This document shows, one piece after another, positions 1 to 41,637 of a stretch of 41,637 bases of DNA; the stretch's first letter is position 1; every line of letters starts with the position of its first letter. Where the stretch lies: positions 1 through 41,637 of IMG/VR virus record IMGVR_UViG_3300038455_000031, one strand, 5' to 3'. The position numbers and the translations under genes are program-made. The notes below the pieces were generated by a model that was not told where the DNA came from, did no database searches, and saw only the letters and a program-made list of their open reading frames with translations. Source of the DNA: a virus.

Positions 1-144
1 AGTTGTCTGCTACGCGGCCAATATCTCATTCGGCTATGACCCTAGCAAGCCTTGGCGTACCGGTGTCACTGCGATAAGAAACGTTTTCAAGGCGTTCGGC
101 GCGTCCTTCGACAAGCTGGTATCTCCCGCTGAGTGTGCTCCCAG
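1..144. repeat. Terminal direct repeat, left copy (assembly circularity)
   Basis: These 144 bases recur at the right end of the window (41494-41637) with two differences, C versus T at positions 127 and 129. The repeat falls inside one reading frame that continues perfectly from the right end to the left end, so it marks a circular or circularly permuted molecule rather than a specific terminal repeat. The second difference changes Ala to Val, so the two copies come from slightly different molecules or contain read errors. Confidence 0.93.
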
Positions 145-289
145 AGAGGCGCTAGGGGGTCACTGCTTCGTCTCTGACGAGGCTCTCAAGACGTTAGAAG
201 GCCGTGTCACCAGAGCAACTGTACGACATGGCAAGAACCTCTCAGGAGAGGACCAATTGCAAGTGTCAAACATTTCGCCTGTTGACTAA
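2..289 (+). CDS. ssDNA-binding-type protein (DUF669-like), 3' part of gene starting at 41279
   Basis: This is the C-terminal 95 codons of a protein of about 167 residues whose start lies at the right end of the window; position 1 is the third base of a codon. The frame joins without a shift across the 144-base terminal repeat. The gene follows a Sak4-like RecA-fold ATPase, which in many phages is paired with a DUF669-type or other single-stranded-DNA-binding protein, and the helicase and polymerase come next. The role in coating ssDNA during replication or annealing is inferred mainly from position and general sequence character; no OB-fold motif is decisive by eye. Confidence 0.75.
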   Translation, partial: VVCYAANISFGYDPSKPWRTGVTAIRNVFKAFGASFDKLVSPAECAPREALGGHCFVSDEALKTLEGRVTRATVRHGKNLSGEDQLQVSNISPVD

Positions 290-348
290 ATGAGAACGCG
301 CTGCTACGTTAGGGGTTGTTAGGCCACCCTTAGAAAGGAGTTTCCACA

Positions 349-630
349 TTGAGAAAGAATGTCGAGACGAAGCACGAAACCGTAGCTGATAATCCAGGAG
401 CGGAACGGAAGCGCCGGACGAAGGTATTTCACCCGGTGATCATATACTTGCGGATCACGGACAGCGACGGTACACCCGTCACGAATGCGCGGGTCGAGGC
501 AATCGCAGATGAGGCAGGCCGTGAGCTGATCCGACCATACGGGATTGAATTCTTCCGTCTGCATAACCGAGCGTCGAGGGAGCCCGGCGTGTATAGTATT
601 GAGTTGAAACGCGCCGTCGGCAGCGAATAA
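349..630 (+). CDS. Hypothetical protein, TTG start
   Basis: The 93-residue frame starts at a TTG codon eight bases after a strong AGAAAGGAG ribosome-binding site; there is no in-frame ATG nearby, so the SD decides the start. The N-terminus is very basic, followed by a segment of alternating hydrophobic residues containing DSDGTPVTNARVEAIADEAG. That pattern resembles a short beta-sandwich (carboxypeptidase-regulatory or Ig-like) strand set. I do not recognise the family. It lies between the ssDNA-binding protein and a ribbon-helix-helix candidate in the rightward operon. Confidence 0.6.
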   Translation: MRKNVETKHETVADNPGAERKRRTKVFHPVIIYLRITDSDGTPVTNARVEAIADEAGRELIRPYGIEFFRLHNRASREPGVYSIELKRAVGSE

Positions 631-640
631 GAAGGAACAG

Positions 641-949
641 ATGTTGATGCGACTACCACGGAATGCTCTACGTCAGACATTTAGCGGTAGCCGCGTCAAT
701 ATCAATCTAACGCTACCAGCGATGACGCATAAAGCGCTTAGGCGAATAGCGGAAGAACGAAGGACTTCAGTTAGAGCATTGATACGGAGTGTTATAGATG
801 GAATCGTAGATATGATGGAGAAGGCAAATGATGCAAGACAGGCTGATTGTCAGTTTCGATCTCGTGCAGAGCGCCTACGACGCGGCACGCCTGAATGCGG
901 ACACGCTATTAGATATAATGCAGAGGGCGATGGTAAGCGAAAGCCTTAG
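641..949 (+). CDS. Ribbon-helix-helix-like small protein
   Basis: The 102-residue frame has an AAGGA site before an ATG. Residues about 17-58 form a strand with alternating residues (VNINLTLPAMTHKAL), then helix, turn (EERRTSV) and helix, as in Arc/MetJ/CopG ribbon-helix-helix DNA-binding domains. The C-terminal 40 residues have the irregular composition of an out-of-frame translation and overlap the next gene by 122 bases, so the functional part is probably the first 60 residues. A DNA-binding regulator is likely but rests on pattern only. Confidence 0.55.
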   Translation: MLMRLPRNALRQTFSGSRVNINLTLPAMTHKALRRIAEERRTSVRALIRSVIDGIVDMMEKANDARQADCQFRSRAERLRRGTPECGHAIRYNAEGDGKRKP

Positions 950-1034
950 CGTCGATGACGTTCGGCGCGTATATAATGCGTTGTCGCGTTCTCCATCTAA
1001 ATATACGCCATCATGGTTACGCTTAGTAAAGTAA
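828..1034 (+). CDS. Hypothetical protein overlapping the RHH gene
   Basis: The 68-residue frame starts at an ATG preceded by a clear GGAGAAGG site. It is largely alpha-helical and acidic to neutral (DIMQRAMVSESLSVDDVRRVYNALSR) and ends in a basic tail. It overlaps the preceding frame by 122 bases in another phase. The good SD supports it; alternatively the pair is one gene broken by a frameshift. Function unknown. Confidence 0.5.
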   Translation: MMQDRLIVSFDLVQSAYDAARLNADTLLDIMQRAMVSESLSVDDVRRVYNALSRSPSKYTPSWLRLVK

Positions 1035-1046
1035 GTGAGACGTGAT

Positions 1047-1061
1047 ATAACACAGTATTAG
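1047..1061. promoter_or_regulatory. Dispersed palindrome, copy 1
   Basis: ATAACACAGTATTAG matches the recurring consensus CTAACACNGTGTTAG with one change in the right half. It lies in the 78-base gap between two rightward genes, 52 bases before the next start codon. Confidence 0.6.
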
Positions 1062-1112
1062 AAACGCGTTCACATCTGGGTACTCCACCCCCTAGCGCGT
1101 GTTTCTTAAAAG

Positions 1113-1508
1113 ATGTCACACCTCATCTTAGAACGGAGTAAAGGCATAGATGTGACGATGCTCCGTTCGATATTTCAACCACGCAAGACGCCGTATAAGA
1201 AATGCCCTAACTGTGGTATCGGAAGATTGTTGTACGTAGGGAATTCTTACTGGCATGGCGATGGTACCATAACCAGACAACAGCTGTGTCATATCTGTTT
1301 ACATATCGCCATTGTTACAAAACTCGCAGAAAGCAGCCCACTTGAAATTCATGTAAGAGATGCTCTGGGATGGCAAGTAACGTGGTGTGATACTGTGCAT
1401 GATGTTCGTAGATACATCGAAGGCACAGAGGGATGGCTGGAATATCACGTTGTCTTTGCTCCGACAGATGAACTTATATGTAGTGGTAGGAGAGAACAAA
1501 GGGATTAA
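1113..1508 (+). CDS. Zinc-ribbon-like hypothetical protein
   Basis: The 131-residue protein carries two Cys pairs, CPNCG near residue 32 and CHIC near residue 60, spaced as in a zinc ribbon that could bind nucleic acid or protein. The start at 1113 lacks a good ribosome site; a GTG at 1152 and an ATG at 1158 sit better behind AAAGG, so the first 13-15 residues may not be translated. It lies directly upstream of the helicase gene in the same orientation, consistent with a replication-accessory role, but no family is recognised. Confidence 0.65.
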   Translation: MSHLILERSKGIDVTMLRSIFQPRKTPYKKCPNCGIGRLLYVGNSYWHGDGTITRQQLCHICLHIAIVTKLAESSPLEIHVRDALGWQVTWCDTVHDVRRYIEGTEGWLEYHVVFAPTDELICSGRREQRD

Positions 1509-1513
1509 TCGTA

Positions 1514-2815
1514 GTGGAATGCAACGATCCAACCGGTTTCGCACTAGATGAGTATCAAAAGCAGGCTGTAGAGCTTTGTTGCACCTTCGACCACTATCAT
1601 CGAATAATCGCCGTATCTGGTCGTGCTGGTACAGGTAAGACGAGTATCATGCGGCTTGTATATGAAGCAGCCAAATCTGCAGGGCATAACCCAGTCTTAT
1701 GCGCACCAACAGGTAAAGCAGCACGTAGGATATCCGAAGCTACTGGTATTCCTGCATTAACCGTGCATAAACTATTAGAATTCCCCCGTCCTGGTGAAAT
1801 CGACGAACGAACAGGTAAGCCTCTAGTAGTGGGAGCACCTAAGCGCAACCAAGACAGGCCATTGTCGTACAACATAGTCCTTGTAGATGAAGCGGCTATG
1901 TTATCTGCTTCATTGTACACACAATTGATATTCGCTATTCCGAAAGGTGGATATCTTCGAATGTTTGGCGATCAACACCAACTGCCACCAATTGAAGTAA
2001 GTCCTGCATTGGTTAATCAGCCATCTAAATTCGTACATTGGGTAAATCGAGAAGTGCAAGGGGTGAAGAGTGGAATAGAACTGCAAATAATCCATAGACA
2101 AGGTGAGGGAAGCGGAATTGTTGAAAATGGATCATTAATACTACAAGGAAGAATGCCTAGACACCTTCCAGACTTCTCCATGCGTGCGACCGGAACACAA
2201 TTATCAGTGCTATGCGACATCGTCAAAGAGGATTTGAACGAGTTTGACGCATTGAGCAACCAAATCATCATCCCCGGTAACCGTGGTCCATTAGGTGTGT
2301 TCGCAGTCAATACTGTTCTGCAACGATTGATACGTCCTGAGGGCGAGAGACATCCACTGCCGAGATATCCATATGATAAACACGCAGTCGCATTGCAGGT
2401 TGATGATAAAGTCATAATGACGAAGAACAACTATGAAATCGGACAGGAAGGGATAATGAATGGTGAGGTCGGGCGCGTTGTGGAATTTGACGAGAAGGAT
2501 AAATCAATAATCATCAAATTCGGAGACGAATATGTGTACGTGCCGCCTGTAATACATACGAGGTACAAACGCAGTCCCGATTACCCTCTATGTGATGTTG
2601 CCTTAGCGTACGCACTAACCACACACAAGACGCAAGGTTCGGAGTATGATAGAGTTATCTTCGTTATGGACAATGCACATCGCTTTATCCTGTATCGAAA
2701 CAACTTCTACACTGGCGTAACGCGTGCAAAGAAGAAAGCTGATGTGATTTATGCACCATCCGTGATGTCACGTGCCTTATGCGCTGTACCAATGATTGCT
2801 GGTAAGAAGGTGTGA
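1514..2815 (+). CDS. SF1B DNA helicase, RecD/Dda-like
   Basis: The 433-residue protein has a complete set of superfamily 1 motifs: Walker A GRAGTGKT at residues 36-43, Walker B VLVDEAAM near 124, motif III with GDQHQLPP near 155, and C-terminal motifs V-VI with THKTQGSEYD (about 369-378) and YTGVTRAKKK (about 398-407). This is the organisation of RecD2/Dda-type 5'-3' helicases. It uses a GTG start. The polymerase gene follows after a one-base gap, so the two are almost certainly co-translated and the helicase probably unwinds the fork or aids recombination. Well supported as a helicase; its exact polarity is inferred from family. Confidence 0.93.
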   Translation: MECNDPTGFALDEYQKQAVELCCTFDHYHRIIAVSGRAGTGKTSIMRLVYEAAKSAGHNPVLCAPTGKAARRISEATGIPALTVHKLLEFPRPGEIDERTGKPLVVGAPKRNQDRPLSYNIVLVDEAAMLSASLYTQLIFAIPKGGYLRMFGDQHQLPPIEVSPALVNQPSKFVHWVNREVQGVKSGIELQIIHRQGEGSGIVENGSLILQGRMPRHLPDFSMRATGTQLSVLCDIVKEDLNEFDALSNQIIIPGNRGPLGVFAVNTVLQRLIRPEGERHPLPRYPYDKHAVALQVDDKVIMTKNNYEIGQEGIMNGEVGRVVEFDEKDKSIIIKFGDEYVYVPPVIHTRYKRSPDYPLCDVALAYALTTHKTQGSEYDRVIFVMDNAHRFILYRNNFYTGVTRAKKKADVIYAPSVMSRALCAVPMIAGKKV

Positions 2816-2816
2816 T

Positions 2817-5312
2817 ATGACATTATTAGCATTGCACCATGACATTCAATCATTCGCCTCTCAGTTAGGATTGGGCGATCTATCATGCATATCATCAGGC
2901 GATGTGAATTCTGAAATCGTAATTCTATCCGACTATCCAGGTAAGACTGAAGCACAAACTAAAGTGCCATTCTCTGGATATGTTGGGATGCAATTCTTGT
3001 GGCCGCAGCTACGAAGGTTGTCTATTGATCCGGAGCATGTGTATACAACGAATATAATAAAACGATACTTAGGAGATGAGGGGGATAAGGATACGCAGAT
3101 AGACGCAAACATATTAACATTATGGGCGCATGTATTGAGGTTGGAATTATCACGCCTTCCTAATGCTAAGTATATTCTATGCATGGGGACCAATCCGCTA
3201 AGAGGATTGCTACATAAAGTAGGAATAACCAATTGGCGCGGTAGTGTTGTGGATATGGAGGAAGATGGGCGTAAGTATGAATGTCTGATCACATATCAGC
3301 CTGCATATGCATTACGTACCGTTGATACCGCAGAAGGTAAAGTGTTAGCCGATCCGTTATTGAAGCCGATAATCATTAAAGATTTCAATCGGTTTAAGGA
3401 CCTAACGAAAGGGAGACGGGTACGTTACGACATCAAATGCGATGTTATAACGACAATGCCGGATTTCAAATCACTTATGTCAAGGATCGAAGCGGCGAAA
3501 GAGCCGATCTCAATCGACATTGAACACTGGAATAAACAAACGGCTTGCATCGGCCTTGCATTGGATAATGAACGCGGTATCGTTATTCCATTCTGTAACA
3601 CCAAACAGAGCCTATGGACACCCGACGAAGAGCGCATAATTAGGTTGGCTCTCAGCAATTCCTTACAGAATGCTCGGCTAATTGGTCAGAACGCGAACAC
3701 TGATTTCTACTGGTTGTTGTATAAAGATCGCTTCAAAGTACCGAATTTATGGTATGACACATTACTTGCACATCATACTCTCTATTCCACGCTACCACAT
3801 TCCCTTGCGTTCATGGTCTCACAGTATACATGGCATCCGTATTACAAGAGCGAAGGTACTGCTTGGAAACATACTGACGACATACAGAGCTATTGGGAAT
3901 ACAACGCGAAAGATACGGTGCTGACTAGGATTATATACGAACAAACAATGGCAGAACTGCGCGATCGTAAGTTGTTGAATTTCTTCTTCGATCATGTAAT
4001 GCCAGTAAACACTATCTGCACGCATGCGACTGCGTATGGTGTTAAGATAGATGTAAATGAAAGAGCGAAATTCAACGTAGAGATAGCACGGGAGATTGAG
4101 GAATTAACCACCAATTGCGTAAACCGCATAATGTCATTACGTCCTAACGTTGAGATAAATAACAAAACATTGAATTCCCCTAAACAGCTAGCTAGAATAT
4201 TCTATGATGAGATGAAGCTACCAATACGCAGAACACGTGACGAGCGGCGCAGTACTGACAAATGGACCATCGCGTGGTGGTTGAGTCGTGACGATGCGTT
4301 GGTGTCGCAGGAGGCCAAGGAGCTGTTGAATACATTCTTGACGTATAGAAGGGAGGTCAAGTTCCTATCTACATATGTCAAAGCATCCATAGATGAGGAC
4401 AACCGTTATCGCACGGAGTATCAGCAATTCGGTGTACGCTCAACGCCTGGGAGGTTATCATCTGGTGAAAATCAGTGGAATACCGGAGGCAATTTCCAGA
4501 ACCAGCCCAAACGTGCTAGATCGCAGTTCATAGCCGATGATGGGTGTTGCTTCATTTACTTCGATGGGCAACAGGCGGAAGCGAGAGTAGTTGCATGGCG
4601 AGCGGACATACCCTCACGGATTGAGGATTTTGAGAGGGCGAGATTAAATCCTGGAACATACAACGCTCATAGAGCATTGGCTTCTAGGATATTCAATGTA
4701 GAATATAACACAGTGTCAGATACGCAATACAAACTAGGCAAGTCCGCTGGTCATGGACTGAACTACGTGATGATGCCAACAACATTCGCAGAGAGAACTG
4801 GAATATCAATAGAGGACGCAATGATCGTTCACGCGTTAGTACATAGAGAAACACCAGAGCTTAAGGCATGGTGGAAATGGACTTCAGATGCGGTGGCAAG
4901 GACTAGAAAGGCACTGGGATATGGCTTTCTACGTAACGCCTATGGGAGGGAGTTGATCCTCCTAGGTGATCCACAACCGAATGAGCTTGCCATGATCGTA
5001 GCGTTCTATCCACAATCCACGATTGGTGACTGGACTAAGAGCGTGTGGCATAGATCGCTGAACGATGACAGATGGCCTAGAGATAAGGCATTCATACCAT
5101 TGAATTCGCATGACTCATTGACAGGAATTGCTCTCATATCCGTAGCGGAGAAATGCTTATCAATCATGAAGGAACATGCTGAGAAGGAAATAATGATAAC
5201 GAATGTGAAAGGAGAAACGAGACCATTAATCATCCCCGTCGATTTGAAAATGTCTGAACCAGATGAACACGGAACACACCGTTGGAGCAATTTGAAGGAG
5301 GTTACGCTATGA
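2817..5312 (+). CDS. UDG-like domain fused to family A DNA polymerase with 3'-5' exonuclease
   Basis: An 831-residue replicative polymerase in three parts. Residues about 5-200 resemble a family 4/5 uracil-DNA glycosylase (PGKTEAQTKVPFSGYVG, then TNIIKRYLG, LCMGTNPLRGLL and TYQPAYALR), but the usual His of the T-x-H-P motif is Gln and the iron-sulphur cysteines are not conserved. Residues about 225-390 form a DEDDy exonuclease with SIDIE, NANTDF and YNAKD motifs intact. The polymerase domain has motif A FDGQQAEARV (near 581), motif B KSAGHGLNYV (near 640) and motif C HDS (near 764) in place of HDE. No 5'-3' exonuclease domain is present. The ATG follows AAGGTG; the upstream TTG gives a longer but unlikely form. 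The downstream gene overlaps by ATGA. Confidence 0.93.
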   Translation: MTLLALHHDIQSFASQLGLGDLSCISSGDVNSEIVILSDYPGKTEAQTKVPFSGYVGMQFLWPQLRRLSIDPEHVYTTNIIKRYLGDEGDKDTQIDANILTLWAHVLRLELSRLPNAKYILCMGTNPLRGLLHKVGITNWRGSVVDMEEDGRKYECLITYQPAYALRTVDTAEGKVLADPLLKPIIIKDFNRFKDLTKGRRVRYDIKCDVITTMPDFKSLMSRIEAAKEPISIDIEHWNKQTACIGLALDNERGIVIPFCNTKQSLWTPDEERIIRLALSNSLQNARLIGQNANTDFYWLLYKDRFKVPNLWYDTLLAHHTLYSTLPHSLAFMVSQYTWHPYYKSEGTAWKHTDDIQSYWEYNAKDTVLTRIIYEQTMAELRDRKLLNFFFDHVMPVNTICTHATAYGVKIDVNERAKFNVEIAREIEELTTNCVNRIMSLRPNVEINNKTLNSPKQLARIFYDEMKLPIRRTRDERRSTDKWTIAWWLSRDDALVSQEAKELLNTFLTYRREVKFLSTYVKASIDEDNRYRTEYQQFGVRSTPGRLSSGENQWNTGGNFQNQPKRARSQFIADDGCCFIYFDGQQAEARVVAWRADIPSRIEDFERARLNPGTYNAHRALASRIFNVEYNTVSDTQYKLGKSAGHGLNYVMMPTTFAERTGISIEDAMIVHALVHRETPELKAWWKWTSDAVARTRKALGYGFLRNAYGRELILLGDPQPNELAMIVAFYPQSTIGDWTKSVWHRSLNDDRWPRDKAFIPLNSHDSLTGIALISVAEKCLSIMKEHAEKEIMITNVKGETRPLIIPVDLKMSEPDEHGTHRWSNLKEVTL

Positions 5313-5647
5313 CTGACGACGCAATCGGAGGCGAGCTAAGGGTGATAAGAGAGTGGGGAAGCGAGGCTACAAAGAACCACCGAGATGTAGACTGGCTAGA
5401 GTATATGGACCTTATAAAAAGTATGTGGATAGGCACGGAATGGGGGTGGCATGAGTATGTAGGCGTCGATGGAATAATTGGATACCCAACGAGAAAGTAC
5501 TACATTTCAACGTCGGGATGGGCACGCAATAAAGCCATCGTTCGTTCCATGGAGCATAATCAAGCGTTCTGGACAGTGTGCTGGCGCCAGAGCATGTACG
5601 ACGGGTGCCATGTATTTGAAGTCAGAGAGCTCACGGAGAATGAGTAA
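5309..5647 (+). CDS. Hypothetical protein downstream of polymerase
   Basis: A 112-residue acidic protein rich in Trp and Tyr (WIGTEWGWHEYVG). The ATG overlaps the polymerase stop (ATGA) and has a near-perfect GAAGGAGG ribosome site within the polymerase end, so translational coupling is likely. No domain is recognised; the compact aromatic-rich sequence would suit a small globular accessory protein. Confidence 0.75.
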   Translation: MTDDAIGGELRVIREWGSEATKNHRDVDWLEYMDLIKSMWIGTEWGWHEYVGVDGIIGYPTRKYYISTSGWARNKAIVRSMEHNQAFWTVCWRQSMYDGCHVFEVRELTENE

Positions 5648-5655
5648 GATATCAC

Positions 5656-5847
5656 ATGAAATATCCACAATGGGAGATGTCCCAACCGTGGCACTTCTAC
5701 ACTATGTTATTAGGAGATCGTTTAGACTGGTATCCGGATCGTTGTATGTGGCGATATAGAACTAGAACGCATCACGGATCAATGTTAGAGATGCATCTAT
5801 GGGCCAAGAAGGTGAAGAGAAGAAGGAGCAAGAGCGCAGATGGCTAA
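5656..5847 (+). CDS. Small basic hypothetical protein
   Basis: A 63-residue protein with many aromatic residues in the first half and a strongly basic C-terminus (KKVKRRRSK), which may contact nucleic acid. Its ribosome site is weak. It ends eight bases inside the next gene, in line with the tight packing of this operon. Function unknown. Confidence 0.55.
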   Translation: MKYPQWEMSQPWHFYTMLLGDRLDWYPDRCMWRYRTRTHHGSMLEMHLWAKKVKRRRSKSADG

Positions 5848-6100
5848 GTTCAGGAAGAAGCCCGTTGTTGTTGAGGCCATTCGCATCAACCAAATGTGTA
5901 CTATCAGAACGCTAGAAGGAGATATGATAGGACACGTTGGGGACTGGTTGATTACGGGCGTTGCAGGTGAGCAATACCCATGCATAAATTCGATATTCTT
6001 ACGCACGTATGAGCCTGCCTCTGATGACGCTGAGGATCTATATGAACAGGCGCGCAAGGAGTACGGGGGAGAGGGACGCCGCCACACGGATCAATGTTAG
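5840..6100 (+). CDS. Widespread phage/bacterial small protein (MAKFRKKPVVVEA family)
   Basis: The 86-residue protein begins with MAKFRKKPVVVEA, followed by TLEGDMIGHVGDWLITG and GEQYPCINSIFLRTYEP. I recognise this order of motifs from a small conserved family of unknown function common in phages and prophages. The final 18 residues (after about residue 68) look like read-through into the following ribosome-site region. It sits in the distal part of the replication operon. Confidence 0.8.
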   Translation: MAKFRKKPVVVEAIRINQMCTIRTLEGDMIGHVGDWLITGVAGEQYPCINSIFLRTYEPASDDAEDLYEQARKEYGGEGRRHTDQC

Positions 6101-6113
6101 AGTGGAGGGACAG

Positions 6114-6344
6114 ATGAGCCCGGATGAAGCAAGCATGTACATCACTGAAATCGCACGTCAAGGAACAGATTTGCTAAATGACTGGGAGGCTAGGTTCGTA
6201 GCGTCTATCAGTGATTGGATCGCTGACGGCAAGAAGTTGACATTTAGACAAGCGCAAACGCTAAGATCAATACATCAAAAACTCACGGAAGGTTATCTCT
6301 CATACCTACATCGCGACTACGATGATGACGAGACCTTCTTCTAA
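6114..6344 (+). CDS. Small helical phage protein (LNDWEARFV family)
   Basis: A 76-residue protein starting at ATG after GTGGAGGGA; a longer in-frame form from 6009 would overlap the previous gene and lacks a site. The central pattern NDWEARFVASISDWIADGKK-LTFRQAQTLRSIHQK is seen in many small phage replication-region proteins of unknown function. It is the last gene of the rightward arm: its stop overlaps the stop of the first convergent gene by four bases. Confidence 0.75.
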   Translation: MSPDEASMYITEIARQGTDLLNDWEARFVASISDWIADGKKLTFRQAQTLRSIHQKLTEGYLSYLHRDYDDDETFF

Positions 6345-6538
6345 GTTCCTAACGCACCAATTGCTTCATACGCTTGCTTAACCGCCGCGTAGTGCCTGAG
6401 AACAGTCTCGGAAAGGTCATTCGACACCTTGAGCACCGCTGCTAACCGTTCAATAATTTCCCACTTCTTAGCAGCAAGCTCTGTGTCGAATGACCTTCCA
6501 CTAGATGTGACGTACACGATCTTGCTAGTTACCGGCAT
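6341..6538 (-). CDS. Small helical hypothetical protein at the arm junction
   Basis: A 65-residue protein; the start is the ATG eight bases after GTGAGGA, slightly inside the longest frame. N-terminal strand-like segment (SKIVYVTSSGRSFDTE) followed by amphipathic helices (AAKKWEIIERLAAVLKV). It is the last gene of the leftward late arm. A perfect 15-bp inverted repeat lies within its coding sequence. Function unknown. Confidence 0.65.
   Translation of the reverse strand: MPVTSKIVYVTSSGRSFDTELAAKKWEIIERLAAVLKVSNDLSETVLRHYAAVKQAYEAIGALGT
6413..6497. repeat. 15-bp perfect inverted repeat at the convergence point
   Basis: AAGGTCATTCGACAC at 6413-6427 is exactly complementary to 6483-6497, separated by 55 bases. 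It is just beyond the convergent stop codons, inside the last late gene. Either strand's RNA could fold it. There is no T-tract, so it is not a classical intrinsic terminator, though it may act as a bidirectional stop or RNA-stability element. Confidence 0.75.
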
Positions 6539-6546
6539 GGTGATCC

Positions 6547-6795
6547 TCACTTTGTGGCTGCGATTGCTGCCGCTTTAGCCATGGCATCAGCCACTGCTTT
6601 TATAATCTGTACTTGATCGCTTGTCGCCGCTTCCACAGAAAGCATGCCATGGTCGGTAATGCATGTCCATTTCGGCGCACTGACTACCGTACCTACCGAG
6701 AGGAAATCAACAGGCCCACAAGGGGTGTCACCTGAGATTTGTACACATGACGTTGAGATTAGAGAGACAATTGCGATTAGCTTTCTACGCACCAC
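6547..6795 (-). CDS. Signal-peptide protein in lysis cassette, possible outer spanin
   Basis: An 82-residue protein starting at GTG after AAGGAG, inside the end of the preceding gene. The N-terminus has the form of a secretion signal: two Arg and a Lys, a hydrophobic run LIAIVSLIST, then Cys. STSC is a poor match to a lipobox, so lipidation is uncertain. The rest is about 65 residues with an alanine-rich helical C-terminus. Its location after endolysin and holin-like genes fits an outer-membrane spanin, but this is inference from position; a plain secreted protein is possible. Confidence 0.5.
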   Translation of the reverse strand: MVRRKLIAIVSLISTSCVQISGDTPCGPVDFLSVGTVVSAPKWTCITDHGMLSVEAATSDQVQIIKAVADAMAKAAAIAATK

Positions 6796-6982
6796 CGCTC
6801 TCCTTATATTCTCCGCAGGGCAAACTCCGGCCATAGACTGCTGGCCATATCAGGTGGCCGTCCAAGGCAGTCCAACAATCCGTCCTGCCAAAGTCAGGAG
6901 GATACCGGTGGCATGTACCAGTCACATCCTCCCCCTCCAATTCGTCACGTACGAAGTATTCGCATGTTCGGCACTTCTTCAT
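6785..6982 (-). CDS. Cys-rich small protein, paralogue of the gene at 32140
   Basis: A 65-residue protein with CRTCEYF at the start, GTCHRYPP in the middle, WPAVYG and a final CGEY. The same order occurs in the protein at 32140 (CRTCKFF, GACRRFPP, WPVVYG, CGEW). Four conserved cysteines suggest metal binding, perhaps zinc. This small family occurs in phages and bacteria without an assigned function, as far as I know. It sits between a holin-like and a signal-peptide gene, with an AAGGA site before ATG. Confidence 0.75.
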   Translation of the reverse strand: MKKCRTCEYFVRDELEGEDVTGTCHRYPPDFGRTDCWTALDGHLIWPAVYGRSLPCGEYKESGGA

Positions 6983-6983
6983 C

Positions 6984-7190
6984 TCACATTTCCTTATTCA
7001 CCTTTCCGCGCATTCCCAATCCAGCCAATCCAGCAGCGGCAAGTGCTGAGGCAATTGTCCCCACAATCGGAGGAATGTTGGGAATTTTCCCTGCCTCGAT
7101 TGCTTGTCCTGCGATGATGAGGGATGTCAATAATGACCCCGCTGCTAATGACCAATCAAATCCATGCGAATGTTCATCATTTATTGCCAC
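6984..7190 (-). CDS. Holin-like two-helix membrane protein
   Basis: A 68-residue protein with a GTG start six bases after a perfect AGGAGG; the longer frame to 7217 is less likely. It has two predicted membrane segments, WSLAAGSLLTSLIIAG near residues 11-28 and VGTIASALAAAGLAGLG near 40-58, separated by a short loop with prolines, and a charged C-terminus. Size and topology fit a class II holin that would permeabilise the inner membrane for the endolysin nearby. It overlaps the upstream membrane protein gene by 14 bases. Confidence 0.7.
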   Translation of the reverse strand: MAINDEHSHGFDWSLAAGSLLTSLIIAGQAIEAGKIPNIPPIVGTIASALAAAGLAGLGMRGKVNKEM

Positions 7191-7422
7191 GAATTGCCTC
7201 CTTACGACATGGCTCATCCACGATTGCGAGATTATGCATCTTGATCAATATATCCGTGGATTGTTTTAATCGTCCTATATCTTCCTTGGTAGAAATAACG
7301 ATTAACAATAACGCCGTCACTATTCCAAGTAATGACGTCATCATGGTAAGTACTAATGCTCGGACGACACTCTCTTGCTGAATGTGCCCTCTAATCAGTT
7401 CCTCAAGCTGAGCTGACGTCAT
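7177..7422 (-). CDS. Single-span membrane protein, lysis-associated
   Basis: An 81-residue protein with one hydrophobic segment (about residues 21-44, ALVLTMMTSLLGIVTALLLIVIS) and a charged, helical C-terminus (TKEDIGRLKQSTDILIK). The layout, short N-terminal region, one span and helical periplasmic tail, fits an inner-membrane spanin or a holin partner. It lies between endolysin and the holin-like gene. The precise role cannot be chosen from sequence alone. Confidence 0.65.
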   Translation of the reverse strand: MTSAQLEELIRGHIQQESVVRALVLTMMTSLLGIVTALLLIVISTKEDIGRLKQSTDILIKMHNLAIVDEPCRKEAIRGNK

Positions 7423-7493
7423 CGGACCGTCTCGTATGAAAGTTCTTCACACTATAGATCCGTCCTTGTTTGTCAATCTTCAATACTCCTAAT

Positions 7494-8183
7494 CTAAGTA
7501 GCGTCCGCAACTTCCTCGTTTCGGTCATAACCAAGCGCTCCTCTTGTGACGTCAATCCCACAGATATGGATTGGTAATTTCAAGTCCCAATTATTATCCC
7601 TAATCAATCGTTCAAAGGTTACCATTCTATACACTGTCTTATGCAACAACGTATTCGTATGCTCTTGCAACCACTTATGACGTGCGGTTACGTAAGCTTT
7701 AATCCAATGCCTCGGACCGGATGACGGCGTTTCAGGGAATAATTTACGGACAATACCAAAACCACCATGTACGAAGCTGTCATATACCACGGCATTACCT
7801 AATGCTTCATTAATCCCGTGATCATCACACCATCCGATCGCTGGAAGCCAGTAGTGCTTGTCATTGACTTCTTCTTGCGCTGCAACCATCTCCGGATTAC
7901 GTGTTCGGCCAAGATTGTGTAGAATTGCTCTGTCTAATTTTGTCAAAATCATCTGTGTTCCACCTAAGCACAGACGTAATGGTGATTGCGGTACGCGCCG
8001 AACATATGCTCGAATTACATCTTCCAATGACCCACTGGCGATCGTGAATTGATATCGTCCATATGTGCATCCGCCATCATTATCGCCAATCAGGTTAGTG
8101 ATTGCGCCGTAATCGCCTTCAATGCGATTTGTTTCAAATATGGAAACGATCGCTTTGCATGTAGCTTCTTGTAATGTGGTCAT
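7494..8183 (-). CDS. Endolysin, GH46 chitosanase-like / lysozyme-superfamily fold
   Basis: A 229-residue protein. The N-terminus has the GH46 pattern: ISIFET with Glu17 at the position of the catalytic acid, then YGAITNLIGDNDGGCTYGRYQFT with Asp34/Asp36 near the expected second acidic residue, and GSLEDVIRAYVRR. Related phage enzymes of the lysozyme superfamily cut peptidoglycan glycan strands, so host lysis is the likely role given the adjacent membrane proteins. No signal peptide is visible, so a holin would be needed for export. Its ATG overlaps the stop of the upstream tailspike gene (ATGA). Confidence 0.8.
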   Translation of the reverse strand: MTTLQEATCKAIVSIFETNRIEGDYGAITNLIGDNDGGCTYGRYQFTIASGSLEDVIRAYVRRVPQSPLRLCLGGTQMILTKLDRAILHNLGRTRNPEMVAAQEEVNDKHYWLPAIGWCDDHGINEALGNAVVYDSFVHGGFGIVRKLFPETPSSGPRHWIKAYVTARHKWLQEHTNTLLHKTVYRMVTFERLIRDNNWDLKLPIHICGIDVTRGALGYDRNEEVADAT

Positions 8184-10138
8184 CGTGTCTCATTACGTAC
8201 CAGTGTTACATTAGCCGCGCCACCAAGATCGATAGCGCCCTCTCCCTCTGTCGTGATGCATACGTTATCGATTAAATAGCTATTATCACCAGCTGATGAG
8301 ACGAAACGGATAGCCTTCGTCCCAGTGCTGGTTATATCGAACTTGTTGCTTTCGAAACGAGCATACTCACTTGCCCCCTTCGCTACTGATGCAAAATAAT
8401 TCCAGTAACAGGTCCCATCTAGGATGTGCGTTCCAGTTCCAGTCGGACCACCGCTTGATGCACTAGTACCTGAGCTTTCAAGGATGTAGATATTGCCGTC
8501 ATTCGTTCGAAATAGCGAGTTACTTCCACTCGGTACATAGAGAGTATTTGGTGCCCATGCTGTGAGCGAAAATGCTGCGTATTGTATTGCACCGTATGGT
8601 GTATATGGCGGATGGAACGAAAATCTATTATTCCTTACAACTAAACTATTCCCAATCACTGCGAGCTGACCATTGATGGCAATATCCCATTGATCGTCAC
8701 TTTGATAAAATTCATTGCCTTCTATCACCACCTCATCGAACAGCCCGTTCGTTTGGTCTAGCGAAATCCCTCCACCGTTTATAAATCCGCAATTTTTTAT
8801 TCTTAGAGACTTAGCACCAGACGCACCGATAGCCCAATGGTGATTTTCTATGAACGAACAGTTCTCAATTGTTACGTCCGTTCCTTGTCCAGAGAAATTG
8901 TTGATTGTGAATGCATCGTTACAACTCGCACCGCCAGTATAGAGATTTCCAATGAAATTCAAGTTTCTGAAGATTTGTCTCGCCCCACCGACTTCGATAG
9001 GTTGATCCCAATTCATGATGGTGCCATTCTGGACGAGCACAGTCTTATCGACCATATCATAAGGAAACGGGAAGGAGAATACGTAAGAATTAGATGCCGT
9101 ACCTCCATCGTAGTAAAAACCATCGACTACGAGCTTAGCCGGACCACCTTCCAATGCCATACGCGTGCAATTATAGAAATGCGCATCCCGTATAATGACG
9201 TCCTCACCACCTATGCCAACGAAATTAAGAGCTTGTGAAGCGGTGATGTCTCCAGTTCCGTCAAATTCTACATGTTCAAAGATGTATGTGCCTGTTTGCG
9301 TCCATAGAGTTAGCTCCACGCCGCCATCAAAGAAGATGTTTCTGAACGTTGCTGTACAACCTGCCAGGATCATAATACCGTACGGTTGATTACTACCCTT
9401 GTTGAATTCGCGTAAGGTGATATTCTCAATTAGAATTCCTGTAAGATCGTCATGATCGTATCCGTAACCATCATTCCAAGCAGCGAATACTGACGTAGAC
9501 ATAGTTGAAGATTTCGATACGTCCTTTCCTGATGCATTATTACGATCACCGTGAAGCACGCAACGATCACGATTGCCTAAGCCTCTAATCGTCATACCAC
9601 TCTGCGGCAAGAACATCTGTCCATATGCCATCGTGGCGTAGACCGTCGCTCCGTCTTCAAGTTCGATTATGCAGCCGGTATCGGTAGTAGTGATTGTGTC
9701 ATTGATGTAGTAAGTCTTACCAGCCGTGAAACGAACGTAATTATTAGCCGTGAAGCATGCAGCAATAGCGGCTGTATCTGTCGCGGGATCGCCTGTTCCT
9801 GCATCCGCATCTTGTGCTTCTGGTGAATAGATGCTGTGATGATCATGCGTGGATGATGCTTTCTCAGTGTCTAACTCGTTGATCGCTCCTTGCACTGTAA
9901 TAGCGGCAATATTCCCCGCTGGTGTATTAGCGATCCTGGATGCATCAGGCCATGGTGTTTTCTTCTTCGCATTAGAAGCTGCGCCATCTTCTATCAATAT
10001 GACATCGGACATAGTAGGCGTGGCCTTGGGCGGGATTACTGCGTACTCGCCTCCAACATCCACATGTACAGCGGCGTCATCAGTACCACCAGGACCAGGG
10101 GGACCAGGCGATACGATCGGAGGAATTCTATTAATCAC
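8180..10138 (-). CDS. Tailspike, right-handed beta-helix (pectate-lyase-like)
   Basis: A 652-residue protein with GTG start. The N-terminal 60 residues include a collagen-like PGPPGPGG stretch and a short repeat found in fibre stems (NTPAGNIAAITVQGAINELDTEKAS). From about residue 115, GDPATDTAAIAACF, the start of the pectate-lyase-3 type beta-helix, is followed by many short repeats (IRGLGNRDRCVLHGD, VIRDAHFYNCT, FRNLNFIGN) to the end. Such spikes bind and often cleave surface polysaccharide; the catalytic residues are not identifiable by eye. It follows another beta-helix protein in the same operon. Confidence 0.85.
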   Translation of the reverse strand: MINRIPPIVSPGPPGPGGTDDAAVHVDVGGEYAVIPPKATPTMSDVILIEDGAASNAKKKTPWPDASRIANTPAGNIAAITVQGAINELDTEKASSTHDHHSIYSPEAQDADAGTGDPATDTAAIAACFTANNYVRFTAGKTYYINDTITTTDTGCIIELEDGATVYATMAYGQMFLPQSGMTIRGLGNRDRCVLHGDRNNASGKDVSKSSTMSTSVFAAWNDGYGYDHDDLTGILIENITLREFNKGSNQPYGIMILAGCTATFRNIFFDGGVELTLWTQTGTYIFEHVEFDGTGDITASQALNFVGIGGEDVIIRDAHFYNCTRMALEGGPAKLVVDGFYYDGGTASNSYVFSFPFPYDMVDKTVLVQNGTIMNWDQPIEVGGARQIFRNLNFIGNLYTGGASCNDAFTINNFSGQGTDVTIENCSFIENHHWAIGASGAKSLRIKNCGFINGGGISLDQTNGLFDEVVIEGNEFYQSDDQWDIAINGQLAVIGNSLVVRNNRFSFHPPYTPYGAIQYAAFSLTAWAPNTLYVPSGSNSLFRTNDGNIYILESSGTSASSGGPTGTGTHILDGTCYWNYFASVAKGASEYARFESNKFDITSTGTKAIRFVSSAGDNSYLIDNVCITTEGEGAIDLGGAANVTLVRNETR

Positions 10139-10146
10139 GGCCCGTC

Positions 10147-12210
10147 TTACATACCAAGGCGAGTTCTTCGCAATCTAGGCGTGGCTACTACCGGTCCTAG
10201 CGACGCGTGTAGCGCGGCCTCATCCGCAGTTGGGACAAGTGCACCCCAAATTCGGAAATTATCTAAATAATAATCAACCCATTCGTTATAATACGGTACT
10301 TGAAAGTCCGGTCCTCCAGCTAGCCCATATTGCCCTCCAGTTACTACTTTCGTACCAGCGACAGCGCCATCAATTTCTATAGTCAATGTATGCGTAGAGA
10401 ATTGGTACATCGCTTGCACATGCCGCCATTGCCCATCGATGCCGACATACAATCGCTCGCCCATAATGCCATGCTTTGATGACATAACCGTGGCTAGTTG
10501 GTTTGTGTCCTTGATAACTTCCAACCCCCCTGTATACATTATTCGTCCATTTGTGCCGCCAGGAGATATAAGTTTCAAATCGAAAGAATAAGTTACATCC
10601 AACGATGGGCCGAGCACTGATGCGTTAGACCATAGAATTCTACCATGTGATGTGAGATCAATCGCTTGGCCGTCAACACCGTCTACGTATACCGAGGTGC
10701 CAGTAGGCGAAGGGGCCGTGACCAATGATGTTTGATTTAAATTCCCATCGAATTTCAAATCCGAGCGTAACGGTGACCACAGGTAGAATGCTCTACGCAT
10801 GGTATAAGTAATACCAGCATCGACGACGGTCATCGTTGCTAGATAAGTACCTCCGGCGGTATAGGTATGGGATACATTACTCCCCGATCCCACATAACCA
10901 TCCCCAAAACTCCATGACACAGTGGGAGATCCACCAGGAATTCCGTCACCACCGGTATAATCGCCAAGGGAGAAGTCTACTGTCAGCGATGTTGGGGTTC
11001 CATGATGAAAAGTCGCTGCGATGTAGACCTTTGGGATTTTCCCATTAGCAGCCCAATATTCCCAACATCCCTTGCCTGTTTGTTGTAAATATGATCCAGG
11101 AATTGGAGCGCACTCTTCGAAGTTCATTCCTTCGAAGCCGATACCGCACACAAAATTGCTACCGATATATTCCTGAGCGAAGATATCGTAATTACCGATT
11201 AGTACATTCCCGGCGATTATATCATATGGCCCGGTAGCGCCAGAGACAACACCGGCTACGTTGTTTTGCATACTTACATACGATCCGGTACTACCGCCTG
11301 GGCTCGGACGGATGTAGGTAAGCTTACCGAATTGGTTCACCGTGTATCCTACCGGGACCAATACAGTGTTGTTATCGATCGTTCCGTGGTTAAATCCAGA
11401 AATCTCCTGTTGCGACGCTTCGCACCACAGGAAGTTGTATCGTACATTTATGTTACTAAAACATCCTTCCGTTACATGGCTATTATCTTGGATTAGAAGA
11501 TACGATCCCGGAGTAACGAAAGCGTTACCTTCGATATAGACATCGCTATCAGTGTCGTAATTGTATTCAAACATGGTTATCCAATCAGGATGATCAGTGC
11601 CTCCTTGCGCTGGACCATATGGGAAGAAATCACGAAACATATTCCATCGCGCCACGGCCGTATTCCAACGACCGACATAAAATCCGGTATATCTAAGCCA
11701 GTGAAATTCGTTATCAAGCAGGTTAAAGTTCGTAAGCCCAAAGAAACCAGCTCCGCCGCCGAGGTTACGGAATTCATTATTTAGTACATCGCAATGACTA
11801 GCGTCCGTTATATAAATCCCCCGCCCGCAATGCAGAAGGTCCACATAGCTCGTTGGAATTGTTGGATAGTTCTGACCAGCAAATATACAATACTGGATCT
11901 TTAGATAAGTACCGCCAGTAACATCAATGGCACGTCCACTGTTGTCTAACGATGTGGCGTTATTGATGAATATCAGATGATCTAACGTAATGTGGTCAGA
12001 AGATGTGATGTAATTGGTATTATTGGTACCGACGATGCGCGCTTTGTCAATCGTACTATAAGACGTGAAGATAACCTCGCTGGAGTAACTCTTGCCTGAT
12101 ATTGTAAGCGTGTAATCTATTCCAGAGTGAATTTCAATGCGGTCTCCACCTACAGCTCCGGCAATCGCTGCATTGAGTTGGTTTTGTGTCGTTACGTTCC
12201 AAGTGGTCAT
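10147..12210 (-). CDS. Tailspike: beta-helix, PKD and LamG-like domains
   Basis: A 687-residue protein with three parts. Residues 1 to about 340 are right-handed beta-helix repeats (LDHLIFINNATSL, LKIQYCIFAGQ, CDVLNNEFRNLGG). Around 395-475 is a PKD domain with the typical VSWSFGDG and VSHTYTAGGTY motifs. About 480-687 is a concanavalin/LamG-type fold (FDGNLNQT, VDGQAIDL, DGQWRHVQAMYQFS, YLDNFRIW), a common sugar-binding module. The combination fits a host-surface-glycan binding or degrading spike. No chaperone-like C-terminal auto-cleavage motif is obvious. Confidence 0.87.
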   Translation of the reverse strand: MTTWNVTTQNQLNAAIAGAVGGDRIEIHSGIDYTLTISGKSYSSEVIFTSYSTIDKARIVGTNNTNYITSSDHITLDHLIFINNATSLDNSGRAIDVTGGTYLKIQYCIFAGQNYPTIPTSYVDLLHCGRGIYITDASHCDVLNNEFRNLGGGAGFFGLTNFNLLDNEFHWLRYTGFYVGRWNTAVARWNMFRDFFPYGPAQGGTDHPDWITMFEYNYDTDSDVYIEGNAFVTPGSYLLIQDNSHVTEGCFSNINVRYNFLWCEASQQEISGFNHGTIDNNTVLVPVGYTVNQFGKLTYIRPSPGGSTGSYVSMQNNVAGVVSGATGPYDIIAGNVLIGNYDIFAQEYIGSNFVCGIGFEGMNFEECAPIPGSYLQQTGKGCWEYWAANGKIPKVYIAATFHHGTPTSLTVDFSLGDYTGGDGIPGGSPTVSWSFGDGYVGSGSNVSHTYTAGGTYLATMTVVDAGITYTMRRAFYLWSPLRSDLKFDGNLNQTSLVTAPSPTGTSVYVDGVDGQAIDLTSHGRILWSNASVLGPSLDVTYSFDLKLISPGGTNGRIMYTGGLEVIKDTNQLATVMSSKHGIMGERLYVGIDGQWRHVQAMYQFSTHTLTIEIDGAVAGTKVVTGGQYGLAGGPDFQVPYYNEWVDYYLDNFRIWGALVPTADEAALHASLGPVVATPRLRRTRLGM

Positions 12211-12213
12211 GAT

Positions 12214-13206
12214 CTAGGTTCCTGGAATAAGATCATAAGCTGAAGCGCTAGTGAAATGAAGCATTGCCGATTTGTATTGCCCCCATGTAAATGTCCCAGT
12301 CGCAGTCGCTGTTCCGGCAAGCGACACTGTTCCGGCGCCAATCTGGGTAATCATGAAATAATCCTCTGCGGCGAACACATTGGAGTCGACTGTAATGGTT
12401 GTTGAAGAACCACTTGTGCATCGAAGTCGTTTGCCAACGTCTGTTATATCTGGCGTATCTGACGTACCGGATACGGTTCTAATTGGAAATGCCGCTCTAA
12501 TTGTTGGATTACCTGATGCGCCGTTACCATTAGTGACCGCAATGCCCGCACCAGCCGTCAGCGTACGTTTAGTGAATGTATCCGTTCCGGTTTGTACAAC
12601 TACGCCAGCTGTTGTATCTAATCCAGCCAATGCCGTCAGCGTGGCATCGATTGGTTGTGGCGCAAATGTTGCGTCAACAAGCTCCTTGTTACTACCTAAT
12701 ATTATGGCATGCCCAACTGTTCCGCTAGGAATGCGCGCCAAGCTAGGATCGTAATACGCGGAGATCATCAACGATGTGCCATCGTAATCGATGACTATAT
12801 CGATTGTCGCACCGCTTGCCGGAATTGGGAAGGTAGAGCCAGTGGGAATGACAGTTCCATTGGAGAATGTGGCAGTATGCGGCGTGCCTGACGATGACGT
12901 GAGCACAAGCGTAGTACTCGCTGCCTTGTTCGTAGGAATGTTGGTGATCGTAAATGCCACATCACCAGTGCATGTCATCTTACCCACAACTTGGGCTTGG
13001 ATATCGACGTTAACAGTTGCGCCGTAAGTTAGCGTGGCGACGGTACCCAATATCTGATCGGCCGTCGTAGTTCCCGCGAGCGTAGTATTATCAAGATCAC
13101 CCGCCTCCCATCGTGCGTTATTCCATACAATGGTTTGTCCGTCAGTGGGCGTGCCAATCGGGCTGATGCCAACTGATTGCTGTGAGGGAATTCTTTGAAC
13201 GGCCAT
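12214..13206 (-). CDS. Tail fibre / fibre stem protein
   Basis: A 330-residue protein, very rich in Thr, Ser, Ala and Gly. It starts with a typical fibre-attachment segment ([18 protein letters not shown]) and has the repeat-like block [27 protein letters not shown] followed by [10 protein letters not shown], common in phage tail-fibre and host-specificity proteins. Beta-rich throughout. It precedes the two tailspikes and probably forms or links a fibre at the short tail. Confidence 0.78.
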
Positions 13207-13213
13207 TTGTATG

Positions 13214-13510
13214 TTATCCGTTAGCGTTATATGTAGTACTAGACACGTAATTAGTGCATTCTAATCCCAATCGCATCACATTTACTGATGGCACTACGAT
13301 CATCACACAAATCGCAGATGCCGATACAGTGATGCCATACGGGGTGCCAGCGCTATCACGAGATACGACATAAGGGAATGTAACGCCATCATCTAATGAC
13401 GCTACGATACGGACGGTGGCCGCTCCGTTTAGTAATAGCGGAAATGCCCCTGCTTTGTTACCGAGATCTATAACGCCAGTTCCGGTTATTGTACCGATAC
13501 CAGTTGTCAT
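13214..13510 (-). CDS. Beta-rich hypothetical virion protein
   Basis: A 98-residue protein. The start chosen is the ATG overlapping the stop of the upstream membrane protein (TAATG) rather than the longer frame to 13540. Composition is beta-strand rich ([33 protein letters not shown]), similar to decoration or fibre-associated proteins. It lies just before the tail fibre gene and has no recognised family. Confidence 0.65.
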
Positions 13511-13764
13511 TATGTGTACACTCCAACACGATTTAACCAAACTAACGGTATTACGCAGAATGAATAGAACAACGTCATTCCGATCAGTCGCATCTCAGTC
13601 GGTTCGATCAGAACATATGCTGTCAGTCCCGCCGCCGCTAGAAGCATTAGCATTAGCATCGTCTTCGTCGCCAAAATCGAACATAGGATCGTTAAAGCCG
13701 AACGGGTCGGCGCTTCCTCCGCTGGAGTTTCGTGCGGCTTCTCTTCCACTAGCCTTATAGTCAT
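13510..13764 (-). CDS. Two-span membrane protein overlapping its upstream gene
   Basis: An 84-residue frame that shares 170 bases in another phase with the gene at 13595-13948. After an acidic N-terminus (EEKPHETPAEEAP) it has two hydrophobic segments, ALTILCSILATKTMLMLMLLAAAGLTA (one long span) and LIGMTLFYSFCVIPLVWL. The stop overlaps the next gene's ATG (TAATG), and the ATG chosen lies ten bases after AAGGA; an alternative ATG is at 13782. The coupling and the otherwise empty 13511-13594 stretch support expression. It could be a holin or inner-membrane virion channel component. Confidence 0.55.
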   Translation of the reverse strand: MTIRLVEEKPHETPAEEAPTRSALTILCSILATKTMLMLMLLAAAGLTAYVLIEPTEMRLIGMTLFYSFCVIPLVWLNRVGVYT

Positions 13765-13948
13765 CGAACACATTTCCTTCATCGGACTGTTGCAATCTGC
13801 CTTTTATTCCATAATACGTGGCTACTTTAGAGAATATCTGTAACTTCTCTCTAGTCGTTACGTCCTCTTCGCGTGCTTTGTCCAATAACGCAATCGCTAA
13901 TGAGTCTAGCTTGGACTGTACTCTATCAATCTTCGATTTGCCCGCCAT
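13595..13948 (-). CDS. Hypothetical helical protein with acidic tail
   Basis: A 117-residue protein, starting at ATG 13948 (a GTG at 13951 is adjacent) after AGAAAG. The N-terminal 55 residues are predicted helical (IDRVQSKLDSLAIALLDKAREED) and residues 56-100 become acidic and Gly/Ser-rich (FDFGDEDDANANAS). This form would suit a small terminase or packaging accessory, but there is no firm homology. Its 3' half overlaps the membrane protein frame. The dispersed palindrome lies just before its start. Confidence 0.6.
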   Translation of the reverse strand: MAGKSKIDRVQSKLDSLAIALLDKAREEDVTTREKLQIFSKVATYYGIKGRLQQSDEGNVFDDYKASGREAARNSSGGSADPFGFNDPMFDFGDEDDANANASSGGGTDSICSDRTD

Positions 13949-16700
13949 CACTTTCTAACACTGTGTTAGATTGATCGTTCGCCAGATCGCTAAGTGTGTA
14001 TCCTGCACTAAGTAATGCGGATATGCGATATAAGTGTCCCGCTAATTCATTCGACACTCCACCGTGCAAGCTAGGTGCCAGATCCTTCAATGCCTCTGAC
14101 CATGACTTCTTACTAGGAGCGAATAGAAAGTCTGCTACTCTAGGACTGGCCAATAGCTCGTCGATCCACGTGAGCATCTTTACTAACGGTAACGATGCAG
14201 GGAGCGTCGCTCGTATAGGCCCGGAACTCACTAGCCCTACAGCCCCTTCATTCTCAGCAAATGTGAATAAGATTTTAGATAGCACAGAAAAGTCCTTAAC
14301 TGCATCCAGCGACTCACCTGGGAATAATAACTCTTGTTCGCGTCGTGTGTATTCAGATAATGACCTATTCAATGCTTTGGACGAGAACCCCAACTTCCCA
14401 GTATACTTCTCTGGTATCCAGGCGCTTTCGATTATTCGATGCACAGCCATCTGTCGGATGTTCTGTGTCTGTGTCGAGGTATCGCCGAAGTGGTTGATAA
14501 CACGTTCTAACAACGCTCGCCTACCCGGTGATGCCAATATACTAGCAACGCGTTCGTTTGGTTTATTCAATAACGAGAATATATTATCTCCTTCGCTTAT
14601 GTACGTATCTAATGCACGTACTTCCTTCGCTCCCTCCTCTGCCTCTCTCATGGACGGGGCACTAATATGACCGCGCAATAGTTCATCTGCAGTCTTACGC
14701 CATCCACTAACAACATCATCACCAAAGATGGCATTAAGATTGTATTTATTATCGTCTAAGTAACTCCTCAATGTCCCAGGCCGTATCATACCGCTCCTTC
14801 CCATCACGTCACGGATCATCTTATCAGCTACGGCATCCTGTCCCATCGCCCATATGTCCGGTGGTACTTGCGAGCGCAATCGAGATAATACGTCAGGGGA
14901 TTTCACTGCCAACATCATGTTAGAAATGGTATCCGGCGGTAAATTCAAATCGGATTTATAGCCATTCGCCACCTTCGTATACAAGTCTTCGTCAAACACC
15001 GCACGTGCGTGTCTATAGTCATCTCGAATATGATCTAATTCTCGTATTAGCGTTTCCCCTTCTGGGCCCGTCTTGCGTAGTCCATCTTTTATCATCTCAT
15101 CCATAGAGTCAGCAATCGCACCAGCATCATGCTCACTAGTTCCGTGTAGGAGACGCCTATTCGTCATGTCTTCCATTAATGCCGAATGCGTGTTATATAT
15201 TTGCTTAACAGATGAGACATCTTGCAACCCTCCGTATCTACGAAATAGTTCATCACTTCCTAATGAACGTACACGATTGCCAACTAATGAAGTGGCGTAC
15301 TCTCCTCGTAACGTCGCTACTCTATCCCGAACGATGTTAGGATCTAATTTTACCCCTCTCGATGTAAGTAGCGCATCGACATCATTTAGCCATCCTTCGA
15401 ATGGCTTCTCACCGAGGTCCTTCTTAAACCTGGTAACAATGTCATCTATTGCCGCGCCCAAGCGCTTACCAAAGTCCATAGTGGGACTTGTGCGAGATAG
15501 CATACGTTCTAGGTTCTCCATCTCTCCTTTCAGCGGCCCTACGATGGACGCACCAACGCGGAATGCCTCACCAGGATCAACGCCTTCTAACATGCTACGA
15601 GCGTAATCGCTTGCCTCTTCCGGTGATTTACCAAATCGTTGCATTAACGCTGTTAATGAGGCCTGCGACGCTCGTCTTGACTCTGTTAAGAATGGCTCCG
15701 TTCTAGTGGTGTCTCTCACCATCTGACGTAGCCAGTGGAGGCCGGAAGTTGGTAATAGGGTTGGTACTCCCTCTTTTGCCAATTGCTGACGTGCTGCTAG
15801 TTCGGCAGGCTCTTTAACTCCTGGAAATATGCCACGAACTAATTCCGCCAGCTTCCTTAGCTTCCCGGTAGGACTCAACATGGCGCTTAGTATGGTGTCT
15901 TTAGGATCATTTATTAATGTCCTGGCGCCGGCAATGGTAGCCTTCGTTGCTTCTATCGGAGATAACCCCGCTACGGCTTTAACAATATCTGCTATCTTAC
16001 CGACTCCCCAATACCATGCGAAGTTCTCAACACCAGTAGAGGCCACGTCAGTGACGAAATCACCAGGCTGTACATTCCTGGGATCAATCATCCCTCGTGC
16101 GATCTGTCTACCTACTTCACCGGCAGCAGAACCCATACCGGCGGTTATTCCACCTGATACTAACGTCGCTGGTCCTGCCGCGATTGATACGGCAGCGCCT
16201 GCTACTGGAGGCAATACGTCTATTGCTTTGTTTGCGTATTTAGCAAAGAAGCCAGGCGTTAATGGGATGGCGCTAGCTCCATCCTCAGATAATATAGCGG
16301 GCACTCTCTGTCCGTCATATGTAACGGTTACGAACGACATTCCATGTTTAGCCAATCCCTCTTTCATCTCCGCAAATCGTTGGCGCTTCCCTTCCGTGGT
16401 CTCAGCGGTTTCCAACTGCATTTGTTGACGGAATGACAATCCGTCTGGATGGGATAATGGCGACCAGGGAGCGCCTACATCTTGGAAGTCGATTAAATGC
16501 CCACGTGTTCTAATCCGTTCTTGCTCTGCGGGTGTAAGCCTGGATGGGTCTATGAGTTCGGACGGATCTATGTCAGTTTCAATGTCATGTTCAAATAAGC
16601 GTGGCGTCTCTGCTTCTCTGAATAGATGAGCGAACTCTCCACCACTCGTAGTGGGAGTTGTCGGTTCTTCTCTAAATAGATTGGAAAATTCGCCATTCAT
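13926..16700 (-). CDS. Large internal virion / DNA-ejection protein
   Basis: A 924-residue protein. The N-terminus holds two near-identical short repeats (GEFSNLFREEP and GEFAHLFREAE), and about residues 165-205 form a Gly/Ala-rich hydrophobic stretch (VAGAAVSIAAGPATLVSGGITAGMGSAAG) that could insert into membrane. The rest is long alpha-helical sequence with many charged residues. Size, position between nozzle/internal genes and fibre genes, and composition match ejected internal core proteins of podoviruses. No enzyme motif is seen. Confidence 0.75.
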   Translation of the reverse strand: MNGEFSNLFREEPTTPTTSGGEFAHLFREAETPRLFEHDIETDIDPSELIDPSRLTPAEQERIRTRGHLIDFQDVGAPWSPLSHPDGLSFRQQMQLETAETTEGKRQRFAEMKEGLAKHGMSFVTVTYDGQRVPAILSEDGASAIPLTPGFFAKYANKAIDVLPPVAGAAVSIAAGPATLVSGGITAGMGSAAGEVGRQIARGMIDPRNVQPGDFVTDVASTGVENFAWYWGVGKIADIVKAVAGLSPIEATKATIAGARTLINDPKDTILSAMLSPTGKLRKLAELVRGIFPGVKEPAELAARQQLAKEGVPTLLPTSGLHWLRQMVRDTTRTEPFLTESRRASQASLTALMQRFGKSPEEASDYARSMLEGVDPGEAFRVGASIVGPLKGEMENLERMLSRTSPTMDFGKRLGAAIDDIVTRFKKDLGEKPFEGWLNDVDALLTSRGVKLDPNIVRDRVATLRGEYATSLVGNRVRSLGSDELFRRYGGLQDVSSVKQIYNTHSALMEDMTNRRLLHGTSEHDAGAIADSMDEMIKDGLRKTGPEGETLIRELDHIRDDYRHARAVFDEDLYTKVANGYKSDLNLPPDTISNMMLAVKSPDVLSRLRSQVPPDIWAMGQDAVADKMIRDVMGRSGMIRPGTLRSYLDDNKYNLNAIFGDDVVSGWRKTADELLRGHISAPSMREAEEGAKEVRALDTYISEGDNIFSLLNKPNERVASILASPGRRALLERVINHFGDTSTQTQNIRQMAVHRIIESAWIPEKYTGKLGFSSKALNRSLSEYTRREQELLFPGESLDAVKDFSVLSKILFTFAENEGAVGLVSSGPIRATLPASLPLVKMLTWIDELLASPRVADFLFAPSKKSWSEALKDLAPSLHGGVSNELAGHLYRISALLSAGYTLSDLANDQSNTVLESDGGQIED
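13955..13969. promoter_or_regulatory. Dispersed palindrome, copy 2 (perfect)
   Basis: CTAACACTGTGTTAG is a perfect 15-bp palindrome. It lies in the last codons of the 924-residue gene and ends six bases before the ATG of the next leftward gene, so it overlaps that gene's ribosome site. Confidence 0.7.
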
Positions 16701-18769
16701 TAACGCAGTCCATACTTCTTCGCTAATGCGGCGTATTTAGCCGCTTCTTCTATAGCCTGATCTTGTGTAATCTCACCGCGCTTTAGTCTTCCACTGATAT
16801 CAACCAACGCGGCACGTACGTCCTCTTTAGACGGCTCAGGCGTGCTTTCTCCTTTTCCATACGCCTTGCGTAGCATGGGATTATCAGTCTCCTCTTCTGA
16901 CTTTGCCCAACGTTCCAATTCATCTAGTGCGCTAATGATCTTCTTCGGATTGGTAGGTGTCCAACCTTTGTAACCGGGCAGTAACGCATTCACGCGTTCA
17001 TCGACCGTTTTCGTCTCTCCCATCTGACTACGCGTGCGTAAGTAATCACGCAACCGTTGCGCGACTTCGGTTATCTTCTGTTGGAATTCCTGGCCTTTCT
17101 CGCCGATTGTTGTGGGAGCCACTTTACCCACCAACCCACCTATGGTAGAGCCGATAACACCTGCCTTACCGACTACGAACGATGGATCGCTTTTCAATAA
17201 TTCTCTGAGACCATCAATCGACGCGAATAACCTCTGGCGATTTGCGTACACTTGCTTATCTTGTGTAGTAGGCGCAGCGGCTTTGATTATCTCCTTCTCT
17301 TCCGCTGTCTTCCTTTCCTGCTCGCCTTTCACTTCTTCCTTCTTCTTACCTGCGATTGGCAATGCCTGATATCCACGATGTCTCCTAGCCGCAGCTAGAC
17401 TTTCGGCATAATATGGAGTACGTGGGCGTTGGAACTGATCTACCCAGATCCTATTCTTTTCTTCCATTGAGCCCGCACGCATTAATGCATTCCACACCTG
17501 TGGGAAGTCATGCTTCATCTCGTAATCCAAATACACCGCTTGCGTCTCACCTGAATGCGGATCTAGTTTATTATCACGCGCCCAATTGAAGAATTTCGTC
17601 CTCCTATATACCCCCTTGCTCGGATCGTCATGTAATTGAAGTAATCCGAATGACGTTCCTCCGTCACCGACGGATGACGCGCCACCTTCTTGAGTGCTTA
17701 CTCCATACGCTACCGATACCAGATCATCCGGCCATCCTAGTGCTTTTAACTTATTTGCAAATTCCTGCCTATCTCTATCATCCGATGCGCGTCCTGGCGA
17801 TGGCTTGCCGAACATAGAGCCCATATCGCCAGCATCACGTGCGGATGTCATGACATCTGTAAAGAATGGATTTTTCTTAAATTGCCTATACACTTCCAAA
17901 GCCTCACCCCATAGGGCCTTCTTTTTATCATCCCATTCTGGTGGTGGTTCGGTGTTCCCAGCTGTAAAGGAACCAAGAAGATCGATGCCAATTTCTTGGC
18001 TAGCCCATGATAGGTATTGCAATTGCGTATCCGCATTCCTTGCTTTCAACCTCTCCGATGCGGTTAGCTCACCATGTCCTTGTGCTTTTAAACGGTCTAG
18101 TAATAGCTTCTCCCTCCGCGTTTCTATCTGCGATTGGGTATTATCTAAATACCCCTGAGCACGTGATAATGTACCAACATGTGCTGCCGCGCCTTGCAAT
18201 CCCCGTTGTTCTGCTGCAAGGATCATAGCACGGTCCCGCATTCGTTGTGCGACAATCTTTATTTCCTGCAACTTCTCATTCGCATTCTTGTTAGCGGCGT
18301 TTAGTACTGATTTGTAAGTATCAATCGCTTGCTTGTTTATCTCCAACGCCTGTTTCATTTGCATAGAATAGACAAACTGCTTTTGCTGCGCTTCGGCATT
18401 TTTACCTTGATAATACATATTGCGTGCGCCAATTGCAGCAATCAATGCCGGGCGCATTCTTGCTCCCACCGCCGATGCACCTATCATTGCTAGCAGCGTT
18501 GCGATATCGAACCACTTGCCTTCTTTGTAATCCACTCCTAATGTAGGCGTTTGTGGAGTAACCAATGCTGGTGATTGAATACCGGAAGTGACATCAGTTG
18601 CTTTCTGATAACGCTCCTTTGCAGTTCCGTAGGCTTGTTCTAAATCCTTCATCTCAGTCGGGTATGCGCGTAGAGACTCCGATACTGTTGCCTGGGATTG
18701 AGATAACACAGATCCCGCATCCCCCGCTGCAGAGGAAAGTACATCACCGTAATCGGCATCTTCAGGCAT
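16700..18769 (-). CDS. Internal virion protein with lysozyme-like domain
   Basis: A 689-residue protein. The N-terminal 300 residues are mainly helical with one hydrophobic segment (about 77-100). Near residues 345-450 is a phage tail-lysozyme-type domain: VSTQEGGASS with Glu near 361 as likely catalytic acid, then SFGLLQLHDDPSKG, KFFNWARDNKLDPHSGETQ and YLDYEM. This would locally open peptidoglycan during genome entry, as the transglycosylase core protein does in T7-like phages. The C-terminus is charged and helical. The stop overlaps the next gene's start. Confidence 0.82.
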   Translation of the reverse strand: MPEDADYGDVLSSAAGDAGSVLSQSQATVSESLRAYPTEMKDLEQAYGTAKERYQKATDVTSGIQSPALVTPQTPTLGVDYKEGKWFDIATLLAMIGASAVGARMRPALIAAIGARNMYYQGKNAEAQQKQFVYSMQMKQALEINKQAIDTYKSVLNAANKNANEKLQEIKIVAQRMRDRAMILAAEQRGLQGAAAHVGTLSRAQGYLDNTQSQIETRREKLLLDRLKAQGHGELTASERLKARNADTQLQYLSWASQEIGIDLLGSFTAGNTEPPPEWDDKKKALWGEALEVYRQFKKNPFFTDVMTSARDAGDMGSMFGKPSPGRASDDRDRQEFANKLKALGWPDDLVSVAYGVSTQEGGASSVGDGGTSFGLLQLHDDPSKGVYRRTKFFNWARDNKLDPHSGETQAVYLDYEMKHDFPQVWNALMRAGSMEEKNRIWVDQFQRPRTPYYAESLAAARRHRGYQALPIAGKKKEEVKGEQERKTAEEKEIIKAAAPTTQDKQVYANRQRLFASIDGLRELLKSDPSFVVGKAGVIGSTIGGLVGKVAPTTIGEKGQEFQQKITEVAQRLRDYLRTRSQMGETKTVDERVNALLPGYKGWTPTNPKKIISALDELERWAKSEEETDNPMLRKAYGKGESTPEPSKEDVRAALVDISGRLKRGEITQDQAIEEAAKYAALAKKYGLR

Positions 18770-18773
18770 GGAT

Positions 18774-18788
18774 ATAACACCGTGTTAG
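18774..18788. promoter_or_regulatory. Dispersed palindrome, copy 3
   Basis: ATAACACCGTGTTAG (outermost pair mismatched) lies in the 27-base gap between two leftward genes, four bases before the ATG of the lysozyme-domain protein, where it would mask the ribosome site. Confidence 0.65.
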
Positions 18789-18796
18789 ATAAGTAA

Positions 18797-19714
18797 TCAA
18801 TACAATCCGCCACCGAACATGGATGAATACGCTCCCATAGAACCAGGAGCGAACCCACCTACGTATGAAGTGTTTGCTGCGGAGGATGACAAAGCTGTTT
18901 GTGGTGTTGCATTAGGAAATAATGGGCCCACGCTATTCATAGCATTCAGCATCTCCGCCATGAAGTTCTGTTGAGCTAGTTGTTCATTGGCTGCTTGTTG
19001 GTATATGCTTGTTAGGCTATTTCCTGCTCCTAAATACGTATTAGCTTCCGCTACCAATGAATTCCTAGCTTCCGTCGTAGCTCCCATCGCAGTTTGTAAT
19101 AACCCGCTCTCAGTCGTTAGTCCCCCCATTAACATTTCCTCAGATGCGATATCAAATCTGCCCGCAGAGTTCAGTGCATTTAGTGATACCATCGCTGCTT
19201 GCATTGATTGTGTGAACATGTCCTTAGCGACATTGTATCGCTCCTCGAATGACATATTCTCCAATACCGCAGCATCGGACGCGGCAGCAGTGGATCGTCC
19301 CATCCCCGCGGCGGAATACGTAGCTTGCATTCGTGCTTTGGCGGCGGCTAGATGCTGTTGTAATATACTCTCCCATTGACCAGGTAATACACCAGTGGTT
19401 AATGGCGCGGATAATGTTTCGTATTGAGCCTTCGCAGTGCCTCCAATATCCGCTAACGTACCTGCGATTTGTTGAACCTGCGCTGATCCCGCCTGTGCGA
19501 TCGGCATTACTTGAGAGGATAAATCCTTGAATTGTTGCGCGTAGTCTTGAAACTGTGTTTCATACGCACCAATACGAGGAGCGAGCTTATATGCTTGTTT
19601 AGCCGCCTTCGTGGCAGATTTCGATGCGCCAGCAGATGCGCTCGCTCCCTTTCCAGCAAGTAAGCCGCCGCCAATAGCGCCGGCGCCAATAATCCCTGCG
19701 GTGATTATCGCCAT
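18797..19714 (-). CDS. Internal virion protein (Ala-rich)
   Basis: A 305-residue protein. It begins with a Gly/Ala hydrophobic segment (ITAGIIGAGAIGGGLLAG) followed by Ala/Ser-rich and helical sequence with many Gln (QFQDYAQQFKDLSSQVM). A short hydrophobic N-terminus followed by low-complexity helices resembles the smallest internal core or ejection protein of podoviruses. The start overlaps the end of the sulfotransferase-like gene by ten bases. Confidence 0.7.
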   Translation of the reverse strand: MAIITAGIIGAGAIGGGLLAGKGASASAGASKSATKAAKQAYKLAPRIGAYETQFQDYAQQFKDLSSQVMPIAQAGSAQVQQIAGTLADIGGTAKAQYETLSAPLTTGVLPGQWESILQQHLAAAKARMQATYSAAGMGRSTAAASDAAVLENMSFEERYNVAKDMFTQSMQAAMVSLNALNSAGRFDIASEEMLMGGLTTESGLLQTAMGATTEARNSLVAEANTYLGAGNSLTSIYQQAANEQLAQQNFMAEMLNAMNSVGPLFPNATPQTALSSSAANTSYVGGFAPGSMGAYSSMFGGGLY

Positions 19715-20262
19715 GATATCCGCTCCATGATTTCTTTAATCAACTTTGGTGATACCCCCTTCGAACACCGACTGATTGTATCAGCAGTTTGTTGCACGTT
19801 CAGATACATCAATTCCTCAAGCTTGTGATAGTGTATCTCCACGTGCGGGATTATGTACTCCAGACATGTTATTACAATGTTGATATCGTCTAGATTGTCA
19901 TAGTTAACGCATAACACTGATGAATGCGTAGCGATTTTGGACAATGCCACGCCAAGTGCATTATTGTAACCTTCATGATATGCCTTAATCTCGTCTAAGG
20001 CGTCACGCACCTGCTCGATAGGTCGTAGTACAGCAAGGACGCGGAGTGTGGGGTACATGGAACACAACTGCTCGACATATAAAGCAAGCAAGCTATCCGC
20101 TACGCCAGCGGTGGCGTCATCATCGTATATTGATGCAATCTGCCTCCAACTGGTCCAATTCCTAGTTGGTTCATGATAGCAAATCGTATTCGTCGCCGCG
20201 TTGCAGACCGTTGCTAACCACGCCGTACGCGATCTAGGCAATCCGGTTATGAGATATGGCAT
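19705..20262 (-). CDS. Sulfotransferase-like P-loop protein
   Basis: A 185-residue protein beginning MPYLITGLPRSRTAWLA, which matches the 5'-phosphosulfate loop of PAPS-dependent sulfotransferases, followed by YHEPTRNW; later VLAVLRPIEQ resembles the 3'-phosphate region. The longer frame from 20286 overlaps the preceding gene and is not preferred. At this length it is shorter than cellular sulfotransferases (usually 250-300 residues), so activity is uncertain. Its place among virion genes suggests modification of a structural protein or host glycan, or simple reuse of the fold. Recognition is by motif only. Confidence 0.65.
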   Translation of the reverse strand: MPYLITGLPRSRTAWLATVCNAATNTICYHEPTRNWTSWRQIASIYDDDATAGVADSLLALYVEQLCSMYPTLRVLAVLRPIEQVRDALDEIKAYHEGYNNALGVALSKIATHSSVLCVNYDNLDDINIVITCLEYIIPHVEIHYHKLEELMYLNVQQTADTISRCSKGVSPKLIKEIMERISWR

Positions 20263-20266
20263 TATT

Positions 20267-20443
20267 TCATACCCATTTGAAGTCATACGGCCCAGGACCA
20301 GTACGGGTTAGGACCTGTCCTATGCTGCCATGACGAAGGATGTTTAGCAACATTGATGTATCGATGTGTAATTGGTAATGATTTAGCGCTCCTTGTTCGG
20401 TAAGTTCTGTTTTCTGTAGATCGATTAATCTCGTATCAGCCAT
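20267..20443 (-). CDS. Small hypothetical protein between nozzle and sulfotransferase-like gene
   Basis: A 58-residue frame whose ATG overlaps the stop of the nozzle gene by one base (TGATG) and which ends seven bases before the next start, so it fills the gap exactly. Sequence begins MADTRLIDLQKTELTEQGAL and ends in GPGPYDFKWV. Coupling and complete fill of the gap support it. Function unknown. Confidence 0.65.
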   Translation of the reverse strand: MADTRLIDLQKTELTEQGALNHYQLHIDTSMLLNILRHGSIGQVLTRTGPGPYDFKWV

Positions 20444-22428
20444 CACGACACCATTACAGAACTCGGAGAGGACTGGAAGCCGAGATGCGTGATTACACCG
20501 TTAGCGATGTTTGTTTTTAGCGTAGCGCCTAGGAAATATCCTGTTTGCTCAATCTTCTTCCATAGCACTGTCTTAGGCGTAGAGAAATCGAATGTCACAT
20601 CACCTAACCAACGTAATATCAATCCCTCATCGGTTATGAATTGTAATGCGGCTTTTGCATCTGGAATGCCTTCACGGTCTGAATGATATTCGGTATCTAC
20701 ATATATATCTATGTAATCGGTGTCATGTTGATTGGTGTATTCTCCAAGGACTAATCCAATAGCATCCATGTTTCGACGGAACAAGAACCACGCTTCCGAT
20801 GATAGACCAGATTTGATGATCCGATCTCTTTGCGTGTCATAGTCTTGGAACATCATATAGAGGTCATTTCCGCTAGCGTAATGCGCAGTTTTAACTGGGT
20901 TTATGATGTGACACGACCCTACGCATGTCATGTCACTTGCCTGTGAGTCAGCGAACCATTTCTGCCCGTCTGTTATCATTAAGATTGAGCTATCCTCCTG
21001 TCCGTCATTATACTTAAATAGAAACCCAACACACAATACCCCATTTAGTTCAAACTCACACGCCATCGGAGGAAGTACCATCGCACCCGCTGAGCGTACA
21101 ATGGTTTTGTAAAATCCATCTAATTGTGTCGATACCTTAGCAACTTGTGCGCCTTCTATGGCGTATATGCCATCTTCGTTAGCGTACCGGATTATGTTAT
21201 CTGTAGCGATCACGGAGTCTCTGTAGCTAGTTCCATTGCTGTGGGATATCGCACGTAAATCAGGTACGTATGCGGTACCTGCTTGATTTGGATAAAATCC
21301 AGAGATGATGTATACAGAACCCTCCGCAAGGAGGTATAGATACCCTACGGATGCTACAATTGCGTTGTACTCCTCATGCATCAACGGATCGGTGGATATC
21401 GCTAATCCTCCAGTATTACCTGTGGAGAAGTCTACGTAACTATCAGGAGCTGACCAAATCAGTGCGCGTCCACTTATCACGCATAGACGTTCTTGGAATA
21501 CCTCCATATCCTTACCAAACAATCCCGTCGGCATCACTACGCACGTAGCAGCGGCCGTGCCCGTGCTGAACGTCCATGTTGGAGGGGTGCTAGGATCATA
21601 TCCAATGCCAGATGTTTCTAATTCGATATCCACTACATCGTATGTGAACGTGAACTTCAGCCCAGTTCCACTTCCTCCCGACGTAACGACGGGGGATGTT
21701 GGGAGTGTTGAGTATTCCGTGTTTTTAAGAACAATTGCGTTAGTGACCACGCCTACTGATACAGTGGTGACTAACAACTGCGCTTGCGCTAGTCCCACTG
21801 CGGTTGTTCCAGTGGTGACACTTACCACATCTCCGACAACGTATCCCGTGCCACCGGCATTTATCGTCACCGCGCGTATCGCCATCAATGGCTTAGCAGT
21901 AGCGGTACCGGAACTAACTGTCATTGTTGGTTGTGTGGAATATCCGCCACCTACGTTGGTGACGGTGAATTCAGGCGCTACTGACGAAGGAAGTGACCAT
22001 GTTTTACCATTCCAGCATAACAGTCCAACAGAGGTGAGAACGAGCAGACGAGAGGCCATCCATGACAATAAGGCAGGGGTAACAATCCAATCATGCTTGA
22101 TGGATGATATTGATGTACCCGATATCGCATCGAATATATATATCACGCCAGTGGTGGTTACGATGGCGACGTATTTAGACTGGTTTATGGTGAAATGGTA
22201 GAACGACGTAATATCACCATCCGACACCACATACGCTTCCGCTGTTGGGCCAGGGATGGTGCTGATCTTATGATCACCTTCAGGATGGAAGCCTAATAAC
22301 CACGACGCGAAGTTAGCACCAACTGCGGTTCTGGCGGATTTGGTATCCAATCCATTCGTAGGTGTGACGTCTAGTGCGCTGTGACTTAGTTTAGTCTGCG
22401 ATCCAAACCATTCACGGTAACTAGGCAC
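20443..22428 (-). CDS. Tail nozzle / tubular protein (beta-propeller-like)
   Basis: A 661-residue beta-rich protein. The N-terminus (VGANFASWLLGFHPEGDHKISTIPGPT) and following blades with recurring pattern (SKYVAIVTTTGVIYIFDA, RLLVLTSVGLLCWNGKTW) resemble podovirus tail nozzle or stabiliser proteins such as P22 gp10 and T7 gp12. A Gly-rich insert (about 170-300, GGGYSTQPTMTVSSGTA, VNAGGTGYVVGDVVSV-like) is of a kind seen in virion proteins. It comes directly after the tail adaptor, as expected. Confidence 0.8.
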   Translation of the reverse strand: MPSYREWFGSQTKLSHSALDVTPTNGLDTKSARTAVGANFASWLLGFHPEGDHKISTIPGPTAEAYVVSDGDITSFYHFTINQSKYVAIVTTTGVIYIFDAISGTSISSIKHDWIVTPALLSWMASRLLVLTSVGLLCWNGKTWSLPSSVAPEFTVTNVGGGYSTQPTMTVSSGTATAKPLMAIRAVTINAGGTGYVVGDVVSVTTGTTAVGLAQAQLLVTTVSVGVVTNAIVLKNTEYSTLPTSPVVTSGGSGTGLKFTFTYDVVDIELETSGIGYDPSTPPTWTFSTGTAAATCVVMPTGLFGKDMEVFQERLCVISGRALIWSAPDSYVDFSTGNTGGLAISTDPLMHEEYNAIVASVGYLYLLAEGSVYIISGFYPNQAGTAYVPDLRAISHSNGTSYRDSVIATDNIIRYANEDGIYAIEGAQVAKVSTQLDGFYKTIVRSAGAMVLPPMACEFELNGVLCVGFLFKYNDGQEDSSILMITDGQKWFADSQASDMTCVGSCHIINPVKTAHYASGNDLYMMFQDYDTQRDRIIKSGLSSEAWFLFRRNMDAIGLVLGEYTNQHDTDYIDIYVDTEYHSDREGIPDAKAALQFITDEGLILRWLGDVTFDFSTPKTVLWKKIEQTGYFLGATLKTNIANGVITHLGFQSSPSSVMVS

Positions 22429-22435
22429 GATACCA

Positions 22436-23062
22436 TTACCTTGATGTTAGGTACGGATTGCGTGTTTTATTACTCGAAATCAATTGCATCCGTCCACGCG
22501 CATTTAGTTTCTCCGCTCGCGCGTCTTCAGAATTTCTTATGCATCCTTGTTCAGCGGCGAAGAACTTCACTGCCTTGCGAAATGGAATGGGGATGGCATC
22601 ATCCGCAGAACTTCCAAGAGCTAGTGGAAGTGGATATATAGCACATTCGAACTCGCATTCATAGAACATGTCTGGTATTGGAAAGAGCCATAGTTTTCCA
22701 AAGGCATTGCAGAAACTCGTAGGTGCTTGCTTATATGTCGGCACAGAACGTTCTACGGCAGAGAATTTGGCCCATGTTCTTGGTTTCAATGAGTATCTAA
22801 TCGTAGATGACCAAGTGAGCGATGCCTCGAACACGGATATGATACGCGTGTCGAGTGTTATCGTCTCACTATTTGGGATGAACGTGATGGAGGGGGTAGA
22901 TGTGGAGGAAATCAGCTCTCTACAACAGAGAGATAATTCAGCTACTGTATCCCTTCCTTCATTGACATAATCGACAATCTCCGCATCATCGACGATGTTG
23001 CGTTTGCTAACATCATTCAGAACACGACGCGTTCCTAGTACGTAATCGTCGATTATAGCCAT
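22436..23062 (-). CDS. Tail adaptor / head-completion protein
   Basis: A 208-residue protein with DDAEIVDYVNEGRDTVAELSLCCRE near the N-terminus and a middle part rich in beta strands (RYSLKPRTWAKFSAVERSVPTYKQAPTSF), then helical C-terminus with FRKAVKFFAAEQGC. This pattern and length match podovirus head-tail adaptors (P22 gp4, T7 gp11 kind). Location between coat and nozzle genes agrees. Confidence 0.78.
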   Translation of the reverse strand: MAIIDDYVLGTRRVLNDVSKRNIVDDAEIVDYVNEGRDTVAELSLCCRELISSTSTPSITFIPNSETITLDTRIISVFEASLTWSSTIRYSLKPRTWAKFSAVERSVPTYKQAPTSFCNAFGKLWLFPIPDMFYECEFECAIYPLPLALGSSADDAIPIPFRKAVKFFAAEQGCIRNSEDARAEKLNARGRMQLISSNKTRNPYLTSR

Positions 23063-23077
23063 CGTACGACATTTTTA

Positions 23078-23440
23078 TTAAACGAGATTTGGATCAACTG
23101 CGAAGTAGCTAGTGGACACTGTAGCAGTATCGGTGATGTTGCGGATGCGGACGTTGTATCCATCGGATGCTACGATGCCACCAGGCCATGCTCCATTGGC
23201 GAGATTTACCCAAGTTGAACCACTGCCAGCAGCACGAACCTCGATACCGACTTTAGCAGCGTATTCAACCATGTATAATCCTCGTGGGAAGATTAACACC
23301 GTCGCATCGGTTAGATTGCCTGTAGAAGTAACTGCACCGAACGGAGAACCAGCAGCACCGAATGCTACAGATTGACCAATGCCAATAGGCGCTGCACCGA
23401 TCGATACACCAGGGGTAATCGGGAATGGGGGATTTGTCAT
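23078..23440 (-). CDS. Possible capsid decoration or head-fibre protein
   Basis: A 120-residue protein, Gly/Ala/Thr-rich and beta-strand dominated (VAFGAAGSPFGAVTSTGN, GYNVRIRNITDTATVSTSYFAV). It follows the coat gene by 17 bases. Such small beta proteins next to the coat are often decoration proteins, but there is no firm family match. Confidence 0.6.
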   Translation of the reverse strand: MTNPPFPITPGVSIGAAPIGIGQSVAFGAAGSPFGAVTSTGNLTDATVLIFPRGLYMVEYAAKVGIEVRAAGSGSTWVNLANGAWPGGIVASDGYNVRIRNITDTATVSTSYFAVDPNLV

Positions 23441-23457
23441 CTACTTGCGTCCTTTAT

Positions 23458-24507
23458 TTACCAACCAGCGCCGCCAGTAACGTTAGATAGATATAGAGAT
23501 GAAGATGGTTTTTCGCACACGAACTCTGATCCGAGCAACATCACACCGACATAACCAACTTGGCCATTCGGCACCATGGAATAGAAACCTGTGAAGGTGA
23601 ATGCTAAATCATCGTGTACGTACAATTTCACGTACTTCGTATTCACCATGTACGCTTTGCCGACGGGGATGAATGGGTCATAGAAGATAGGAACTCCGCA
23701 TACTGATAATGCGGTGAAACCAGCGTTGGCAATATCACCAGCGAATGACGCTCCTGGGACCAACTGACGGGACTCAGTTCCAATCCAATCACCAGCGGCG
23801 ATTGCCCAATCTTGCGCTGATAGGAAGATAACATTGGGTGTCTCACCACCAGCGTAATGCGTGGCTTTCACAAGCATCTGAGCGAGATTGGCTCGTGCGT
23901 TGGAATTGACTGCAACACCAGTGGCGTATTTTTGGCCTTCCCACCATGTTGCGACACCGGATGCGCGTGTGATGCCACCATATGCTACAGCACTAGCACC
24001 AGCGTCCAACGCCATTGGTAAGCCGCCGACAATTTGATCTTTCGCAGCACCGCCATAGATACCCGTGGTGTAATCATTGTTGAATATTGCTTGTGACATC
24101 ACGGTCATGGAGACACGTTTAACACCCGCCATGCGTGCTTTCATCAACGGGACTACGGTGTGTTGTGCGCTAACCGCCGCTTCCATTCCAAGGAATGATA
24201 CCGGAACCATACCGAGTTTGACGTCAAATTGGGCATTCGTAATTCCAACAGGATTGGTAGGACGATCAAAAGATGCGTCATATCCAGCCCAAGAGAATGA
24301 TACCATTTCTTGGTATTGGACAGGGATGGTGATTTGAGAGATACCACCACTCACCCTCTCAGCATTAGCAAAGAACGCGGATAGTCCTGGCGTCGCTTGG
24401 CCGAATTGTACGGTAAGATATGGAGTGAACGCCCTACGAATTACTGAGGTGAGTTCGTCAAATACAGCCCCCGATGCGGGGACTATGCCAGTGCCAGAGA
24501 GGGGCAT
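23458..24507 (-). CDS. Major capsid protein, HK97-fold type
   Basis: A 349-residue protein directly downstream of the scaffold candidate. The order of features fits a coat protein: N-terminal helix (AVFDELTSVIRRAFTPYL), an E-loop-like strand region (ISQITIPVQYQEMVSFSWAG), a long spine-like helix (HTVVPLMKARMAGVKRVSMTVMSQAIF), and a beta-rich A/P-domain end (VCGVPIFYDPFIPVGKAYMVNTKYVKLYVHDDL). Fold assignment rests on position, size and pattern; no clear sequence family is named. Confidence 0.85.
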   Translation of the reverse strand: MPLSGTGIVPASGAVFDELTSVIRRAFTPYLTVQFGQATPGLSAFFANAERVSGGISQITIPVQYQEMVSFSWAGYDASFDRPTNPVGITNAQFDVKLGMVPVSFLGMEAAVSAQHTVVPLMKARMAGVKRVSMTVMSQAIFNNDYTTGIYGGAAKDQIVGGLPMALDAGASAVAYGGITRASGVATWWEGQKYATGVAVNSNARANLAQMLVKATHYAGGETPNVIFLSAQDWAIAAGDWIGTESRQLVPGASFAGDIANAGFTALSVCGVPIFYDPFIPVGKAYMVNTKYVKLYVHDDLAFTFTGFYSMVPNGQVGYVGVMLLGSEFVCEKPSSSLYLSNVTGGAGW

Positions 24508-24520
24508 GTGTGCTTGTCCT

Positions 24521-25039
24521 TTAGAATTTCATGGTCCTGAGTTGTCTATCCAACCAGCGATCGGGATTTGCGAATAATTCCTTAGCTGACTCCTTATCCG
24601 TGTCGCCCATTCCAACATCGAACACGGAACGCGTATCGTACGCGGGGATTTCGTCGTCCTTCCTACTAGGATATCGTCTTTCATATAATGCTTGTGCTGC
24701 ATCATACGATCCGATTTGTTCGCTTTTCATTAACGCTTCGATCTTCTCTATCCCGTCGTCTGCGTATCCTTCACGCTTAAGCCGCGCACGTTGCGTGTCA
24801 ATGCGCGTTTGGTATTCGGCAAGTTCTCGTGCTTCACGTTCGCGCTTTTGCTCTTCTTTGAATGAGGCGATTTCCGCTTTGACATCTCGCACAGCCTCGA
24901 TATGTGGGTCTACGGTGAAATCGTTTGGTGATAATTCCTTAGCGATCTCATATACCGTATCTCGATGCGATGACCGCATCATCTTGCGTAATAAAGCGCC
25001 GGCATTTTGTTCATACGTTAGGGGGGTATCGTCGGGCAT
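24521..25039 (-). CDS. Scaffold protein candidate
   Basis: A 172-residue highly charged helical protein (AEIASFKEEQKREREARELAEYQTRIDTQRARLKREG) located between portal and coat genes, the normal place for a scaffold. The basic helical C-terminus (DRWLDRQLRTMKF) could bind the coat. Acidic/basic helical composition and place support the call. Confidence 0.75.
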   Translation of the reverse strand: MPDDTPLTYEQNAGALLRKMMRSSHRDTVYEIAKELSPNDFTVDPHIEAVRDVKAEIASFKEEQKREREARELAEYQTRIDTQRARLKREGYADDGIEKIEALMKSEQIGSYDAAQALYERRYPSRKDDEIPAYDTRSVFDVGMGDTDKESAKELFANPDRWLDRQLRTMKF

Positions 25040-25042
25040 GGA

Positions 25043-25216
25043 TTATCGACCATCTCCAACGGGCTTGATTGACATCTTACCAGGACGGCCGATGTTAGAT
25101 GCAGTGATGACGTTAGGCGTGGTCATAAGTTCAGCGGATACGTCATGAACTTGGTTGATCTGTGCATCACCACTGATGGGTTCAGATGGCGATGGGAAGA
25201 GAATGTCCTTGCTCAT
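25043..25216 (-). CDS. Small protein in scaffold region
   Basis: A 57-residue frame, ATG overlapping the preceding stop by ATGA, ending four bases before the scaffold gene start. Sequence runs from MSKDILFPSPSEPISG to GKMSIKPVGDGR, with proline and little predicted secondary structure. Coupled spacing on both sides supports it. It may belong to capsid assembly; no family recognised. Confidence 0.65.
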   Translation of the reverse strand: MSKDILFPSPSEPISGDAQINQVHDVSAELMTTPNVITASNIGRPGKMSIKPVGDGR

Positions 25217-25563
25217 TGTGGGGAAGCCATCATTTGTTGTTGCTGTGGATTAGGCGACGGGCCAGCGGGCATTCCTGGGACTGGTGCTGCTCGGCTCGCT
25301 TGAGCAATTAGATCGCGCAATCCGGCGGCATCTAGTTGATTTGTAGAAGCGTCAGTCTTGAATACCTTGCTCAGCGCTTGTAGCGCTTTAACAATCGCAT
25401 CATACGCATCTGGTTGTGATTGATATATTTGAAGCTGCCCTTCTAGTAACGTCATAGCTTGACGAATAGAAGATGCTCCGGCGGCTAATTCGCCTTGTCC
25501 TTGAGGTTGAGAAAGTGCTCCAATACCACCAGGCGAGGGAGCCATGCCGCCGAGAGCATCCAC
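25213..25563 (-). CDS. Hypothetical assembly protein (Gly/Pro/Gln-rich ends)
   Basis: A 116-residue protein with GTG start and GGAG about ten bases before. Disordered N-terminus (MDALGGMAPSPGGIG), central helices (IRQAMTLLEGQLQIYQSQPDAYDAIVKALQALSKVF) and a Gln/Pro-rich end (SPNPQQQQMM). Lies between the micro-peptides and the small 57-residue gene. Composition suits a portal-proximal assembly factor or part of the scaffold. Confidence 0.65.
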   Translation of the reverse strand: MDALGGMAPSPGGIGALSQPQGQGELAAGASSIRQAMTLLEGQLQIYQSQPDAYDAIVKALQALSKVFKTDASTNQLDAAGLRDLIAQASRAAPVPGMPAGPSPNPQQQQMMASPQ

Positions 25564-25565
25564 GG

Positions 25566-25637
25566 TCAGCTACTCCACTTGCCAAGTGATTTACGTGATT
25601 TACGCCCCTTACGGGCTTTCTTCACGGTCTTCGGCAT
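25566..25637 (-). CDS. 23-residue Lys/Arg-rich peptide
   Basis: The 72-base frame starts at an ATG overlapping the preceding stop (TAATG) and encodes a strongly basic peptide beginning MPKTVKKARKGRKSRK. It ends three bases before the next gene. Such composition suggests nucleic-acid binding, for instance DNA compaction in the head, similar in kind to tiny packaging proteins of some small phages. The coupled arrangement is the main evidence; very short frames can arise by chance. Confidence 0.5.
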   Translation of the reverse strand: MPKTVKKARKGRKSRKSLGKWSS

Positions 25638-25675
25638 TACTTACGGCCCCTACGGCCCCGACGACGGCGCGCCAT
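25637..25675 (-). CDS. 12-residue Arg-rich peptide
   Basis: The 39-base frame encodes MARRRRGRRGRK and is preceded by GGAG about nine bases upstream. Its TAA stop overlaps the ATG of the following basic peptide. Eight of twelve residues are Arg or Lys, far beyond chance for this genome's neighbours. Possibly a DNA-condensing micro-peptide or a leader for the next frame. Confidence 0.4.
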   Translation of the reverse strand: MARRRRGRRGRK

Positions 25676-25705
25676 TGTGTTGTCTCCATCGTTTAAGTGT
25701 GACAT

Positions 25706-25720
25706 CTAACACAGTGTTAG
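25706..25720. promoter_or_regulatory. Dispersed palindrome, copy 4 (perfect)
   Basis: CTAACACAGTGTTAG, a perfect 15-bp palindrome in the 117-base gap after the portal gene, 30 bases upstream of the first micro-peptide start on the minus strand. Confidence 0.72.
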
Positions 25721-25792
25721 ATAACGTCGCCTATCGACATGCGAGAGAAGACAAGGCAACGTACTCTATAAGTATAAGACATAATGTGTTGA

Positions 25793-27460
25793 TCATCCAC
25801 GCGTTGACTGTTGTGCGGATTGCGATTGGGTCTCCAGCTGTTGTGCGTTACGAATGCGCTCCTTTAAGGACACGATTAGCTGATCCTTGTTAGGTACTGA
25901 AATCTCAGACAATAGCGCCACTCCATCAATCACCTGGCGAGTGTGCAATTCAAACAGTTTGTCTTCAATTTCTTCCAAGAATACCGGTGATGTGGAATGT
26001 GCATCTACTTCAAGGTAATAGTCATAGTCGAATTGCCCGAGGAGAAATCTATCTTCTCCAGCATCGTCTACTCGGTAGACTGTCTTATCTGTCTTCTGTT
26101 TAGCTTTGAATAATACATCACCAGCACGTGCTATCTGAGGTTCTAGGGATAGTGCTGCGTCACGAATAGGACCAGCGGACATACGAGATAATAGTGTCGC
26201 ATGAGACCGAGAGCGGACACCGGTCTCACCTTTGCCTTGCAAGAGATCGTTCAGCCAGAATTGCGTGGCAATCATCTCCTCTAACTTTTTGTATTCATCG
26301 TATACATCTATCGGCAACGGTGGGGTGATGTCTTGTACCTTTGCAGTAGCGGTCTCGTTAATCCATATAGCACCAGGAGTATTGATTACCTTCTTCACTT
26401 CTTCAGGATCATCCATTGCGCCTAAAAGTGCAAATGAGTGATCCACGTTCAAGTCTTGCAATCGCCATATCTGTTCCACTCGTTCGTTAATTCTGTCTTG
26501 TAATAACCATGCGCGTTGCGGAATGCATGTGCCATACGCATATCCAGGGCGTTCAAATGGAACTACATGGAAGTATGGCTGATGTTTTGGATAGAATGGA
26601 TTAACTCGTTTATACTTACCACGTAGGATGATGTCGGGTTCGATGAATAAGAATTGTGAATAATCACCACGTCCTTCATCACGTTCATCGTCCCATATCC
26701 ATATCTTATGTAGAAGCAATGCGTCATGGACCGTGTTCCGTCGGTAGGGATTGAACGCGTTGCCTGGCCAATCCACATTACCACGCACTGTCGGTGTGAC
26801 TTGAGATAAGACAATTCTTCCAACTGTTGTGGCGAGTGTCATGCCATCATCAGCTTGACGATCGCGTGCCATACGACGGAGAGATTTGTCCAGTTCCTCT
26901 TCATTAGGAAGTCCACGGATTGCGCGTGCTACTTCATGTTTATCAACTACGCATGTATGAACGAATGCCTCCTGATCGGATATGTCTAGCACATCATCAC
27001 GATATAGAGACATTTCGGTGGGAAGAACGATGCGTGGTTGGATGGAGTTGCTGGATTTTATATCCACGACACCGAAACAATTGGATAGGATCGTACCCAA
27101 CTTCACTGCGGTAGCGACAATATCCGCCATTGATGTTGACTTGTAGGAAGAATTTAACGCCCTCGTCGCTATTGACGCACGCTTGACTGCTGCGATGTTT
27201 GATGAGTCTACTGGACTGATGGTTAGTCTGACATTCTCTTTAGAGTGTAAGAATGATGTCAGCTTGTCTGTGTTGGTTGCGAGTAAGTTGTATTGCGCAG
27301 GTGTTGGGTCGATCTCCTTCTTACCATGCTCGTAGTATGCCATAGCAGTGCGATAGAACTCAACACGATTGTTTAATCCCTCTCTACATTTCTGAACTAA
27401 ATCGAATAAGAATTGTTCTGTTTTATGCTTGTTTCTAGCATTACCGCTTGGTATGAGCAT
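25793..27460 (-). CDS. Portal protein
   Basis: A 555-residue protein right after the terminase/zinc-ribbon genes. N-terminal helical region (TEQFLFDLVQKCREGLNNRVEFYRTAMAYYEHG) followed by sequence with DKLTSFLHSKENVRLTISP, a mixed middle part and GTCIPQRAWLLQDRINERVEQIWRLQ, a stem-like helix, matching podovirus portals. It would form the dodecameric ring for DNA entry. Starts at ATG 20 bases within the preceding gene's end. Confidence 0.85.
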   Translation of the reverse strand: MLIPSGNARNKHKTEQFLFDLVQKCREGLNNRVEFYRTAMAYYEHGKKEIDPTPAQYNLLATNTDKLTSFLHSKENVRLTISPVDSSNIAAVKRASIATRALNSSYKSTSMADIVATAVKLGTILSNCFGVVDIKSSNSIQPRIVLPTEMSLYRDDVLDISDQEAFVHTCVVDKHEVARAIRGLPNEEELDKSLRRMARDRQADDGMTLATTVGRIVLSQVTPTVRGNVDWPGNAFNPYRRNTVHDALLLHKIWIWDDERDEGRGDYSQFLFIEPDIILRGKYKRVNPFYPKHQPYFHVVPFERPGYAYGTCIPQRAWLLQDRINERVEQIWRLQDLNVDHSFALLGAMDDPEEVKKVINTPGAIWINETATAKVQDITPPLPIDVYDEYKKLEEMIATQFWLNDLLQGKGETGVRSRSHATLLSRMSAGPIRDAALSLEPQIARAGDVLFKAKQKTDKTVYRVDDAGEDRFLLGQFDYDYYLEVDAHSTSPVFLEEIEDKLFELHTRQVIDGVALLSEISVPNKDQLIVSLKERIRNAQQLETQSQSAQQSTRG

Positions 27461-28034
27461 CGCGTTTGGCTTTCATGTCGTGTATGTCATTAACGTAGGC
27501 GCTATCCCTGGGCGATATATTATTGCGCGCGTGATTAGTGATAGCATCGAACCTCTGTTTTGCCCCTTCTTGTGCAGCGTCCAATGCTGAGTTGCCCACA
27601 CCGTCAGCCACCATCTGTTGCCTAAGGGACTCAAGTGGTATATTGCTAACATCGTGCATAAACGATGCTGTCGGATTTTGGTCACTAGCGCCGAAGAAGG
27701 CTTCGGTCATTCCTGGTTCATACGCTGGAATGGCAGCGATATCTCCTTCACGAGAATTCGTATTTAAGTCCGTCATGCCGCACTCACGCGATACGACTTC
27801 CTGTGCGAAGTCTATTACGTCGTATTTAGACATTCTAGAGAATTGCTCTTGAATTTCCTTCCTCTTAGATCTACGCTTCGTATGCACGTGCGGAGCGGTT
27901 ATGGCTTTCTTTGGGCGTGTTTTCTTAGCATGTGACGTACATTCACCATTAGGGCATATTACATATGTCATCTCGTCGAATGAGTCGAAGCGAATGTTAC
28001 ATTCATCGCATATATAAGTTCGCAATATCGCCAT
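27441..28034 (-). CDS. Zinc-ribbon protein between terminase and portal
   Basis: A 197-residue protein. The N-terminus has a FmdB-like zinc-ribbon: RTYICDECNIRFDSFDE with a second pair CPNGEC near residue 27. The middle is basic (PHVHTKRRSKRKEIQEQ) and the remainder acidic or helical with a charged end. It probably assists packaging or portal assembly, going by its location; unknown otherwise. Confidence 0.75.
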   Translation of the reverse strand: MAILRTYICDECNIRFDSFDEMTYVICPNGECTSHAKKTRPKKAITAPHVHTKRRSKRKEIQEQFSRMSKYDVIDFAQEVVSRECGMTDLNTNSREGDIAAIPAYEPGMTEAFFGASDQNPTASFMHDVSNIPLESLRQQMVADGVGNSALDAAQEGAKQRFDAITNHARNNISPRDSAYVNDIHDMKAKRDAHTKR

Positions 28035-28049
28035 GGTATTGGGTCCTCT

Positions 28050-29903
28050 TTATCCCTCTCTATGCCAGCGAGAGGCATAGGCCGCACCTTTGGAAGTGAC
28101 CATTTGTCTATACGCGTCACGTTGAGGAATGGATTTGAGATATTCTTCGACATGATATTGCACCATGTTGTTCGATGGCGTCTTGGATAGTTTAGCTGTC
28201 CGCTCAGTTTCGGATGCTAGCGTTCTAGCCTCTCGGATTAGCTTCTTGCGGTAGTGATCGTGCCACGCTTGTACGGCCATTCCCATAGACATAACGCGAT
28301 CGTCGTAATGATTAGATGACGCTTCTATTGATCCTGTATCATCGTCGCGGATCAACGTACGCATCTCACGCAATAATGGAACAGAATTGATCTGTAACAT
28401 GCCTCGTTCGAACGCACCGATATATAATGCCATCATGCGTTCTTTTGTTTCTTGCGTTGTCTTCCAGTGGTATGCCGGTGATCCATACAATGAGTCAGGT
28501 CTAGTAAAGAGGTACCAACGAACGGATGATACCGTCTTGCGTATTACATCATCAACTTTATCGTCGTATAACTCCACCTTGCCTTGATGTAATAATGTCT
28601 TAATCATTTTCATTTCGTCAAACACAGTCATACCAGGACCATTTACTTCTAAATTAACTATCGCTCGGTATACCCCTGCGAGATGAAGTACGATCCATGC
28701 GAACTGGTATGTTGGAATTCCGTGCTTGGCGAATTCTGCTACTTGAATTAGTTTATCAGCATAGCATCGTAGTACTTGAACAGCTCCGGCATCTCTAGAA
28801 GGAGATGAACCGTAACATGGATCAGCGCCGATTACGTAATACCCATGCGGGGATGGCTCTTCGAATATACGTAGATCGGCGTTATCGACGGTTGATACAG
28901 GATGTAACGTACATGATAAGAAATCGTCACCGGCGGAATGACGGTATGCTTTGAATGATGTTCGTAATGCCGGCGACACGACTTGCTCTAATCTAGTATT
29001 GTCAAAGATTTGACTCCCTGACATGATGAAAGCTTCTTCATCATTGAAGGGGAATTCTTGGTGCATTATCTTGGGATCGGATATTTCCTCCTCTGACTTC
29101 CATCTGTACCATGCAATTTGTTCTGGTATTATCGTATATCCCCATTCAGATTTCACGTTATCTATTTGTTTTTGCTCATACTCAGAGTACGCCTCACTCA
29201 TGTATTGAGCAAATCTAGGATCAGACTTTGGAATGCGTAATGTCTCCTTCCTCCACCATGGAACGAATATGTATTTCTTAACGGATGATATTTTCGCTGT
29301 TTGACATGCTTCGTAATAGGAATTGAAGGAGTTCGGTGTAGACTCGAATATGTATAACCTATTCTCAGCAGTCTCAGCGAGTGACGACATTAATGAGGCG
29401 AGACCGACTTGATCTCCCCAGAATGCGCATTCAGTGCCATGAATGAAGTTGAGCCCGACTGACCGGCCGAGATTTGGATTGTTCCTCTTCGTACCCGCCA
29501 CGAGGAATGCAAGGCGTGATCCTCGTGCAAACATCATGAGGGAACGATTGTCCTTCACTAATGGCTGTTTGTAGTTCTTGGGTAGAGAGGCGAGAAATCT
29601 ACGCAATATCGCTTGGAAGTTCTCTCTTGTTGGTGCGTCTTTGTCTGTTACAATCGCTCCTTGTAATGCGTCGTGATAGAAACACCAAAATAGATCTAAT
29701 GCGAGAGTGATGGTGGATATCCCACCTTGTCGGTGTTTTAGGATGTAGAAACATCTGACTCCATCGTCCAATCCAGATGCGATTTCATCTAATACATATG
29801 ACTGAGTTCCCCATAGAACATCACGTAGACGTACCCTGCCTAATTCCTTAGAGTCGATTTGGAGTTTATCTATGAAGTCATAGAATGCATTAGACCACCG
29901 CAT
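28050..29903 (-). CDS. Terminase large subunit
   Basis: A 617-residue packaging motor with the classical adenine-binding and Walker A region FYILKHRQGGIST (Lys56 to Thr64), Walker B-like FIHGTECAFWGD near 150, a coupling motif (FESTPN) and the C-terminal RNase H-like nuclease: VIGADPCYG near 357-365, NLEVNGPG near 410 and the Asp-rich NHYDDRVMSMG near 560. All the acidic metal-binding positions seem present. No separate small terminase is clearly recognised nearby. SD GAGGA before ATG. Confidence 0.93.
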   Translation of the reverse strand: MRWSNAFYDFIDKLQIDSKELGRVRLRDVLWGTQSYVLDEIASGLDDGVRCFYILKHRQGGISTITLALDLFWCFYHDALQGAIVTDKDAPTRENFQAILRRFLASLPKNYKQPLVKDNRSLMMFARGSRLAFLVAGTKRNNPNLGRSVGLNFIHGTECAFWGDQVGLASLMSSLAETAENRLYIFESTPNSFNSYYEACQTAKISSVKKYIFVPWWRKETLRIPKSDPRFAQYMSEAYSEYEQKQIDNVKSEWGYTIIPEQIAWYRWKSEEEISDPKIMHQEFPFNDEEAFIMSGSQIFDNTRLEQVVSPALRTSFKAYRHSAGDDFLSCTLHPVSTVDNADLRIFEEPSPHGYYVIGADPCYGSSPSRDAGAVQVLRCYADKLIQVAEFAKHGIPTYQFAWIVLHLAGVYRAIVNLEVNGPGMTVFDEMKMIKTLLHQGKVELYDDKVDDVIRKTVSSVRWYLFTRPDSLYGSPAYHWKTTQETKERMMALYIGAFERGMLQINSVPLLREMRTLIRDDDTGSIEASSNHYDDRVMSMGMAVQAWHDHYRKKLIREARTLASETERTAKLSKTPSNNMVQYHVEEYLKSIPQRDAYRQMVTSKGAAYASRWHREG

Positions 29904-29913
29904 CGCAATGTCC

Positions 29914-30654
29914 TCATCTAAATCGCCATATGTTAAAGCGCATCGTCCAATTCGCTAATGTAGTCCAGTGCCAAGTACCATCCGTTGGGTCTAAAACTCT
30001 GAGTCCATTCCATATGTTTGGAATTCGAAACGTAATCGTCGTAGTCGTGGCGGACGTACACTGAATGCCGGCATTTTCAGCGCCGTTAAGAGAATAGACG
30101 GCATCCGGGCATACATCATTTTCATTATAGCCGAATTGGGCGATTACACACACAAGGTCGATGCGCCAATAATGTGGAATAACGCCAAGGCCGTGCGTTA
30201 TGACTATCTGTGCCCCAACGACTGGAGCGATGTCATCGCTTATGTATACCTGCGGGCGATTTGCAGGGCTTATCAGATATGCGGAGGAGGAGCTTGTTAG
30301 TACGATGTTTACTGGAATGCCCTGTGCGATATCATCTGGAAGTAAGTCTTCTACAATGCCCAATGTTTGACGTTTTATGGTGACTACGCCCCCTCCATTG
30401 ATCTCTATCGTAGTAGCTCCCGTGTTGTTGTGAGCGGGGATTACCAATAATGATAATGGATAGGTCAGTGGTTGTGAATTGGTGTCAATTGTTATGACTA
30501 ATTCATTGGTAGTACCTAGATCGGATACCACTCGTGGGATGTAATGTGGATTTGCGAGTATGTTCGATAGATAATTGAAGTCATTATCTAACAAGCCAGC
30601 AAGCTGTGGAGATGTAGTAACATGTTCGAATTTGTTTGGCACGTCGATATACAT
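29914..30654 (-). CDS. Beta-rich hypothetical protein, perhaps head fibre
   Basis: A 246-residue protein dominated by beta strands. The middle part (LLVIPAHNNTGATTIEINGGGVVTIKRQTLGIVEDLLPDDI) and VIPHYWRIDLVCVIAQFGY are typical of phage structural proteins with repeated strands. It lies between the HNH gene and terminase. Probably a virion fibre or decoration, but not assignable. Confidence 0.65.
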   Translation of the reverse strand: MYIDVPNKFEHVTTSPQLAGLLDNDFNYLSNILANPHYIPRVVSDLGTTNELVITIDTNSQPLTYPLSLLVIPAHNNTGATTIEINGGGVVTIKRQTLGIVEDLLPDDIAQGIPVNIVLTSSSSAYLISPANRPQVYISDDIAPVVGAQIVITHGLGVIPHYWRIDLVCVIAQFGYNENDVCPDAVYSLNGAENAGIQCTSATTTTITFRIPNIWNGLRVLDPTDGTWHWTTLANWTMRFNIWRFR

Positions 30655-30655
30655 A

Positions 30656-31006
30656 TCAGGACACCGTCATATGTTCGAGATTGACGCAGTATACATTCCC
30701 ACACATACGTCTAAATTGACGGCATGGTCTTGTGGGATCTAGTTCAATGCCCGCTAATACAGCGATTGTTCGTATTGGAGATATACGCATGTTCTGAAAC
30801 TTCATTCTAGGAATTCCTTTCCTATCAAATGGACCAATCCAGTTATGACATGATGTGTCATTTATTATTCTAATGCGTGCTTGTAAATATTCATTAACAC
30901 TATCACGTAATGTTTGATTGTATCTTAATTCTTCAAAAAAGCACGCGATGCGCTCGGTGCCAGGGCGGGTAGTGTCTTGCCAGGGGTTGACAGGTATGAG
31001 GTTCAT
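30656..31006 (-). CDS. HNH endonuclease
   Basis: A 116-residue protein. CHNWIGPFDRKGIPRMKFQ followed by CRQFRRMCGNVYCVNLEHM matches the HNH fold of small phage nucleases, with Cys pair for zinc and the final CVN-x2-H. HNH proteins next to terminase often cleave at packaging or act as homing enzymes; here it begins the leftward arm. Start ATG follows GAGGG, which lies in a small hairpin (31012-31024). Confidence 0.85.
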   Translation of the reverse strand: MNLIPVNPWQDTTRPGTERIACFFEELRYNQTLRDSVNEYLQARIRIINDTSCHNWIGPFDRKGIPRMKFQNMRISPIRTIAVLAGIELDPTRPCRQFRRMCGNVYCVNLEHMTVS

Positions 31007-31011
31007 GTGCT

Positions 31012-31118
31012 ACCCTCGTAGGGTGGTTGCGGGCGGGATATATATACTATCACATGCTCGTGTGAGGGTATATATAATATAAACAGCATGCGGTCGAGGT
31101 CGAGGGAGGGCGGCAGGG
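31012..31118. promoter_or_regulatory. Divergent control region between arms
   Basis: An AT-rich stretch separates the leftward and rightward arms. It has an imperfect inverted repeat with arms TATATAC (31041-31047) and GTATATA (31068-31074) enclosing CACA/TGTG, and a rightward -10-like TATAAT at 31073-31078 with a weak ATCACA -35 18 bases upstream. A hairpin ACCCT-CGT-AGGGT at 31012-31024 covers the ribosome site of the HNH gene. I infer divergent promoters here, not proven. Confidence 0.55.
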
Positions 31119-31124
31119 GTGAAA

Positions 31125-31139
31125 CTAACACTGTGTTAT
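31125..31139. promoter_or_regulatory. Dispersed palindrome, copy 5
   Basis: CTAACACTGTGTTAT, one outer base off perfect symmetry, 18 bases before the ATG of the first rightward gene and about 45 bases after the likely -10 element, so it would sit in the mRNA leader. Confidence 0.7.
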
Positions 31140-31157
31140 ATCCGAGGGGAGCATTCC

Positions 31158-31559
31158 ATGGCTAATGTCAAGTTGTATCCATTCACATCTAATGAATTCA
31201 TTTCATCATCTGGAATCAATCTAAAGCATAAGATCGAATATGAAGCATTCGATGAAGAAAGTGTTAAATCTCATGCATTAATGGCGTTACCGATGTTGGG
31301 TAAATTCTCTTCTATTGTGTGCATTCCTAGTGGTGGTAGGAGGGTGGGGAAGTATTTGGAGGCATATTCTACGCATGATTATGACGATCCCACATTGATC
31401 ATTGATGATGTATGGACAACAGGAGCGCATATGTATAGATATGCGAATGATCTCGGTCATTACATCGGATTGGTGATATTCTATCGCAATTATCCAGGAT
31501 ATCCACTAGCACCATGGTGTAAAGCGTTATTCACCTGTCATGAAGACATGGAGCAATGA
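31158..31559 (+). CDS. Phosphoribosyltransferase-like protein
   Basis: A 133-residue protein with the type I PRTase PRPP-binding signature LIIDDVWTTGAH at residues 80-91 and an upstream PSGGRRVGKYL (57-67) that fits the second substrate loop. Family enzymes are usually 170-210 residues, so this is a minimal form; substrate could be orotate, a purine or something non-nucleotide. The start at ATG after GAGGGGA is preferred over an ATG 39 bases upstream that lies inside the palindrome. It is the first gene of the rightward arm. Confidence 0.8.
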   Translation: MANVKLYPFTSNEFISSSGINLKHKIEYEAFDEESVKSHALMALPMLGKFSSIVCIPSGGRRVGKYLEAYSTHDYDDPTLIIDDVWTTGAHMYRYANDLGHYIGLVIFYRNYPGYPLAPWCKALFTCHEDMEQ

Positions 31560-31560
31560 A

Positions 31561-31791
31561 ATGCGTTTATCATTAGAACGTATAGCTAAATCGTTAGTGC
31601 TCACCACACCGAAATCGGAATGGGTACGGATAGACGATGGTTTATATAATGTAGGAGTGGTGTTTAGTGTATGTAAGGACAATAAAGATGTTAGTATTGT
31701 AATCATATGCAAATTCAAAGTGGATGAAGATGATTTGCCAATGAATGTAGAAGTAGAAGATGTTTATATAAACGGGAGAGCATTAGATTGA
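31561..31791 (+). CDS. Hypothetical protein following the PRTase-like gene
   Basis: A 76-residue protein with strands and acidic C-terminus (VDEDDLPMNVEVEDVYINGR). The ATG is one base after the previous stop, with GGAG eleven bases upstream; a longer frame overlapping the PRTase gene is less likely. Function unknown; likely co-translated. Confidence 0.65.
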   Translation: MRLSLERIAKSLVLTTPKSEWVRIDDGLYNVGVVFSVCKDNKDVSIVIICKFKVDEDDLPMNVEVEDVYINGRALD

Positions 31792-32139
31792 ATACATTGC
31801 GTGATGTCGAAATATTTTTGGGGAACATGAGGTGTGGGGCGCGCACATATGCATTGACATTGACCCACCAATGCATTGGCCATGCGCATGTGTTACACAT
31901 ATAAGCCATTCCAACATATGACAGTGGAATGGAAGCACGGTGGATGTTGTTATTGTACCCCATATTGGGGAGTCTCATAAATGGGGATATTATTGTACCC
32001 CATATTAGGATATTATTGTACCCCATATTAAGATGAACAAGAAATGCGTTCGCGTGATAATGAATGATAACAGAAATTAAATTTGGCATACTCAATGGCA
32101 GAGGCGCTGAAGCATTAGGCTGGCCGCTAGGAGGTAAGC
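31792..32139. other. Palindrome- and iteron-rich non-coding gap, candidate origin
   Basis: There is no convincing gene in this 348-base gap. It has perfect palindromes CCAATGCATTGG (31868-31879) and ATGTGTTACACAT (31888-31900), a hairpin CCATTCCA/TGGAATGG (31906-31932) and three iterons described separately. A tiny 30-codon frame (32064-32156) ends inside the next gene and could be a leader. The concentration of symmetry suggests a replication origin or a master regulatory site. Confidence 0.5.
31951..32029. repeat. Three iterons TATTGTACCCCATATT
   Basis: Identical 16-base copies start at 31951, 31991 and 32014 (spacing 40 and 23). The first extends to CCCCATATTGGGG, a near inverted repeat. 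Iterons of this kind bind replication initiators or repressors. Confidence 0.85.
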
Positions 32140-32361
32140 ATGACGGATTTCTCTGACCCAAGCACTGACGCTCTTACAGAGCGTCGGTCTTGGCCGCACT
32201 GCCGGACTTGCAAGTTTTTCATGCCCGACAGACCAGAGCAACAAGACACACGGGGCGCATGCCGGCGTTTCCCTCCACTTTTCACACTGAATGACCAACC
32301 AATATGGCCCGTGGTTTATGGCTGGAGTTGGTGTGGGGAATGGAAGAATTCAGAGCAATGA
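32140..32361 (+). CDS. Cys-rich small protein, paralogue of the gene at 6785
   Basis: A 73-residue protein with a strong GGAGG site. The arrangement CRTCKFF, GACRRFPP, WPVVYG and CGEW equals that in the lysis-cassette protein at 6785, with four conserved cysteines. Metal binding is likely; function unknown. The gene is bounded by two copies of AACAGAAATTAAATTT (32069 and 32414), so it may have been inserted as a unit. Confidence 0.8.
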   Translation: MTDFSDPSTDALTERRSWPHCRTCKFFMPDRPEQQDTRGACRRFPPLFTLNDQPIWPVVYGWSWCGEWKNSEQ

Positions 32362-32802
32362 CCAAAAACGAAGAGTTCTTCATGCCGGACCCAATATGGA
32401 CCGATCGAGAATGAACAGAAATTAAATTTCAACTTCCCCTCCCCCTCTCCCCCCACATCCCACGCACCATCCCATCAATATTTCAACCTCTTACCTCGAT
32501 TTTGGCCTCGTTGAACACCTCACACACCATCGTCATCATTGACGCAAAACTACGTCATCATAGAATGGAAATGGCGGCATCTCAGGAGCGAAATAGCGTC
32601 ATGATGGAAGGTGAAGACCGGGCGATCTGCCACCTTCACGTAGCCGGCTTTACTTACCCACGGGGTCTGCAGCTTACGCTTACTGGCGCGTCAGCGGGCC
32701 GCTGTCCGTGTAGGGCAGTCACCTTCCATCACTCTTAATATATTACCTTTTAATCCATTGTTCCAGGCGCTTGACTGCATATGTGGATTGCAAACATTAG
32801 AG
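32362..32802. other. Non-coding region, with possible 18-codon frame at its start
   Basis: About 440 bases without a convincing gene. A tiny frame at 32358-32414 (18 residues) overlaps the preceding stop by ATGA and is uncertain. The rest holds a poly-pyrimidine run (32432-32460), the structured segment at 32603-32730, and then the terminator of the leftward gene. Confidence 0.6.
32603..32730. ncRNA. Candidate structured RNA or DNA element
   Basis: GATGGAAGGTGA (32603-32614) and TCACCTTCCATC (32719-32730) are exact complements enclosing 104 bases. Inside are CAGCG-GGC-CGCTG and a GTGAAG/CTTCAC pair that competes with the outer stem. No gene lies here. The strand is unknown and it may act as DNA; no known RNA family is recognised. 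Confidence 0.45.
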
Positions 32803-32805
32803 GGC

Positions 32806-32832
32806 AAAAAAAGAGCCATCCGAAGATGGCTC
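32806..32832 (-). terminator. Intrinsic terminator of the leftward gene
   Basis: On the minus strand GAGCCATC-TTCG-GATGGCTC is followed by TTTTTTT: an 8-bp stem with stable UUCG tetraloop and a seven-T run, starting nine bases after the stop codon. A textbook Rho-independent terminator. Confidence 0.93.
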
Positions 32833-32841
32833 ATGGAGACC

Positions 32842-33777
32842 TTATGCGCGCTTACGTCGCACTACAGTAGGCATGTGCTCTTTGACCACGTCAACGAGTA
32901 ACTTCGCAATCTCCGCATCTTCACCCCCGAACGGCCGCGGATTGCCGTTATCGTCCGCATAGCTCTTGCCATTGATATGGTCGATCAGGCGAATAGCGAG
33001 CAAAGCGAACGTCCCGACTTCAACGTTCTGCTGCGTGGTTTCCTTTGCGGGTCTCTGCGCACGCACTCTAACAACCCGTTCGATACCTAGTTGCTCACAG
33101 ATGTACGTGTCGAGCGATCCCGTCTTTTCGCCCATCTTGTCACGCGCAACGCTGTCATAGATACGTTCCTCATGACGGAGCGTAGTAGGCGTGATTTCTA
33201 CATCATCTCTGCCGATTAAGAACGCACCGAACGCCAGTCTAAAACGCCGACGCATTTCGTTCGCCGCACCTTCGCCTCCAATATCAACACGTCTATTGAC
33301 GTAGTGCGAATGGGTGAGCGGCATTTTCTCTTCTAAAAAGCGCGTCCAGGAGTAGCTGTCCTTGCCTTTGCGGCCAGGGACGTATCCAAGGGCCTCCGCA
33401 GCCCGCGCACGAGCCCAGTTAGGCTCACTGGCTAGTGCATCGCGGATAGCGCCGATCAGCGATACAACGGCCTGCTTGGTGTTCACGCCGGCCGATCCGA
33501 GTGCATCGACTGCTGCCGCTCCTGCACGATCATAGACATCAACCGGCCACATGTCTATAATGTGACGTAGCGCGCTAGCCTTGATATCTGCATCGATCTT
33601 AAGCGTGGCGAGCAAATGCTGGCAGCGATCCAACGAAGGGATACCCTCCGCTTTGCATCGCGTCACAAATGCGTCGATCGCGTTCTTACGTTCGCCGTCT
33701 GTGACCGCATGATCAGCGATTACGTATATAAGTTTCGTCGCAATGTCGATGAAGTCGTCATTGTAAGCTTTAGACAT
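32842..33777 (-). CDS. Lone leftward protein of unknown function, candidate regulator or moron
   Basis: A 311-residue protein, starting at ATG after GGAG; a longer frame to 33813 lacks a site. It has a helical N-terminus (DDFIDIATKLIYVIADHAVTDGERKNAIDAF), central basic parts (RRFRLAFGAFL, LRHEERIYDSVARDKMG) and a basic C-terminus (VVRRKRA). No HTH or enzyme motif stands out. It is transcribed against the surrounding rightward arm from its own -35/-10, ends at an intrinsic terminator, and looks richer in GC than neighbours. This is the layout of an autonomously expressed moron or a regulator. The dispersed palindrome lies just beyond its promoter. Confidence 0.8.
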   Translation of the reverse strand: MSKAYNDDFIDIATKLIYVIADHAVTDGERKNAIDAFVTRCKAEGIPSLDRCQHLLATLKIDADIKASALRHIIDMWPVDVYDRAGAAAVDALGSAGVNTKQAVVSLIGAIRDALASEPNWARARAAEALGYVPGRKGKDSYSWTRFLEEKMPLTHSHYVNRRVDIGGEGAANEMRRRFRLAFGAFLIGRDDVEITPTTLRHEERIYDSVARDKMGEKTGSLDTYICEQLGIERVVRVRAQRPAKETTQQNVEVGTFALLAIRLIDHINGKSYADDNGNPRPFGGEDAEIAKLLVDVVKEHMPTVVRRKRA

Positions 33778-33825
33778 CCATCTTTCTCCATTTCCTATGA
33801 TGATCACCATCAATCATCAATACGG

Positions 33826-33854
33826 AGTATGCCACTACCACCGCACACTGTCAA
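33826..33854 (-). promoter_or_regulatory. Sigma70-type promoter for the leftward gene
   Basis: On the minus strand TTGACA (33854-33849), a 17-base spacer and CATACT (33831-33826), 49 bases before the start codon. Perfect -35, moderate -10. Confidence 0.75.
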
Positions 33855-33860
33855 GAGGAA

Positions 33861-33875
33861 ATGATACCGTGTTAG
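33861..33875. promoter_or_regulatory. Dispersed palindrome, copy 6 (weak)
   Basis: ATGATACCGTGTTAG matches the family best copy at 13 of 15 positions. It sits between the -35 elements of the two back-to-back promoters (33854 and 33901), as expected for an operator controlling one or both. Confidence 0.55.
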
Positions 33876-33900
33876 TTTTATCGACCGCAAAAGTTAGCAC

Positions 33901-33929
33901 TTGACAAGAGTGCGAATGTGTGATATATT
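33901..33929 (+). promoter_or_regulatory. Sigma70-type promoter for the rightward early genes
   Basis: TTGACA at 33901-33906, 17-base spacer, TATATT at 33924-33929. Near consensus. It would start RNA at about 33936 and read through a leader of some 335 bases into the small-gene operon. Confidence 0.85.
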
Positions 33930-34271
33930 CCTTCTCATGACACAATGAGATGGAGTACGGAGGTGGAGAGGTGTGGAGACAGCACGCTATCGAGTTGTCG
34001 ATCAAACATTCGCCTAGGATAATATGGGTCTCGTTCATATACAATCGGTATCATTTCTCACTATACCCCCCGCATGAGCACAGCGTTTGTATTGCTTGCG
34101 TGTTGGCTGGTGAGATATTAAGTGAAAGAGAATATAATGTTGATACCGTTCATTCGCTTTCTATCACGTGCGTGTGAGATATTAAGTGAGCATAACAGCG
34201 TTGCAAAATATTCATTGGTATGATAAAAGAAAAAGATCTATATCATAATGCACGAAAGGATGGTGAGTTTC
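33930..34271 (+). other. Long leader of the early operon
   Basis: About 340 bases after the promoter with no convincing gene. It contains the direct repeat GTGAGATATTAAGTGA at 34110-34125 and 34174-34189. A 75-codon frame (33950-34177) has no ribosome site; a 28-codon frame starting ATG at 34138 ends at 34224. I count neither as a gene. Confidence 0.5.
34110..34189. repeat. 16-bp direct repeat in the early leader
   Basis: GTGAGATATTAAGTGA occurs at 34110-34125 and 34174-34189, 64 bases apart (about six helical turns), which would place two bound proteins on the same DNA face. Confidence 0.8.
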
Positions 34272-34424
34272 ATGTTAAGCATGCGGGAATGGCACTGCTT
34301 AGTTATGCGGGAGATCTACTTCTCCGAGGGCGCTGACGGGCCGTGCTCTCAATCTGTCGAAGCTGCTCTCAACGAACTATGGCGGATAGAACCGCTATTA
34401 CCACTGATCGAAGAAGGAGAATGA
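34272..34424 (+). CDS. 50-residue hypothetical protein
   Basis: A short frame from ATG 34272, MLSMREWHCLVMREIYFSEG..., ending EEGE just before the next gene. Upstream AAAGGA is twelve bases away. It overlaps none and its stop lies three bases before the next ATG. Function unknown. Confidence 0.6.
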   Translation: MLSMREWHCLVMREIYFSEGADGPCSQSVEAALNELWRIEPLLPLIEEGE

Positions 34425-34427
34425 GCG

Positions 34428-34661
34428 ATGCTTGATAAGACCGTGGATATCGCCCGGAACTTAGACCGCGTCATAGCGCGAATGAAACGGTTGGAGAACC
34501 GTCTACGTGACCGGCGCGCCAATGGGGAGGAGGTAGAACCGTGGGATGATATAATAAGAGGGTGGTATAAGCTAATAGCGCGTTGGGAGATGACTTTAGA
34601 GGAGGAAATAGCTAAAAATGCGGAGAAGGAAATAGCTAAATGCTTGAACAAGAAAGCCTAG
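34428..34661 (+). CDS. Coiled-coil-like hypothetical protein
   Basis: A 77-residue very charged helical protein (ARNLDRVIARMKRLENRLRDRRANGEEVEPWDD, then EEEIAKNAEKEIAKCLNKKA) with AAGGAG before ATG. Likely a coiled coil or helical bundle. It overlaps the next gene by 22 bases. Role unknown, in the early operon. Confidence 0.7.
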   Translation: MLDKTVDIARNLDRVIARMKRLENRLRDRRANGEEVEPWDDIIRGWYKLIARWEMTLEEEIAKNAEKEIAKCLNKKA

Positions 34662-34828
34662 AAAAGATCCAAGAAATGGGATGGCATGACGGGACGCATG
34701 GTCTCGCCATGCACTTTCCATATACTCGGGGCGTATTCCCCGATTTAGAGGACGCATACGACATGGCATATGTAGAAGGCCTTGCGATGCCCTATCGGTG
34801 GTTAGAATTAGGAGAGTTCGATCCTTAG
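34640..34828 (+). CDS. 62-residue hypothetical protein
   Basis: Start ATG lies inside the preceding gene behind GGAGAAGGAA. Mixed composition with EKIQEMGWHDGTHGLAMHFPYTRG and several aromatic residues. Not recognised. Confidence 0.65.
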   Translation: MLEQESLEKIQEMGWHDGTHGLAMHFPYTRGVFPDLEDAYDMAYVEGLAMPYRWLELGEFDP

Positions 34829-34838
34829 GAGGTGTCGA

Positions 34839-34955
34839 ATGTCGATGGCACTCATATTCCTTCTACTTATAATCGGCTTAGGTAGTTTTATCGTGATAGG
34901 AGTAATAGTCGTATTGTTAGATCGAGGAGCGAAGAGTGAAGATCATCGAACATAA
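34839..34955 (+). CDS. Small single-span membrane peptide
   Basis: A 38-residue frame with an AGGAGGT site. Residues about 4-27 (ALIFLLLIIGLGSFIVIGVIVVLL) are one membrane span, followed by a charged tail (DRGAKSEDHRT). Tiny early membrane peptides of this kind can alter the host envelope or exclude other phages; this one is unassigned. It overlaps the next gene start. Confidence 0.65.
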   Translation: MSMALIFLLLIIGLGSFIVIGVIVVLLDRGAKSEDHRT

Positions 34956-35268
34956 CGACCTAAGATTTGGGTGCTTCCTATGGTCGAGCGAAGGAGAGAC
35001 TGGCATAGACGGTCTATATGGTGAGTTAGACGCTAGTAACTGGGACATTCCAAGTCGTGTTTACGAGAAGCTTGGCGATGTGGTGAACGATACATTTGAG
35101 GGTATCGTTTTACTTGGATGGTTTGATCCGTATATCCTAAGCACTACGCATTGGTGGAACGACGAAAGAAATGATCGAACGTGGTGGATGGGAGAAGATG
35201 AAGAATGGTTTCTTCTGACATATACGAAGGAAGGTGGCAAGTGGCACGAAATTATCAGCGTAAAATGA
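34936..35268 (+). CDS. 110-residue hypothetical protein
   Basis: GTG start after GAGGAG. Acidic, aromatic-rich protein (WWNDERNDRTWWMGEDEEWF), with a stretch of strands near the start (LRFGCFLWSSEGETGIDGLYGE). Stop overlaps the next ATG (ATGA). Such acidic aromatic proteins can be DNA mimics that block host DNA-binding proteins, but this is only a suggestion. Confidence 0.7.
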   Translation: MKIIEHNDLRFGCFLWSSEGETGIDGLYGELDASNWDIPSRVYEKLGDVVNDTFEGIVLLGWFDPYILSTTHWWNDERNDRTWWMGEDEEWFLLTYTKEGGKWHEIISVK

Positions 35269-35417
35269 TGAATTTCTCACGTTATGCATGTAGTAGGCAT
35301 GATACGATCACGTACGAAGAACGCAAGATGATTGATGAATATATTGCGACTAAAGGCCCAACAGTTATCCCAGATAGTAGAAAGGTATTGGAGATCAGTC
35401 CAAAGGGGAGTTCGTAA
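35265..35417 (+). CDS. 50-residue small phage protein
   Basis: ATG overlaps the previous stop (ATGA). Sequence MMNFSRYACSRHDTITYEER then IDEYIATKGPTVIP resembles small phage proteins ending in a YI-x3-KG-x-T-x-IP pattern that I have seen in many early regions. No function known. Confidence 0.6.
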   Translation: MMNFSRYACSRHDTITYEERKMIDEYIATKGPTVIPDSRKVLEISPKGSS

Positions 35418-35421
35418 TCCG

Positions 35422-35778
35422 ATGGAATCCTTCTTCCTCTCCGAAATCATGAATGATGTGTGGGTCGTCGACAGCGCATACTGGAACTGTCCAGGACTGA
35501 TCCCGATATTAGGACTGATCCCGACATACCTCAACGTAGAAGACCCGCGAAGCGCTAAAGAACAGTTCGCGGAGAAATACGGATGGCGTCCAATGAAGGG
35601 TTTCACGCTCTCAGATGATGACGTTCTACACTATCCAGGCGATCCTGATCTACTTCCGAGGGCGTTCATAATACACAAGGACGATCTCATTATAGTGTAT
35701 GATTACGCTTGGGTGGTGATCATGGATATACGAACACGTGAATTCGACGTAACAAACATTTCGAAGGCGTGCAGCTAG
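35422..35778 (+). CDS. 118-residue hypothetical protein
   Basis: The ATG after GGGGAG is preferred; the frame extends upstream to 35332 but would overlap the previous gene. Sequence has MESFFLSEIMNDVWVVDSAYWNCPG and strands in the C-terminal half (FIIHKDDLIIVYDYAWVVIMDI). Not recognised. Confidence 0.7.
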   Translation: MESFFLSEIMNDVWVVDSAYWNCPGLIPILGLIPTYLNVEDPRSAKEQFAEKYGWRPMKGFTLSDDDVLHYPGDPDLLPRAFIIHKDDLIIVYDYAWVVIMDIRTREFDVTNISKACS

Positions 35779-35873
35779 ACCAGCCATTTTGCGATGAACT
35801 TGATGTTCTCGACAGTGACGATGCTTGGCTTGATGCCCCTGAAGCAGTGTTTGTCATTACGTATGTAGAATAG
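35769..35873 (+). CDS. Possible 34-residue acidic peptide
   Basis: A GTG-started frame between two genes, acidic (DELDVLDSDDAWLDAPEAVF). The ribosome site GAAGG is too close (one base) for good translation, so this is weak. It fills most of a 107-base gap. Confidence 0.3.
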   Translation: MQLDQPFCDELDVLDSDDAWLDAPEAVFVITYVE

Positions 35874-35885
35874 TCAAACGAGCGA

Positions 35886-36116
35886 ATGCCTCTTACTAAA
35901 CGACAGCGTGAGGCGCTATTCTGGTGGTCTAAAGGCAAGTCATGCTGGGATACGGGCAAAATCATTGGCCGTTCTGAGCATGTCTGCAACTACCACCGGC
36001 GAGCAATACGAGCCCGTTATCACTCATCGGTGATGGTGCAATGCTTGTTACGGGCTCTGAAGGCGGGGGATGTAACCATAGATGAACTGTTGGATGAGGA
36101 TCATGGTGATGAATGA
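35886..36116 (+). CDS. Single-domain LuxR/GerE-type HTH regulator
   Basis: A 76-residue protein that consists almost only of a LuxR-type helix-turn-helix: LTKRQREALFWWSKGKSCWDTGKIIGRSEHVCNYHRRAI, with the invariant Glu, Gly and His-like positions as in GerE. There is no sensor domain, so it would act constitutively as a DNA-binding early regulator. The ribosome site is not strong. Next gene overlaps by 14 bases. Confidence 0.78.
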   Translation: MPLTKRQREALFWWSKGKSCWDTGKIIGRSEHVCNYHRRAIRARYHSSVMVQCLLRALKAGDVTIDELLDEDHGDE

Positions 36117-36261
36117 TGAATACAAACAACTTATCGAAGCCCCGTTAGATCAATATGAACGGCGTATGCTTATTTATTTAGCACATCGTATTAACACATT
36201 GGAGCATCGCTTGACAGAAGAACGAGAAGGAGGTAAACTCGATGCCACTGAAAAAGGGTAG
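36103..36261 (+). CDS. 52-residue helical hypothetical protein
   Basis: Starts at ATG within the preceding gene's end (GAGGA close by); sequence MVMNDEYKQLIEAPLDQYERRMLIYLAHRINTLEHRL is helical. It ends 20 bases inside the next gene. Function unknown. Confidence 0.55.
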   Translation: MVMNDEYKQLIEAPLDQYERRMLIYLAHRINTLEHRLTEEREGGKLDATEKG

Positions 36262-36382
36262 TAGTCAAAAGGTCATTAGCCAAAACATCAGAACCGAGAT
36301 AGCAGCCGGCAAATCGCAAAAGCAGGCTATAGCGATTGCGATGAGCGTTGCTAGAAAGCATAAGAAGCGAAGAAAGAAGTGA
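36242..36382 (+). CDS. Small basic phage protein (MPLKKGSSQKVIS family)
   Basis: A 46-residue protein preceded by GAAGGAGG. MPLKKGSSQKVISQNIRTEI followed by GKSQKQAIAIAMSVARKHKK matches a widely distributed family of tiny phage proteins that I recognise by this phrase; DUF6496-type is my recollection. Basic and helical, probably nucleic-acid associated. Function not established. Confidence 0.85.
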   Translation: MPLKKGSSQKVISQNIRTEIAAGKSQKQAIAIAMSVARKHKKRRKK

Positions 36383-36384
36383 AG

Positions 36385-36582
36385 ATGAACAGACCGATGA
36401 CGGGGTTGGCGTTGGCGCTGTTACTGATGAGCACGGTTTCAGCCATGGCAACTGAAACCAGTTGTTACTACATCGGTGCGCGTATGCATTGTACGACTTA
36501 TAACAATAACTTATATCCAAGCTTACCACAGTATACTACTTGCTATTCTATAGGATCAAGGATACATTGCAGTACTTGGTGA
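36385..36582 (+). CDS. Secreted Cys-rich small protein with internal repeat
   Basis: A 65-residue protein with a clear signal peptide (LALALLLMSTVSAMA, cleavage near residue 20). The mature part holds a duplicated motif, CYYIGARMHCTTY and CYSIGSRIHCSTW, each with two cysteines 8 residues apart, which could form disulphides in the periplasm. The SD AGAAAG supports the ATG at 36385; a GTG six bases earlier is possible. An early secreted phage protein is unusual. Confidence 0.7.
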   Translation: MNRPMTGLALALLLMSTVSAMATETSCYYIGARMHCTTYNNNLYPSLPQYTTCYSIGSRIHCSTW

Positions 36583-36607
36583 AGGGATGATCCAATGGAG
36601 ACAGTAT

Positions 36608-36943
36608 ATGATCGTATACAAATGGAATGAGATGGAAATGCACGTTAGTGTACTAAACGAAGACGGCACCCGTAGTTGCTCCTACATCACCGGGGTTACG
36701 AAGACCGACATCGCAGCTACTGCTAAGTCTACGATAGATCGTCTAACGGAGGCTACTGGCCAAATACTTAGTATAGAGCTATACTTACATAATGAAGGTC
36801 CATACGTGTACATGGAGACAGCATCAGATATGCCTGGCGGTGATCTACTTATAAGGTTCGAAAACCCGTTACATGCAACACTTCTTATGCAGGCGATAGT
36901 CAACTATCTTTTAACACCTCCTGATGAAAAACCGTCCGTGTAA
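36608..36943 (+). CDS. 111-residue hypothetical protein
   Basis: The ATG at 36608 follows GGAG and is preferred to 36587. Strand-rich start (YKWNEMEMHVSVLNEDG) and helical end (HATLLMQAIVNYLLTPPDEKPS). The family is not recognised. Confidence 0.65.
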   Translation: MIVYKWNEMEMHVSVLNEDGTRSCSYITGVTKTDIAATAKSTIDRLTEATGQILSIELYLHNEGPYVYMETASDMPGGDLLIRFENPLHATLLMQAIVNYLLTPPDEKPSV

Positions 36944-36953
36944 CTAGACATAA

Positions 36954-36987
36954 TTGGGCGCATAGCTAAAGCAGGTTATGCGCCCAA
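36954..36987. repeat. 11-bp perfect hairpin between early genes
   Basis: TTGGGCGCATA and TATGCGCCCAA, loop of 12 bases, in the 62-base gap between two rightward genes. No T-run follows, so it is more probably an mRNA stability or processing element or a protein site than a terminator. Confidence 0.8.
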
Positions 36988-37005
36988 CGATGAGGTAGAA
37001 TAAAT

Positions 37006-37161
37006 ATGACGAACGAATGCGCGCTGAGCTTGTTGGAATCGATAATGGAGTTGATTTCAATTGTCGCTGAGACGGATGATAAAGACAAGAGGATGCTCCT
37101 TGCGAAGATTGTGATCGAGAAACTGAGTGCAGAGAAGCAGAAAAAGGCACGTGAAGAATGA
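37006..37161 (+). CDS. 51-residue helical protein
   Basis: Amphipathic helices (ALSLLESIMELISIVAE, LLAKIVIEKLSAEKQKKARE). GAGG about ten bases before ATG. The next gene's ATG overlaps its stop (ATGA). Unassigned. Confidence 0.6.
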   Translation: MTNECALSLLESIMELISIVAETDDKDKRMLLAKIVIEKLSAEKQKKAREE

Positions 37162-37349
37162 TATGCGATAACAATACCATATTCAAGGTATGGTATATAA
37201 TAGAAGGGGGTAATGGCGACGTGCAAACAATGTATTTCTCGACTTACGACGCTGCTACAAAGTTCCGCAGTGTTATAGCAAAACGGTCAATAACGCATGG
37301 AATGACGAAAATCACTGAACAAACGTTAGATACGCGGTCATGGGAGTAA
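37158..37349 (+). CDS. 63-residue hypothetical protein
   Basis: Coupled by ATGA to the preceding gene. A beta strand (IFKVWYIIEGG) and helix (DAATKFRSVIAKR). It overlaps the next start by ten bases. Unassigned. Confidence 0.65.
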   Translation: MICDNNTIFKVWYIIEGGNGDVQTMYFSTYDAATKFRSVIAKRSITHGMTKITEQTLDTRSWE

Positions 37350-37558
37350 CACCATTCACAGCGACGCCTAGGCATGAGGTATCGGCATACAGAGGAGTGA
37401 CGTATGAAATAATATGGAATACTGAATGTAAGTGTTACGATTGGATCGTTCATATAACGCGGAGGGTCACATTTCGTCGTATAGGATCGGCTAATACGTA
37501 TAAATCCGCGATCGCATCCGCACGGGAGGTAATTGATGCGGAGAAGAAAGCGGATTGA
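37340..37558 (+). CDS. 72-residue hypothetical protein
   Basis: Start ATG within the end of the preceding gene; the sequence YRGVTYEIIWNTECKCYDW then strands and a helix (SAIASAREVIDAEKK). A small compact alpha/beta protein of unknown function. Confidence 0.65.
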   Translation: MGVTPFTATPRHEVSAYRGVTYEIIWNTECKCYDWIVHITRRVTFRRIGSANTYKSAIASAREVIDAEKKAD

Positions 37559-37572
37559 AAGAGGAGGTAAGA

Positions 37573-37911
37573 ATGCCTCGGAACACATCATGGACAGACA
37601 TAAAAGTAGCACGACTACGTGCGTTATGGGGTACAACGACGACGACAGTGATTGCTGAGCGATTGGGCGTATCGGTGAATGCTGTTATGAGTAAAGCGCA
37701 TAGATTAGGATTGTGGAGAAGGAATAAAGAGGTAACATATGCGTACATCGTTTCAGTTTCGTTCAATCCTGAAGATTTCGCTGGTGACGTGCCGACGTGT
37801 GAGGATGTTCAAGATCTTGTAGCCTCAACGTGCCTAAGTAGTTGCCAAGGCGACGAAAAGTGGCAACGCATGATGCACCGCGTTGCCACGGTTACGATTA
37901 AACGGTGCTAA
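37573..37911 (+). CDS. GcrA-like / Myb-type HTH protein
   Basis: A 112-residue protein, ATG five bases after GAGGAGGT. Residues 4-45 contain WTDIKVARLRALWG, then AERLGVSVNAVMSKAHRLGL, the GcrA-type arrangement of Trp, Leu-rich helix and V-x-RNAV-x-KxHRLGL recognition helix, here with SVNAV-MSKAHRLG. Bacterial GcrA is an alphaproteobacterial cell-cycle co-activator that works with sigma70 at GANTC-methylated promoters; phages also carry related Myb-like HTH proteins. The rest, with three cysteines, is unknown. It could hijack host transcription. Confidence 0.75.
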   Translation: MPRNTSWTDIKVARLRALWGTTTTTVIAERLGVSVNAVMSKAHRLGLWRRNKEVTYAYIVSVSFNPEDFAGDVPTCEDVQDLVASTCLSSCQGDEKWQRMMHRVATVTIKRC

Positions 37912-37925
37912 AAAGGAACGAAGAT

Positions 37926-38126
37926 ATGTCATTCGATGGGTTATACCTCTATTGTGGCGGTAGGAAGGTTAACATCGATGATGCAGCAATGACGAAGGTG
38001 CCAGTGCAATTGGGACGCAGGCACCATCCACTACCATTCGACTTCGTGGCGAAGGCAGTAGTCAATTCGCTAACAACCACTTACAGGGAATGCGTCACCG
38101 GAGTTGTTGGTAAAACGAACGATTAA
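37926..38126 (+). CDS. 66-residue hypothetical protein
   Basis: ATG follows AAAAGGA. MSFDGLYLYCGGRKVNIDDAA then QLGRRHHPLPFDFVAKAVV. Basic to neutral, small, unassigned. Confidence 0.65.
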   Translation: MSFDGLYLYCGGRKVNIDDAAMTKVPVQLGRRHHPLPFDFVAKAVVNSLTTTYRECVTGVVGKTND

Positions 38127-38170
38127 GTTAACAGCGATGTTCGATATCGCGCTTTAGAAGGAAATCATAA

Positions 38171-38443
38171 ATGTCCGATGACACGCACTGTCATCGCGTG
38201 ACATTAGATGAGATGACGTTGGACGAACAGGTATCGTTCATAGCAGAACTACGACGAAGAAGGGAAACACTTGACATAGCGACACGTGCGATCCGTGGTA
38301 AGATTGATACCATGAAGCACGGGCCAATACGATCAGCGCATGACAGACAATTGGCGAAGTTGATGAGGGTGATCGAGAAGGTAGATAAGTACTTGACAGA
38401 AGCGTATGCGATGTTAGAAGATGTGTTTGGAATGAAGGTGTGA
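38171..38443 (+). CDS. Helical hypothetical protein
   Basis: A 90-residue highly charged protein (LDEQVSFIAELRRRRETLDIATRAIRGKIDTMKHG) with AGAAGGAAA site. Probably helical bundle or coiled coil; function unknown. A 242-codon frame on the other strand here is a shadow. Confidence 0.72.
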   Translation: MSDDTHCHRVTLDEMTLDEQVSFIAELRRRRETLDIATRAIRGKIDTMKHGPIRSAHDRQLAKLMRVIEKVDKYLTEAYAMLEDVFGMKV

Positions 38444-38475
38444 CTGATGACGAAGTGGTGGGATGATTGGATTTT

Positions 38476-38658
38476 ATGAAAATGAGTGATTACACTCGAT
38501 TGCGCCACGCACCAATGACCATCTGGTTGATAGCAGAGGGTACGCAACCGTTCGACGAAAATGACGATGAACGTGATATCGAATGGACCTCGGACAAAGG
38601 ACGACTGGCGGAATTCGCTGAGGGTTATGCAATCGTGAAATATGTGAAAGCAAGGTGA
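38476..38658 (+). CDS. 60-residue acidic hypothetical protein
   Basis: MKMSDYTRLRHAPMTIWLIAEG then a very acidic section (FDENDDERDIEWTSDKG). The ribosome site is weak and starts at 38467 (TTG), 38476 or 38482 are all possible. Precedes the nuclease gene. Confidence 0.55.
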   Translation: MKMSDYTRLRHAPMTIWLIAEGTQPFDENDDERDIEWTSDKGRLAEFAEGYAIVKYVKAR

Positions 38659-38663
38659 CGGGA

Positions 38664-39725
38664 ATGAAATATCATGTAACGCGTTGTACAATATCACCAA
38701 CGACGGATGATACGTTACCTTGGTATGATTATTCGACATTGAATGAAATAGATCAATGCAATAGAAAAGGAAGCCTACTTTATATAGCCAAGAAACAAAT
38801 GCCATTTGTCGATCGTGAGGTGGCATTGGAGGCGGGGACAGTTGTGCACGAATTCTGCGCAGCGTGGAATGGTTGGATGTTGCCACCACAAGCGTTAGAA
38901 TGCGTGTTTGGCACCACACGATTTGCGGAAATGCAAAATATATGCGAGCAATCGCCTGGCATCGACGATATTAATAGGCGATTGCTATTCGCATTATCGA
39001 CCATACATACGTCGGATTACTACGATGAGCCCAATAATGATCGAAGAACGATAAAAAATATTGAAGAGGTATGCAGACATTGGTCTATGCTTCAGACTAA
39101 GGAGCATGACATTGTTGCAGTAGAAATGCCATTCGACATGACAATATCAATCGAATATACCACCAGCAAATTGGTCCATGGTAGCAGGCCAATGCCTGTG
39201 ACGCACATGGAAAGTCGGGAGTTGACATTTCGCTATGTGGGACGTATTGACTTAGTGAAGTATAACGTTCATGGCGAACTACTTCCACTGGATTATAAGA
39301 CAACTGGATTGTATATAAACGAAACATATTGGATACAGCATCTGCTATCTCCACAGACCACTGGATATCAAATGGCGTTACGATGTTTATATCCGGATGG
39401 CGCTATAGCAAACTATGTGGAAGTAGAAGCACTACGAATTCCACTTATCAAATCTGGCACTACGCCATCAACAGAACGTAGGCCATTCGAACGAGGGCCA
39501 TCACATATCCAACACTTCCTTGACTTCTGCATACGCAACATAGAAATAGCACAGTGTTATGCATCCGAACCGTGGAATGCTCCAATGAGGCATTCACATT
39601 GTAATGCGTATATGAAGCCATGTCAGTTTGTGGAATTGTGCGTCAATCCAGTGGAAGAGGATAGAGAAAGTATAGTGAAAGAGCAGATGATTGACCGTAA
39701 TTGGGATCCATTGAGGAAGGAGTGA
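38664..39725 (+). CDS. PD-(D/E)XK nuclease with Fe-S cysteines (Cas4/RecB-like)
   Basis: A 353-residue protein. The nuclease core is in GRIDLVKY (Asp near 194) and LDYKTTG (Asp209, Lys211), followed by QTTGYQMAL. Cys32 in NEIDQCNRKG and C-terminal Cys313, Cys320 and Cys326, C-x6-C-x5-C, are laid out like a Cas4/AddB iron-sulphur cluster; Cys298 is extra. Together with the downstream Sak4-type ATPase and ssDNA-binding protein this is the classic phage recombination/replication set. ATG 38664 is chosen by AAGG spacing. Confidence 0.9.
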   Translation: MKYHVTRCTISPTTDDTLPWYDYSTLNEIDQCNRKGSLLYIAKKQMPFVDREVALEAGTVVHEFCAAWNGWMLPPQALECVFGTTRFAEMQNICEQSPGIDDINRRLLFALSTIHTSDYYDEPNNDRRTIKNIEEVCRHWSMLQTKEHDIVAVEMPFDMTISIEYTTSKLVHGSRPMPVTHMESRELTFRYVGRIDLVKYNVHGELLPLDYKTTGLYINETYWIQHLLSPQTTGYQMALRCLYPDGAIANYVEVEALRIPLIKSGTTPSTERRPFERGPSHIQHFLDFCIRNIEIAQCYASEPWNAPMRHSHCNAYMKPCQFVELCVNPVEEDRESIVKEQMIDRNWDPLRKE

Positions 39726-39730
39726 TTGTG

Positions 39731-39964
39731 ATGGATGAAAATGACGAGACATGGGTGCACGCAAGAATGTGCGTCATAGGCGTTGTACGCATGCTGTATT
39801 CCTCACAGCGCGATCGCATATTATGCCTGCTAGATTGTGCATTGTCAGAAGCGGTATCAAGCTTAGGAAGGGCTAATGCGTTGACGTTTATCGAAACTTG
39901 GTTGTTGGATACCGCCAGTAGTAAAGAGATATTGGATGCGGCGATCAAGGCGGGGAGGGAATAA
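39731..39964 (+). CDS. Helical hypothetical protein in recombination operon
   Basis: A 77-residue protein that follows AAGGAG by ten bases. Sequence with hydrophobic helices (MCVIGVVRMLYS, DRILCLLDCALSEAVSSLG). It is between the nuclease and the family gene below. Not recognised. Confidence 0.65.
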   Translation: MDENDETWVHARMCVIGVVRMLYSSQRDRILCLLDCALSEAVSSLGRANALTFIETWLLDTASSKEILDAAIKAGRE

Positions 39965-40028
39965 ATGTATTGCGGACGCTAGCAAAGTCACTGATGGAGC
40001 AATCAAATCTCATAAGGAGTAAGAGTTG

Positions 40029-40382
40029 ATGTCGATGAATGACTATACAGCGGACCTATACGCCATCTACTCATACAAACAGCGACTTGTGGCAAATACG
40101 AAATTTGATGACGATCGAGGAGTGATTGATACCGTGCTCAATTGGGACGGTAAACGTCCGTACGAGACTGGAATACGACACCCTGATTATGCAGAGGGAC
40201 GTTGGATAATCGTTGAGGCGTATAATACAAAGGAAGACGCACAGAAAGGACATGACGAGTGGGTCACTCGGATGACGAGTGATCAACGTCCTGAGAAACT
40301 GACAGATTGTAACAATAGCATCGAGCTTGCTTTCTATAAGGCGGTGATTAAATCGCTCGAAGACATGGTAACCAAATCGTGA
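40029..40382 (+). CDS. Hypothetical protein next to Sak4-like gene
   Basis: A 117-residue protein with AAGGAG eight bases before ATG. The core YETGIRHPDYAEGRWIIVEA and KEDAQKGHDEWVTRMT resemble a small conserved protein found in phage genomes; role unknown. Its stop overlaps the GTG start of the ATPase gene. Confidence 0.75.
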   Translation: MSMNDYTADLYAIYSYKQRLVANTKFDDDRGVIDTVLNWDGKRPYETGIRHPDYAEGRWIIVEAYNTKEDAQKGHDEWVTRMTSDQRPEKLTDCNNSIELAFYKAVIKSLEDMVTKS

Positions 40383-41233
40383 CGACGTTGCAGATAGCGG
40401 GACTACCTGTAGAGGAACTGACGCCTAAAGACTACCGCATAAACATGTTGGTATGGGGAGCAGGAGGAGTTGGCAAAACTGTATTACTTTGCACGGCACC
40501 GAAGCCAATCCTCGTTCTAATGTTCGATCCCGATGGAGAAGCGTCAATACTTCCTTCGCCAGACATTCACATAGTTCGAATGCACCAATTGCCTACGTCT
40601 GTAACGGCGCAGTTATCCAAGTTGGATGGAAGTATATACAAAGAGATATCGAGCACAATCGTGGAGAAAGGAATACAAACGTTAATATGCGATTCATTAA
40701 CTGAATTCGCATCACAGGCATTAATGCAAGGTGTTATTGTAACCAAAACAATGGCTAAGGGTGGAACAGCGCCAACAATCGAGGCCCCAGGAATGCAATC
40801 ATACGGAATACGTACGCGGTACATGGAATTGTTATTCCACAATCTATTGACTACAACCGCAAGAACCGGAACTCATTGTCTATTTACGGCGCATATAAAG
40901 AATAAGTATAAACGAGCGGATAAGATGGGCGATGAACCTGAACTTATAGGGCAAACCATCTCATTAGGTGGAGATTTGCCTACGAATGCCTTACGTTATC
41001 TATCTGAATGCTGGTATATGGATCGTCAGCCACGTACCGGACGTAGAACTATATATCTGGCTCCCACGCTAATTCCAGGAACGGCGCGTGAAATACAACC
41101 AATGAAGACTAGAATGTTTTCAGATAAATTGCGTAAATTCCTGTGGGACTACGATCAGGAGACAGGGATAGGGGCTACGTTAGATAAGTGGCATCAACAA
41201 TGGAAGAGGGAGGGAAAGATAAAGTCACCGTAA
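40379..41233 (+). CDS. RecA-fold ATPase, Sak4-like recombinase
   Basis: A 284-residue protein with Walker A GAGGVGKT (residues 27-34), LMFDPDGEAS, and Walker B LICDSLTEF (near 102), then GMQSYGIRTRYMELLFH and TGTHCLFTAHIKN. This fits the short single-domain RecA-like phage annealing/recombination proteins of Sak4 type (AAA_24-like). The GTG start overlaps the previous stop. Paired with an ssDNA-binding gene downstream, it presumably loads or anneals single strands. Confidence 0.87.
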   Translation: MTTLQIAGLPVEELTPKDYRINMLVWGAGGVGKTVLLCTAPKPILVLMFDPDGEASILPSPDIHIVRMHQLPTSVTAQLSKLDGSIYKEISSTIVEKGIQTLICDSLTEFASQALMQGVIVTKTMAKGGTAPTIEAPGMQSYGIRTRYMELLFHNLLTTTARTGTHCLFTAHIKNKYKRADKMGDEPELIGQTISLGGDLPTNALRYLSECWYMDRQPRTGRRTIYLAPTLIPGTAREIQPMKTRMFSDKLRKFLWDYDQETGIGATLDKWHQQWKREGKIKSP

Positions 41234-41236
41234 CAA

Positions 41237-41252
41237 TTAACACAAGTGTTAG
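41237..41252. promoter_or_regulatory. Dispersed palindrome, copy 7
   Basis: TTAACACAAGTGTTAG, the same arms with one extra base at the centre, in the 45-base gap between the ATPase and ssDNA-binding genes. Confidence 0.6.
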
Positions 41253-41278
41253 ATACCATCACAGAAAGAGAGAATGAC

Positions 41279-41637
41279 ATGTCTGATAACGCTTTCACTA
41301 ATCCGGAGTTTTCCTCATGGGCAGACATCCCGGACATGGAACTTCTACCTGCTGGTCAATACAATGCGGAATGTGTCAAGGTAGAGAGCGCTCTATCTCA
41401 GAAGGGCCTGCCTAGGCTAGCGCTGACACTACGAATTGACCCTGAGAACTTTCCGATAGACTACGACTTGGACAACGCCCCGCTCGGAGCGACAGTTGTC
41501 TGCTACGCGGCCAATATCTCATTCGGCTATGACCCTAGCAAGCCTTGGCGTACCGGTGTCACTGCGATAAGAAACGTTTTCAAGGCGTTCGGCGCGTCCT
41601 TCGACAAGCTGGTATCTCCTGTTGAGTGTGCTCCCAG
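41279..41637 (+). CDS. ssDNA-binding-type protein (DUF669-like), 5' part
   Basis: The first 119 codons of a protein continued at positions 2-289; full length 167 residues after removing the repeat. Starts MSDNAFTNPEFSSWADIPDM, then ELLPAGQYNAECVKVESALSQKG, with the LPAGQY-type start of DUF669 proteins. It immediately follows a Sak4-like ATPase, as expected for its ssDNA-binding partner. Start ATG follows AGAAAGAGAG. Confidence 0.75.
   Translation, partial: MSDNAFTNPEFSSWADIPDMELLPAGQYNAECVKVESALSQKGLPRLALTLRIDPENFPIDYDLDNAPLGATVVCYAANISFGYDPSKPWRTGVTAIRNVFKAFGASFDKLVSPVECAP
41494..41637. repeat. Terminal direct repeat, right copy
   Basis: Same 144 bases as positions 1-144, differing at two positions (T instead of C, one causing Val for Ala). 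Shows that the contig wraps onto itself. Confidence 0.93.

Follow-up and report, generated by a model that had tools for sequence, protein, structure and literature searches.

Regulation by a phage repressor that acts at dispersed operators is the logic of C1 in P1 and of c in phiC31. MrpR is a known dispersed-site repressor that binds a 15-bp element (SPBRE) in intergenic regions of SP-beta (PMC10516654), and it combines a solved, inactive tyrosine-recombinase fold with proven binding. Many copies of a short site across a replicon are also found for KorB/ParB of RK2, with 12 KorB sites on RK2, and for the stoperators of mycobacteriophages, while lambda-type immunity regions place a palindromic site between back-to-back promoters and a lone gene opposite the early operon. 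A further precedent is pid of phage P22, which encodes 86 aa in the late region and has a host effect on the dgo operon (PMC3573128).

By analogy, pid is the nearest described parallel to the gene analyzed here, an ORFan of 311 aa (P0001). Both are single ORFans set against their neighbors, each with its own 3′ Rho-independent terminator (PMC3573128), and the absence or replacement in relatives that has been shown for pid is suggested here. Unlike pid, the ORFan is 311 aa long, belongs to the early arm, has a strong promoter and lies beside a palindrome of the phage. The features shared with SP-beta are a protein of ~310–320 aa and a short element dispersed between genes (PMC10516654), but a similarity to the recombinase fold of MrpR is not demonstrable for P0001. 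The back-to-back promoters, the palindrome between them and the lone gene opposite the early operon recall the lambda-type immunity region, from which the locus differs in having one weak site off both promoter cores, no helix-turn-helix (HTH) repressor and no integrase that could be found. As in RK2 and the mycobacteriophages, a short site is repeated across the genome, but P0001 is neither ParB-like nor a known repressor, and the binder of the palindrome is represented here by candidates only.

The window, by which we mean the whole stretch of DNA that was analyzed, is an entire IMG/VR virus record of 41,637 bases. Its late arm is transcribed leftward (terminase, 28050–29903; portal-like protein, 25793–27460; major capsid protein, 23458–24507), and the early arm has the opposite, rightward direction, extending from ~31.1 kb as far as the right end and resuming at the left end, with genes for an exonuclease, a Sak4-like protein, a helicase and a PolA-type DNA polymerase. 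The terminase and capsid assign the phage to a large uncultured group, whose nearest named members, MW202753 and MW202825 (Manatee Spring), are 40–45% identical and whose terminase is encoded by at least 591 IMG/VR stretches. Positions 18644–33070 are matched at 99.93% identity by a 14,427-base contig (IMGVR_UViG_3300038454_000014), and none of its ten substitutions falls within its covered portion of the ORFan. Profiles for tyrosine and serine integrases (PF00589 and PF00239) were silent in the window, a record that may be incomplete. Elsewhere in the genome, a single ORF (2796–5312) joins a uracil-DNA-glycosylase domain, a 3′–5′ exonuclease and a family A DNA polymerase, and the late arm ends with a glycosyl hydrolase family 46 (chitosanase family) domain (7494–8183) that possibly belongs to a lysis enzyme. 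The protein encoded at 31161–31559, without a match in Pfam, carries a PRPP-binding-like motif (LIIDDVWTTGAH), and a long intergenic region holds three 23-nt direct repeats, (G)GATATTATTGTACCCCATATTA, at 31945–32030.

The ORFan occupies positions 32842–33777 of the minus strand, from an ATG at 33777 to a TAA stop ending at 32842 (the longest possible reading, from a TTG at 33813, would give 323 aa), and a ribosome-binding site, GGAG, can be read on the same strand at 33786–33789, 8 nt upstream of the ATG. An intrinsic terminator with an 8-bp stem, a UUCG loop and a U run is predicted on the minus strand at 32813–32832 (GAGCCATC-TTCG-GATGGCTC-TTTTTTT, read from 32832 to 32813). Upstream lies a leftward sigma-70-type promoter with an extended −10 (33826–33854, minus strand; TTGACA at 33854–33849, 17 nt, CATACT at 33831–33826, TG before the −10), back to back with a rightward early promoter of the same type (33901–33929, plus strand; TTGACA at 33901, 17 nt, TATATT at 33924–33929, TG before the −10). 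The original prediction had described a 311-residue leftward gene with its own promoter and UUCG-loop terminator and a divergent partner promoter at 33901, and each of these elements was located where it had been placed; the description of the gene as lone also holds, as it is the only leftward gene accepted in the early arm. With a promoter and a terminator of its own, both predicted from sequence, the gene shows one of the traits expected of a moron. Further along the rightward strand, at 34112–34190, a direct repeat (GAGATATTAAGTGA) occurs twice in the presumed leader of the early transcript.

The divergent promoter pair is real and non-random. A strict promoter rule (at least 5/6 positions at the −35, at least 10/12 overall and TG before the −10) identifies exactly two sites in the 41.6-kb genome, both of them members of this pair, and 0.59 such promoters are expected by chance per random genome of the same dinucleotide frequencies. 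A divergent strict pair appeared in 0 of 200 such random genomes, a figure that serves as a guide and not as a p-value because the rule was set after the sites were seen.

Of the 30 genes compared, the ORFan has the highest GC (54.3%) and GC3 (57.7%), and its codon-usage score is negative, a deviant composition that agrees with the earlier impression that it is GC-richer than its neighbors. The GC maximum of the genome (936-bp windows) begins at 32596, and the GC-richest stretch, 32596–33777, covers the ORFan together with a flanking inverted repeat. Only the coding part looks foreign, because the promoter segment (33780–33930) has the ordinary GC of the phage. This composition suggests acquisition, probably from a GC-richer source. 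Just past the terminator, the GC-rich segment 32602–32731 has a perfect 13-nt inverted repeat (TGATGGAAGGTGA / TCACCTTCCATCA) at its borders, and its minus-strand RNA folds better than shuffled sequences (z −2.7), without a match in Rfam.

The ORFan is absent from all relatives searched, whose early arms are unrelated to this one, and an opposite-strand ORF of at least 150 aa was found within the early arm of none of the eight relatives in the strand comparison, which covered those with a clear-cut two-arm layout. Its absence is weak evidence because other early-arm proteins are also without a match there: among the terminase relatives, the terminase has 103 matches and the capsid 53, and none of eight other early-arm proteins, including the polymerase, has any. 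A search for early-arm relatives by way of the DNA polymerase returned only contigs that are 22–28% identical, with neither ORFan nor palindrome in the stretches examined, and no empty site, i.e., the locus without the ORFan, was found among the relatives examined.

P0001 is without a match among the families of Pfam, PHROGs, NCBIfam and PADLOC, and the family searches recognized neither an HTH nor another DNA-binding domain of the kind that a CI-type repressor would carry. No tblastn match at E values up to 10 was obtained in 50,697 phage and 72,556 plasmid records, no homolog was found in IMG/VR except in the 99.93%-identical contig, and none appeared when 31 terminase-relative viruses and 9 genomes were searched over their whole records. 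In 754 genomes (369 gammaproteobacterial and 385 alphaproteobacterial, class names taken from the titles of the records used as centers) the distant matches are at chance level, and alignments of those from the first class led us to judge them unrelated. The predicted pI is near neutral (7.7). AlphaFold, run without homologs, gave mostly helical, uninterpretable models (pLDDT 41 at full length, 49 when limited to residues 1–137), and a fold search with the N-terminal model (residues 1–137), which is too poor for the purpose, found no match. Two resemblances gained no support. Residues 194–230 (ITPTTLRH...DTYICEQLG) resemble an integrase box by eye alone; against a tyrosine-recombinase profile built from 30 integrases P0001 scores 1.1 bits, a value that 37 shuffled sequences out of 2000 and 11 unrelated ORFs out of 759 also reach; ~2% of shuffles and 1.4–4% of unrelated ORFs score at least as high. 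A similarity to HEAT repeats (alphaRep, E = 3e-4) was set aside because the value arises as a sum over six target repeats, with single-stretch i-Evalues of 4–51.

The palindrome between the two −35 boxes, TGATACCGTGTTA, is a true member of a discrete, phage-specific family of eight sites with the consensus ATCTAACACNGTGTTAGAT, and lies at 33862–33874, 1 nt from where the original prediction had put it. The family is non-random. Copies of TAACACNGTGTTA are in excess in the genome (31 two-strand matches to TAACACTGTGTTA with up to three mismatches vs. 11.1 expected), and a weight matrix sets the eight sites apart from all remaining sequence. When the matrix is derived from the remaining seven sites, the 33862 site scores 16.5, the best non-member reaches 10.7 and 0.06 such sites are expected per genome, although within the family its score is the second lowest. 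The other copies are upstream of the ORF at 1113–1508 (1048–1060), inside the DNA polymerase gene (4706–4718), 4 nt before the start of the ORF at 13951–13595 (13956–13968), 5 nt before the start of the ORF at 18769–16700 (18775–18787), in an intergenic region of the late arm (25707–25719), downstream of a promoter-like sequence (31049–31078) and upstream of the ORF at 31161–31559 (31126–31138), and inside the exonuclease gene (39547–39559), the last with the lowest score of the eight. Five of the eight are found in the 100 nt that precede a start codon, a zone covering 12% of the genome (binomial p ~0.001, for a gene set of our own choice). Such a set would supply the dispersed element that characterizes MrpR-like repressors.

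The palindrome family is the phage's own, because the terminase relatives hold no set and the alphaproteobacterial genomes fall below the control: single near copies occur in 2 of 31 terminase-relative virus records, a set in none of them, and a near copy was found in 1 of 289 alphaproteobacterial genomes vs. four for a reversed control pattern, by which a host origin was rejected for these genomes. Among contigs fetched by pattern, only the unrelated contig L144 has a comparable set, with seven copies at 6523–9567, mostly of a sister palindrome (CTAATACNGTATTAG); several lie near gene starts, and one ends 4 nt before an ATG. A second unrelated contig, L129 (70.9 kb), has three tandem repeats very like the palindrome of the window (3242–3317) inside an ORF (2606–3637) with an HTH-like N-terminus, and these look like iterons within an initiator gene. 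Rfam searches gave no match.

If each transcript begins 7 nt beyond its −10 box (leftward at 33819, rightward at 33936), the 33862 palindrome is centered at ~−49 relative to the leftward start and ~−68 relative to the rightward one, and it therefore overlaps neither core promoter and is nearer to the ORFan's own. Operators of the CI type would be expected to overlap an early promoter core. The position found here would be no less fitting for a factor that activates or modulates the leftward promoter than for one that represses the early promoter. Three early-arm proteins, all encoded on the plus strand, resemble DNA binders, two of them well and one weakly: a GcrA-family protein (37570–37911; Pfam GcrA, E = 1.4e-7, above the cut-off), a GerE/LuxR-type HTH protein (35886–36116; Pfam GerE, E = 4.5e-5, just under the cut-off) and a weakly ribbon-helix-helix-like protein (641–949; PHROGs and Pfam, below the cut-off). 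At present the GcrA, the GerE or possibly the ribbon-helix-helix-like protein would be a better candidate for the palindrome binder than P0001. GcrA is typical of Alphaproteobacteria, and the GcrA-family protein presumably hints at a host from that class.

Several roles for the ORFan can be weighed against these observations. The proposal that it regulates the early operon and perhaps binds the dispersed palindrome would make it a master repressor that represses the rightward promoter, controls its own and acts at the seven other copies through a fold undetectable by sequence. The layout argues for this, as the only two strong promoters of the genome are divergent with a true family site between them, and the eight dispersed sites are mostly promoter-proximal; MrpR is also ~320 aa and is below 25% in its identity to proteins of related fold (PMC10516654), and in the terminase relatives searched neither the ORFan nor the palindrome family occurs, the two being found together here. 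Against the proposal stand the lack of any detected DNA-binding domain, the near-neutral pI of the protein, a site off both promoter cores that is among the two weakest of the eight, a recombinase resemblance that scores no higher than chance allows, the failure to find an integrase of either the tyrosine or the serine type, and the better candidates for the binder. We regard the repressor as unlikely, though with an appreciable chance that it keeps because the layout is right, MrpR is itself divergent in sequence and the gene and palindromes co-occur. Its boldest form, a master regulator with a DNA-binding fold undescribed in phages that reads eight dispersed 13–19-bp palindromes and sets a divergent early switch without an integrase, seems to us improbable.

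The strong host-type promoter, the lack of a detected integrase and the presence in the phage of a PolA-type polymerase and a helicase, which many virulent phages also encode, would also be compatible with an early host-takeover or counter-defense protein, transcribed immediately by the host polymerase, needed on some hosts and unlinked to lysogeny, with the palindrome controlling the early promoter only. Such genes usually run with the early operon, though, and P0001 matches neither PADLOC nor known Pfam or PHROGs families, which leaves this role doubtful. That the palindromes are RNA hairpins or a replication or partition element, with the 33862 copy incidental to the ORFan, would accommodate the two copies located 4–5 nt before start codons, the two well inside genes, the ability of the repeat to fold as a hairpin and the related tandem repeat inside an ORF of L129. 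Since neither predicted transcript (starts at ~33819 and ~33936) includes the 33862 palindrome and the enrichment upstream of starts points to gene control, we give this explanation very little weight. The moron that the original prediction named as its main alternative fits somewhat better than the switch, which is not established. In its favor are the promoter and terminator of its own, the extreme GC and GC3 with the negative codon-usage score, an orientation within the early arm unlike that in the eight clear-cut relatives, the lack of a homolog in phages, plasmids, IMG/VR (the near-identical contig aside) and 754 genomes, regulatory sites that are the phage's own with the 33862 copy nearest the leftward promoter, the other DNA-binding candidates encoded, and the precedent of P22 pid, a moron that is likewise a divergent ORFan ending in a terminator at its 3′ side (PMC3573128). 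Against it, an operator flanked by divergent early promoters is the arrangement classically seen in immunity regions, the foreign-looking composition is confined to the coding part, the lack of the gene in the terminase relatives is weak evidence and no empty site turned up.

On balance, and with somewhat more confidence than doubt, we favor an accessory moron-type unit on a host sigma-70 promoter that is probably gated by the phage's own palindrome-binding regulator. The ORFan would form a self-contained unit, with its own sigma-70 promoter, ribosome-binding site and terminator, set against its early-arm neighbors and transcribed by the host RNA polymerase independently of the early and late operons. 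A phage DNA-binding protein other than P0001 would act at the palindrome just upstream of the leftward −35, and would probably tune the ORFan together with the genome-wide regulon of eight sites, while the role of the product may be host-directed rather than regulatory.

The locus is a compact example on which a genetic switch might be distinguished from an accessory gene when the phage is uncultured and its repressor is unrecognizable by sequence. The family of eight sites provides a ready-made footprint, and the phage protein that binds it is likely a global regulator. Should the ORFan bind the palindromes, it would represent a new class of phage repressor; should it not, it would be an accessory gene under the control of the phage.
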